This document shows, in pieces, positions 1 to 64,000 of a stretch of 64,000 nucleotides of DNA. The DNA comes from Metellina segmentata (Eukaryota > Arthropoda > Arachnida > Araneae > Tetragnathidae), in the NCBI GenBank assembly GCA_947359465.1, contig OX375873.1, positions 95,777,478-95,841,477 on the forward strand, given 5' to 3'. The notes below the pieces were generated by a model. It was not told where the DNA came from. It saw only the letters and a program-made list of their open reading frames with translations, and ran no database searches. How positions within the stretch are numbered: the stretch's first letter is position 1; each line of letters starts with the position of its first letter. Position numbers and translations under genes: made by a program.

Positions 1-232
1 ATGGATAGGAATTGAGGACACGTGTTGCCACCGGGAAGGTTGCCCTTCTGAATGGGCGCCTTGGCGATAAAAACCACTCTCCTCTTGGCTACCTTTCGTT
101 CATCTTAAATGTTGGTAACCATGTTTGTTTCTGAATGTCCGAGGGATGGGGACAAGAAACAAATATATTCTTTTCAGACTTCCTGGAACGTGATTCAACA
201 GTGACTTTGAAAAGGGAAGGGGATTGCATCTT
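1..232. repeat. Left arm of a long inverted repeat (cut by window edge)
   Basis: This stretch reads as the reverse complement of 3921-4152 with only a few differences. The match begins at base 1, so the arm probably continues outside the window. The similarity stops near 232, where the sequence toward the centre diverges. Such long arms are typical of fold-back elements and of MULE elements. The right arm sits directly upstream of a MULE transposase remnant, so it may belong to that family, but this is inference. Confidence 0.85.
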
Positions 233-284
233 GCATTTCAAAAAACGTGATTTTTCAGAAGAGTGATTTTAAAGTATAAAAGTC

Positions 285-2613
285 AGTGGCGGATCAAGTC
301 AAGTGGGGGCCCCAAGCCCAAGCGGTAAAATTTCGGTGCCCTCAAACTAAATTTAGAAAAAACATTTTCAAGAAAAAAAAAAACTCTCACTAAGTTATTT
401 ACAAAAACAAAGTAATCAAAAATGTCATACCATAAGACATTAGATAAATTTATCAAAACAACATTTTTTACATGATTTTCCGTCTTGCTTATTTCTTAAA
501 ATTCGTCAATTATTTTGGCAGTATCAATTCGATTTAAAAATTCTTGCTTTATATACAGAATGGCCATAGTATTTAATCTTTCTTCTCCCATAATGCTCCT
601 TAAATAATTTTTTTCACGTTTTAAAACAGAAAACGATCTTTCTACTGACGTATTAGATAAGTGAATTGTTAAAAAAAATTCTTTGTTTGTTCTTTTCTTC
701 TATTGATAAATCCCAATAACAAAAATATTCGAAAAGGCTCCACTACAACTTCATACGTCTGAGTTCTTTGAAATAATTCTGCCTTGGTGTAATCACATAT
801 GACACAAAATGAATTGACTCTGGAATTTTTTCTTATTGTAAATTCACATGTCCGACTTTTTTGTATTCATCCAAAAACATTTTATCTTTTTTTTTTGTCT
901 GCGAGGTTTTCAATCTTCCACGTTAAAAGATAGCCCTGATAAATCAGTTACCTCTTTTTCAAATTTTTCTCTGAAGTTATTTATAAAATTTTCTAATGAC
1001 CCTTTAGTAGGATAGATTCTTTCTCAATAGTTCGCATTGCACACTGATTGCAGTGATTAGCTAGAAGCATTTATTATTTGTAAAATAGTATTCCAAATAA
1101 CTGTCATTAGGGCGATTTCATATTTGTCCATTTTCTACAGAAGCGAAGTCGCCTCCACTATAGTAACTTTTTTTCTTCTTCCGAATTACATATTTCAGTT
1201 AAAGCCTCTTTTATATGGGTGAAACCAAGTTTCATAGTTAATACAGCATCTGCTCTTGCTGACCATCTTGTATTAGAAACTCTTTTTACTGAGACGGAAT
1301 GTTTACACCATTTAAAATTTTCAAGCGATGGGTTGACGATGAAAAAAGTGTGAATAAATTCTTCACAAACACATTACTGAATTGCAGCGCTACGACTTTC
1401 TGCAGAGAAATTTCCAATTAAGTTTAAGGAATGATTTAGCACACAGAATAAAAACCGTACTTGGACTATGTTCTTTAATATGTTCTTGCAAATCTGAGTA
1501 CTGCCATGACATATTAGAAGCATTACCAACTGATTTCCCTAGACAGTTTTCAATATATATATATATATCCACTCCTAATTTTATTAAAGTTTTCAAAACT
1601 TTTTGTTCTTTGATGTTCTTGTTATATGATCTATGGGAATGAATTCCACAAACACGTCCTTTATATTATGAAACATCACAGGGATGAAACATCGTACCAC
1701 AAAAGTTAGTAGATCGACATGCAAAACATCGGGAGTATAGTCAACAATTATACTATAGGTCGCACACTTGATTCCTTCAATTATTTCAGCTTTTACTTGA
1801 TTGCAAATAAGACCTACAAATTCGTCTAAAATATTATGAGATAAATAGTTTCTATTTCCTCGTCCATTGTTGGTATATTTTTGTAGGTGTAACTTCCAAC
1901 CTATCAGGAGTCCAAGTAGGTTAAATAATTTCCTTTCCCATTGAATTATTTGCTTTCATCGTAAATACTAATCCTAAGCGGCTCAAAAATTGTATTGTTG
2001 ATATAATTCTATTCAACACACCTCTCCAGTAACATACTTCTTTTTCTGTAATAGTTGAGTAGCAATTCTAATGAATTTTGTTGATCTTTTATACATAGTA
2101 CAGATGACTGACATGTTCTTTCGAAACTTCGTAGTCCGGTAAAAAAACAGTAATTGATCTCCAATTTTGCAAACCAGTTATTGATTTAGACTTGATGTTG
2201 AGTAAAGTTTGCAAGGGTAGCTGTAGACACTTTTTCTAGTTTCTGAAAATATCAACCAATTTCTCTTTTCCATTTTATTTCTTTCTGTAAAAATTATCAT
2301 AAGAAAGTCCTCTTTTTCACTTCATCTATGTCTTTATAAACTGATTTCAAATTCTCTATATTCCCGATATTTTTTGGTTTGTTACTAAGAATATGGTCAA
2401 TAACAGCATCTGTTAATATTGTTGACCATAAAGCTATATTATTTACTACTTCGATGTCTTCTCTATCGAGGCATCTTTCTGGACTATATCTTCTGCGTTT
2501 TCGCAATCACTTTTTACCGGTCACAACTTTCCTCGAACCCTAATGAAAATACATATTAAGACCTCGGGGCCCTACGCGGCCGCTTAGTCCGCGTACCGCT
2601 TAATCCGCCACTG
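285..2613 (-). mobile_element. hAT DNA transposon, decayed, with 8-bp target duplication
   Basis: The element begins CAGTGGCGGATC at 285 and ends with the inverted form TAATCCGCCACTG at 2613. It is flanked on both sides by the identical octamer ATAAAAGT (277-284 and 2614-2621). An 8-bp duplication and CAGTGGCG-type ends are the hallmark of the hAT superfamily. The interior carries a broken minus-strand transposase. The element lies inside the fold-back structure 1-4152, next to its left arm, so it inserted after that structure formed. The length of 2329 bp is close to a full hAT element, but it is not functional. Confidence 0.93.
1390..2530 (-). pseudogene. hAT transposase remnant (ZMYM1-like, TTF-type)
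   Basis: Conceptual translation of the minus strand gives discontinuous but recognisable pieces of a ZMYM1-like hAT transposase. The N-terminal part near 2500-2200 includes a stretch like KPKNIGNIENLKSVYKD. The TTF-like zinc-finger context near 2260-2180 is represented by SVYSYPCKLYSTS. Near 1520-1480 the catalytic-core landmark GNASNMSWQYSDLQEHIKE corresponds to the family motif usually written D-N-A-x-N-M-S. In this copy the aspartate is replaced by glycine. Frameshifts and stops occur throughout, and the C-terminal hAT dimerisation region is not evident. The gene is dead and lies wholly inside the hAT element at 285-2613. Confidence 0.75.
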
Positions 2614-2621
2614 ATAAAAGT

Positions 2622-3920
2622 AGAATAAAATGTACTAAAAATAAATATCAATTCTGCGCTCTCTGACGGCTAAACATTGAGCGGTGAGGCGGTGAGATAT
2701 GACGATCTTGCAGAGATAGACTTTTATGTTTATGTAGAGATTTTTAGCGAATATGAATTATATAACGCATATTCGATAAGCACATTACCAGTTTTTAGAA
2801 TAATAATTATTTTCTTTGTTATGTATTTGTAGTTTTATAAAGGTAATTAAACAGCTGGTAGTGACAGCCGAGGGGTCGGTGCCTTGACCTTTCGTTCAAC
2901 AAGCTCTGGGTTCGAATCCCGTTTTGACATGAATGTTCGTCGTGGTTTGGAATGCACTTGAGGCCACAGATCCTTGCTTATTAATTTCGTTTACATGTCC
3001 CTTCTGCGATGAAGCTCGTTTCTAAATTGAACATTCACATGAACTTTACAAGAATATCACAATACTTTCAAAGATTTTGCTATTGTATCAGTGTCACTGG
3101 TTCAACAGGCTCTAAGTTCGAATCCCGGTCGAAGATGTTGGTATTTGTACGTCCCGGTCTATTGAGCTGTCGTTTGGCAAACCAAACCAAATTCGTTAGC
3201 AATGGTCAACTAGTTTTACACTCTTTCTTCAATTTCTTGTTAGTATACTCACAATTTTCAATGTAATAGTTACGTAAACCGAGAACTGCACAAAAAAATT
3301 GATAATATTTATGGTTGAGTTTTTACGAATTCATTTGAGCAAACGAATTCTTGTGCTCAGCTTAATTTAAGCTTTTAGCAACCCAATATGCCTTGTGTTG
3401 TACTAATTTAGTGATATCACGAACACAAAAGTAAAGAACTTAATTTTATTTCAATTTGACAAAAAGGAATTTTTATTGCATTGATAATATCATTAAGAAG
3501 AACAAAAGTGATGTAATATGGCTTTCAAAAACTCATCGTGAAACAATAGAGAAAACAGTGCTGATCCAGTTATTAGAGTAAATTTGTTGGTTTAGTACAT
3601 TTTTTCTCTTCAGTAAATCCTAAACTAAAAATTAGTTATGCGAATCAAAAATAACAGTATAATAATATTATCACTGGAAAGTGGGAATATTATTAGTCTC
3701 GATCGAGTCTCGAACTCGCGATTCTGGTTGCTAATCCGCGACTCTGCCAGCTGGGTTTCCGCTGAATGGGATTTGCAATAAAGAAATGTTTCGTTCTGAA
3801 AGAAATTTATCATGAATATCGTATAAATTTAATGTGTCATTCTCTCATAATGATGGTGAGTAACTAATTCAAACTAATTGTCTTATCAAATTGAGCATTC
3901 TCTATTTTCCTCGGATGCCG
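2622..3920. other. Non-coding interior of the fold-back structure
   Basis: No convincing gene is visible. The stretch is AT-rich. It holds the SINE fragments at 2845-3165 and a minus-strand tRNA-like fragment around 3690-3765 with the B-box-like GAGTTCGAGACTC. The short open frames here have no recognisable domain. Confidence 0.6.
2845..3165 (+). repeat. tRNA-derived SINE fragments (two)
   Basis: Two stretches resemble tRNA-derived SINE heads. The first, around 2862-2925, has a loose A box and the B-box-like GGGTTCGAATCCC. The second, around 3090-3150, has AAGTTCGAATCCCGG. Neither folds into a complete tRNA with matching acceptor arms, so I call them SINE pieces. They lie between the hAT element and the right arm of the fold-back structure. 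Confidence 0.5.
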
Positions 3921-4152
3921 AAGATGCAATCCCCTTCCCTTTTCAAAGTCACTGTTGAATCACGTTCCAGGAAGTCTGAAAAGAATATATTTGTTTCTTG
4001 TCCCCATCCCTCGTACATTCAGAAACAAACATGGTTACCAACATTTAAGATGAACGAAAGGTAGCCAAGAGAAGAGTGGTTTTCATCGCCAAGGCGCCCA
4101 TTCAGAAGGGCAACAATCCCGGTGGCAACACATGTCCTCAATTCCTATCCAT
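3921..4152. repeat. Right arm of the long inverted repeat
   Basis: This is the reverse complement of 1-232, with a short run of landmarks shared in mirror order (CTTCCTGGAACGTGATTC in the left arm near 179). The arm may continue to about 4320, but the left partner of that part is outside the window. A weaker trace of the same family occurs at about 26370-26420, just upstream of the FLII start. Confidence 0.85.
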
Positions 4153-4320
4153 GCTTTCCCTATGGGAGTGCTCCCCTCCCCCCGCCTTCTCTCGAGAATC
4201 TGGCGAGGAAGGACTTGGCGTGTTGGATTCACAAAAAGCGATATATGATTCAAAACAGGGCTAACAAAATGCATGCCTCGGGATGAAAGTTCGCGAAGGT
4301 CGTAAATATCGGCGTCTATC

Positions 4321-5712
4321 TCCAATAAAGAACTGAGGAACGAGATTCATACAAAGTTAGTAGAAATTTTAAAAGAAGAGGATCGAAATAAGTTTAAAAA
4401 TCTTTTGGATGAATTTTTAAAATCATTTGCATCAAAGGCTACAGATTTCATAAACTATTTTAAAAGTGAGTACTGTAATAGGGTTCAGTTATGGGCAGCA
4501 TCTTATCGCGATTTTCCTCACGCCGAAACAGAAACTAATAATTATTGTGAATCGTTTCACAATCAATTGAAAACGAATTATTTTGGTCGAAAATTCAATC
4601 GACGCATGGATGAACTCGTTAAAGTACTACTAGAAGTAGAAAGAGACTTCCATTTAAACCACGAATACAAAAAAATAATGCAATTTCCTCCTAAATCTAA
4701 CTTTTCTCTATCTGTTAAGTCTAGGCATGATAGGGCTAAAAGAATACCTGATGCTGATGTTGTAGTTTTAAATAGTAAATCTTGGTCTGTTCGTTCGCAG
4801 ACTGTAAAAAACAGATTGTATACAGTGAAGCGAGTAGAAGAACAGTGTAATATGTCCGACTTATGCTATTTTAAATGCCTAGAACTGAGTTGCATGTCTC
4901 TATGCACTCATTTATACCATTGTAATTGCCCTGATAATCATTATTTATGTAAGCACATTCATAAAATACATTCTACTGTAGCAAGTAATGATTTTTATGT
5001 TGATGGGGCTCAAATATGTGTAACGCAAATTACAGAAAATCGCGATCTACAGTCTAGAATAGAAATTGAGAATTTTTCAAACCCTCGTTCAGCCGATAAC
5101 AAAATTGTAGCTTGCGAAGAATTATGTTCAAAATTAATGCAAAAAATTAGAAATAAGTCAGTTCAAGAGTTAATGTTAAGTAATGTTTTTTCTACCTTAA
5201 GCACGTTAGTTGCTGCATGTGACGGAATATCAAGTTCTAATGAAAAATCTTTATCAGTTATGCCCAAGTCTTCAGTATTTCCAAATCAGAAGCTTACTAA
5301 GCAAATTCAGTTTTATAGAACGAGTAGAAAGCGTAAAAATACGAAAAAACCTTTAGATAAGTCAAAAAGGGTAGATCAGTATTTTAGTATTGAGGATACC
5401 GATGACATCCCGTATTTGTATGAATCTCCTTCTAAAAAATCTAAAATTAGTGTCGAATCTTTCACGTGTAAAACAACAGGAACTCCATCACTATATAATG
5501 TAGGTCCATATGTCTTAAACTATTATGTCTTGAAATCTCTAGATCCTTACATTAATGAAAAAGAAGAACATTTTATCAGGTCTAATTTTCCAGATTTCGT
5601 GAAAAGCTGGGTGTATGACGTAATTATAGATGCGTATATATTTTCGTTGTGTGAACAAAACGCTTTTTTTTTCTTTTCTCGATTCATCTATTTCACAATT
5701 AATTTTTTCTGA
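4321..5712 (+). pseudogene. MULE transposase 3' half with SWIM zinc finger
   Basis: This is the C-terminal part of a Mutator-like (MULE) transposase. The frame is open from 4321; an ATG is not needed because the N-terminal part carrying the first catalytic acidic residues is missing (a stop lies at 4303). Near 4540 the segment NNYCESFHNQLK matches the region that holds the last catalytic glutamate in this family. At 4920-4965 follows a SWIM zinc finger, CNCPDNHYLCKHIHKIH, with CxC and CxH spacing. A basic linker (residues about 290-340 from 4405) leads to the start of a Ulp1-type domain (about 5500-5650). The frame is then lost at a run of ten T at about 5664, and the rest continues one frame over in the next entry. 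The upstream boundary adjoins the right arm of the fold-back repeat. Confidence 0.75.
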
Positions 5713-6814
5713 AATTGATTTTGAACCGATTTTGGCTAGGAATATATGTACACTGTCGAAATTCGTATTTATTCCGATTTGTATTAACAATTGTCATTGG
5801 GTCCTAATCTTTATAAGTAAAAGACAAAAAGTAATTTATTTTTTTGACTCTCGGGGTAGTTATAATGACCAAACTGCTCTGATTTGTCTAGAAACGTGCA
5901 GGACCATTTTAAATAAATTAGATAACGCCACCAATGCATGGAGTATTGTTCATCCAGTACACATTTTACAAAAAGATAATGTTAACTGTGGTGTATTCTT
6001 ATGCTATTATGTGCATCAATTAATCAGTAATTCAAATGTCAATAAGGCGTTTGACACATGTGAATTTAGACAGCATATTTATAAAACTTTAACCGGGAGA
6101 AAATCACACCAAAAATTCAACAATATGAAATTTGATGAATTCTCGAAATCAGATGTATGTAACTTTTTAAAATTCGATTACGTCGATAGAAATAATGTGT
6201 CAAATAATGTAGTTAAAGTAAATAGCATTGATATCTCAAATTTTATGTTAAAATCACTAGACGTCAATATAACTCCTGATGAGGAAAACGTTTTATTGGA
6301 AACATCAGAGTGGTTTAGGAAAGGGTGGTTATATGACACAATTGTAGATTCCTTCTTCTATAAACTAACAGAAAACTCCAAAAATTTCATGTTTATTGAA
6401 TCACTCTCGTCCACATCACTTTCACGAAATAACAACAAAGAATTTAAGTTCTTCAAAAGTGGTGACTCACTCAAATCAAATATTTTTTTCCCTGTTAACA
6501 TAGATAGTCATTGGTTGTTACTGATTGTTAATATAGAAAAATATTGTTTTGAATTTTATGATCCTCTGAATGAAATTCCAAGTAAAAAATGTTCTGATTT
6601 GATAAAAAAGTGGAGGGAAATGTTTGATTCATTTTTTAAATCTCCGAAACATTGGTCATTTTCTTTACCTTCTCATGTAAATCAAAAAGACGATATTAAC
6701 TGTGGCGTTTTTATTTGTTACTTCGCATATCAAAAATTAAACGATGCACCTTTGATAGATGATTTTGACACTGTAACTTTTAGAAAGTTCATATACAATT
6801 GCATAATGGGATAA
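5630..6814 (+). CDS. Tandem Ulp1/C48 cysteine-protease domains (continuation of the MULE protein)
   Basis: The open frame (394 codons from the first ATG, probably not the true start) holds two C48 peptidase domains in a row. Domain 1 has His56 in NNCHWVL, Asp73 in FFDSRG, Gln114, and Cys120 in NVNCGVFLCYY. Domain 2 has His294 in DSHWLLL, Asp311 in FYDPLN, Gln352, and Cys358 in DINCGVFICYF. Each is preceded by the same kind of lead-in: VLKSLDPYINEKEEH in the upstream frame and MLKSLDVNITPDEEN here. The pair therefore looks like an internal duplication about 238 residues apart. C48 enzymes cleave SUMO or related modifiers, and some MULE elements carry such domains. The lead-in of domain 1 sits in the upstream frame, so the original protein was probably one fusion, separated by a single-base shift at the poly-T run near 5664. 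Confidence 0.78.
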   Translation: MRIYFRCVNKTLFFSFLDSSISQLIFSEIDFEPILARNICTLSKFVFIPICINNCHWVLIFISKRQKVIYFFDSRGSYNDQTALICLETCRTILNKLDNATNAWSIVHPVHILQKDNVNCGVFLCYYVHQLISNSNVNKAFDTCEFRQHIYKTLTGRKSHQKFNNMKFDEFSKSDVCNFLKFDYVDRNNVSNNVVKVNSIDISNFMLKSLDVNITPDEENVLLETSEWFRKGWLYDTIVDSFFYKLTENSKNFMFIESLSSTSLSRNNNKEFKFFKSGDSLKSNIFFPVNIDSHWLLLIVNIEKYCFEFYDPLNEIPSKKCSDLIKKWREMFDSFFKSPKHWSFSLPSHVNQKDDINCGVFICYFAYQKLNDAPLIDDFDTVTFRKFIYNCIMG

Positions 6815-7145
6815 TACAAGAAAAAATTTATCTCTTCATATTAAAAAAAGTTACTGCCGCAGTTACAGGATTGGAAACTCGCTTTTTCTCTCCCGAGAAA
6901 TTACACAACAGATAATTACGAAATTTACATGGTACCACCATTTTTTTTCTCTTTCAGGGTAAGGAATGAAGCTACATCCACATGTCGTGTCGGGTAGTAG
7001 TGAGTCTGATTTTTTGAATAATTTCTTTTTTCTCTTTCAGGAAAGGAGTGAGGCGATATTCCAGTGTCATGTTGGGTGGTGGTGGGACCGATTCCTTAAT
7101 TTTTTTTTTCTCTTTTAGGAAAGGAATGAGGCGACATACCCGTGT

Positions 7146-7787
7146 CAGGACTCGAAATAAGTCGCGGCAACCACGTCAAATGGCGTGAGCTTAGCTAAAA
7201 TTGTCGCGACGATCAACGGTTCTCACGGCAAGTTTTGCTGCGAGCATTTGAGACACAAAATGTTTCACTATTTCTTTCCAAATACCAGCCATTGAAAAAA
7301 ATTTCAAGAAAAAAACTATGGGTTTTAATGAGGATAAGTGCGGATGGTCTTTCGCTTTCAGATTTTAAGGCTGACCGAGCAGTTCAGAAATTGTTTCGTA
7401 CATCCTTGCAGACCTTGCTTTTAGCTATGTAGATACGAAACAACTGTAATTTTCTCTAGCCTAATTTATTGACTGATGACTTCGTAAACTTGATATTAAG
7501 GAAATAAACGTGTGTATCAACAGTATATTATTTTTCTCTTTATTTCGGATGTATTTTAGGGTTTCATATGAAATTGCAGAAAGTTTACCAGAAAAGTGAA
7601 CAATTTTTTTCTCCTCATTGCAATTTTCATTCAATGGTTTTAAATTTTACTGAAAAATTGACAACTGCAGTTTACCGTCATTATTAAAATTTTAGGTTTT
7701 GCCATGAGCTGAATAGATTTTTCTGCCAGCTTATAAAAGGTCACAGCAATATTTGCCGCCAGCTTCAAAATCTTATTTCGAGTCCTG
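7146..7787. mobile_element. Short hAT element (MITE-like) inside the tandem repeat
   Basis: The ends are CAGGACTCGAAATAAG at 7146 and its complement CTTATTTCGAGTCCTG ending at 7787. It interrupts one 78-bp repeat unit exactly. Flanking octamers ACCCGTGT (left) and GCACATAT (right) match at four positions, and most differences are transitions, as expected for an old 8-bp duplication. No transposase is visible. The ends resemble those of the element at 56687-57179. Confidence 0.75.
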
Positions 7788-7934
7788 GCACATATCATGT
7801 CGGGTGGTGGTGGGACTGATTCCTTCAATAATTTATTTTTTAATTCTCTTTTAGGAAAGGAATGAGGCGACATGCCCGTGTCATGTCGGGTGGTGGTGGG
7901 ACTGATTCCTTCAATAATTTTTTTTTCTCCTTTA

Positions 7935-8068
7935 GGGTAATGGTAATTTTAGTTAACATCGTACTAGAGCAACACAACGGGCTATTGACGACGGTCCGGG
8001 CTCAGTCCCTTAAGGGAAAGATCCGAAGACAACACCTCGTAATTTTGAACCACGGTCAAATGACGATT
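7935..8068 (-). repeat. SINE tail fragment
   Basis: Read on the minus strand this matches the 3' part of the SINE at 15598-15932. It shares the stretches ACCGTCGTCAATAGCCCGTT and GTTGCTCTAGTA. The tRNA-like head is absent. Confidence 0.8.
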
Positions 8069-8322
8069 CTCCTTTAGGGAAAGAATGAGGCGACAGGCCT
8101 GTGTCATATCGGGCGTTGGGACTAATTCCTTATAAATAGAACTTGCTCAGCAAGCAAGCCTTTATTTCGCGTGTTGGATAGCGGAGCCAAAACACATTCA
8201 CACCTGACCCTCACCAAGACGCTTGCGAAAGGAGTGTTGGTTTTCAAAGCAAACCAAATAGGATTGTGTAGCAATAACCGGGGAATTGATAGCGTTACCG
8301 AGCAGGAGGCGGAGCCCCCTAG

Positions 8323-9338
8323 TCGTTAAAAATTATAAGATTTTATTGTTAATTCCTCAGAAGCTCAACAGCAAGTACATTTTTGTAATTAGGATAGAAA
8401 GTCTAAGAGGGGCCGGACAATCAAAAGGTAAGAAGGTAAGTTTTCTTTTTCTTTTTTTTTTGCACAGAGGACAGGGCTCTTGGCGATACCTCTTAAAAAA
8501 AGACGCGTCTGGATTCTTACCCCATTGGGTGATGTGGAAAAAGAATCACCTAATTTCCTTTCTTTGCAGCTGCTAAAAACCATTCTTTGAAGTCACCACC
8601 TTCACGAACCACTGTTTAAAGACGAGTTTGAGAAGATAAATTAAAATTAATTAGTAGACATATTTCCAAAACGAAATACGACTAATAAACACGACTACAT
8701 AAAATGTTTTCTTGATAAAGAAAAGTCATAACAATAAAAACCAAGCTTGTTTTTCCAATAGATCCGTACAGTTCGACGTGAGCACCTTTCGCTCAAAATC
8801 TAGTCGATATTCGACATATCTCCAAGTTCAACATCTATTAAGTTGCTGTAACTAAAACATGAGAGATTTTTTCATGTGTCGTTCTTCGCAAACCTCTCGG
8901 CCCCAGTGGCGTACTCAGACTTCTTAAATAGGGGAGGGGGGGGGGTGAAACGAGTCCGTGTGCAAAAGAAGGCCAGAATGTTGGAATCAATAGGCTTTTT
9001 CACTAGTTCTTTGAGGATTCCAAACACTGACTTCAATGCTAACATTCATGGTATACTACAAGGGAGTACCCAGGATCTTAACTAACTAGGGGGCAGCCCC
9101 AGGGACGAGCGGTGACCCAACTTATTACTCAAGTAGCCTGATGGACGTTATCCCCCCTTTTAAGTGACCACTGCCATCAATCACCATTTAACGAGCTGTC
9201 AGCGTCTGACCTCCTAGAAGGTTCCCTCCTTTCGTTCGACCCTGTCAATCGGTGATATCTATCTTGCGCCAAATGATACTCCATACCGTACTATGAAATG
9301 AAAATGTTAGTCGTAAATGCCACTCACGGCTCTATCAT
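8323..9338. other. Intergenic; lone hAT-like end
   Basis: No gene is visible. At 8904 there is a CAGTGGCGTACTC sequence typical of a hAT terminus, but no partner with a matching target duplication was found. It is followed by a G-run at about 8933-8946. The rest is unremarkable AT-rich sequence. Confidence 0.55.
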
Positions 9339-10187
9339 CAGGGGTGAAAATCTTCCGCGTTTACGCGGATTTCCGCTTTTTTTTTTCTTTCGAGAATTTC
9401 CGCTTTTTTTCCCCTTTTTGAGAATTTCCGTTTTTTTCTTCCAAAAATTTCCGCTTTTTTCTTTGAATTAAATTATGTCATGGAATTACAGCCAAAGAAT
9501 AAATGTAAAAAAAAAAAAAAAAAACAATAAGGAAAGTGTGTCCTTACTTCAGGTAGTAGATTCTTCCGACTTTTCGTAAATTTTGAAAAAATGACCGATT
9601 TTTATCATTTTTTACAAAAAAAAATCCTATTTTTGCCCTTATCAGCTTTTTTTAAGTTTATAGAAGACAAATAAGTCTTGCTAATTCCTTTTTGAAAAGA
9701 ATCCTTTGTGAGAAGCTTATTAGTTTAATGGTAAACCTGGAGAGCTTGGATTTTGAACTAGTTAGCGTACGTTGTTGCATATTTCGTAGGTAAAGCTACG
9801 GTTTCCTAAAAAAGCGGAGCTGTTATCTAAAGGCCGTGAAACGTCATGATGCAGCGGAAAAGGTATAAATGAAATATTTTAAGTTGATCAGCTTTTAATG
9901 TGATTTTTCTTTCAACTAGAAAATAAGATGCTTTGTTATTTCGTCTTTCATGGCAACCTTGGTAAGCGGAAAGTTTAAATTTTCATTTTGAATATTCTAG
10001 AAATTACTTTCAAAATTCGTTAAAACTTCTTTCTTTGGCGACTTTAGAAGTACGCCAAGGCGGTGGCCATCGTTTTAAACATAGACTGCAACTATTTTTA
10101 AAATGATGCTTCTTTTAAGGGCAATATTTATGATTGTTTTAATAAGTTAAATTTTTTTTTTGTTTCTTGGATAATTAGAGTTTTTAT

Positions 10188-12017
10188 CAGGGTGGCGACA
10201 GAACCGGGAATTCAGGGAAATCGGGGATTTCTCAGGGAAGAATCATTTTCTGGAAAAATAAGGGAAAACTCAGGGAAGTTTCGTTTAACTCAGGGAAAAA
10301 GTTGGAATTTCGTTTTGCAAATGGCACCCATTTGGTACTTTTCCTTTAGCCATGCGGGCGCCACTTTGAACCAAAATCAAAATGTCTCCAATTTTGTTTT
10401 CATTCCGAAAATGAGAAGTGTATTTTTTACGTAAACATCCAGAAAAAAGAGTTGTATACATTGTATACTGTAACGGCCGGAAATCCTGTAACCTAAGTCT
10501 ACATCTGTGCCACGTTCCCTAATGTCAATAATAGGAACGTATTGCCTTGCGGCTTTGAAAAATACTAACGGACGGGAAAACCTGCAAAAGTTAAACATCC
10601 GGTTCCAATTGAATCAACATTAAAAAAAAAATTATAATTTTTTTCTAAGATTGGCGATTTTGATTTTGGTCCAAAATAGCGCCCGGCTAACGGAAAAATA
10701 GAAAATCAAACGTATAAGGTATCTATCTGGTGTAAAATTTTCCGCAGCTTTGAAATCCGTTGATATTTTCATTTTATTTTAAACAATCGCTGATTTAGAA
10801 AAAAGCACTGAATAACGCCAGTCATAACTTTAATTATTTCTTTTGCTTCACTTGAATCCGTTACTTTTCAAAATGAATGAATCTCGAATCAAACGAAGGT
10901 CATTCTTCTCGGCGGTGAAATTCGTATTGGAAAAAATATAAAAGTTACAATTTAAAAATTATTTATTTAAAGAAAATCATATTTTTAGGTATCGATCTAA
11001 TGTGAAATTTTCCGCAGATTTCAAATCCGTTGAAATTTTTATTCTATCTTTAACGATCGCAAAGATAGAAAAAAGCAACGAAGAACGCCAGTTCGAACCA
11101 GAACGAGCGAACTCGAATTCGTTACTCAGGAAATCAAAATGAATTAATCTGATCTTTTTAACCACGAAGGTAGAATTCTTCACGGCGCCGGCGGCCAAAT
11201 TCGTATTGGAAAAAATATAAAAGTCACAATTAAAAATTATTTATTTAAAGAAAATCATGTGTTTAGGTATCAATCTGTTGTAAAATTTTCCGCAGATTTG
11301 AAATCCGTTGAAATTTTTCTTCTGTCTTTAACGCGATCTAGGAGATAGAAAAAAGAACTACAAAACTCCAGTTAAAACTTTATTTGTTTTGTTCGTCAGC
11401 TAAAATCGTTGCTGAGAAAATCCAACGAAAACGGAAAAAATAAATTTAGAATGTCATGTCTTTATACCGTATGCCATCCTAAGAAAAATAATAAAATATA
11501 ATAATAATAAATTAATTAATTTTTAAATGTTTTAGATTAAATTTTAAAATTCGGGCGCACTTGAAAAATTGCAAAAAATTCGGACCACATGTTTGCTAAA
11601 TTTCCCTATTGTAAGTGCCATCGATTCGTCAGGACACTGCGTACAGGACAGACAGAAAAACACTTCCGTTTATAATAGTACAGATGTACCGAGCGCTGGC
11701 GCCATTGACGGATTCAGGGGCTGATGGCTGCTTTTGCAAACATATCAAAATAGTTAAAAACGTAACATTAAATATTCTATCTATAACTTTATATTATTTG
11801 GTCTATTATGGAATACAGTAAAAATATTTTTTTCTTATCTTATTTTTATTCATCTTTTAGTCTATAGTTTTTTAGTTCTTCAAGTGTCAAGTTTATCATA
11901 ATTACCGAAGAATTGTTCTGCGAACAAAAGGAGAAACTCAGGGAATTTCATGAAAAATACTCTGGAAATCAGGGAAATCTCAGGGAACTTTTTACTTCAA
12001 TTTTTGTAGCCACCCTG
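10188..12017. mobile_element. hAT-like element with CAGGGTGGC ends
   Basis: The left end CAGGGTGGCGACA (10188) and the right end TGTAGCCACCCTG (12017) are inverted copies. Both subterminal regions are rich in the motif CTCAGGGAA, repeated at about 10215-10310 and 11935-11990. The flanks are T-rich (GTTTTTAT and TTTTATTT), so the target duplication is only partly readable. The centre is occupied by a Helitron-like insertion at about 10690-11684. Confidence 0.7.
10690..11684 (-). mobile_element. Helitron-like element with three tandem internal units
   Basis: On the minus strand the 5' end is TCTGTACTATTATAAACGG at 11684, the same start type as the elements at 31885 and 52566. The interior contains three tandem units of about 275 bp. 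Each includes AAATTTTCCGCAG followed by an AAATCCGTTGA stretch (near 10730, 11005 and 11283). I did not find a clear CTAG hairpin end, so the left boundary is approximate. Confidence 0.6.
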
Positions 12018-12216
12018 TTTTATTTTCAAGTTTATTCAATTCAAATAGAAAATAAGAATATTTACGGAAAAATATAGAGATTTTGAAAAAAAAGTTATTT
12101 TATATTCGAAAATATGTTGTAAATTTAAACTGAACTAAGAAATATTTTTCCTACCACGTGGTTTCAGCTTCAGTCTACGTTTATAGCTGTGCCAACGACC
12201 TGCCCTTGGCGCACTT

Positions 12217-12643
12217 AGGCCCGGTGCACACATCCGGTTTTTCTACGTGCGGCGCCGCTGCCGCAACGCAAGTGCGGTCTGAGATACATTAAATCCAATG
12301 CAGCAGTGCGTACATGCCTCCAGCGCCGCTGGGAAGACGCATGTCCAACTTGCGTGCAATTTGTACCGCAGTTGGCGCCGTTCGGAAGTACCTTGTTTTC
12401 ATAAACAAATAGATTATAAATAATAATTAATAAATGGTTGTATCCAGTAACGTCTATTTTGTTTCAAAATATACTTTTTTTTACGCCAAGTAAGCGAAAT
12501 AAACACGTTTTCTTCGATAGAATATTTATCGCAAATGGCGCGAAATGAGTTGGTGTGTCATTTCACGGTTATGTGTGCATAGTTGGGCTTCGGTGCCGCA
12601 GTGGCGCCGCACGTTGAAAAACCGGATGTGTACCGGGGCTTAA
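12217..12643. mobile_element. GC-rich MITE with TTAA-like flanks
   Basis: The left arm contains GGTGCACACATCCGG and GGTTTTTC followed by ACGTGCGGCGCC. The right arm is the inverted counterpart ending GTGTACCGGGGC. The flanks are TTAG on the left and TTAA on the right, suggesting a TTAA target duplication with one mutation. There is no coding capacity. Confidence 0.7.
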
Positions 12644-13229
12644 GTCGCCAAGGAAAGAATTATTTCGAATGAACCAATGAAATCAAACGACAGTTTAACG
12701 GAATTTAAAAGATTTTTCTGGAATATTCGAAATGCAATTTTAAAAATTTTCCACTTGACCTGGTTGTATTAAAATCCGCAATAACCGTTGTACATATGGG
12801 TTACCTTAACCTGTAATTACTCGCTACTAGAAGTCCGTTGCCATTTCTATAAACCAAGACTGAAGCTGTACCATTTTTATTTTTGGTGTCTAATTATTTT
12901 TTTTAATATAAAATTCATGCTATTTAATAAAAATAGTATATATATGATTTATTCTTTTGTAACAGCATTTTGATTTCCTGTTAATTTCATTTTTGGTATC
13001 AAGGTTTTTGAAAAATTGCAACTCTTAAGAAAATTTTAGCATTGGTGAGGTGTTCAAAAATATTCATAAAAATAACATTTTCAACTTCATCCAACTTATT
13101 TATACTGTTTATAGTTGCCTAGATATTTTTTCTCTTTTACAAAATTTGAGTTTGCACGTAAAGTGCCCACTCCTACTTTTCAAAGACAAATTTCATTGTT
13201 TATAGTGGACTTTATAGGGTTTTTATCAG

Positions 13230-13280
13230 ACTGAAAATTTGCCTACCCCCTCAGAAAAAAATTTCTGGCTGCACCACTGT
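13230..13280. repeat. Lone hAT-like terminus
   Basis: Read on the minus strand from 13279 it begins CAGTGGTGCAGCCAGAAAT, a common hAT end. No matching end with a shared duplication was found; the end at 8904 does not fit. Confidence 0.5.
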
Positions 13281-13393
13281 TCTGTACACACATTAGTACA
13301 CAAATATAGTAATCTTATTCAGCTATTTCTGTACTTCAAAATAACGCTGCATATATTTTCCTCTTTTTTACATTTTGACTGTTTTCACCCCTG

Positions 13394-14224
13394 TATCATT
13401 TAAGTTAGGTAATTAGGTAAGAGGGGTCGGACATGCAGATGGCCCTGCTTCCCTTAAACTTCGCCGCTTCGTTTTACTGATAGCTTTTTCTCCGTGGGAA
13501 AATTTCCACAACTTGCTGCTAATACATCACAGGAACGTGAAGTATCCTTTTACAGATGAAACGGTACGTTTTTGAATCCGTTCTTGCAGAGGAACGCAGC
13601 GCGCGTTTCGAAATTGAATTCGTGTGAACCCTGTTTTTTTTTAGAGGAAATGAATTTTTTTTTAATTGCGCACGAAAAATCTTTCTTCTCCAAATACAAT
13701 TTAAAACTTAAAACCCCTGAAAAGGTGACAAAAAGTCAAAAAAGTGACGTGTTAGGAGCCCTGCTGTAACCATTGAATACTAAAAAATACTACTAAATAA
13801 CACTAAATAAGAAATAATACTAAGAAAAGGCTACTGAAATTGTCCTACTTTCCTAAAGGTCAAGTGTTTTCGGAAACAAACCAAATAAATTTAAGGGGGA
13901 AACAGAGCATCCAATTTACGTCGTACTAGACGTACTAGCTACACAACGGGCTATTGACGACGGTCTGGAATCAATCCCGAAGGAAACACCCGAGAACAGA
14001 ACCACGGTCAGTTAACGAGGCAACACCTGAGCTAGCACCACACTTCAAACTTACACACCACGCAAACGCGAGGACATTTCAGCCACGACGGATTTGACGT
14101 ACATCAGCTTCATCTACACGGCGGTGTTTTAGTTGGCAAGTTTCGGAGTATCTCCAAAATTTGAAATTGTTTCTTAAAGATTTTATTGCAATTTTGGTTT
14201 TTGTTGTATTGCTTCCACAGTAAA
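13394..14224. other. Intergenic with minus-strand SINE
   Basis: No gene is visible. About 13925-14115 is a minus-strand copy of the SINE tail and central part, containing GGGCTATTGACGACGGTC. The remainder is unassigned. Confidence 0.6.
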
Positions 14225-16428
14225 GTCCCGTCCACACCGGAGAAGCCGAGCAAAACATGGATGATTGATTAACCCCGGAGACAGGTTTGATTGACAGTTC
14301 GTTCAGTGTAGACGGTGAATTGAGCAGTTTAAGCACGAGCAAAATGATCCGCTTCTTGTCGGTACATCAAAGGAAAGCAAGTGCTCGTGCTCGCTCTATT
14401 TGGACGGCGTTTTATCGTTCCCTTGCTCGACGTTCAATCAATCACCGGGGTCATCGTTAAGAAACGGGTCGGGGATCTGAACATAGAAATACTTATTTTT
14501 CTTCAGATTTTAAAGTGATAATTGATTCAGACCGTTCTTAAACAGTATGATGGGTGTACATGGATTTTCTAATGTAAATAGTATAAATGATACAGGAAAT
14601 CTCACATGCTATCTTGAATAGAGGAAGAACATTTTAAGGAGGAAATGTCCCTCAAGCTCATCCAGTGATTAGGGTCGCGCAATACCTGATGAACTTAATT
14701 ATTTGAATCGGGAAGGTATCGTTTCGTTTTACAGTTCAAAGATTTCAACTGGTTTAATGGCCGCATGACTAAACTACCACACAGGTGCAAATATGTTACT
14801 CATTAATAAATAGATTGTAAAGGAGAATTCTATTAAAAAAGTGTACAAATGATTATTACATTTGAAGACCAAGTATAAACCGTTATAGTCATTGAAGTTA
14901 ATCAACTAATTCGGACTTCATCAGCACCGAAAACATAATAGGAACCTCAAATCATTTATCCTCACAAATATAGTGTAATTATCCCGTTGATTATCCAAAC
15001 CTGTCCCCCATTACTTTAAGTACGTTAGTCCGTAGTTTGTGAAGTGTTCTCATCTAGTTCAGTTTCACTGACAGTTGTCCCGCAATTGTACCGCTTTTTA
15101 ACAGCTCGAGTTTGTTGTTTTTAAATTTAACAGTTCTACTTGATTTCTTGCAAGTTAAAAGTTAAGCTCTACTGAATACATTTCATACTATTATTTAAGT
15201 AGTACATTTGTAAACATTGTGTTTTGCCATATATCGTAGACGTTTAAAACTTAATTGTGAAAATGTAACATGCCCATATTAATGTCAAAATTGATGTGTC
15301 CATCCATGTGTATTTAGACGAAGAGTGGTATTGGGGAACTTTGCAATTTAAACTTCTTCTAAATTTCTTGAACTTCTAAATTTAAGATAAAGAAGATGAG
15401 GCTAGTTAAAATGTATTTCACTTTTTTGCAATTGAAGAAAATTTTAAATTGTCGCACTGGCAATATGAATACGTTTTGTCGAAATAGGCCGAATCGAAAG
15501 AAACATTCAATATTATGTAACATATTATGAGTGAAATATTCAGTAAGAAATTTTTATCTTGTTAATTGAAATAATCTGCTTAATAATAATAATTTTGTGC
15601 CGACCAACCGGTATGGTGGTAAAGGTGTTAGCCTCTAGATAGGAAAGTTCCTGGTTCAAATCCGGATCCGGGCAAGGATGTTTGTAAGCGTATGGTGTAG
15701 AAGCGGCTGGTGCACCTTAAATCTGTCGTGACCGAGAGTCCTCACGTTGGGTTGTTATGGACGTTTGGAGAGTGGGGTGTTAGCTCAGTTGTTACTTCGT
15801 CATCTGACAGTTGTTCAAAAATTACGACGTGTTGTCCTCGAATCTTTCGCTTAAGGGATTGATATCGGACCGTCGTCAATAGCCCGTTGTGTTGCTCTAG
15901 TACAACGTTAATCAAAAACTACCAATTACCTTTAATAATAATTTTGCAAGTACGTATGTATAGAAACTTTGAAGAGGATCATCAAACTCGTGAAGGAATC
16001 TCCAGTTGCCAAGAAGCGTAAAGTTATTGCCAACCTTTCTCTTGCAGATATAGCACTTCTATAATTAGTGTCCTACTTCCTATTTCCGGTTCAGTCAAAG
16101 CAAGTAGATATTCAAAGTCACCCAATGTCGCCTTTTTTTGTGAACTTTTCTTCCTATTTCTCTTTAATAAATCGTCTATGATAATATACGCTGCACTCGC
16201 GATTATACGCCGACTTCGTAAAGAACGGGACCTTTAAACAATTTGCTTCAAACAATAAGTTTGCAGTTTAACTTCAACGCACAACCAACCAGATTGATCG
16301 CGAGCACATGGAACGATTTGTGCCCGAGCTGTCGAACCAGGAAAATCAGAGAGATTGATTAACCAAACCTGTCTCCGTGGTGAATCAATCATCCATGTTT
16401 TGCTAGGCTTCTCCGGTGTGGACGGGGC
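14225..16428. mobile_element. TTAA-type DNA transposon, non-autonomous
   Basis: The left end has CCGTCCACACCGGAGAAGCC followed by AAAACATGGATGATTGATT. The right end holds the inverted copy with a few differences, giving arms of about 65 bp. The right flank is TTAA at 16429-16432 and the left flank is TAAA, probably a mutated TTAA. A TTAA target is used by piggyBac and a few other superfamilies. No transposase is recognisable in the 2.2 kb. A SINE sits inside at 15598-15932. Confidence 0.75.
15598..15932 (+). mobile_element. Full-length tRNA-derived SINE with 14-bp target duplication
   Basis: The head GCCGACCAACCGG at 15599 leads into a tRNA-like region with a B-box-like CTGGTTCAAATCCGG. A unique body of about 250 bp follows, ending in GTTGTGTTGCTCTAGTACAA. 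The 14-bp sequence TAATAATAATTTTG occurs exactly before (15584-15597) and after (15933-15946) the element, as expected for LINE-driven insertion. It is the reference copy for the fragments at 7935, 13925, 16640, 25430, 27880, 49335 and 49690. Confidence 0.9.
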
Positions 16429-16639
16429 TTAAGAAATATGAAATGAAGAATTCAGAAGCACTCTGAATAAAATATAAGTTAGATAATATGCTGCGGAAAA
16501 TTGCAAGAAGAAGGCAAAATTCAAAGTTTGCTACATTTGCCAAATGTTCTTGAATAACAAAAAGATTAGCATGTTTCACATCTGATATTTTAATATGGCT
16601 AAAAAACTAGGCGAAGTTCAGACTTTTTTCGTAAACAAA

Positions 16640-16835
16640 GATCGCCGTGTAGAGGGTACTGGTGCACGTTAAATCCGTCGTGGCCCAATTGTCCTCACGA
16701 TGCTGTTGAAGTTTGAAGTCAGGTACGTCATCTGACCGTGGTTAAAAGTTAGGAAGTAGTATTCTCGGATCTCTCCTACGGCATTGATCCTGGACCGTCG
16801 TCAATAGCCCATTTTGTAGCTCTAGTACAATGTAT
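16640..16835 (+). repeat. SINE fragment (body and tail)
   Basis: This matches the body and tail of the SINE at 15598-15932, including GGACCGTCGTCAATAGCCC. The head is missing. Confidence 0.8.
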
Positions 16836-18758
16836 ACATTGAAACTTCCTTTCCCTTCTTTTTTTTCCTTCGTCAAGCGGTGGGCAAGTGAAGGAAGCAT
16901 GCCGATTTCTTACAAAGTAACACTAAAGACTATTAAAAAACAGCTTTTGCTGACAGCTTTTTTCTTACAAGAATAAAAATCAATGAGCACGTTTCGATTC
17001 TGTCACTCATCTAATGAAAAAAATATTTTTGTCCTTTGCTTTATGACAATGGTCGTTAACAAATTTCAATCACAAATTCAATGTAGCCTTGCCATTCGAT
17101 TCCGCTTGAAATATTATATAAGAATCAATCAAAAAAGTTATTTTTCCAATTTTAGCATTTATTCCCTTATGTAAAAACTTGTTTCAATTAAATCTATTTA
17201 TTAGCTGCACAACTTTATAAACTCTTAGAATACCCTCAAGGGGTCTTCCCCGGGGAGCTAGCTGGTCAAAAATCAACCACAACAATCGAGATGACAAAAA
17301 TATGACGTTAATTTAGTTTCACAAAGTTTATTTCAGAAGACCATTACATATTCATGAATTGTTTTTCCATTTGAAAGTTTGTTGAAGCATTAAACTTAAC
17401 GGTCTTGAAGACCCCAAAATATATATTACTTACTCATAAAACTAACCTTTGTTTAGAAGACCCTGTAAGACAGATGTCTTCTTTGAATAAATATTTGTTC
17501 TAGGTATTAACTACAATCACTACAGTAATAAATATACATATAATACAATGTGATTGTATATATAATTCAATCTTGTTCTTTCTTCTTTAATGTAAGAGAA
17601 ACAAAGTAAGGAAACCAGTTCATTTTCTGTTTTAGAAAATGTTATTCTTGGCGTGTTACTGAGAGCAAGAAAAATGTACAATTCAAATGATCAATAGATC
17701 ACCATGGTAATAAACTATGACGTTTGCAGAGAAATTAAATTAAATGCAAGACCAAAACAAATTCTCCATCTTTCAGAAAAATTCCATAACAACCTAGTCA
17801 ATATTAATAACTCTACCATCCATGTCATGGATGAAAACGTGCAAAAAAAAATAAATAAAAGATCAATGTATTATCTACAGAACCACATAACATTCTGAAC
17901 CACTGAACTACACCCTGTTTTGTACTTTTCCTAGCAGCTAATATGTGAAGCCAACATCACGCCATCGCCGAAGTAAGAAAAAAAAACCTGACAAGCAAAA
18001 ATACGCAGAAACAGTTTGGGGTTGGAAACGATTGTCCTCTTCAAACGGGATTACCCCTCTTGATGACCCGGCAAAGAAGGAGTTAAACCCGTGGTTCAAC
18101 CAACTCCTCTCGCTCAGGACATCAATAAAACACTTTTCTTGTTTTTTCTGTGTGAATTTTATGTGCGTGAACTTTAAATTGTTTTTTCAACTTTGCACTC
18201 GGATAACAGATTATTAAAGCACTTTCGAAATTTATTGTTTAAGTGGAAGTGTTTTCGAAAATCGTAAGCCATGTGTCCGGGATTTATGGGAGCATACCCT
18301 TGATCAGCCTGGTAAAGTGCATATGTTATAATGGCCTGGTAAAGTGCATATATCTTAAGGCGCAAAACATTAAGTAATAATTTCAATAAAAGTTAATGTT
18401 TTGTAATGCTCTTGAATTTTACAGTCAAGTACACTCAATAAAAGCTATTAGAAGCAAAAAACAAACTTTCTCGGATATGATGTTCTTCTGGAGTTCGAGG
18501 ATGATCTATGAGGGAATATATAAATAACAAAAAGGCTTTAAAATTACTATTTTACATGCATCCCTTAAGAAATTGGCTTTATTTTCATAAATGTGTAGAA
18601 AAACAACCAACGGCTACACTCTCGATACTTTAGAAATAATAATAGATACTGCTATGTGTTTTTGGACTTATATCACATGTTACTCATTTCGAGAAAAAAT
18701 ATTTTGCTTTTGTAGAAATAATCTACCTTTGTTCACTGAAAGTGCAAAAGGTAGTATG
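16836..18758. other. Intergenic, no gene seen
   Basis: AT-rich sequence with only short, unconvincing open frames. A small direct duplication of GGCCTGGTAAAGTGCATAT-like sequence lies at about 18305-18352. The 3' LTR of the BEL/Pao element begins at 18759. Confidence 0.6.
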
Positions 18759-19066
18759 TGTTCCGTTTTGGATATCGGAATCAGAAGTAATCCAGAGTGT
18801 AGTAAACTGTTCCATAAAAACGTCTTATATCACAAGTACTCAAACAGTTTACTTACAATTCTCATACGTACACTCTGCTTTAAATCACAAAATAACACTC
18901 AGCAGCATTTATGGCGTAAATAATATACAATTTTCTCTAGCAAAATTCTAAAATCAACTCAAAAGCCATTCTCTGCGTATATCACAAAAACTAGACTGTT
19001 GCCATTCGCAACTTAACAAATATATCAAAACAAAGATAATAATCAGGGTAGAGTATAAATCCAACA
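18759..19066 (-). repeat. 3' LTR of the BEL/Pao element
   Basis: 308 bp, TG at one end and CA at the other, preceded on the plus strand by the target duplication GTATG. It appears identical to the 5' LTR. Confidence 0.96.
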
Positions 19067-19077
19067 TTCTCCCACCT
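19067..19077 (-). other. Polypurine tract
   Basis: On the minus strand the sequence directly before the 3' LTR is AGGTGGGAGAA, a purine-rich stretch in the position where plus-strand DNA synthesis is primed in LTR retrotransposons. Confidence 0.75.
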
Positions 19078-19153
19078 AAGTTAACTTTCATCTTAAAATT
19101 TAACTTATAACTAATTATAGTCACAATTACAATAACAAAATTATATAAACAGT

Positions 19154-22100
19154 TCACAAGTCCAGCTTACGAGGCATCTTAATGATACGGCCACCTCTAG
19201 TTTTTCTTGCCTCCTCAGAAGATTCAATATTGCAGTCAACTGATTGACTGACTTCTGGTTGCTCACTTGATTTTGTACCTGGTAACTTTTCTCCTACTAG
19301 AACTGACTTTGCTGCTGACACTTCTAAAGGATAGAGGCGTTGTATCGGTCGAAGCAACTCACCCCTTGCAGTTTTTAGTCTTACAAGCCTTGTAACTCCA
19401 TCTTTCCCTGGGATTACCTCCACTATTTTCCCAAGGGGCCAACTGATACGTTTCGTGTTGTCGCTTCCAATCAAGACGACGTCACCAACAGCTACTTCGG
19501 CAGCCCTTTTACGTTCTGGTCTCTGAAGCAGAGCTCCCAAGTATTCCGATCGAAATCTATTTCTTAAGGCTTTTTGCAAATTGTGTCGATACTTAACACG
19601 TTTGTTAATACTCTGATGATCAATTCTATCACAGTCAGGAACACCACTCTCTTTGATGTCTTGTAGGAACATCGAAGGAGTCAAAGGAACCAGCTCTGCG
19701 TCATTATCCGCGACGTATGTCAACGGTCGAGAATTGATTATGGATTCGCAATCACATAACACCGTCGTCATCTGTTCATAGGTTAAAGTAGATCGGCCCA
19801 GTACTCTTCTCAATAATCTTTTAAGAATACCGATCAGTCTCTCCCACCATCCACCCCACCAAGAGGCAGTCGGTGGGTTGAATTTCCACTTAATAGGATG
19901 AAGAGCAGTGTCACTCACAATAAGGTTCCAATCCACCGCACTTAGCAAATTTGAAGCACCCACAAAATTGGAGCCATTATCACAATAGATAGTGCTGCCT
20001 CGTCCTCTACGGGCTATAAACCTGCGCAAAGCCATTAAAAAGGATTGCGTAGATAAAGAATCCACTAATTCAATGTGTACTGCTCTATATACAGCGCATG
20101 TGAATAGACAAACCCAAGTTTTCTTATTATCTCTGAGAAACAGTGGTCCCGCCAGGTCAACACCGCAGATCTCAAACACAGCAGCCTCTCGTACACGGTC
20201 TTCTGGAAGAGATGCAGTGAGAGCATCAAGCTTCTTTGCAGAAAGTCTCTTACAAACAATACATTTGGATAAGATGGATCTCACTGTCTTTCTACCATGC
20301 ACAATCCAGAATCGCTCTCTTAAAATGTTAAGCAGTATTTGAGTCCCAGCATGAGCATTTTTTACATGATAGTGCATCACTATACGATTTACAACTTCGT
20401 GTTTAGATGGTAAAATTGCAGGCATTCTAAAATCTTTACTATCTGGTCGATATAAAAGTTTTGTTTTCAATCGGATGATATCGTCTTTATCTTTGAAGGC
20501 TCCCACAGTTTTCAACTTATCATCTTGTTCATTAACGAAGCTTTCTTTCTGTATTATTCTGATAACTCCATACTCAGCTACAGAAATTTCTTCGGAATCA
20601 AGGCTACCATATTTTCTAGTATTTCTCGGAATACGACTATTATTAATGAATCGAAGTAGCCAGGCAATAATTCTTATAGTTTTGCTATAGCTCGAAAACT
20701 TATAGATGAAGGAATTGTCGATATTTTGAAGGTTCACCATAGATGATACTATTTCCTTCCTCTTTTCTTTCAACACTTCTTCTTTATTTACGGAGAATTC
20801 AGATCTAGGCCATTCAGCAGATGGGTAATAGAGCCAAGTAGGTCCTTGCCACCACTCTGTCTCCAACAATTGTCGAACGGAACAACCTCTGGAGGGTAGA
20901 TCTGCCGGATTCATCGATCCAGGTACATAATACCAATTTTCCGGTTTACTCACTAATCTAATTTCTCGTACTCTGTTATATACAAATGGTGTCCAGTTTT
21001 CGCTGCCTTTTATCCAATACAAGGCGTTACTGGAGTCAGTCCAAAAGAAGGTTGGAATATTTCCCAAGTTCAAATCTGCTATAACTCTTTGCCACAGTCG
21101 GGTACCAATAGTGCACGCTAACAACTCCAACCGAGGAATTGTAGTAGACTTCAGCGGAGCTACCTTGCACCGTGCTTGAACTAGTTCACATGAAGTTAAG
21201 TTTTTACTTTCATTCCTTAAAAATATACAGGTAGCATAAGCTATTTTGCTCGCGTCACAAAAAACGTGTAAACTTAAACTGCAGGTATCATCAGAGTCTT
21301 TTATTAAACATCTAGGGATAGCAATTTCCTTAAGTAGATTCAACTGTTTTCTCCACTTCTCGAATTTTTTAGATATTGCTGGTGGTAACTCCGAATCCCA
21401 AGTTGTTTTCATTTTCCACAGTTCTTGTAACATTAGTTTCGGGTACAAAGTCACTGGACAGGTAAACCCAATAGGGTCAAAAATTTTGTGAACTTCCGAC
21501 AGTATTTTTCGTTTAGTAACAGGTCCATTATCTTCGCAAACTTCCTTTAAATTTACAGAAAGAGTATCTGAGTTTAAAACCCATTGCAGGCCTAATACCG
21601 GGATAATTTTATTTTTAACACAAGAAACCTCTTCTGTTGAGAACTGGGAACAATTGTGCTCCCACCCTCTAAGGTCAAACTTCCTTTCTGACATAATACC
21701 TGTAGCTACTTGAATGAACTCATGCAATTCTGTCTCAGTTTTTACACTAGTTAAACAATTGTCCACGTAAAAACTGTTTTTAAATTTCTGAACGATATTC
21801 ACAGGATATTTTGAGTTTCCAAGTTGTGCTTCCTCCAAAATCGTTTCTAGATGATATTGAATCACAGAATTAAGTAAGAAAGGGCTACTAGAAATTCCAA
21901 AGACGACCCGACAGTGTCTAAAATATTTCAGTTCATTGTTTTCATTATACCAAAGAAATCTTAAATAGTCTTTATCGTTTTCTTGTAGGCAAATTTGTAA
22001 AAATGCTTTACGGATGTCCGCCGTAACTCCAAACTTGTTCATCCGAAAACGTGTTAATATAGTGGGGATTAACTCCACAAGGTTTATTCCTTTCTCCAGG

Positions 22101-24460
22101 CAGTCATTCAAGCTTGGGGAAGCTCTCAGCTTCGCTGAAGCATCAAACACAGGTCTGATTCTGGTTGTGCTATTTTCTTTCACGACATGTCTGTGTGGTA
22201 AATAATGAGACGGCAATTGAATCTCATGCTTAGGAACTTCTTCAATTATTCCTTCTCTTGTCCATTCTTCAAATATTTGATTATAATCGTCATACAAATG
22301 TTCTTCTTTTAACTTTCGCACAGTACCTTCCAGTCTCTTTAAAGCCAAATTAAAATTATCAGGCAGGGGAAGGTGATCGTCAAGCCAAGGTAAATGTACC
22401 ACAAAACGATTGTCTTTGTTGACCTGAACTGTGTTAAGAAAATGCTCTCTGGCTGATTCCTGAAGGTCTTCTTTAGTTTTCTTCTCAGATGGATCGGTAA
22501 TGCCAAGTGTGTCAAGAGTCCACAATTCTGTTATTGTCTTAGTTGTAGAAAGCATAGAATTAGCTACAGAGATTTCATTTTCCTCTGAAGAAATCTGGTG
22601 CGTACGTCCCATAATAGTCCACCCTAAACGTGTTTCCATTGCTGTTAAACCACAAGGTAAGGATTTGTAACCCCCGGTAATGATTTTTCCAGCTACATCG
22701 GCTCCTATTAAAATTTCAATAGGACCTTTATAATCATCGTTCACATGAATACTACAGTCAGTAAGCTCTTTTAAATGAATCGCAGGCATTGTCGGTGGAA
22801 CGCTTTCACAGATAACAGGTTGACTCAATACTTGGAAATGACAGTTATAAGACCCATCGCAACTTGTCAAATATAAAGTAAACACATCATGCTTACACAC
22901 TCCTGTATTTTCTCCACCGAACAGAGAATGTTGAAGATATTCCCAGCTTTCCCTTTTATATTTCATCTCTTTCGCAGTATTTTTTAAAATGTAAGAGCGC
23001 TGCGAAGCAGAGTCTATGATGGCTCTTGCCTTCCGTTTTCTCCCATCACCTCTGATTAAAACCGTTAATGTTAGTAACATAACACTAGGGCTTTTGGAGA
23101 CATTCGCAAGTGCTTGATCCTCATTAGGAACATTATCTAACTCTGCAGTTTCGTTTCCGGTAGGTGAGAATGCTTGTTGCTTTATGTTATGACAGAGTAA
23201 AATATGATGTCTTTTTCCACAACCCAAACAAGTTACCCTTGAGTAGCATTTACGAACTTGATGACCCGGTTTTAAGCACAGAAAACAGCACCTTGATTTC
23301 TCTACGAGATTCTCTCTATCTTTCATCGCCATTTTTCGTACCTTCAAACAGTCAGTGGAATTATGTAAACTGTGGCAAAATATGCACTGTCTCTGTTCCT
23401 TTGAAGAGGTTAAAAGATCAGCCGCACTAGCTATTTGACGAGTGTCCCCATATTTGTGCTTATTGATTCCAGCCCTCTTCTCCTTGAACAATTTAAAATT
23501 ATGTTTGGTTTCAACTCCAAAATTTTGTGAGGCTAAAATTATACGCTCCTCTGCCTGTACTTCATCTTGAAGAAAATCAAGAATTGAATCGAGATCAGTC
23601 TTTGTTGTAATTTTTGTAGTATTTTGATCTTCCTCATCATGTGATCTACGACTTGTAGATCTATATCGTTCCCACGCTAGAAGCGTTTCCTCAGGTAAAG
23701 CAGACTCAACAAGTGGGAAAAGCATAGCCGCATATTTATCTCTAGTTACTCCTAATATCTCAAGCGCACGGAGCTTTGTTTCTAATAAATCATAAAGATT
23801 TCTCAAAGATTTTCTCATATTCTGCTTTTGAAGAACTAATGATAGAAGATCCCTAACATACACTTGTATAAGTAATTCTTCTCTACCAAAACGTAATTTT
23901 AATTGTTCGATAGCTTTATCGTAACTGTTTCCCCCGGGTGGAAAACTTTTAATTAAATCTTCGGCAACACTTCCCTTCTCCATACATTGGGATAGGTATG
24001 CAAACTTATCATGCGAATCTAAATTAAGGTCTTTATCGACTTTCTCAAATTGACCCCAAAATCTAAGCCAGTTCCTTAAATCTCCATTAAATGTAGGCAA
24101 CTGTATTTTAGGGTAACGTAATAATGTTTTTTGCTGAGAAACGCTACAATTCGAAACAACGTCTTCTCTTTCAGAAAGCGAAAGTTGTTTCAACTTAAAC
24201 TGCAAAAACCGCCAACGGTCTATATAACTTTCTGATTCATCGATCTCTTTCTCTATTACATCATCTTCAACGTCTTCAGAAAAAAGAAACTGCTTAACAA
24301 TTTCTTCAGAATTTACCATTAGCGTAGCTTTTTCCTCAATAACTCTCAGTTTAATTACTTTATCGGAAATTTCTAAGTTTGCTTCTTCAGCATCAAACTC
24401 ATTACATGCTTTACTAAACAGTCTCCTCTGCTGAGTTCTATTTTTCTTTGCTGCTTCCAT
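19154..24460 (-). CDS. BEL/Pao Gag-Pol polyprotein
   Basis: One uninterrupted 1768-codon frame encodes Gag and Pol together. In order: an N-terminal Gag region of the DUF1759 type (about 110-310); zinc knuckles around 360-420, including CCFLCLKPGHQVRKC; an aspartic protease with the active-site stretch AIIDSASQRSY (about 485); reverse transcriptase (about 780-980) with VTADIRKAF and the catalytic box FYVDNCL; RNase H with VFCDAS, LELLA and WTDSS (about 1065-1145); an integrase HHCC region with CIVCKRL (about 1360-1400); the integrase core with GVDLAG, YCDNGSNF and SWWGGWWERL (about 1433, 1492, 1537); and a C-terminal DUF5641-like domain with VAVGDVVLIG. The start ATG lies just inside the 5' LTR, leaving a leader of about 100 bases. 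The usual second aspartate of the RT box is asparagine (YVDN). No envelope gene is present. Confidence 0.95.
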   Translation of the reverse strand: MEAAKKNRTQQRRLFSKACNEFDAEEANLEISDKVIKLRVIEEKATLMVNSEEIVKQFLFSEDVEDDVIEKEIDESESYIDRWRFLQFKLKQLSLSEREDVVSNCSVSQQKTLLRYPKIQLPTFNGDLRNWLRFWGQFEKVDKDLNLDSHDKFAYLSQCMEKGSVAEDLIKSFPPGGNSYDKAIEQLKLRFGREELLIQVYVRDLLSLVLQKQNMRKSLRNLYDLLETKLRALEILGVTRDKYAAMLFPLVESALPEETLLAWERYRSTSRRSHDEEDQNTTKITTKTDLDSILDFLQDEVQAEERIILASQNFGVETKHNFKLFKEKRAGINKHKYGDTRQIASAADLLTSSKEQRQCIFCHSLHNSTDCLKVRKMAMKDRENLVEKSRCCFLCLKPGHQVRKCYSRVTCLGCGKRHHILLCHNIKQQAFSPTGNETAELDNVPNEDQALANVSKSPSVMLLTLTVLIRGDGRKRKARAIIDSASQRSYILKNTAKEMKYKRESWEYLQHSLFGGENTGVCKHDVFTLYLTSCDGSYNCHFQVLSQPVICESVPPTMPAIHLKELTDCSIHVNDDYKGPIEILIGADVAGKIITGGYKSLPCGLTAMETRLGWTIMGRTHQISSEENEISVANSMLSTTKTITELWTLDTLGITDPSEKKTKEDLQESAREHFLNTVQVNKDNRFVVHLPWLDDHLPLPDNFNLALKRLEGTVRKLKEEHLYDDYNQIFEEWTREGIIEEVPKHEIQLPSHYLPHRHVVKENSTTRIRPVFDASAKLRASPSLNDCLEKGINLVELIPTILTRFRMNKFGVTADIRKAFLQICLQENDKDYLRFLWYNENNELKYFRHCRVVFGISSSPFLLNSVIQYHLETILEEAQLGNSKYPVNIVQKFKNSFYVDNCLTSVKTETELHEFIQVATGIMSERKFDLRGWEHNCSQFSTEEVSCVKNKIIPVLGLQWVLNSDTLSVNLKEVCEDNGPVTKRKILSEVHKIFDPIGFTCPVTLYPKLMLQELWKMKTTWDSELPPAISKKFEKWRKQLNLLKEIAIPRCLIKDSDDTCSLSLHVFCDASKIAYATCIFLRNESKNLTSCELVQARCKVAPLKSTTIPRLELLACTIGTRLWQRVIADLNLGNIPTFFWTDSSNALYWIKGSENWTPFVYNRVREIRLVSKPENWYYVPGSMNPADLPSRGCSVRQLLETEWWQGPTWLYYPSAEWPRSEFSVNKEEVLKEKRKEIVSSMVNLQNIDNSFIYKFSSYSKTIRIIAWLLRFINNSRIPRNTRKYGSLDSEEISVAEYGVIRIIQKESFVNEQDDKLKTVGAFKDKDDIIRLKTKLLYRPDSKDFRMPAILPSKHEVVNRIVMHYHVKNAHAGTQILLNILRERFWIVHGRKTVRSILSKCIVCKRLSAKKLDALTASLPEDRVREAAVFEICGVDLAGPLFLRDNKKTWVCLFTCAVYRAVHIELVDSLSTQSFLMALRRFIARRGRGSTIYCDNGSNFVGASNLLSAVDWNLIVSDTALHPIKWKFNPPTASWWGGWWERLIGILKRLLRRVLGRSTLTYEQMTTVLCDCESIINSRPLTYVADNDAELVPLTPSMFLQDIKESGVPDCDRIDHQSINKRVKYRHNLQKALRNRFRSEYLGALLQRPERKRAAEVAVGDVVLIGSDNTKRISWPLGKIVEVIPGKDGVTRLVRLKTARGELLRPIQRLYPLEVSAAKSVLVGEKLPGTKSSEQPEVSQSVDCNIESSEEARKTRGGRIIKMPRKLDL

Positions 24461-24537
24461 AACAATTCCGAAAATAGTATAAACAATTCAGAAAGTAGGA
24501 TAAACAAACAAAAACTCACTCATTAATCAGCAGTCGA

Positions 24538-24555
24538 GTCCTGTCGCGGACGCCA
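24538..24555 (-). other. Primer-binding site
   Basis: Two bases inside the 5' LTR the minus strand reads TGGCGTCCGCGACAGGAC. It starts with TGG, as expected for pairing with the CCA end of a tRNA. The upstream plus-strand context CGAGTCCTGTCGCGG resembles the T-arm and acceptor of an arginine tRNA, but the tRNA identity is only a guess. Confidence 0.8.
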
Positions 24556-24557
24556 GA

Positions 24558-24865
24558 TGTTCCGTTTTGGATATCGGAATCAGAAGTAATCCAGAGTGTA
24601 GTAAACTGTTCCATAAAAACGTCTTATATCACAAGTACTCAAACAGTTTACTTACAATTCTCATACGTACACTCTGCTTTAAATCACAAAATAACACTCA
24701 GCAGCATTTATGGCGTAAATAATATACAATTTTCTCTAGCAAAATTCTAAAATCAACTCAAAAGCCATTCTCTGCGTATATCACAAAAACTAGACTGTTG
24801 CCATTCGCAACTTAACAAATATATCAAAACAAAGATAATAATCAGGGTAGAGTATAAATCCAACA
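24558..24865 (-). repeat. 5' LTR of the BEL/Pao element
   Basis: 308 bp, apparently identical to 18759-19066, followed on the plus strand by the target duplication GTATG. As the 5' LTR of a minus-strand element it should carry the promoter; I could not identify a core promoter motif with certainty. Confidence 0.96.
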
Positions 24866-25429
24866 GTATGTCTAAAAGCTACATTTTTCAGGAGAGTAAA
24901 AACTAATCCTTTCCCTTGTGATTTTATTCTATTTTGTTACATTAATTTGGTTGTAACTTTTAATGGATCAGCTGATGTCATGAGATTTTGCCACCAGATG
25001 GAAACTACAAAATGCCACATATAGCAATAATAAAAGGAGAAATAGAATTTTTGACAAACGACCTTTTGCACTTTAAGTGACTATTTTATTCTATTTCTAA
25101 TTATTACGAAGGGGGAAACGTTAAAAATCAGGCGACATCTATTTCAAGATAATTCGGGTATCATGCAGAAGGGAAATGACGTAACAAAAATATTGCAAAC
25201 ATTATTTTTAATACGAGTATTTTGTCAAAGAAATCTATAAAAACTTGTGTAACTATTCTTTGATTTCTGAAAATATCTAGGAAACCGTCCCATCTGAAAC
25301 ATTTTCCCCCTCATACAGACCTGTTCCACATTTAATTATTCTATTTTGCAAACATTTGAAATCTACACGAACAACGTTTGGATGCAAAAGAAATAATGAA
25401 AGCATCTGTCTAAAAATGTATTCAGGTTT

Positions 25430-25640
25430 TTGAATCATGGTTCACCTTTTGTCGTGGTTAATAACAATGTCCTCACTTTGGCATGGTATGGAAGTTTCGA
25501 AAATAAGATGGTGTTAATATCATCATCATCTAACCGTGGTTCAAAATTACGAGGTGTTGTCCTCGGATCTATCCCTTTGGTCGCCAATAGCCCGTTGTGT
25601 GGATCCTGTTCGACGTTATTCAACTACCTATCCATAATTA
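25430..25640 (+). repeat. SINE fragment
   Basis: Similar to the body and tail of the SINE at 15598-15932: GGTTCAAAATTACGAGGTG and CCAATAGCCCGTTGTGT. The head is missing or strongly diverged. Confidence 0.75.
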
Positions 25641-25910
25641 GCATTTCAGACATATTAAGTGTTTAAAAAATTGGCAGAACTCCTATGTCTTTAAAAACAA
25701 AATGATTTTTTTCTAAAAAAAAAACTTATAAAAACCTAAGTAAAACAAACTGCCGGGGTGCAATGATCCACAACACGAAAGTCAAAACTAACCATGTAAA
25801 TAAGCTGGAACTGCAGCTAACAAAGGTAAGCAATATAATTTAAAAAACCAAACAGAAATTTGCAATAAAAAATTAAAAAAAAATTTTTTAATGAATAAAT
25901 AAAAAATAAT

Positions 25911-25936
25911 TATATATATATATATATATATATATA
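25911..25936. repeat. (AT)n microsatellite
   Basis: A pure run of alternating T and A, about 26 bases. Confidence 0.95.
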
Positions 25937-26559
25937 AATTCACACTGGTAATAGTTTCATTTCTGAAAGTAAAGAACCAACCAATTTGCAGCATCCATTT
26001 CACTGGGTATCGGCATAAAAAAATGAAAGGTTTAACAAACAGAAAAGTTTACTTCTTTAAAAATAAAAAACAATAAAACCAAAAAAGTCTTGCAAAAGTT
26101 TCGATACATTTCTGAAAACATTTTCGAGCGTCCCACATTAAATGCTTATACCCAGAAATAACCCCTTTTTCCAAGGCGTTGGGAAATATACCCAACTTTT
26201 CCCAAGACCTTTATCCGGACCACATGCACTTTGTTGATATTGATACGACGACAGAATCGAGTCTTTCAGAAATCGATTCAGACACTCATTTTAACAACTT
26301 GTTCAAGAATATTCCAGCGTTAGGTTAACCTTTTTGAATCATAAATCGCCTTTTAGTGGAGAAACCGCGCCAAGCCATTCATCGCCAGAAGGGCAACCAA
26401 GAATCTGGTGGCAACGATAGCAGCGTCACCTGTTCCTGAAATGCCACCCGTCCGCAATAGTCTTTAATTTGTTAATGATTAAAGTGATTTTCCCGGAAAC
26501 CTCTGGACTGTAACCGTAGTTGTCTTTATTTTTATTTACATTTTGAAATAGATACAAAT

Positions 26560-27338
26560 ATGGCTGTCACTGGTGTTTTGCCGTTCGTTAGAGGGATTGA
26601 TTTTACTGGAAATGATTTTCAGGTGTGAAATATTTTTTGTTTGCTGAATTTTAAAATATTGCCCTTCGTTTTTTTTTATTCTTTAGTTTTCAATCAATGG
26701 TTGCATGTATTCCGATTTTGTGCTGGATTTCGAGACCTACTTACGAGTGTGTCAAATACTTAGGATAACTTTAGAAAACAGACTCATTGGAAGTTATTTC
26801 ATGACACCGAAAAGAAATTATGAAGCCAATAGTCGCAATTGCGAGGGTAAAATCGACTCCATGTGCTGCAATGCATAAGTTGCCAGAGTAGTGATCAATA
26901 CACTAAGCTACAAAGATCCCATTTATGATGAAATTGCTAAATTATTTTTATTGAAGTTGAATGCAACATCGGTATAAGTATGTAGAAGATCCCTGAAACA
27001 AGTGCTAATGCTATAATCGTTTTCTGAGCCTAAACGTAGCACTTCTGAGATACCTTGTGTATGGAATCCCATATGAATGTTTTGATCCTGTGGTGACTTT
27101 CAGAGTTCACCCTCCATAGCATATTGCTTGAAACACCATCAAAAGAATTGGTTGGTAGTTATGAAAGAAGGTAATCTAAAGTATTGAAAGAGTAATCTAT
27201 AAAATAATGCAGTGCACTGTTACTGTAAAGAGCGACACAAATTTTGTTCAAGGTCTGCAAGATCTATCTATTCAGCAAAATGAATTCTAAATCATATTTA
27301 ATATTGGACCTTGTGGCATTGAGTTATACAAAGAAGTG

Positions 27339-27415
<77 letters not shown>

Positions 27416-30400
27416 TTTTGTACAGACCTATAATGTTTGGTAAGGTATTATACTTCAATTCAGACCATCTCCCTTTTGTATTTATTTCATTTATTAGAAT
27501 ATTTTTCTGTTTCCAGGAGGATTATTTCCCAAAAGCTGTGTCTGAGATGACAGGTTTGAGATGGCTTAAATTAAACAAGACAAACATTGATTGGATTCCT
27601 GATGAATTAAGCAATCTTCAAAAACTTGTATGTGGTATCTATATACTTATCTAATGCATTAAAATTTAATATGCATCAATATAAAGTATATTTTAAATAT
27701 ATATAAAGATCTATAAAAATCTGAGGGGACTTTGGAAGTGATTTTAAATGTTACATGAGTGACACCAACACATCATTTGTAGATTCTTAGAATTTCACTT
27801 TATTTAAGTTAAAATTAGGACATGAAAAGGTGTGGTATACTTCCTACCATTTTGTTCTTCCCATACTTCCACCTGAACTCCGATGGTCAAAGGTTGTGTT
27901 GCTCTGGTGCAACATTAATTAAAAATTAACATTACCATTACAGATTGTAAAAGATCAAAGGTTACTGAAACTGGTTTTTCCATTGAGGGAAAATGTAAAT
28001 GTCAGCTACTAACAACATCCCGTTTCTTATAATATAAATTCTTAGAATTTTCAGTATTAGGTTAGGACAACCCTATGCAACCACTTCAGGACATTCTCAC
28101 CATTGCTCAAATTATTTCTGTCTACCATTCAAAGGACATGGTTTTGTATACAAGAGGAACTGACATGATCCCAAATTCAAATGTTAGCTCAAGAATCTCT
28201 GGCTTCAAATCCCCTTAACCTGTAATTTACACAAACAGCAGAAGTAGTTCTTTTGTGTATTTTAGTTCATGTCAAAAATATCTTTCACGGTTTACATATT
28301 TAGATATTGATCCCCTAACATGATCATTTAACAATGCTTTAGATCATATATGGGCAACCCCCGGCCGGATGGGGCCCACCCAGGCTTTTGATCCGGCCTG
28401 CCGAACATTTTAAAATTGTGCTCGACAAAAAGTAAATATTCTCGGTTCTCGCCAACAAGAGAGTGGTGGGAGGAACAAAAGCCTGAACTACGTGGGTCAG
28501 TGTTTCTCAAACCTTTTTTAGTTGACGGCACACTAAAAATATCTTGAATTATTTGCGACACACCTGAATATAAAAATGTATGGTCAGTGTTTCTCATACC
28601 TTTTTTAGTTGACGGCACACTAAAAATATCTTCAATTATTTGCGGCACACCTGAATATAAAAACGTAAAAGTTGGTATTTCCAATACTACCTTATATAAT
28701 TATTATTACTAATAAAATTAGTATTGTATATATGAGCTGGCTGAGCCTGCTTTCTTGAACAAAATCAAGACGAGTTCAAAGTTGCCAGACAAGTCATCAT
28801 CGACACATCACGCCACTCATTTCCACGGATAATCAGGAATAATAATTATAAATTTCATTATTAATTGTATCCGAGAAATGGCCTCGCTCTTCTTGATTCC
28901 ATTTCTTACTTACGGATGTGATTGTTATAAAAACACTGATACATATCAACAGTACTCGGATAGTTCTTTTCCATGATGAAAACTAATAAATCGAAGTATC
29001 CAACCAGGCCTACAGATGAAAATTTGGAAAACACTCTACACCTGTGCATTAGTGGGATTGATCCCAACATATATTACCTTGTTTCTCAAGTTCAAGCTTA
29101 AACTTCTCATTAATTTCGGGTGATTGTAAGTAAATACTTAATCAATACAATATTATTCTGTTCATGTGACTTTACCATTCTACTTAATAAATATATAAAA
29201 TAAAATAAACCTATTATCTACAGCCCGCGACTTCATTAATATCCTAAAGTTTTGCCCGCAACTTTCCAAAGCATACCTGCTTTAGATGATCTACAATTAT
29301 TCAAAAATTTAAAGGTCTAATTAAAATTAACCTTTTGTTTTGTTTATATGTTAATATAAGATTATTTGTCTTTTAATTTTCTGAAGGAAGCATTATCTTT
29401 GGTGCGCAACAACTTAGTAACAATTCATGGGGAAGTATCAGCTTTACCTTGCCTTCGATATGTAAATTGCCGTTATAATAAATTGAAGAACTCTGGAATT
29501 CCTCCTGATGTATTTGATCTGGAAGATTTAGCTGTAGTGGTAAGTTAAAATTTCAATCATACATAGTTACATTTTGTAGAAATTGTCTACCATCTTTAAA
29601 TATGTTTCTATTTTAGGATTTCAGTCACAATTGCTTAAGGGAAGTGCCTCGTGATTTAGAACATTCAAAAGGCCTTCTTGTCCTCAATTTAAGCTTCAAT
29701 TCGTGAGTGCAATTCTTTGAATAATTAACATTAGAGTATTACAACATACTCAAATAGAAAATTACTTAGTTTGTAAACTCTTCATTTTCTAATATTTACT
29801 ATGTCTATTATTGATTTTCCCTTTAACACATGTTTGATTCACTTTTCATAGGTTATAGTCTTGTCAAAATTAAACTTTTACATTTTAAGTTGTTTGAAAC
29901 TCTTACTTTCTATTCTAACTTTTAAATAAATGTGAATAAATTAATCATAAGAAAAATAATAGTAATTTCAATTCTATTTATCTCTTTTTTATAAGAAATA
30001 TTTCTTTTACTTAAATGTTTTTATAAAAATTTTCATAAGACATGCTTACTACTTTGAAAATGTTATTAAATAAATAGTAATATTTTTTGTTATGTTTAAG
30101 TATAGGATCTAAAACAACTATGTGAAATTCATGTGCAAACACTTTATTTGTGCCTAGTTCAATCTAATTAATTTTTCTAATGATCACACGACTAAAAATA
30201 AATAATACTTATGTTTACAATGTGTTTAATCTTTATTATATTTTATATTTTCCCCTGCAGAATTGAAAATGTTCCGAATCAATTATTTGTTAATCTCACA
30301 GACTTGCTTCATCTGGATTTAAGCGACAACAAACTTGGTATGATTATTTCCTACATCATCACATTCATACAGTAATTGACAACTCCTGATACCCTAATAC

Positions 30401-33400
30401 AATACTAGTGTTGTTTTGATATCTGAATAAATTGTGCAAAATAGTTATAATGCAGTACAAAATCCAGAATTCTCTGGACCTCTGCCATTCCGAATATTTG
30501 CATTTTTTGTCAAAAAAAACCTTAATTTAACACCACCCACCCTGCGCGAATTTTGCGCCTGCAATAGTAAAATAGCAGATATATGAACAGGAATAATTTT
30601 TTAAAAAGGGAAAAAGCTTTTTATACAATGCAACAAATTTTACTTGCAAATCTTCTAATTTTTTGTGTGGTATTTTCTCTGAACATGTCTGTTACTTTGC
30701 ATTATTTCATCAATTAGGTCCATGTTTAACTCCTTGTTCTTTAAAAATTGTCAGAAAAATAGAAAAAAGTGTGAGAAACAAAACAAAAAAAACGTAGGTT
30801 TGCTAAACGTCCAGATTTTGGACAATTCCGGATTTCAAACATCAGGATTTGGGACTTTGTACTGTATTTAAATGACATCAATAATATTTTCCCTTTTAGT
30901 TAACTTTAAACTTATTTTACAATATTTCCATAAGAATATGATTGTTTATGCCACAGAAATTTTTTTAATGGATTGATAAACTTTTAGATTAAAATAAAAT
31001 ACTGAAATATGGAAAACCAGAGAAAATGTGATATTTTTCTCAGCTATTCAATAATTCAACAGATTTTAACTTGATCTTTTTTAATTATGCATGTACCTTA
31101 TTTAGCAAGCAATTTTTTCTGCATGTCCAAGCCTGTTGAATAGGACACTAATAAATGTTCGAATGTAATAAGTTACACATTGCTCTTTATTCTCATTTTA
31201 TTTTCGTAAAATATTGACTTCAAATTTCAGGTTTAATTCTTGTACTTAAAAGTTTCCCAAGAGTGATAGTATTTTTTGAAAACCTGCAACATTAACAGGG
31301 ACTCAAATTTATTGAAATGAAGTACGAAAATTTAAATCTGTATGTTTTATGTTTTGGAAGAGGCACATTGCTTAGACATTATCTAAATTTATCTTTTACA
31401 AAATTATACGTGGACTTAAAATAGCTGTCATGCTGAAAAAGAAATTCTGAATTTGAATGCTTACTGTTGATTAACAAACTTTTGATTTTATTACATTAGT
31501 CTGACCAATCACAAATGTATTAACCAGTATAAGGTAATTCTCTCGTTGATTTTTTTGTACTCTTTCCACTTAAATATATATATGCACTGTTTATCACTTT
31601 AGAATCTTTACCTCCACAAATGCGTAGGCTTGTGAATTTGCAAACCCTGAAGCTGAACAACAATCCTTTAGGTCACAACCAGTTAAGGTGAGCAAAATCA
31701 AATTAAGTTACTTCAAAGTAACATTTTAATATTGTGTCTAAATGTTAGCATATTGTGTTGATCTTTCAATTGGCAAACTCATTTTATTCCTGTTTTAGTA
31801 AGATTGTTCACTAAAATCCTAGTTAGCAGTCGTTGCACAGTTTGTTCCTTTTGCCTATCCAATGCCAAATGGCAGTGATTAGCATCTGTACTATTATAAA
31901 ATGAAGTGTTTGTCTGTCTGTGTGGAATGTGCTGAATCTATGGCACTTAAAATAATGGGACTTGGGCACACAGGTAGTACGGATTTTTTGCCATTTTTAG
32001 GCAAAGCCTGAATTTTAAAATTCAATCTGGGACATTTTAAAATTAATTTAATGGCATTTAAACACAAAAAGATATTACAGATTCTAAATGTATTTTTCTG
32101 TGCTTTCGTTTTATTTTGTGGAGGAACGCTTTCAGACGAAGAACAAAATAAATAAAAAGTTTTAACTTTAGTTAAGGTGTTCTTTTTTTCTATCTCCTAG
32201 ATCATTGAAAACAAAGTAAAAATTTCAACGAATTTGAAATCTGTTGAAAATTGCACATTAGATCCATACCTAAAAATATGTTTTTCTTTTAATAAATAAT
32301 TTTTAAATTGAAACTTTTTATATTTTTTCCAATACGAACACTGCTGCCAAGAATGACCGTCATTTGATTTGGGATTAAAAAAATCACAGATTTCATTTCC
32401 TGCGCTCAAAAAAAACATTTTGACTTGCATTGTATAGTTCTTTTATATAAAATCTGGATCAATAAAGATGGATTAAAAAATTTCACTGGATTTGAAATCT
32501 ACGGAAAATTTTACACCAGATATATACTTCATACGTTTGATTTTCTTTTAATAAATTATTTTTCAATTAAATATTTATATTTTCGCAAGAGTTTGTGACG
32601 TCACGCCGATTTGATGTCTTCGCAATTGGAATTTGGCTGCATTTGACAATGACGATGCCATCAACGTCATACTCTGTTGGGTGTGCCCGTGTTATTGGTT
32701 TGTGAAGCAGACCATAGTTCATACTATTCCAGGCATGAGAATCTTTCCGTTTTTTTAAGTTTTTATTTCATGTTTTTCCGCTTTTCAGTAATTTTCCTCT
32801 TCTTTCTAACATGATTTTCTCTGATTTTAAGAATATGAAGTCATCGGTGTTTCTAGCCAATGAGAGTATACACTAATTGCCATAAAAATTTGTGCACCAA
32901 GAAATAATTGTGGGATTGTATCGAAACTTGGCATGAAGGTACATGTTATGCAAATGATTACAAGATATGCAAATGATTAGAAATGCAGCTGGATTGCGCA
33001 TTGCATAGTGCCACTAGAGGATGTTGAACTTCATTCTCCTTGGATTATAAAACAGGTAAGCTGAGCTTGTTTGAGCATACTTAATCTTTTGCAAAGGAAA
33101 CGCTGAGGTAGACATGCTGTTACGCTGCCATCGAAGACAATTTGAGCAGCTGTCAAAGTTTGAGAGGGGAAGAATCATCGGGATGATGGAAGCTGGGTGG
33201 TCAACTCAGTGAATAGCTCGTCAAGTAGGACGTTCTGATTTTACTGTGAGGAGGTGTTGGGACCAGTCGACAGAAGAGACGTCATACACGACACAGCGAC
33301 CAGTCTCAGGACGTCCTCGACAGACCAGTCATTGAGAAGACCGTCACATCATACGAAATGTACGCGTAGAGCCAACTGCCTCATTGGCCCCTATGCAGAC

Positions 33401-36400
33401 GCAGGGAGCACCTTCACTACGGGTCCCTGTGTCTTCTCGAACCATCGCAAGGCGCCTGGTTGAAGGACATCTGGTATCGCAGCGCCCATTACGTGTGCTG
33501 CCAATGACACCGACGCCTCCGTTTGGAGTGATGTCGCGCACGACGGGATTGGACTGCAACGGAATGGAACCAGGTCGTCTTCAGCGACAAATCTGATTCA
33601 ATTTTAGCAGTGATGACAATCATATTCGTGTGTGGAGGCCCCGTGGTGAACTCCTTAATTCTGCCTTTGCTTTACAGCTACACACCGCTCCTACAGCTGA
33701 TCTTATGGTATGGGGTGCCATTGCTTATGATACACGGTCACCCCTAATAGTGATCCATGGCACAATGACAGCCCAGCGGTACGTCCATGACATCCTTCAG
33801 CCACATGTGATGCCACTCATGGTAGGGCTCCCAGGAGCCATTTTTCAACAAGACAATGCTCGGCCACACACAGTAAGGATGTCACAAGACTGCCTTCACC
33901 ACATTACCACCCTTCCCTGGCCTGCTCAATCCCCAGATTTGTCACCAATCGAGCATATCTAGAATCATTTGGGATGGCAAGTTGGACACCCTACCAGTTT
34001 GTTCGAACTAGAGGTGCTTTTACAACTACTGTGGAACGAGATGTTTCAGGACGTCATACGGAACTTGTATGCCTCAATGCCCGCTCGTATCGCATCGTGC
34101 ATTCGTGCTAGAGGGGGTCCAACAGAGTACTAAAACTTTCATTCATTTGTACTTTTTTCTGCAATAAATTATCCTTTTTCTTTGATTTTCTAATCTTTTA
34201 CTTATATCAAAGTAGTTCTTACATATGTAAAATTTCGTTTCATTTTGATGACTTTTTCTTGGTGTGCAAATTTTTATGGCAATGAGTGTATTTCAAGCTT
34301 TGAAGAACCGGATGTCCTAGTGACGCTTTTATGTACTAATGGGTAGACCTGGGTGATGTATTGATACATCGTGAAAAACCGGTGTGAGTACGACAACCAC
34401 ATCGGTTTATAGCATCGATGCATCATGACATCTAGATTTTTTCCGATCTTACTCAGTGATCCCTTAGCTAGTGCAAATCTCGTGGTCATCGTGATATCGC
34501 GATTTTTTTTGGATCTTGATCAGACATCCTTTAGCTAGCGCAGATCTCGTGGTCATCGTGACATCGCGATTTTCCCTGACCTCACGGGTGTCACGATGTT
34601 GTCGCTCAGACATTATGATGAAAGCTAATCTTGTTTCACTAGCAACATATTTAAACATGAGTCCAGCACAACAAGCAACATATACAAAAGCATTAATTAC
34701 ATAACTAGGAGGAGAGACATCTACAATTCCAGCATAACTGTAAAACAACAGGTTGCCAAACTGTGTGACTTTGCTTACTTTGTCACTCAGTTTGTGCAAA
34801 GATTAGTGCACCTGGTGGATAACCTGCGATTCTGCCATAAATGCCTCTTGGAACGACCTACAAATGCTTCATTCTCTTAGTTTACAAGACTGTCCATCCC
34901 ATTATATCTAAATGTGTAATCAGTGCCTTTGAAAACCACTACTGGTATCTTACAGAAGAGGTGGTGCTACTTGCCCTTTGGAGCAACAAGCTATCACTAA
35001 TGCTATGCTATGCTAGCTACAAAAACAAATTCCACTGATACTGCTTTTAAATTGCAAGATAGATATGGCATGGATTTTGGAAAACCCAAATTTCCAAAAA
35101 ATCTCACTCTAAATACAACTCTTTCTGATTTACTTGGAGCAGATTATTGGTTTTTATTTTATCTGCCTGAACTAGACTCAAATTTTTAAATAGAAGATGT
35201 TTCAGAATGGTTAGGTTCTGCATCCTATACCACATCATTCACAAAGTTACAAGCATTGAATGTTGTCAATGACTGCTGAAAGAGGAATCAAGCTAGTATA
35301 AGTACGGATTTCATACAATCAGCAAAATGTGAAGATCATTACCAAAATGTTCTGCAGGTTGTCGAACAAGATCGACAAAAACGGAGAAATCTGTGAAAAC
35401 GACCAAAATTGACTGAATCTTAAATTGAGTTGTACTTGTATGAATTAAATTGAAATTAAGAAAATTAACAGCATAGGATAATATATTATTTTATTATATC
35501 ACAAATCAATTTAATTGCAATATTTCATTAGAATATATGTTGAACAAAAATTTGTTTTACTCATGATGCTTTGTTTATCAGAATTTCCATTTTTATTGTA
35601 CATTCCTGGGACCGGTGGACCACATAGATGTTATTCAATTTTTCAAAACTGTTACGTTAAATTTTTTTTTTCGTATGTGTTTCGAACAAAAATAACACAA
35701 GGTCAGACCATTTCCATGAAATTTTTAAAAAGATGGGGTGTTTGATGCACCTTAACAGATGTATAGTATATGCAAAGTCTTGTTTTAAATCATGCGTGCT
35801 TCTTAAATGTACAACGCAGATTTTTACTTGTTTTTTTTTCCTACCATGATTTTTAATAGCCAAGAGAAAAAAGAACTTAATAATAATTATATATATGTTG
35901 ATATAGGAACAAGGTTTTGCTTTTTCTATATATAAAATGCATGGTTAACATCATGATATTGTGATGCTAAAATGTCGATGTATCGCGATGTAAAAGTTTG
36001 AACATCGCCCAGGTCTACTAGGGGGTCTGCCCACTGCTCACCAACTCCATAGTGTACAAATTGTTCCTCGAGCGTGTAGGAGGAACAATTTGTACACTAT
36101 TGCAAAATTTATACTTTTCATCGCATCGAATTTATGTATGAACCAATTAAAAAAATAATTGTACTGTCAGAAAGTACATTCTGCGGTTTCCTGCAATGTT
36201 TTCAAATTTAAAAACTAATAGTAATAAGATATAGACATGACAGGTTTTTTTTAAAGTCACAAAACTGTCCCAATTTTTCACAAATTAAAAAAATATCAAA
36301 CCAAATTGAAATTAAAAAAAAAATCTCTGTATTCTACAAAAATTTACACATTAGAGGTACTCTTAAAAAAATCACGGCTGAAGACTGAAAATTTGTACGT

Positions 36401-39400
36401 CTTTTGTTCACTCACGTTAAAAATTTTGCTTTTTCGACTTTAACGCTTAATGTTAATGCACCCTAAACTAATAGTCGCATCGGAAACAAATCTTTTGCAT
36501 CTTGTTCCCTGTACAATTTTGAACAAACCATGTTAGTTTCGTAATTTTCTTACCTGTACTTGCTTGGGAAACCATCTAAGAATCAAGCGAAAATGTGAGT
36601 TTTCAATCCTGCAACAGCTGTAAATTTTTTTATTTTGAGACATCTATCTTGAGATGTTGTTATTTAGTATGGCCGATATTTAGCATGTGCTCATAATTCA
36701 CCGCTTTTCCCAATTTATGGTCTACCATTAATTACTTATAAATTCATGCATCAATTATAATAGATCCGGGCTAATGTTAATTTTTACTGTTGTGAAATCC
36801 TGTGCACACAGACCCGACTCAAGTGTATTTAATTTCACATTTTGGTTTTCCTCTTTTTTGAAATTTTGCATTCTTATGCCTGTACTATTCATAATTTGGT
36901 TTGGGAAGCAACACCAAGGGCAACTCCATGATGGCTGTTATCGAATTTGGTTGCATTTGACAATGACGAGGCCATCATAGTGTTGCCCGTGGCTTCGCAA
37001 ACCAAATGGGAATTCGTACCAATCACCAGGTGTTAGCGAGCAGTGGTCACACCTGACCCCACAAAAAGAACTGTCATAGGCAACGCTGTGCTGACTACGC
37101 AGTGGCTAGTTGCTGATTAGAACAATTTTTCTAACTTTGACAACCTCACAGTACACTAATATTTAAGCTTCTTTGACTAGTATAATTTTATCTCTCTATA
37201 TTAAAAAAATGTTACCGCCGCCGCAGGATTGAAAACTGTGTTGTTTAGCTCGATTCTTAGACGGTTTCCCAAGAAAGTACTGATCGGAAAAAAACAAAAT
37301 TAACATGGTTTGTTCTTCATCGTATTCCCTGGACAATTATAAAGATTTTTTTCCGATGCAGCTATTAGTTTAGGTTTTATTAATTGTTAAAGTTGAAGAA
37401 GTGAAATTTCTTCCGCGAGTGAGCAAAACACATTCAAATTTTCAGTCTTCAGTCGTGAGTTTTTTTTTAAGAGTACCTCTCAACGTAAATTTTTGCAGCT
37501 CGTCGAGTTTTTTTTTAAATTTAAATTTGGTTCTTGATAATATTTTTTTGAAATTCAGGAAAAATCGGGACATTTTTGTTACTTTTTTTTAAAATTGCCG
37601 TATCTATATCTAATTACTATTAGTTTTTAATTTTTAAAATATCGCAGTATACCTCAGAATATACTCTTTCTTACGGTACTATTATTTTTGAAATCGGTTA
37701 ATAATTAAATTGGATGCGATCAAAAGTAGGTCATACAAAATTCGGAATCTTTGGATATTTTCGCTTCTTTCTGTTACAACCGTTATATCTACAGAAAAAA
37801 CCGTTATTTTTAAAATTTGAGAACTTCACTGAATACATTACATTACACTCTTTCTTATGGTACAATTATTTTTAAAATTGGTTAATAAATAAAATCGATG
37901 CAATTACAAGTTGGTCATACAATTTTCGGAACTTTCAGATCATAATTTCTGATACAAAACTAAAACTGTCATATCTATATCGTATTACTATTAGTTTTTA
38001 ATTTTGAAAATATCGCAGTATACGTCAGAATGTACTCTTTCTTACGGTACCATTATTTTAAAAATTGGTTCATAAATACATTCGATGCAATCAAAAGTTT
38101 GTGACACAAATTTCGTATTTTCTATTTCGCTGAGCATATTTGCGGAGCACATCAGGGTTGTTTTTTTGACTTATCGGGTTTGCCAGATATCAAATTTATC
38201 GTAGCAACAGTTGCCATAACAACGATTTCTTTTTATTTGGCGAGGAAAAAGGCTCGCTGTTTTCCCTCTGTTCTCAGACGGTTTTAACGAGAAAGTACAA
38301 AGTACAGATCGTAAAGTTTGGAGATTAAAACGGTTTACTTAAAATTGTACAGGGAACAAGATGCAGAAGATTTTTTACTCATGCGGCTATTAGTTTTGGG
38401 TGCATTAAGTGTTAAAGTAAAAAAAAGTGAAATCACTTGCGAAAGAAGTATTGGTTTGCGAAGCAAACCAAACGGGATTGCGTAGCAATCCCCGTGAGTC
38501 TGCGAGCGTAAGCGAGCAGGTGGCGAAGTCCTTGATGTGACGTCATGGACTGGAAAGTGAAATCAGGACAATACGAATTATTCAGATGGTTTCACTCTGC
38601 GAAAGGAATGTTGGTTTGCGAAGCAAACCAAATGGCATCTGTGAAAGGAGAGTTGGTTTGCGAAGCAAACCAAATGGGATTGCGTAGCAATCCCCGGGGG
38701 TTGGCGAGCGTAAGCGAGCAGGGGGCGGAGCCCCCTAGTATTCTAAATATTTATTAGTTCAACCCTCCTGGTTATGGTCTTGGAAAAAATTTATCGTCAT
38801 TAGCAAAACTGACCAGATCTTGGTGGTGGAGATATCTTTTCATTAAAAGAAAACTGACCTCATATTAATCTTGTCATCATAAAAAAAGAGGCAATTTCTT
38901 AATGATGAGATGTAGAGATAAATCCATGAGGCCTTTAAATTGTCAGATCTTGATAGGTGAGATGTCTCATCAAAACCACTTGGAGGAGTTAAATGATTTA
39001 ATGAAATGAGTGAACGTATGTCATGCAGGCTAGAAAAAATGGAAACAGAAATGTTGGAAAATGTTTAAAGGCGCATTATCACGTATCAAGTTTATTTTAA
39101 CTGATTATAGTTGATTAACAAGAGTTGAATAAAAGCTATAGTGAAAACCTTTGTTTCAATTGAGGTGATCAACTTTTCAGTGGATCAAGAAAAGTTTGTT
39201 CCTTTCAAACTTTATCATTCAAGTAATGAGTCATCTGCCATCAAGTTGCAATTTGTCTGGAAACGTGTGAACTTCAGTTGACTCGGAAGTTAGCTTTCAA
39301 CTGGTCACACCATGCATGCATGTGTTTTGTTTTTAGATATAAAACAGTTTTATAAAATGAACCTTAAGTGGTCTGAAAGGGTGATGCTAACATATTTGAA

Positions 39401-42400
39401 AATGAATGTCCTGTAGCTAAATATTTAAAGTTACTTGCAGCTTTAATTTTGGTGAATCTGCTTGTGGCATCACTGTATCTTGTTTCTTTATGCAATTCTG
39501 AATTTTCAATAGCAGTTCATCAAATTTTTCTTAACATTATTAAATCATTTCTTTATTCTCTAATGGCTAGTTCCTTCAGCAAGGTTTCTGATGCTCCCAA
39601 TCGATTTCTCAATATCCATTGGCTCACGCCAAAACGATGTTTCTTGCAAGTTTTGCTCTTGTTAAATGAAATTATTTTTAGTTCTTTTAATAAATCTTAC
39701 TATCTATACAACTTCCCACACAACTGCTATTGACACAAATTTAAAAACTGAAACTGTTGATTTGTTCTATTGAAATGTGTGAATATAAACTGATTCAAGT
39801 CATATTCAACTTTTGCTGATCAACTATAATCGGTCAACTAATCTTGATTTGTGTGAATGTGCCTTTAGATTACATGGCTTTGTAGCACCAGTCAACTCAA
39901 TATGCAGGATGAAAAATGTTAATTCAACGAAAACAGAGCAATGAATAAGTCAAGCTGATTAAATTCTATCAAAGTTTTGATGTGAGATGAAAGATTTAAT
40001 GCCAAGAGATCACAAATTTTGAAGAGTATATATGAACTTATTGCATAATATTCTGTGCATTAAGTAAGGTTTTTTTTTTTCTTCAAATTTTATAACATTT
40101 TGAAATTTAAATTGCAGACAGTTACCAGCTCTTGTCGTATTGCAAACCTTGCATATGGCAAATACCCAAAGAAGCTTGTCGAATATACCTACATCATTAG
40201 ATAGTCTAACAAATTTACAAGGTCAGTAATTTGGAGATAATTTTTTTTTTTAATGCATAGTTTTAATAATTTTGTTTACACAAAAGATGTTTAGTTTTAA
40301 TTTATTCTTGAAATATTTGTTGCATTATTATAATATTGAGGTTAGACAAAAACTGTTTTAAAGGATACAGAACTAATTTGCTCGATAAATTTAATTGGTA
40401 CTCAATAGAATTTTAAATTAGCTGGTCACTAACAACTTTGAATAAGGAGATAAATTAATTAAAAGTGTACATTCCTGCTTTAAAATCATAATTTATATCC
40501 GGTTTATTCTTTCAGATGTTGATTTCTCTAAAAACAATTTGCCTCGAGTACCAGATGCTTTGTATACACTACCAAATTTAAAACGGCTCAATTTAAGTGA
40601 AAATTGCATAATTGATATATCATCTGATGTTGGAGGTATGTAGTTATTAGCTTTCTTCTTCCCCTTAATATTTTTTTAGAATTAAATATTATACTAACTT
40701 GGTGTTTTCTTGTCAATTTTTAATTTTCACATTGTTTGTGTGTTATGAACCCTATATTGTTTCACAATCAAGTATTGACTACTACTCTCTTGTAAAATTG
40801 CTGAATTTATGGATCTCTGTCATTTTTCCATGATGTACAATTAATGCAAGCATCATGATAAATAAACACTGAGTTATTTTGGATTTGTAAAGTTGTGAGT
40901 AATGTGAATGATGCAATTAATAAAAACTAAAAGGTGCAATTAATAAAATCTGTTACGAGCCTGTTTCAAAAAATAAAGTTACAACTCCTCGCATTCATTT
41001 TAAAATTTCTATTTGACTAAATAGTTCATTACAAATTATTTACTGGTACATGCTTTATTTTTTGACATAGTTACCGCCACTGTCCAAGCATTTTATTAAG
41101 ACTGGGTACAAGCTTTTGTATCTCTCACAGTCATAGCAGTTTACCGCCTGTTTTCAAAGCCACATTTAAACTTTGTAAAGTTGTGAGTAATGAATGATGC
41201 AATTAATAAAAAATCAATGATCCAATTAATAAAATCTATTACGAGCCAGTTTCAAAGAATAAAGTTATAATAACTCGCATTCATTCAAAAAATTTCTATT
41301 TGATTAAAAGTCCATTACAAATTATTTACTAGTACATGCTTTATTTTTCAACATAGTGGCCACCATTGTCCAAGCATTTTATTAAGCCTGGGTACAAGCT
41401 TTTGTATCCCTCCTACTAAAATAGTAGATATATAAATATGAATAATATATAAATAGGAATTTTTTTTGTAACAATGCAAGAAATTTTACTTGCAAATCTT
41501 CTAATTTTTCTGTGTGGTATTTATTCTGAACATGTCCGTTATTTTGCGTTGTTTCATCAATCAGGTCCAGGTTTACCTCCTTGTTATTTAAAAATTGTCA
41601 GAAAAATGGAGAAAAAAAATGAGAAAAAAAAAACTGGTTAGCAAAATGTCCGGATTTTGGACAATTCAAGATTTTGGATGTCCGCATTTGGGACTTAAAA
41701 GAAAATATTTGTGCTAATAGGGAATTTTATGACTGTTTTTAAAGAATAATATGCAGATCTTTTATTTTTGTCCTTATTTTCTTGTTGCTCCTGAAGCAGC
41801 CTCAAAACTCCTGAAATTTTATGAGAATGCTCCTGAAGCTGCTCAGAAAAGGTTGGCAACCCTGTGTATGGCAAATGGTCCAAAACTTCCCACTTGAAAC
41901 GTTTGAGTAGTGCTTTGGCTGCAAGCACTGTGTGAAGCTAAGCATTGTCATGAAGCAAGCAGACTCTACTTGTCAGTATTTTCCTATGTTTGTTTGGAAT
42001 TGCCCGTCAAAGACCTTTCAAAGTCTGGCAATATGCAGCAGCATTAATTGTGATGCCAGGAGGAATGAAGTCAATCAGAAAAATGCCTTCTCTGTCCCAG
42101 GAAACAAGCCATGATTTTGTTTTGGCTGAAATTGAAGTTTTTAATTTCTTGGCTTTTAGGGAATTTGTATGGCTCCATTGCATTGACTGTTGCTTCCATT
42201 TAGGTGTGTGGTGATCAACCCACGTCTCATCACCAGTCACAGTTTGATTAAAAAAACTCTTCACCTGCTTCTGCATAGCGTTTGAGGAAGTCGAGTGAGA
42301 AACACATCCATTTCTTTTTGTGTTCTTCCGTTAACCATTTTCGAAACCCAGCACACACACAATTTCCTGTACCCTAAAGTCACAGACACAGCTTCACAAA

Positions 42401-45400
42401 TAGTTGTCACAGACATTTCTGGTATGATTTTATACAATTCTTTCAATTGGGTTTTTTATGGAACAAGATCCAAAAGAAGTTAATCTGACATCTCTTTCAA
42501 TGTGAGATGCCTGTTTGTATGAATTGCCTCTTTCTTTGAAGAAGGGCATCAGAGATCACAGATGACCTTCCTGTTCTGTCATTGTCATGAACATTGTTTC
42601 TACCTCCTTAGAAATCACCATTTTGTTACATTTTGTCGATTCATAATATTCCATAGACTGAAACAATTTCTTTGTGAATATCCACTTTGCACTCACCTTT
42701 TGCATTAAAAAATGTATGATTGAGCATACATTGTATTTGGTGGGATTCTGAATTGACTCAGGCATTTTAAACGCATGCTACTCAAAAAAGACTTAACTTA
42801 GCAATGACGAAATGACCGCAAGGGCAAAGCAAAAGGCTCAAGATCAATGCCAGTGTTGCCAAAGCACTCTCTAAAAATTTTTCTTTCTTTCTGTATGTGA
42901 TGTACCTATACTTTTCGTTGAGTCCTTGTATGTTCTGTTATAATGTTATTGGTTTCTATTTTAGATCTCTGGAAAAATCTTGAAACACTTAATCTCTCTC
43001 GGAACAAATTAAAAGCATTACCTGTGAGTTGCTTGATTTTTACTTTTAAAATATGCATTAGTATTTCTAACTGATTTTTATGTTTGTTGTAATAGAAATA
43101 AGTATGAATGTTTTAAGTAACATTAAATTTTATAAAATGCGTTTTTGTTTTAACATATTAAACTGATTTCTGATCTCTTAAATATAATTGTTCATCATCT
43201 TAGTTTCCTCAATCATTCCTTATTGAAAAATTTGTTAGGTATAGTGTATAGATTTAATATTTGTACTTCCATAATGATAAAATCATAAGAACTGTTTGAA
43301 AAGTGAAAATATATAACAGTTGCAAGTTGTAGCCAATAATTATAAAAATCAGAAAAAAGTAGATCAAGTGTAAATGTTTTGCACGTGTAGAAATTAGAGA
43401 GGAATTACTGGAAGTAAATTTTCAGGTAAGTTTAATGAAGCAGAGATGATAAAAATAAACTCTTGTTTTGGAAAAATATCTAATCAATTAAGTTTGGGAA
43501 ACATCCTATGTAATTTTTTTAATAATTCATGTTTTTATTTTCAGGCTACAGTATGTAAATTATCTAAGTTAAGAAGATTATATATTAACGACAATCAATT
43601 TGACTTTGATGGAATACCTTCAGGGATTGGTAAACTTTACAGTTTAGAAGTTTTCATGGCTTCAAACAACAATCTAGAAATGATACCTGAAGGAGTCGTT
43701 CGGTAAGAAGTTTTTAGAGTCATTGGTATCATATTGGATTTATAAAAACTACTTGCATATATTTAATGACAAAACTTTCAAACTTCTTGTTTCTTATAAG
43801 CTTAAGAGATAAAAGGTAGCTGGTAGATCTGTAGAATCATGACTCTTCCAAATAGACCTTGGCTCTTCTAAAATGTTTAGGATTCCATGAATCTTCCAGA
43901 TGAATAGAAATAACATTCCATCCAGAATGAAAATTAGTATTATGTGTAATTCATTTCCAAAAGAATTTCTAATTAATGGCTTTAGTGTTAATAACTAATA
44001 ATGAATATAACTTTTTTGTTGTTATTATGCTACACTTTTAGTTATATATATATATGCTTAATGAATAAGTACTCAGGTGGCTTTTATGATTTTTTATAGG
44101 TGTGGAAGATTAAAGAAATTGGTTTTGGCAAATAATCGTCTAATAACTCTTCCAGAAGCTATACATCTATTGACAGATTTAGATGTTTTAGATTTGCATG
44201 GAAACCCTGATCTCATTATGCCTCCCAAACCTGATGAATTGATATTAGGCAGTGGCTCCGAATATTATAATATTGACTTTTCATTAAGTACTCAACTTAG
44301 GCTTGCTGGTGCTACAGCAAATAATCCAGTGACTGCGCCAGGTAATTTTTTGACATACATTTTATTTAAATAATTACATTACCGTGAATTATAAAATTGA
44401 AAGTTATCTTCAAAAATTACTAAAAAGTGAGTTAGATTTTCAATAGTTATCTTGAATTTATTTGATTGGAGTTTATATTATTTCATTTTGCTAGACTTGA
44501 ATGCACTTATATTTCTATTCTATTTCATTTTCTATCGGTTTTCTCCTTTGTGTTTGTAACTTACTTTCTTTAAAGATTTATAAATTTTGAAATTCCTTTT
44601 TTATGAAATTTTAAATATGAATTTTTATTACAAACATTCAACAGAAAGAGTTTAAAGTAAAAGTTAATTTTTAGCTCACAGCAAAGATCCTATAGCTCGA
44701 AAACAAAGATTGCGTAGGAAAAAAGAGGATGAAGTTGATAGTGATCAAGCAAAAGTTTTGAAAGGAATGAGTGACTTGGCTAAAGATAAAAAGGATTTTG
44801 CTTTAGATGACAAAAATGTTTCACTGAAGTAAGTTTGTTATATTTGTAATTTTTCAACTACAACTGTCTACTTTCTCTATGGTGTTACTTCTATATATGA
44901 CTAGCCACTGCGTGGCTAGCCCGGTGTTGGTTCTGTGGTGTTTACATAAATGTGTGACAAATGAACTGTGGTTTTTAACATAAAAATTTTCATTCTCAAT
45001 CGAATTCTAATATCTATTTTAAATGTGAACATTTTATTTATAGGCCTAAGAGGTGGGATGAAGCATTAGAGAAACCGCCTTTGGATTACAGTGATTTTTT
45101 TGATGAAGAAGTTGGTCAAGTTCCTGGTACATTATAAAATTTTACTTCTACAATTTAAGAAAAACAATAGTTAACTTATTTATATATTAGTATCATTTAC
45201 ATAAAAAATATTATATAAAATAGAAAAAGTATTATCATTTTACTATTTTGCTATTTATAACTATCAAGTTTTTTTTCCTGAAATGTTCTGATGATAAACT
45301 ATTCTAATTATTATTCTTATAACTTTCCCAAACCAGTTTCACTTATAGCAATACCGCTCAAGTCTACTACTTAGCTGTCCATTGAACATGTTTTTAATTT

Positions 45401-48400
45401 GGTTAGAAGTCCACTTTTGAAGTTGGAACAAAAATTTTAAAAATATGAAAACAAACCCATTAAGTTTATGCAGTAACAGGCTCAGGTCATGGTATTACAA
45501 AATCAAAAATGAATATAACCTTCATATCAATTCATGAAGCCATTTGTATCCATTTCAGTTTTTTGTTTCATAGCCTGATAATTTTAATTTTAAAAAATTA
45601 TATAATTCACCTATAAATATGCTTGAGTGCTATGCTGAACCATATTTGTTTTAGTGTACAACTACATGCATGCTTTAAACACATTTAATATTTGCTAAAA
45701 TTTCCTACTATGTCTTTTCTAAATAATACTTATTATTGCTAGGTTTATCTTGCTGGGAAATTGAGAATTTTCTTCCTAACCAAGTTGATGAAGGTATGCG
45801 TTTATTTTGTGTGAATTATTTTCTACTTTGATATATATATATTATATATATATTACAATTCTATGTGTATAGCTGAGTGATAATTGTATGTGACACTTTA
45901 CAGCTCTCATTGGAAAGTTTTATGAAGGTGACTGTTATATCATTCTGAAGACAACGCTTGATGAAAATCAAAGTTTAGACTGGCAAATATTCTACTGGAT
46001 AGGATCAAAAGCTACTGTAAGCTTGGAATTTTGTGTCTTTTCTTCCTATAAATTGAGCTAATTTATTCTCTTTATAATTTTTTAAACTTTCTCTTTTACA
46101 TTAGCTGGATAAAAAAGCTTGTTCTGCCATTCATGCTGTTAATTTAAGGAACATGTTGGGAGCTCAATGTCGCACTATACGGGAAGAGCAGGCAGATGAG
46201 AGTGACGAGTTTCTAGATTTGTTTGAAACAGAGATCATTTATATAGAAGGTGGTAGAACTGCCAGTGGGTTTTTTACAATTGAAGAAATGGTAAGTTCTG
46301 TGTGCTTTCAGCTATTTCTCAAAATTATATTTTGAACAATTCTTAATATCATAATCTATAAAAGTTTCTGGATGATCACTCATGTTTAACTTTCTTTGGA
46401 ATAATTTCAAAATGCATTGTTAAGGTACTAAATTATTAAGTGACAACACAAAATCCTGATTGACTTCATCATAAATTAATTTATTTCTGTTCTCAAATTA
46501 TATTCAGAGAAAGCACAAATGCAGAATATGAATAAAGTGGACTAACACATGAATGTTTTTTAAAATGTTTGAAAAATTACAAAATGTCTTGAATTTTAAT
46601 TTTATGTAAAATGTGTTACAAGTTTGAGTCAGTTTTTCCTGGAGATATATTTTTTTCATAAAATAATGTGTAATATATATAACACTTCTGTTAATATTAA
46701 ATTTTTGACCTTTTTTGGCAAACATTTATCCTCTTCAAACACATCTCTGAATTTCAGGTAGTTACTTAAGAAGTTTTTAGGATACTCGCAAACTAGTACC
46801 TCAAATTTTGTAAGAAAGGCCATACATTTTTAAAGTTGTTTTTTATTATTTTAGGATTACATTAAACTGACTTTCGTTGAAAACTTATCAACAAAACCTT
46901 TTTCGTATGAATTTGTTTTACTCTTATGTATTTTTTCTATTCTTTTGGAAACCTAATGAAATGGTGAATTTTACTATATCCATAGGAATATGTATCAAGA
47001 TTATACAGGCTTGAGACTAACAATAGGATTTTGCATATTGAATCTGTAAGTTCGAATTTCATTTGTTTTAAATCTATTTATTATATTTATATTGTATTTA
47101 GGACAATAAATATTATACATATTTTAAATGGACTGTTTTTTAGTTTCCTGTTACTTATGATTCATTGGATCCTCGTTATGTATTTCTGCTTGATGGAGGC
47201 AGTAAAATTTATATCTGGTATGGAAAGAAGTCAAAAAATACAGTCCAATCAAAAGCAAGGTAAATGCTATTTAATGTATAGTAACTATTGAGTAAATCGC
47301 TCTTGGCTTTTACCATTTTGCTCTGACTTATATTGGTTTTTACAAATAAAATATTTTATATAAAACTGAGTTAACACAAAGTTTTTAAAAATAGGTTCAT
47401 CTTAATTCATTGGTTAAAAATAAGGACATGGATTATTACTTGTATAATTACTTATAAAATAAAAAAATAATGATCTTTACATGACTTACCCTGTTCATGC
47501 CTTTCTTAGTCACTTGAAAGCTTGCTATTTAAAAAAATATCTGTTCAAAGTATTATTTTTATTTCAGGTTATTAGCCGAAAAAATGAACAAAATTGAGAG
47601 AAAAGATCTTTCAGAAATTTTGACATTTGCTCAAGGGCAAGAACCTTCAGATTTTTTGAAAACACTTGGTATTGAAGACAATACAACTCCTCAAGCACCA
47701 ACAGAAAACTCAGATGATACATTTACACTTGTCCAACCTACATTATATCAGGTTGGATTAGGCATGGGATACTTAGAATTACCTCAAGGTGAGACTTGTC
47801 TTTATTATTTAAAAACTTATTTTAAATATTTATAACTGGTAGAGGGAATGTGATTTTTTTTCATCAATTATTTCTTGGAATTTATGAGTTATTAGAAAAA
47901 TGAAACATGTCAGCTATTCTCAAAATTTCCAATTTTCATCCATGTTAAGCAGCTTTGAAGGTTAAATTGATGTTACTTTCAATTACTCATATGAGAAAAA
48001 TGCTTCATACTGCTGTTATTAACGTTTTTATTTCTTATTATCATCTTTTCACATTTTACATAAAGGAAAATACACGAGTGTTCAGCTCTTTAAATACATA
48101 TTTACTGCTAAACTTTATTTCATACAGTTTTGTGTACTAAAATATGGATTTTTCCTTTTTTTTTTCTTTTGTCCAATTGTATTAAACTTTATTTTTCAGT
48201 TGAAATCAAACAAAAAAAATTAGAAAAAACTCTTTTGGAGACCAAGAATGTTTATATTTTGGATTGCTCCACTGATGTTTTTGTGTGGTATGTATTTGTA
48301 TATAGTAGTAATATAAGTGACCTTCTGTTTTGCTATTTGTGGTATATATAAACACCATGTTTAATTGATAATATATGTATTGAAACTTATTTGATTTCAT

Positions 48401-51400
48401 GAAAATCTTATGTTAAGGTTGGGTAAAAAATCTACCCGTCTTGTCCGTGCAGCAGCTCTCAAATTGTCTCAAGAATTATGTGCAATGCTTAAAAGACCTA
48501 AGCATGCAATTGTGAGCAGAGCATTAGAAGGGTGAGACTATACTAATATACGTATTTTATTATAATAAATGGATTTTGTAGATTATATCTTAGTCATATT
48601 GTTTATTCATAATTTTTTGTATTTCCTCCTTTGCAGAACTGAACCTCAAATTTTTAAATCGAAGTTTTATGGTTGGGATGATGTTATAGCTGTTGACTTC
48701 ACTAGGACTGCACAGTCAGTAGCTAGAACGGGAGCAGATTTAAAGGTTAGTGGCATGCAAAAATATATCTGAACTCTGAAAGTCAAGTCATTAAAACTTA
48801 AACATAATAGTTGGGGTGGAGACCAAAAGTTAAAAGCAACACATTTTTAAGAAGCCCAATTATATGTCAATGCTACTTTTGACATAGTTCACAGGTAAAT
48901 GTTTACTTAAAAGACTTGCAATTAAAACAAATGTGGGTTTAATAACTGTTAACCTGTATGCAAAACTGACTGTATTTAGTGATTAGTGGTTTTTAAACAG
49001 TACATTTATATTTGTATTAATGTACTTCAACTTGTAAATAATCTGAAACATAAAAACAAAAATAGTGAAAATTTACATACGTTATGTATTAGGCAGCTAT
49101 GGGGTATTTTAGCCATAACTTTTCATATGTAAGCTCAGCAAATGTCATAGAAAAACTCAAATGGATGGGATAAAATAAATTATCTGGTTAGTTCACAAAA
49201 TTTCGAAAATGATGTATTTAGATTTTATACCTCATTAAAGTGTTGCATGAATAGTACAATCACCTCATTTTGTAGCACATGAATTTCAACCTGTTTCTTT
49301 AGAATTAAGAGTTAAAAAGTCACTTTAAACAATTTTCTGACCTGACTTGTTCATCATCTGACTGATTCAAAATTACAAGGTATTTTCATCAGATCTTTAC
49401 CTTCAAGATTCATCTCAGTTCATTGTGTTGCTCCTGTGTAATGTAAATTAAACTGCCTGCCTTTAAAACTAAATTGGTAAACAAAGAACGATTTGGTTGT
49501 CTCGGAAGTGTAGAGAACTTTCCAGTTTAAAAAAATATTCTACTATATTTAGTATTGTTTGTAAAAGTTTAATCATCAATTTAGATTTAATAATTTGTTC
49601 TTATACTTAATTTTCAATAAAAAAATGCATAATTTGTCTGTTTTTATAAAAAGTAAGTTTTTATTGACCCTTGCAAAACTGCCTTTATCTTGTCATACAA
49701 GAAATGGCAGTGATCACCCATTGAAGCGTCCCTCACCAGAGGATTGCAAATTTGGAATTCAATCCAACCTAAGACCATCGTGTATGTGGGGGCTGGTTCA
49801 TTTTAAATCTGTCATTGCCTCAAATGTTGGCATGTGAAATTTTGGTGATGGTATGGCTGCTCAGGTGTTGACCTCATCACCTGACCATGGTTCAAAATTA
49901 TGAGGTATGTCCTTGGGTCTTTGCCTTTGGTATTGATCTCTGACCATTGGCAATAGTCTGTTGTTTTGCTCCATTGGGAAGTAAATTCAACTACCAACCA
50001 ACCTCCCCCAATAAGATATTTATTGAGAGGCTACTTTATTAATTACTATTCTTACATAGATTTTAAGCTTTAATAATTTGGCAAAATAAATTCATGAAAT
50101 ACAGTTCATACTTTTAGAATGATTTAATACATATTGTGTTTTGTTTCACTGCAACATGCCTCTTCATTTTGTGCACATTTGCTTGTCAAATGACATTATC
50201 TCTTTTGCATCAGTTTTGTAGGACAATATGTCAGCTGCCAAGACCAAGCAGTTTTCCTGAAAGTTGATGACAGGCTGAAATTCTTGCTTAAATTTAGATT
50301 TTTTTTTAAAGAATAAATTGATAGGAATATACAAACAAAAATAAATTTATTGGTAATTTTTTTTTATTCAAACTATTTTATCAAAGTTTTTTAAGCATTA
50401 AGTACGGTTTTAATTTTAATAACTCATGGCAAACCTGATCAACATCTTCGTGTAATGAAAAAACATTCTATACTTGTTTCAAAGGTTGAATTTATTGCAT
50501 TTTCTTGTAATATTGAGACGTTCAGACACTTGCCAGATTGTTGAATATTCCAAACATAAAAATCACTTATGATCAAGATAGTTGAAAATTGTGTAGGTCC
50601 TTTATAATGCCATTATTTTAATGTTTATTGAGTATAGTATAAGTCCTTTCTGCTAGCATCTTGTTTTATTAGTCAGGTCAATGAAGTTTAATTAAAATGA
50701 AATTAAGCTATGAAGTTAGTTTGAAATAGGATATGGAGTTTTGATTAACATCATCAGATATCAAAATGTGTGATTGAAAGTGAAACCAAACATAATTCTA
50801 TGTGGTTGTCTTAAAATAAGCTTTGTCATCACACAATTTGATTCTGATCGAATTTATGCATTCAAATATTTCATTCAGGATCCGTTATCCATTTATGGTC
50901 TGATTGCCTAATTTTAAATTATACTTTATAGAAATTATATTTCTCTTTAGAAATGGATGAGTAAGCAAGAGACAAAAGCTGATCTTTCTGCACTATTTAT
51001 GAACAGGCAACCTGCAATGAGTAAAGAAGAAGCAGTGAGTTTCTTATTTGTTCATATTTGAAATTACAGATTTCTTTAAATGGTTCATTCTACTACTTTG
51101 AATTTATTTGTAGTCTATTTAAATTTTCAATAAATTATTTTATATATTTCTAAATACTTTTTTTATAATATGAATTTATTGATTATTTAACGTAGATAAA
51201 TTTTAAGCTAACAGTCTATAAAATGCTTCAGCTCTAATATTATAAAAGGAAGTGTTTGCCTGTTTGTTTCTTGCCCGCAAAGTCCTGATGAATTTATGGC
51301 ACTTACAGTAATGGGATTTGGCACACAGGTAGTCCGAATTTTTTTCAATTTTAGGGCCAAGGCGAATTTTAAAATTTAATCTAGAACATTTTAAAATGAA

Positions 51401-54400
51401 TTCAATAGTTTTTTTCACCGTTCTTCCTTCTTCCGCAGAATGAAGAAGCATCAAAATTTAGACTTTTCGAGAAAATTTAGATATGTTTGGAATTGTTAAG
51501 TATGTGAATGGTCATGAAGAGGTTACATTATAGCAGAGGTTCTTCAGAAATGTTGTCTACTAAAATGGGTGGTAACAGGGAATTTCTGCCTTTTTACGAT
51601 AGTCCTTGAAAAACTTAAAATGGGCCTGGAAAAGTACTTGAGTTTTTTCCCACCAAAGAGTGGGAACCATGTCTAAAATTATAGAGAAATAATACTTTGT
51701 TGGTTGCCAAATTTGTGTTACACCTTAATGTCTATGATACATAATGCCCGAAACAGTAGCCTGCTCTTCATTTGTTTAAAAAGCAGTAGAAGGAAAAATA
51801 TGCAATTTTCTAAATTAAAAATCTTGTTTGTTGTTGTAGGAAAATTATTTTGTTTACTTTCTGTATGAGTTTGCTATTAACTTACTTTTAGAACATACAA
51901 AGCATAAGTTTCATATTATAATTTTTGTGTACTTTACATGTGTAAGAATAAATATCCTATGAACCTTGTGAGTATAAATTATATGCTCTTGTGTAACATA
52001 TTTTTAATCAAAATAATTTGGTTTTTATATCTACTAGCCACTGCGTGGCTAGCCAAGTGTTGCCCATGGTCTAAGGTATTAAACTAGTGTAAAATTTTCC
52101 ACAGATTTCAAATCCGTTGAAATTTTTACTCTATATTTAACGGTCTAGGAGATAGAAAAATGAACTAAGTGACTCCAGTTAAAAGATTTATCATCTGGCT
52201 GGAAAATCATTTTTCAACGCAAAATCAAAGTGGAAATGAAAAAAATAATTTTCTCCGAGTTTTCCGCAATTGAAAAAAACTTGGCATTGTTCCAAAGGCT
52301 GACAACAAGGTCACCTGGGTAGAAAAGTCTCGATTCGGGTGTTTCTTCTTCTGTAAGAAACGCGTTGAAGAACCCGCTAGAAAATAAAACTATTACATTC
52401 ATTTAAAAATGTTCTAGATTAAATTTTAAAACTCTCTGTGACCCAAAAATTGCAAAAAATACGGACTACCTGTGTGCCAAATCTCATTGCTGTAAGTGCC
52501 ATAGAATCGTCAGGATTTTGCGGTAAGAAACAGACAAACAAACATTTCCTTTTATAATAGTAGAGATTCACAATGAATATTTAATATTTTCAGACTTTTG
52601 ATGTAATTATAATTACTATTTTGCATGAATGTTATAAGACTTTGTTTTATGGGTTTGATTTTATTACTTTTCAACATATCTGTATTGATCCTAGACATAA
52701 TTTCCAGTAATCTCAATGTGTACAATGTTATGGTATCATTGTGTGTTTGTTATAATATCATGTATAATATAATTATAATTATATTTCTTTACATAAATGG
52801 TATAGTTATTCAAGGTATGTAGTAAGGTAGCATTGATTCTTTAAATATATGCTGTTAAAGAGAATCTTTCTAATGCTTTATAAATTATCATCAGAAAACT
52901 TTAATGGAAGAATGGAATGAAGATTTAGAAGCTATGGAATCTTTTGTTTTGGAAGGAAAGAAATTTGTTCGACTTCCAGAGGAAGAAATAGGTATTTATT
53001 TCAATTGAATAATAAATTGGTTTAATAGATCAACAAAGTGTTTTGTAAGAAACAACTTTTTTTCATTTAGAACCTTAAATAAATTTCAAAATAATTTATG
53101 TTATTTTTGTTACACAATATAAGTAACGAATTGTAAAGGGGCAAAACAATGTTTGGTGAATAATTTGATGTACATGAGTTGGAGATTTTAAGTATACATG
53201 AATTTATTTAACCTGATTGTTATTTCCATAAAATTCATATATATTTTTATACTTAATGTTCAGCCTGGTAATAACTTTAAGAGCATATCTATAAATTTTT
53301 ACTTCAAGGTGATACCTGCCTAATAATTCAATATTTATTAAAATATATCAAAATAAAATTTAAAATTCTAAAGTGAACTTCAAATGGATAATTTACTTTT
53401 TCCAGGGCATTTCCATAGTGAAGATTGCTACGTATTCTTGTGCCGATATTGGGTGCCATTAGAAGTTCCTGAAACTGAAGAAGGAACTGAAGAAGAAGAG
53501 GTACAAGAAGATGGATACCAATGTGTTGTGTATTTCTGGCAAGGCCGAGAAGCTGGAAATATGGGTTGGCTAACTTTTACTTTTAGGTGACTATATTTAT
53601 ACATATTTACTGTATTTTATTGCTGTAACAAGGGTAAAATTTAAGTTTTCAAATGTTTCTTTAAATTCAGTTTGTAATTGATTATTATTTCTATTTTTGT
53701 AGTTTGCAGAAAAAATTTGAGTCTCTTTTTGGTGATAAACTAGAAGTAGTTCGTACATATCAGGTAAACCTCTCCTTTAAAATTTTATTTTTTAATTTAC
53801 TCTATTTTTTATGTATGCAATAAGTGAAAGCATAAAACCATGTATCTAAATTGTAATTATTTGTTATAAAAACCAGAAATTGTATAAACCCATAATTTGG
53901 AATTCCTCTCATTGCTGACAGAAACAATGTGATAAATAATCAATTAAATCAAAATTATGTATGTATTATAAACTAGTTTATAATTTTTTTTTATAATTTT
54001 TATTAATGGTTCTATTGATACCCTATTTTTTAAAGTGTACTGATAACTTTTGGAATTTATCTTATTTATATGTGATTTCTAATTTTACGAGTGGTGATTA
54101 TATCTATAGAAAAAATGAAAGTTTTAAATTTGCCTTAAAAACACTATGATAAAAATATATAATATAGCTTAATAATATTGTATTTTGAGATTAGTTAGAG
54201 AATGATAACATTTTTGAAAGATACAAACACACATTGCTAAACAAAAGTCTGAAACAATAATTATCCATTTATATAAGCCCTGAAAGTGTTATGTGCATAA
54301 ACCTTTTTTCAATTTCTGTATTGTAATGATGTTTTTTTACATTAAAAAAACAATCTGTGACATAAAAGGCATGTAAAGGTTTAGCAAGGCTTTTGCAAAT

Positions 54401-57400
54401 TTCATTATATCATGTATTTATTTTGTAGCAACAAGAGAATCTAAAGTTTTTATCTCACTTCAAACGTGAGTTTATTGTACACCATGGCAAAAGAAAAAGT
54501 CCAAAGAGCACTGCAATAGAAATGTTTCACATTAGATCAAATGGGAGTCCCATATGTACTCGATGTGTTCAGGTAATTTGAACTTGCACTTTGGTAAACT
54601 GTTTTCTAAGAAAATTTTATGTACTAAAATTTCTTTTAGTTACTATTCATAATTTTAAAAAAAGTTCTAATTTTAACTGTGCTTAATTTTTTCTGTAAAA
54701 AATCTTAAACTGAAAATCAGGTTAGGAATCAGTAATATCCCTTTTAATGTTTATTGATGGTATTTGATCTTCGAAACACTAATTCCAACAAATTCATGCA
54801 GTCTTGGGAATCAATTTTTTTTATTTAAACAGTATTTTTCAACAATAAAAAGTAAATAGAGATTGCAAACAGATTTATTTTTAGCTTCTCATTTAAAAAA
54901 ATTCTATGGTACATTTACATTTCCTAATTTGACACTTGAATTAACTATAAAACTATCTCTCTATATTAAAAGAAAAATACCACAGCTGTCGCAGGATTGA
55001 AAACTGGTTGGTTTTTTTCGCTGATTTAGACTGTTTCCCGAGAAAGTACAGGTTGGCGAGCGGCAGGGGGCGGAGCCCTCGCTGTGATGTCATGGACCAA
55101 AAAGTCCGGATTATACAATTTACTAAGATAGTTTTGCTGCCACAGGAGATTGACTCTGCGAAAGGAGTGTTGGTTTGCGAAGCAAACCAAATGGGATTGT
55201 GTAGCAACCTCTGGGGGTTGGCAAGCAGGGAGCAGAGCCCCCTAGTTTTATAAAATACTCAAAGAACACTCAGACAAATTATTTTTTTAACTGACTGATA
55301 GAAAAAAACCTGTTTACTTGCTCAGCTTTGATATTTGAGCACCACAACTGCTTTGGTATATTAATGAATCTTTATTATTTTAGGTTACACCAGATGGAAG
55401 TATTCTTAATTCTACTTTTTGGTATGTGTGCCCATGTACACTATATTATATTTTTACCTTTCATATTAATTTATGTTTTGTTTATGTAAATCAGTTAAAA
55501 CATTTAAAAGACTTATACAAATGGGTGTTTTTTCTACTTTTTCTTTTGCAATTGGATATAAAAAATGTTTAAATATAATTTTAAAATGAAGTAAAATGCT
55601 TATCTGTCACAAGTTTTTCTTTGAAATTTTTTCTACATTCTTGTGTTAATTTTTTGTACTTATTATTTAATTTCTTTCTTGTTAGCTATATATTGAAAGT
55701 GCCTTTTGACAAAGTGAATAATTCAGGTATTGTATATGTCTGGATTGGGTCTAAAAGTGATGATGATGAAGCTAAATTAACAGAAGAGCTTGCTAACAAG
55801 TTGTATAATACAGTAAGTATATTTTTTACAAGTAATCTCTATTATTCAATATTTATAAACATTTTATGTTTTTATATTTCAAATGAACAGTTTTCAAGAA
55901 ATTGAAAATAATAAAAATTTCTTAAATTCATAAAAATGTTTATCTGCACTCATTGATTCAATTTGTATTTTACATCAAACTCTTGTTTATATAAAACTAG
56001 CAGAATTATCCGACATTGTGTTCATGTTTAATAAATTAAATGTTAATGACTGAAAAGTGATCAGATAAATAACTGCTCTTTCATAAAACAATACTAGTAT
56101 CATTAAAGTGTACATGAAAACAATTTTTAATATTGTTTTAACATTTTCATCCCTTCTACAATTTACATCAGATGCAAATTTGTATACATGATATATCATT
56201 CCATATACTCTATTTCATATTCATTGCCCCTCTGGTGTAAGATAACTACAAAAGTTGTTTTGATGGTTACTACCAAAGACGATTTTTAGGTTTGGAGTGA
56301 TTACAAATATCCCCATATGTTTGTTTTCAGTAAAAATGACGCATTTTCGGTGTGTTGTCTTGCACTTATTTTTCCTATGAATATGCTTTACTTGTGGTAC
56401 TCTTGTACCTGGTAAACGATGTTTTCGAATTCCATCATCAATGGAGGATGGTAAATTAGATTGTAATGGCATTTGTGAATAATTTAGTTTGAAGCACACA
56501 AATATATTTTTTCCATTCAGTGGCAAATGGAATAACAGAGCTTTTGTTATTAATAAATGTTATCAGTGTAGCCAAAATTAAACTCAATCTATTTACAATT
56601 TTTAAAAAATTGTTGATTTTATAGCATTTATAAAAAGAATCACTGCTTTCAATGAATGTTTTCACATATATTTATATTACCTAAGACAGGGCTCAAAATA
56701 CCCGGGTGCACTATGCACAGGAAAATAAAAATGTTATTTTGATGTATGTTATTTTGATGTTCGAACTAAATATTAGTATCGACCTCTCTCGCTCTAGAAG
56801 AACGTAATTAATATTCCTAAATACACACTATGTGAAACAAAATCGCTGGGCCGTAACGGGTTTATACAGGAGGAAGGTTTACTTGTGCCAAGCCACCAGA
56901 ACTTTCCGATGATCGAAACATTTTCCAGGTGGCGCTGTTGAAGCGATTGTTGCGACAGCCGTGTGCGCCGGAGAAGGGAGAATTGAGATGTTTAAATATG
57001 TTTAATTACTATCTACGACTGACCTTTATAAACATAGCTAATTAATAAAGTAGTTTACATTAATGTAATGTAAACTACTTATTTTTATAAAATATGCATC
57101 AAAATACAGCCTGTGTACCTAATTTAAAAACTTAGGTGTACAAAGTGCGCCTGTATTAAAAAATCTATTTCGAGGCCTGGCCTAAGAACAGCTTCAATTT
57201 GTAGAGTAAGCAACTTCGATCAAATCCTTATGGTTCCTTTTTAAATTCAGAGATTTGGTTTCTAAATAGAAACCACCTATTTAGAATGGTAGATGTAGTT
57301 AATTAACAATGTAGTACAGCTTTCAATAACACCCATAAAACATGATAAACAAATGTAAATTTAATTGAGTTTAATTGTCTCCATGAAAAGCTATATCAAA

Positions 57401-57531
57401 GTATTGAAATATATTTGAACTGCAACGTATGTCTACCCGTTATAATTTAATGTAATCCATCTTGTTTTAAAATATTTTTTTTAACCTTTACGCGTCATTT
57501 TAAAATAAGAAATTACATCTTACTTAAAATG

Positions 57532-57564
<33 letters not shown>

Positions 57565-60500
57565 ATGAAACAACAATCTACACACCATTACGTATCGGGC
57601 ATTTCACAGTATTTGATTGTTGCGGACTCTACATTTAGAGATTGAACTCTCCCTATTTAAGCAACAAATACATTTAATTCGATCATTCTTTTTACATAAT
57701 GTAGTTCTATTTAGTTTTATAATGTATGCAAAATAAAATATTAGTAAGATTTTTTATCTGAGAATTCTGATAGACCAACTTTTGCCGACCAAGCTTTCTA
57801 GTGGTTAAGGTGTTGGCGTCTGCATCGGAAGGTTCCTGGTTCGAATCTGGGGTCAGGACATTGATCTAAATGTGATGCCTTAGTTAGGGATAGTGATGGC
57901 CACCCACTGGGTGCCCTTTTACAATTGGCTCATCGATTCTGGCCTTGTAGTGACAAATGATCAGTAATCAAGTGTCCACTTTTAAAAAAAGTTCCAATAG
58001 AAATTATGTCATGTTGCGGACTTTGTCACCTGAAAATTTATGACAAATTTCAACATGATTCCCTCAGAGTTTGTTTAACTTATATACTAAAAAACTTATT
58101 CTTTAAATAACTAATACATTTAAAGTAGCATAAATTTAAAATATTTATGGGGGGGGGGGGGGATGTGTATGCACACACACACTGAGAAAGGGAAGGATAT
58201 GGCAAAAAGACTGATTTTGCAGTCTACAGTTCTGCTTAATTTTGCATTTTGTTGAAAAAAATAGGAGTTTGGGGGAATTTTCATATTATGAAAAAAATAC
58301 ATTATTTAAAGGTTCTTCATAATTGAAGAAACTTTTTTTTAAACAGTTTCAGTGCATTTGCATAAAATCTTGCTGTTGAATCAATGGGAGAAGCATCCCT
58401 TGGAAGCTGTAGTTAATACAAAGAACTCTGAATTGTTTCAAATTCTGGCTTTTTCTTTGTTTTAAACTTGTCTTCAGCAACAGGCTTCAATACAAATTTA
58501 ATGTGCATGCTGTTATTTTCTGGATTTGAATATTTCACCATCACATCAATGATCGTTGAAAAGCACTGCTATTGATTAACCCTTTGATAATGGCTGATGA
58601 CCAGAAGTAAAACTGCTTTTAAGTTCTTAATTTAATGACAAGATGTCTGCTTGTTTTGCCTCAACATATGGCGAATTTGTCACAGGGAATACTTAAAGTA
58701 TTCTGAAATGTTGCATTTTTCATGTTTGAGGAATTTGCTGGCACTGATGCCATCAAGATCTTAAATTAATGAGATGTATTTTCTTCAATGGAATAAGAGT
58801 CAACATAAAGAATACTAATCGATTTTGCTTCCATTTTTGCAACTTCATAAAAACTTAGCATCAGCAGAAACATCTTTGTCTTGTATAGTACGTCTCCATA
58901 CGCTCCATTTAAATCCAACAACACCAGCCATTTGTGATCCTGCATATGGTTCTCTAAATCGCCTTGCAGATTGTACTTATTCTTAAACTGTCCCCCACAC
59001 CCATCTGACCAATAGTATATATGCCTTGGGGGAGATAACTTTGTTTTTATATCTTCTAAACTTTTTTTCATTTTTTATGAATATATGGCCTTTTTACCTT
59101 GATCTAGATAATATGAAACAACAAATTTAACTATCCTTCATTTTAAAAATAAATTTCAGCGTATATTGTAACTTGTAGTGGAGACCAATGGACCTTAATG
59201 CCAGATGTAGAGACCAGGACACATTTTGAAATGCATGTAACTTTACTTTTACTTAACCAATGACTTTTTTACTGTACATTAACAAGGAACTATGTACAAA
59301 TTTAGAAAATTCTCACTTTTATTGTTTTTTGATAATTTGAAAAAGTTATTAAATCATTTTCATGTTTTGCTACAGGCATATTTTTGTATTAACATAAAAA
59401 TAAATATAAATACATATTTCATTAAAAAAACATACATATAGTTATAATATATGTGCCATAAACAACAAATTCCACAAAAAATAACATGTAAATATAATAA
59501 ATAGTAGTTATCAGTTTTTCAATGTAGAGTCTGTAACACACCCTACTGTCATTTTTCAATTAAACGTTTTTTAAACTACCCACAATTTGAAAAAAACATT
59601 CTCTGATAATTTAAGTGTTAAGCTTTCAATATATACTAAAATTTGCCCCCATTTATGATGTTTGTTGTTGACGCTGTTTGGGGAAAATACTGTGAAATGC
59701 CCCATTAACCAAAGAGTTAAAGAAAGTTACTGACTGACAAGAAATTACCCAATGTCTAGTGATATTATGCAAAAATTAAATAATTCGTTAAAATTTAACT
59801 CCTCAATAACATATCTGTAATATTTAAAATACTGCACACAAATACAGACAGAAGCGAAAATTCCGATAATTTTAAAATAAGAAATTATACATCTTACTTA
59901 AAAAGCTTGTTTTGTATGTTTTATTTATTTTTATGAAACATAAATATACAAATCCTTATGTATTCAATTAATGTTTAAGAAAAGTTAGTCGAAATATTCA
60001 TATCAAACCAAGAAATTACTCATGTCTGATATTTTGCAGGAAATAAATAAATCATTAAAATATAATTCCTATGTAATATATCCGCAATAGGTAAATATAC
60101 CAGGACACACAAATACAAACAAACAAAATTGTGATCCTTAAAAAATGCAAAATTCAAATTTAAATAATATCTGTGCAAATGTGTAGAATTTCAACTTCCT
60201 GAATACTATCTAAAAAAATTAGACAAAATACTTTAGAACAATATGATGAAGACAATAATGATTTATTTGCAAAAAGAACACATATTTATAATACTTGAGA
60301 TTACTCAAATATGACCATAACATCTCGCTGTCAACTCATATATGCAAACACAGAAGTCTAAAATTAAACAATTAATCTGGCATTGCCAGATGGTAAGTAG
60401 CAAAATTATGCTTTTATGATCAAAAAGCTTTTCATTTGGGCTTTTCAGGTTCAATTACAAAATGTAAGTTATGTAAAATTAAATATTTTTATTATTCTTT

Positions 60501-62734
60501 CTTCATGCATCAAATATTTATAAATTATTTACATTGTGGGAAGAAATAAAAAGTCAGTTCAAAGAGAAATATCATTTAATTTGTTGTGTAAAAATTGTTT
60601 TTCAAGCAATTCTGGTAGAACAGTCTCTTGTAATCTGAACTGCATACATCAATCGTTTTATACTCAATGTTATTTTTATGGCAATTTTGAATTGTTTTTA
60701 TCCCCTTTTGCTCACATAGGATAAATGGAATGGGGGTTTAGAGTTAGCCAGTAATACCCACAGTATAAGTGTACCAAATTTAAAGTGGATTGGTCAAACA
60801 ATGTAGATTTGTATAGAGAACAAACAGACATGTGCCAACTCTGCTTTATATACAGATGTAAATTATTTTAATCTTAATCAGCCTATATAAAGGCCTGAAA
60901 ACACAAAGAAACCCATATTTGGTTACCCCCTCCTTATTCCTCTATGCCTTATCAATCAGTTTGCTGTACCTGAAGCAAATTAAGTTTGATTGGTTTTCAT
61001 TGAAAATGCAGTACCTTAACTTTTGATTCTAAGATAGCATTTTCTCAACCTATAGATTCTGATTAAATATTTGATTACGAAATGTGAATAGGAAATAACA
61101 TATTTCTTTTCGTGAATGATTTCTTTTCACACATTTTCACTTCAAAAAAGGTTTGTAAGCAAATATTCAACTAAGAAAAAATTATGTAAAAGTTTTTATA
61201 ATTCATCAAGATCATTGCATATATTATACTATTTACTAAGATAATCTATTAAGAAACCATTAATAAACAAGAGGAGAATGGAATAATAAATTCATCAACT
61301 GGGGGAATAATTTCAGCATTGATTAATCAAAACATTGTACGCACATATTAAATTGTACTAAATTTTTTAAAAAATAGCTTTGATATCTTTGCATGTAAAG
61401 TATGGTGTTGCTTTAAGTATGGTTGTTTTATTATACTTTTTTCTGTTTAGGAAACTCACAGTATACAAATTTTGAATGAAGGTGAAGAACCTGAAAATTT
61501 CTTCTGGGTTGCTCTTGGTGGTAAAAAGCCTTATGATAAGGTATTTTTCTTACACCACATTATATTACTGAAATTCTTTAAATATTGCCACATTAATTTT
61601 ATTTATTCAATTGCTAAAATGCAGAACTATTTCATTTATCTTTCCTAAATTCTAAATAGGTTGTTCAAATTATTCCATATTTCGGAAAACTTTGTAAAGT
61701 GTAGTTGCATGGTAAATAAACGGCAAAGTAAAATTGTACCATACAAGGTAAAAATAAATTTTTTCGGTATGAAAGTTCTCACAAAGATCTAACATTCTAA
61801 CTTAATCAATATTTGGACAAGATAAGTGCCACATTTTCTAAAACTTCCAATTTTATAATGAAATATCATTTAGCTTCCATGAAGAAAACTTATGATATAT
61901 TCAGAATTGCTAGCCAGATTTTTGTAATAAAGTAGCTGATATATACAAATGGACAGCTAGTAGCAATAATAACCACATTGACCAGAAATTTAATAAATAG
62001 AAATGCAAATACTTATACAAAAATAAGTTATTTAAAATAAATTTTTTAAATATTTAAACACTATAAACAAATGTTTATTGTTCTTAACAATTAATTAAAT
62101 ATCACTTGAATAAAAATGACTTTACTTTGAATTTTGCTGTTTTCACAATGCAAAAATAGCATCCATTTATTGGAAAATTTAACGTACTTTTTTTTGTGTT
62201 AGATTATGAAAGGATGTGTTTTAAATTTATTACTGCAGATGTTTACAATTATGGGTGAACAGGACCTATTATATACACGTTTAGTGAAATGCCAATATCT
62301 ATAAAGTCATGCGACTTTTTTAGAAAATTTATTTCTAGTTATAAATTTTATTTCAGTGAATAAATCATTTGTGAGTTTTGCAGCTTAAATTATAGAAATA
62401 TTAACAAATTGTGAACATTTCTATATTATTGATTACATATTTTATTTGCCAGTTTTAGAAACATACATTATGCAAGAGTTTAAAGAAATATAAATACTAT
62501 TTAATATGAAATTTTTAAAATTTACAGGATGCTGAGTTCATGAATCACACTCGACTTTTCCGTTGTTCTAATGAAAAGGGGTATTTCTCCATCTCAGAAA
62601 AATGTTCTGATTTCTGCCAAGATGATTTAGCAGATGACGATATAATGATTCTTGATAATGGAACACACGTTTTCATATGGGTTGGAGCAAAATGCAGTGA
62701 AGTTGAGATCAAATTGGCTTACAAAAGTGCACAG
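26560..62734 (+). CDS. FLII: Flightless-1 orthologue, 31 exons, 3' end outside the window
   Basis: Flightless-1 is a cytoplasmic and nuclear actin-binding, gelsolin-superfamily protein whose leucine-rich repeats bind partner proteins. Exons (all with AG and GT borders): 26560-26622, 27517-27627, 29387-29539, 29617-29702, 30261-30337, 31603-31687, 40118-40221, 40516-40635, 42965-43023, 43545-43702, 44100-44341, 44675-44828, 45044-45126, 45743-45793, 45904-46016, 46105-46290, 46986-47045, 47144-47259, 47568-47788, 48200-48287, 48418-48531, 48637-48745, 50951-51034, 52895-52991, 53406-53586, 53703-53763, 54429-54572, 55384-55421, 55686-55812, 61451-61540, 62528-62734. They total 3582 bases (1194 codons) with every junction phase agreeing. 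The protein begins [20 protein letters not shown], as expected for this family, so the start is secure. Vertebrate FLII has about 1270 residues, so only the last 45 or so are missing, presumably one exon to the right. Confidence 0.96.
26623..27516 (+). other. FLII intron 1 with (TA)n tract
   Basis: No gene-like sequence. A pure TA tract of about 66 bases lies at 27343-27408, roughly 110 bases before the exon 2 acceptor. Confidence 0.85.
27343..27408. repeat. (TA)n microsatellite
   Basis: Uninterrupted alternating TA, about 33 units; likely length-variable. Confidence 0.97.
27628..29386 (+). other. FLII intron 2
   Basis: Contains a SINE tail trace at about 27880-27930 (GTTGTGTTGCTCTGGTGCAAC) and the hAT-like repeats at 28346-28690. 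Otherwise nothing recognisable. Confidence 0.7.
28346..28690. repeat. hAT MITE pieces, with a tandem 86-bp duplication
   Basis: Around 28350-28410 the GC-rich GGCAACCCCCGGCCGGATGG is typical of a hAT MITE terminus. From 28498 a unit beginning TCAGTGTTTCTCA and containing GTTGACGGCACACTAAAAAT occurs twice in tandem (about 28498-28583 and 28584-28670) with few differences. CAGTGTTTCTCAAAC is a common hAT terminus. An open frame on the minus strand across it reflects the duplication and is not a gene. Confidence 0.65.
29703..31602 (+). other. FLII introns 4 and 5
   Basis: Intron 4 (29703-30260) shows nothing recognisable. Intron 5 (30338-31602) carries a dispersed repeat at about 30560-30860 that is shared with 41415-41695. 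Confidence 0.7.
30560..30860. repeat. Dispersed repeat, copy 1
   Basis: About 290 bases similar in the same orientation to 41415-41695: both share TTTTACTTGCAAATCTTCTA, TTAAAAATTGTCAGAAAAAT and GATTTTGGACAATTC. The family is not identified. Confidence 0.85.
31885..32590 (+). mobile_element. Helitron-like element with two tandem internal units
   Basis: It starts TCTGTACTATTATAAAATG after an A, like the element ending at 11684. The interior has two units containing an inverted AAATTTTCC-type segment (near 32240 and 32505), whereas 10690-11684 has three and 52034-52566 has one. The right end is not clear. Confidence 0.6.
32871..34288 (+). mobile_element. Tc1-like transposon with TA duplication
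   Basis: Inverted ends of about 38 bp (right end, read inward, begins CACTCATTGCCATAAAAATT) lie between TA dinucleotides at 32869-32870 and 34289-34290. The 1418-bp length and TA target fit the Tc1 family. It carries one transposase gene with disabling mutations. Confidence 0.93.
33114..34133 (+). pseudogene. Tc1 transposase, disabled
   Basis: From the ATG at 33114 to TAA at 34133 the length suits a 340-residue Tc1 transposase. The N-terminal helix-turn-helix region includes [16 protein letters not shown]. The central part contains [15 protein letters not shown], and the catalytic core has QQDNARPH followed about 34 residues later by SPDLSPIEH, the second aspartate and the glutamate of the DDE triad. 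Disabling changes are a TGA after WSTQ, a TGA near 33333, a pair of compensating frameshifts between about 33510 and 33600 (the first catalytic aspartate lies in the shifted stretch), and a TAG directly after the IEHI segment. It is an inactive copy, though not an ancient one. Confidence 0.9.
34344..36017. mobile_element. hAT element with decayed 8-bp duplication
   Basis: The ends TAGACCTGGGTGATG (34344) and CATCGCCCAGGTCTA (36017) are inverted copies. The flanking octamers CTAATGGG (34336-34343) and CTAGGGGG (36018-36025) agree at six of eight positions. The interior carries transposase remnants on the plus strand. It lies at the 3' end of the minus-strand Helitron. Confidence 0.82.
34830..35410 (+). 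pseudogene. hAT transposase remnant
   Basis: Reading the plus strand gives pieces of a hAT C-terminal region: [20 protein letters not shown] near 34930-34990, [20 protein letters not shown] near 35200-35260, and [15 protein letters not shown] near 35345-35390. Stops and frame changes separate them. The pattern resembles hAT proteins of the Buster/KRBA2-like kind; family placement is tentative. Confidence 0.65.
36018..36650 (-). mobile_element. Minus-strand Helitron remnant
   Basis: Read on the minus strand, the part from about 36650 down contains GCAGGATTGAAAACT-like and GGTTTCCCAAG-like segments that match the first 300 bases of the plus-strand Helitron at 37191. Its end is GCAGACCCCCTAG at 36018, a worn form of the GCGGAGCCCCCTAG end. 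It also contains a near-perfect palindrome around 36052-36104 (GTGTACAAATTGTTCCTC and its complement). Confidence 0.65.
36651..37190. other. Repeat-derived spacer between the two Helitrons
   Basis: It includes GGTTGCATTTGACAATGACG (36950), which is also found near 32630 in the same intron, and a worn GCAAACCAAATGGGAATTCG segment like the Helitron 3' module. No gene is visible. Confidence 0.6.
37191..38738 (+). mobile_element. Non-autonomous Helitron with duplicated 3' module
   Basis: It begins TCTCTCTATATTAAAAAAAT after an A and ends GGGGGCGGAGCCCCCTAG before a T. The 3' part contains a chain of small perfect hairpins: GGTTTGCGAAGCAAACC, GGATTGCGTAGCAATCC and GGGGGCGGAGCCCCC. The GGTTTGC hairpin occurs three times (about 38452, 38612, 38652), so the 3' module has been partly duplicated. 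In the middle, an ATATCGCAGTATAC segment recurs. There is no Rep/helicase gene. Confidence 0.85.
38739..40117 (+). other. Distal part of FLII intron 6
   Basis: Contains the MITE at 39069-39864. The remainder shows nothing recognisable apart from the polypyrimidine tract and acceptor of exon 7. Confidence 0.65.
39069..39864. mobile_element. TTAA-flanked MITE
   Basis: The left end reads AGGCGCATTATCACG; the right end, read inward, reads AGGCACATTCACAC. Both continue into ATCAAG and later GATTATAGTTGAT. Flanks are TTAA (39065-39068) and TTAG (39865-39868), suggesting a TTAA duplication with one change. The 94-codon open frame inside has no known domain. Confidence 0.75.
40887..41418 (-). repeat. 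Tandem duplication of the mariner 3' part
   Basis: Two copies of about 245 bases sit next to each other, sharing TTGTAAAGTTGTGAGTAATG and TCCAAGCATTTTATTAAG. Both translate on the minus strand to a mariner C-terminal stretch ([19 protein letters not shown] in copy 1). They differ at roughly one base in ten, so the duplication is old. Confidence 0.85.
41415..41695. repeat. Dispersed repeat, copy 2
   Basis: Matches 30560-30860 in the same orientation. It sits within the mariner remnant and therefore inserted after it. Confidence 0.85.
41870..42765 (-). pseudogene. Mariner transposase remnant
   Basis: The mariner family has a D,D34D catalytic triad. Here [20 protein letters not shown] (near 42230-42170) carries the first aspartate. 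Near 41965-41950 the segment HDNA carries the second, but a stop follows it directly. The stretch [19 protein letters not shown] follows, and then the sequence runs into unrelated DNA, so the third aspartate is absent at the expected place. The N-terminal part is scattered among frames (for example [12 protein letters not shown] near 42640). The gene cannot make an active enzyme. Confidence 0.85.
43024..44674 (+). other. FLII introns 9, 10 and 11
   Basis: Introns of 521, 397 and 333 bases. AT-rich, with no recognisable repeat or gene. Confidence 0.7.
44675..45126 (+). other. FLII: FLII exons 12-13: charged linker
   Basis: Residues 420-498 connect the two halves of the protein. Landmarks are [32 protein letters not shown] and [18 protein letters not shown], which are conserved in FLII proteins. 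The basic and acidic clusters suggest a flexible linker. Confidence 0.9.
44901..44990 (-). repeat. Helitron 3' end fragment in FLII intron 12
   Basis: The minus strand ends with GGCTAGCCACGCAGTGGCTAG before a T (written here as a hairpin TAGCCAC/GTGGCTA plus CTAG). The same 3' end occurs in the element at 52034-52566. Only the tail remains here. Confidence 0.7.
45127..48199 (+). other. FLII introns 13-19
   Basis: Short to medium introns (about 90 to 700 bases). I see no repeats besides a short (AT) tract near 45832-45854 and no gene-like frames beyond the exons. Confidence 0.65.
49335..49455 (+). repeat. SINE fragment (tail, worn)
   Basis: ATTCAAAATTACAAGGT and CATTGTGTTGCTCCTGTGTA correspond to the tail of the SINE at 15598-15932. 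Confidence 0.6.
49690..50015 (+). repeat. SINE copy, worn
   Basis: Nearly full length by position, including TTTTAAATCTGTCATTGCC, GACCATGGTTCAAAATTATG and CAATAGTCTGTTGTTTTGCT. The tRNA-like head is degraded. Confidence 0.75.
51233..51480 (+). mobile_element. Helitron-like 5' fragment
   Basis: TCTAATATTATAAAAGGAAG followed by sequence similar to 31885-32060, such as GGGATTTGGCACACAGGTAG. It is truncated at the right. Confidence 0.65.
52034..52566 (-). mobile_element. Short Helitron, both ends readable
   Basis: On the minus strand it starts TCTCTACTATTATAAAAGG, the classic Helitron 5' end, after an A. It ends with a stem of TAGCCAC and GTGGCTA followed by CTAG and a host T. Length 533 bp. 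It contains one copy of the unit found three times at 10690-11684. No coding capacity. Confidence 0.85.
52992..54428 (+). other. FLII introns 24-26
   Basis: No repeat or gene-like sequence seen. The introns are AT-rich with normal splice borders. Confidence 0.65.
54573..55383 (+). other. FLII intron 27 with a 290-bp Helitron
   Basis: The only recognisable content is the Helitron at 54956-55245. Confidence 0.75.
54956..55245 (+). mobile_element. 290-bp non-autonomous Helitron
   Basis: Begins TCTCTCTATATTAAAAGAAA after an A and ends GAGCAGAGCCCCCTAG before a T. It shares the GGTTTGCGAAGCAAACC hairpin and the GTCGCAGGATTGAAAACTGG head with 37191-38738, of which it looks like an internally deleted relative. 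Confidence 0.88.
56687..57179. mobile_element. hAT MITE with 8-bp duplication
   Basis: The ends CAGGGCTCAAAATACC and ATCTATTTCGAGGCCTG form imperfect inverted repeats. Flanks are ACCTAAGA (56679-56686) and GCCTAAGA (57180-57187), agreeing at seven of eight positions. The ends resemble those of 7146-7787. It contains no transposase. Near 57045-57085 a short palindrome (TAAAGTAGTTTACATTAATG and complement) is visible. Confidence 0.87.
57784..57990 (+). repeat. SINE with tRNA-like head
   Basis: GCCGACCAAGCTTTC at 57784 leads to an A-box-like TAGTGGTTAAGGTG and a B box GGTTCGAATCT. It shares its head with the SINE at 15598 but continues into a different, worn body. The acceptor arms pair only partly, so it is not called a tRNA gene. 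Confidence 0.7.
58149..58162. repeat. Poly-G run followed by a CA repeat
   Basis: Fourteen consecutive G, then GTGTATGCACACACACACA-like sequence. Sequencing in such runs is error-prone. Confidence 0.9.
58766..59071 (-). pseudogene. Relic of an unassigned transposase-like protein
   Basis: A 101-codon minus-strand frame contains [19 protein letters not shown]. From memory, an SDG-x-x-x-QFKNK motif occurs in uncharacterised, probably transposon-derived proteins of arthropods and Hydra, and looks like part of a nuclease core. After it the sequence soon loses resemblance, and stops follow on the 3' side. The frame start is not significant. I do not know the family. Confidence 0.45.
61541..62527 (+). 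other. FLII intron 30
   Basis: AT-rich, 987 bases, nothing recognisable. Confidence 0.65.
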
Positions 62735-64000
62735 GTAATTAACAAGCATATGAAACTAAGAATTTTACTATGAAATTGAAGTTTTGAATTATTACCTCTT
62801 GAAAAACTATCATTAGAAATCTTGGGAATTTTTGTGTTAAATCTAATTAGTTTTGTCTGAGCCAGGATTTTGACTTTTCGAAATTTTTTATGAAATGGAG
62901 CAATTATTGTTTTTTGTAAAACCTGCATGACATATTTTTATACCAAGTTCTAAACAAAGTAATGGCAATAGTCTCATGAGGAGCATGTATACACAATAAT
63001 GCATTGGTGACAGGGGCACTAGTTATAGTCTTTGTGTGTAACTACAAATCAATTTAGTTACTAATAATAAGTGGTTTTTGTGTTGAGATCTGGTCAAATT
63101 AGCATTATTGCATGTACTGCTGTAAAATGTTTTCAAGATCAAGCTCTAAAAGTATTACTGATGCAATTTCTTGAGCACCATTTGTGTCCATGTGACATAA
63201 TCAGGCTCTTCATGAGTGTTACGAGGCAACACATTGCTTTGTGACAAAAATTGTGAGGGTGGTACTGAAAGGTGTTGGGATATCCATATTCACCAGACAT
63301 GTTAGTCCTTGTGTAACTACCACTGCCCAAGAACGCCTAAAGAGAAAATGGTTTCGTGATGCCCAAGAATTGTGGTTCCCATCCTTTTTTCTCTCCTGTA
63401 CCCCATGATTAGACTTTTTATTTACGATAACCCCCGTGCACTAAACACTATAGTCACTCAAATCAATAAATACTTCAAATTAAGCTGTTATAAAACCGAA
63501 ACAATCTAGACCAGGCATATGAATAAAAATAAATACATAATTGTATAAAAAATATATTAAAAGAAACACGATCAATGAATAAGAAGCACAATCTAACATG
63601 AACTAATACGCAACAAGATACATAAAAATACGAAGAAAAAATATTACTCAATGTTATATAAATCTTTATAAATAAAGAAATAATGACATTTTTTATTATG
63701 TATATTTAGTATGTATCCTAAACTGTAATCACAATATTAAATTTGTTTATGTTAGAAGTATACAAAACATGATGAAGTATGTAGATAATTTTTTGTAAAC
63801 ATCACCTAAGACCAACACTGACAATTGGGTCATACTTCAAAAGACAGGCAAACCATTTTCACTCATAGTGACAGTTTTGATGTAAGGTGGGGACATGTGC
63901 AATCGAGCGTTATGACTGGTAATGAGAGATTTCTATCAACAACTTTCACATATTTCTTTGTAAATCAAACTATAACCTATTTTTATGTTTTTATTGAAAC
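62735..64000 (+). other. FLII intron 31, continuing past the window
   Basis: After the donor GTAATT at 62735 I found no sequence like the conserved FLII C-terminus in any plus-strand frame. No other gene is recognised. A minus-strand frame at 63139-63330 has no identifiable domain. Confidence 0.7.

Follow-up and report, generated by a model that had tools for sequence, protein, structure and literature searches.

The 64,000 nucleotides of Metellina segmentata DNA analysed here (hereafter the window) contain the remnant of a MULE transposase followed by two Ulp1-like (C48) protease domains, which raises the question of whether transposase and proteases belong to one transposon gene and what two adjacent proteases would do in it. 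We favour, at a probability of roughly 70%, the reading that the stretch descends from a spider MULE gene whose long protein combines C2H2 fingers, a DDE transposase, a SWIM finger and two tandem C48 domains, and that these proteases remove tags in the vicinity of the transposase. The union of the DDE core and two C48 domains in one frame, its occurrence in three subfamilies, the conservation of the catalytic sets under constraint and the recent copying are shown in the following.

Table 1. Features of the window, in window positions.
Feature	Position	Strand	Evidence and remarks
Young interspersed repeat with MULE remnant, part	1..26453	.	ends sharply on the right at 26453; extends to the left past C1:95774978
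Inverted partner arm	1..232	-	extends about 141 bases left of the window
hAT dimerisation region, broken transposase remnant between the inverted arms	496-699	-	PF05699, E 2e-5
Inverted-repeat arm beside the MULE remnant	3921..4292	+	373 columns, 95% to inverted partner
C-terminal MULE transposase, SWIM finger, charged tail, start of C48 domain 1	4306..5663	+	one frame; aligned to longer relatives
Deletion junction	4318..4320	+	C11 copy matches window 4136-4320 and resumes at 4318 after about 3.45 kb
Glu of YCESFH (third acidic residue of the transposase)	4549-4551	+	upstream of SWIM
SWIM-type finger CxCx6CxH, CNCPDNHYLCKH	4921..4956	+	sequence; pattern common to 5/5 long frames examined
C48 (Ulp1-like) domain 1	5488..6112	+	Pfam, alignment, predicted model; codons His56 5795-5797, Asp73 5846-5848, Gln114 5969-5971, Cys120 5987-5989
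T9 run, one-base frame break inside C48 domain 1	5664..5672	+	
Linker between C48 domains	6113..6202	+	modelled with low confidence (pLDDT 33-51 in three blocks of ten residues)
C48 (Ulp1-like) domain 2 and stop codon	6203..6814	+	codons His294 6509-6511, Asp311 6560-6562, Gln352 6683-6685, Cys358 6701-6703
BEL/Pao retrotransposon nested in the repeat	18759..24864	-	open frame 19154-24487

The window holds a frame-broken, 5'-deleted copy of the gene (Table 1). Compared with the copy on contig C11, it has lost about 3.45 kb comprising the N-terminal zinc fingers and two catalytic Asp residues, and it retains only the Glu of the DDE triad. No Pfam match to MULE or SWIM was obtained in its truncated frame, and these assignments were made by alignment to longer relatives carrying PF10551/PF21056; weak NCBIfam matches to IS256 and XopD lay far below the cut-off. 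In the frame of 394 amino acids at 5630-6811, Pfam recognises two Peptidase_C48 stretches (E 5.8e-22). The initial annotation had described a MULE core, a SWIM finger and two C48 domains, both catalytically intact, and the YCESFH motif, the SWIM finger and both C48 domains were recovered, with the codons of all His, Asp, Gln and Cys residues exactly where it had placed them. Transposase and proteases do not, however, form one open frame in this copy: a one-base shift at the T9 run separates the frame 4306-5712 from the frame 5630-6814, and roughly the initial 59 residues of domain 1 are encoded by the former. Intactness therefore applies to the residues and not to the translated product of the window copy. 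The T-run pattern was matched in 18 of the 30 subfamily A copies read (T8 in 13, T9 in 5, the latter being L021-L025 with L021 as the window's own copy), with no match to the pattern in the other 12. Since the exact 394-aa frame, break included, is present at two other places in the genome among the matches scored, the window copy is considered young, as had been suggested.

Each of the two domains matches the PF02902 profile and carries the His-Asp-Gln-Cys set, and structure modelling, which had been proposed as a check, predicted an Ulp1/SENP fold for both halves (mean pLDDT 77.6); by profile and predicted fold, both are C48 (Ulp1-like) domains. They share lead-in, motif and fold, in line with the internal duplication already proposed. 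Their alignment confirmed the relationship, but at only 27% identity in the window (55 of 201 positions). The two domains within one protein are 27-32% identical, and the same domain compared between subfamilies A and B reaches 59-64%. As the closest matches in both sequence and fold are Ulp1/SENP proteases, they argue against a reading in which the domains act on ubiquitin or NEDD8 and not on SUMO, for example by shielding the transposase from degradation, and we regard that activity as less likely than not. SUMO itself is named here as the tag only tentatively, at slightly less than even odds.

The genome of M. segmentata (1.665 Gb in 173 contigs) was searched with the 394-aa pair, and 105 matches were scored of 612 candidates, so that the counts are lower bounds. 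At least 60 of the 105 cover both domains, starting no later than residue 15 and reaching at least residue 386, and the other 45 are partial; a single domain in all related elements, which would have spoken against the two-domain arrangement, is therefore not what the genome contains. Among the matches scored, the two-domain copies fall into subfamilies A (25 copies, 90-100% identity), B (24, 55-63%) and C (11, 38-42%), whose members are dispersed multicopy insertions. Stop-to-stop frames reach 1435 aa in subfamily A (C11 copy), 1613 aa in B (L013 and L014; an open frame of this length is present in eight subfamily B rows among the matches scored) and 1999 (L016), 1791, 1752 and 1612 aa in C. 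Comparison of these sequences showed the order C2H2-MULE-SWIM-C48-C48 for the longer relatives in all three subfamilies. The triad spacing D-61-D-113/114-E was found in all five long frames checked and the CxCx6CxH pattern in five of five, while PF10551 scored above the cut-off in L016, L013, L009 and L020, and C2H2 did so in L016 but scored more weakly in the others. Family S (L019, L020), the fourth, is built in the same way but has a single C48 domain. Seven subfamily C loci have a sharp terminus, GGGTCTTACAGAAA, on their left, and these elements measure at least 10.9 kb to a point where the opposite end is not yet reached.

Some members carry an additional SGNH/GDSL hydrolase on the 5' side. 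It is fused in one frame only in L016:1924-7920 (subfamily C), where Pfam recognises a GDSL/SGNH hydrolase, C2H2, a ZSWIM1-3 RNaseH-like domain, MULE and two C48 stretches; in L009, L010, L013, L019 and L020 the SGNH region is located further upstream and is not part of the long frame, and the subfamily A sequence read contains no SGNH domain. The hydrolase is also listed among the precomputed domains of the Araneus protein P0006, and no MULE with an SGNH hydrolase was found in the literature searched. A different kind of rearrangement was seen in L010:1827-5429 (minus strand), a mosaic whose MULE-SWIM part is nearest to L016 (dS 0.055) and whose C48 pair is nearest to L009 (dS 0.07-0.08). This suggests, from sequence divergence, an exchange of modules between subfamily C lineages, and dN/dS values from mosaic copies should therefore be read with caution. 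Outside the window, C11:35187897-35322427 contains dozens of 94-aa frames in a row at a spacing of about 1370 bases, which match mostly positions 39-129 of PF02902; this looks like a SENP-like exon that was amplified into a satellite array.

This genome is rich in deletion derivatives and nested copies, and a pair of C48 domains could accordingly be a chance join of two separate single-domain copies. The order of the domains and the linker, however, recur in three subfamilies with long open frames, and the domain-wise phylogeny contradicts such a join. In a tree of 18 domain rows, 17 of which are distinct, one branch sets apart the six rows of domain 1 (96/95) and another those of domain 2, also six (79/87); uniting domains 1 and 2 of subfamily A is rejected (AU p 5.3e-5). 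When other relatives were added (17 rows), the corresponding supports were 94/95 and 91/83; long branches were flagged by the tree program for S, Planococcus and Stegodyphus. The chance join, also raised in the initial annotation, was rejected on this basis and is barely credible. Domains 1 group with domains 1 and domains 2 with domains 2, and the duplication is therefore old; at least three families of the element in this genome have retained the tandem pair.

Outside M. segmentata, the protein searches returned arthropods and two unnamed records. Among the named proteins, most of the nearest belong to spiders (Stegodyphus, Caerostris, Araneus), and those of Planococcus and Bemisia are more distant. 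The C-terminal stretch of the Stegodyphus protein P0001 aligns with the linker and the lead-in of domain 2, a hint at the sequence level that the pair may predate the M. segmentata genome. One C48 domain is present in Araneus P0009, Bemisia P0011, Planococcus P0008 and the unnamed P0007, which resembles P0008; the tree position of such single domains is poorly supported and compatible with either loss of a domain or late gain. The searches covered candidates of 0.55-1.75 times the query length, and in one of them scoring was restricted to the 7995 candidates with the most shared words; two-domain proteins of other spiders may therefore be missed. The metagenome protein P0010 (755 aa) resembles the spider pair in having two tandem C48 domains with a related lead-in. 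In contrast to the spider pair, its two domains are sisters (52% identity, 100/100), which points to an independent tandem duplication; topologies that place either of them with the spider groups are rejected (p 7.8e-5 and lower), and in its domain 1 the catalytic His is replaced by Gln.

The dN/dS comparison of related copies, likewise suggested beforehand, placed both domains at 0.15-0.32 in all but one of seven comparisons. For C16-C09, dN/dS was 0.30 in domain 1, 0.28 in domain 2, 0.11 in the MULE-SWIM core and 0.43 in the tail; A-B gave 0.18 (domain 1) and 0.15 (domain 2) at a high dS of 1.4, the A-C16 comparison is near saturation, and the closest pair, C17-C16, is uninformative with 0.75 and 0.76 and intervals that extend beyond 1. 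Both domains are therefore constrained, less tightly than the transposase core, and this constraint was measured between subfamilies whose frames join transposase and proteases. It could also be expected of a host gene domesticated as a double protease. Such a gene is contradicted by at least 35 subfamily A loci at 89-100% identity across many contigs and by the neutral drift of truncated copies; domestication was rejected for these reasons and is highly improbable.

The drift was assessed in 30 subfamily A loci sorted by deletion. Seven longer copies continue beyond the deletion point with different sequence, and three of these have frames of more than 1300 aa. The deletion seen in the window is shared by six loci (type 1), and 16 loci have lost a longer segment but retain the C48 region (type 2); L048 begins too late to be assigned. 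Variants from the majority in type 2 copies comprise 9 silent and 29 changing substitutions and 4 stops, i.e. 33 of 42 changing or stop compared with 81% expected without selection (p 0.69). Among the seven longer copies, 12 of 19 variants are changing (p 0.07), which only leans towards constraint, and the changing share does not differ significantly between truncated and full copies (Fisher p 0.36). The initial annotation had proposed that selection preserved the protease part as the transposase became truncated. This did not hold, and was rejected: type 2 copies drift as if neutral.

The MULE remnant is embedded in a larger repeat that spans at least 28.9 kb here, including the 6.1 kb BEL insertion absent from the compared copies. 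The segment 8300-16000 recurs at full length at 15 other places (among 18 scored), 15800-18700 at 33 other places (among 40 scored), and the 2.5 kb that precede the window at full length at 24 other places, with one more to base 2497 (among 40 scored). With the query 24860-27200, 24 other places among the 40 scored share the post-BEL start and end within 5 bases of 26453, seven stop early at query 1290-1437, and the remainder are fragments. At some early-stop places (e.g. on C2, C3 and C11) the terminus pattern follows 5-19 kb further on, as if DNA had been inserted there. One copy on C12 was traced piecewise over 22.8 kb, and the long-frame copy on C11 measures at least 26.2 kb (C11:7392875-7419048, a span that includes two unread gaps).

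Whether this unit is one giant MULE or a nest of several ordinary elements is finely balanced, with the nest slightly disfavoured in our judgement. A nest would account for the hAT remnant, the BEL insertion, the head-to-head arms and a stretch of 12 kb in which no frame reaches 120 aa; moreover, the left end of the repeat could not be located, and the right terminus yielded no partner (up to 3 mismatches) that could be paired with the left side of any copy. Against it, adjacent queries recur in order at many places, the 24 copies share their right end, and subfamily C elements alone exceed 10.9 kb behind a sharp left terminus. A possible facing pair of termini lies at C11:107497905 and 107524340, 26.4 kb apart. 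The BEL/Pao element is missing at the other copies, where the flanking match positions lie about 53 bases apart; it is young, its 1777-aa frame is intact, and near-identical copies are numerous across the genome. Further to the right, a DDE_3 transposase remnant at 33597-33962, scoring just below the cut-off, is probably of mariner/Tc1 type. The right end of the repeat lies 106 bases before an ATG at 26560, downstream of which a weak leucine-rich match occurs (27229-27651, E 0.005). The frame from this ATG resembles the start of flightless-1, and the repeat would therefore adjoin the 5' end of a gene.

For the favoured reading of one gene for transposase and two proteases, we propose the following mechanism. 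Judged by their families, the DDE core would cut and join DNA, the zinc fingers would bind it, and the C48 domains would remove a ubiquitin-like tag. The transposase part would bind and move the element, presumably also in trans, because deleted copies recur at many places; we infer that these copies were mobilised in this way. The fused proteases may strip SUMO or a related tag near the transposase, with the transposase itself, host repair factors or SUMO-dependent silencing proteins as candidate targets, so that transposition could proceed. Two domains may provide avidity for tag chains or two specificities. SUMO-dependent silencing of transposons occurs in animals. For Sleeping Beauty, the accessible part of PMC10138897 describes that added SUMO1 reduces the boost from the host factor HMGXB4, and an involvement of Ulp1 in transposition had already been suggested (PMC2836005, in its accessible part). 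A more far-reaching version, which we consider unlikely, would have giant spider MULEs (at least 26 kb) encode in one protein a transposase and two specialised deconjugating proteases, with SGNH in one subfamily, that detag their own chromatin or repair complexes, the two domains dividing between them two tags or chains and mono-tags.

The lineage described here has duplicated its Ulp1 domain and has retained both catalytic sets through deep divergence. Two-domain elements coexist with single-domain sisters and protease-only deletion copies in one genome, and the reason why transposons carry proteases therefore becomes testable. The initial annotation considered an animal MULE with two domains unusual, and no tandem two-Ulp1 MULE was found in the open-access literature (Repbase excluded), including by direct query, which is weak evidence of absence. 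Plant MULEs with Ulp1 include Kaonashi/KI, the melon elements and VANDAL20. According to the accessible text of PMC2836005, MULEs bearing Ulp1 were already known, animals included, and Ulp1-like domains occur on unrelated transposases, for which the same paper raised the question of the reason. Compared by description, the plant elements in that text resemble the spider elements in having a C48 protease on a MULE, but differ in their hosts and are mentioned there without a tandem pair; the Mutator elements of hydra and lancelet (Repbase) share with them an animal host and a C48 domain, again with no tandem pair in the description accessible (PMC2836005). Ginger1 transposons with Ulp1 or OTU likewise carry a C-terminal tag protease on a transposase, but their transposase is Gypsy-integrase-like and the table in the accessible part of PMC2836005 gives one protease type per family. 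The Ghost clade and other arthropod MULEs, as far as covered by the accessible parts of PMC6446971 and PMC13359780, resemble the present elements in their spider and aphid hosts and DDE core, and the SWIM finger is common to the MULEs of PMC6446971 and the spider elements; the terms Ulp, C48 or peptidase appear in neither main text on these MULEs. In published figures only, the inter-Asp distance in Ghost is 84 positions with gaps counted (PMC13359780, accessible part), compared with 61 residues here and 113-114 to the Glu. Furthermore, the arthropod MULEs surveyed in the accessible part of PMC13359780, spiders included, measure 1.4-10.0 kb with transposases of up to 1136 aa; with frames of 1435-1999 aa in longer elements, the M. 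segmentata elements widen both the size and the domain range of that survey.
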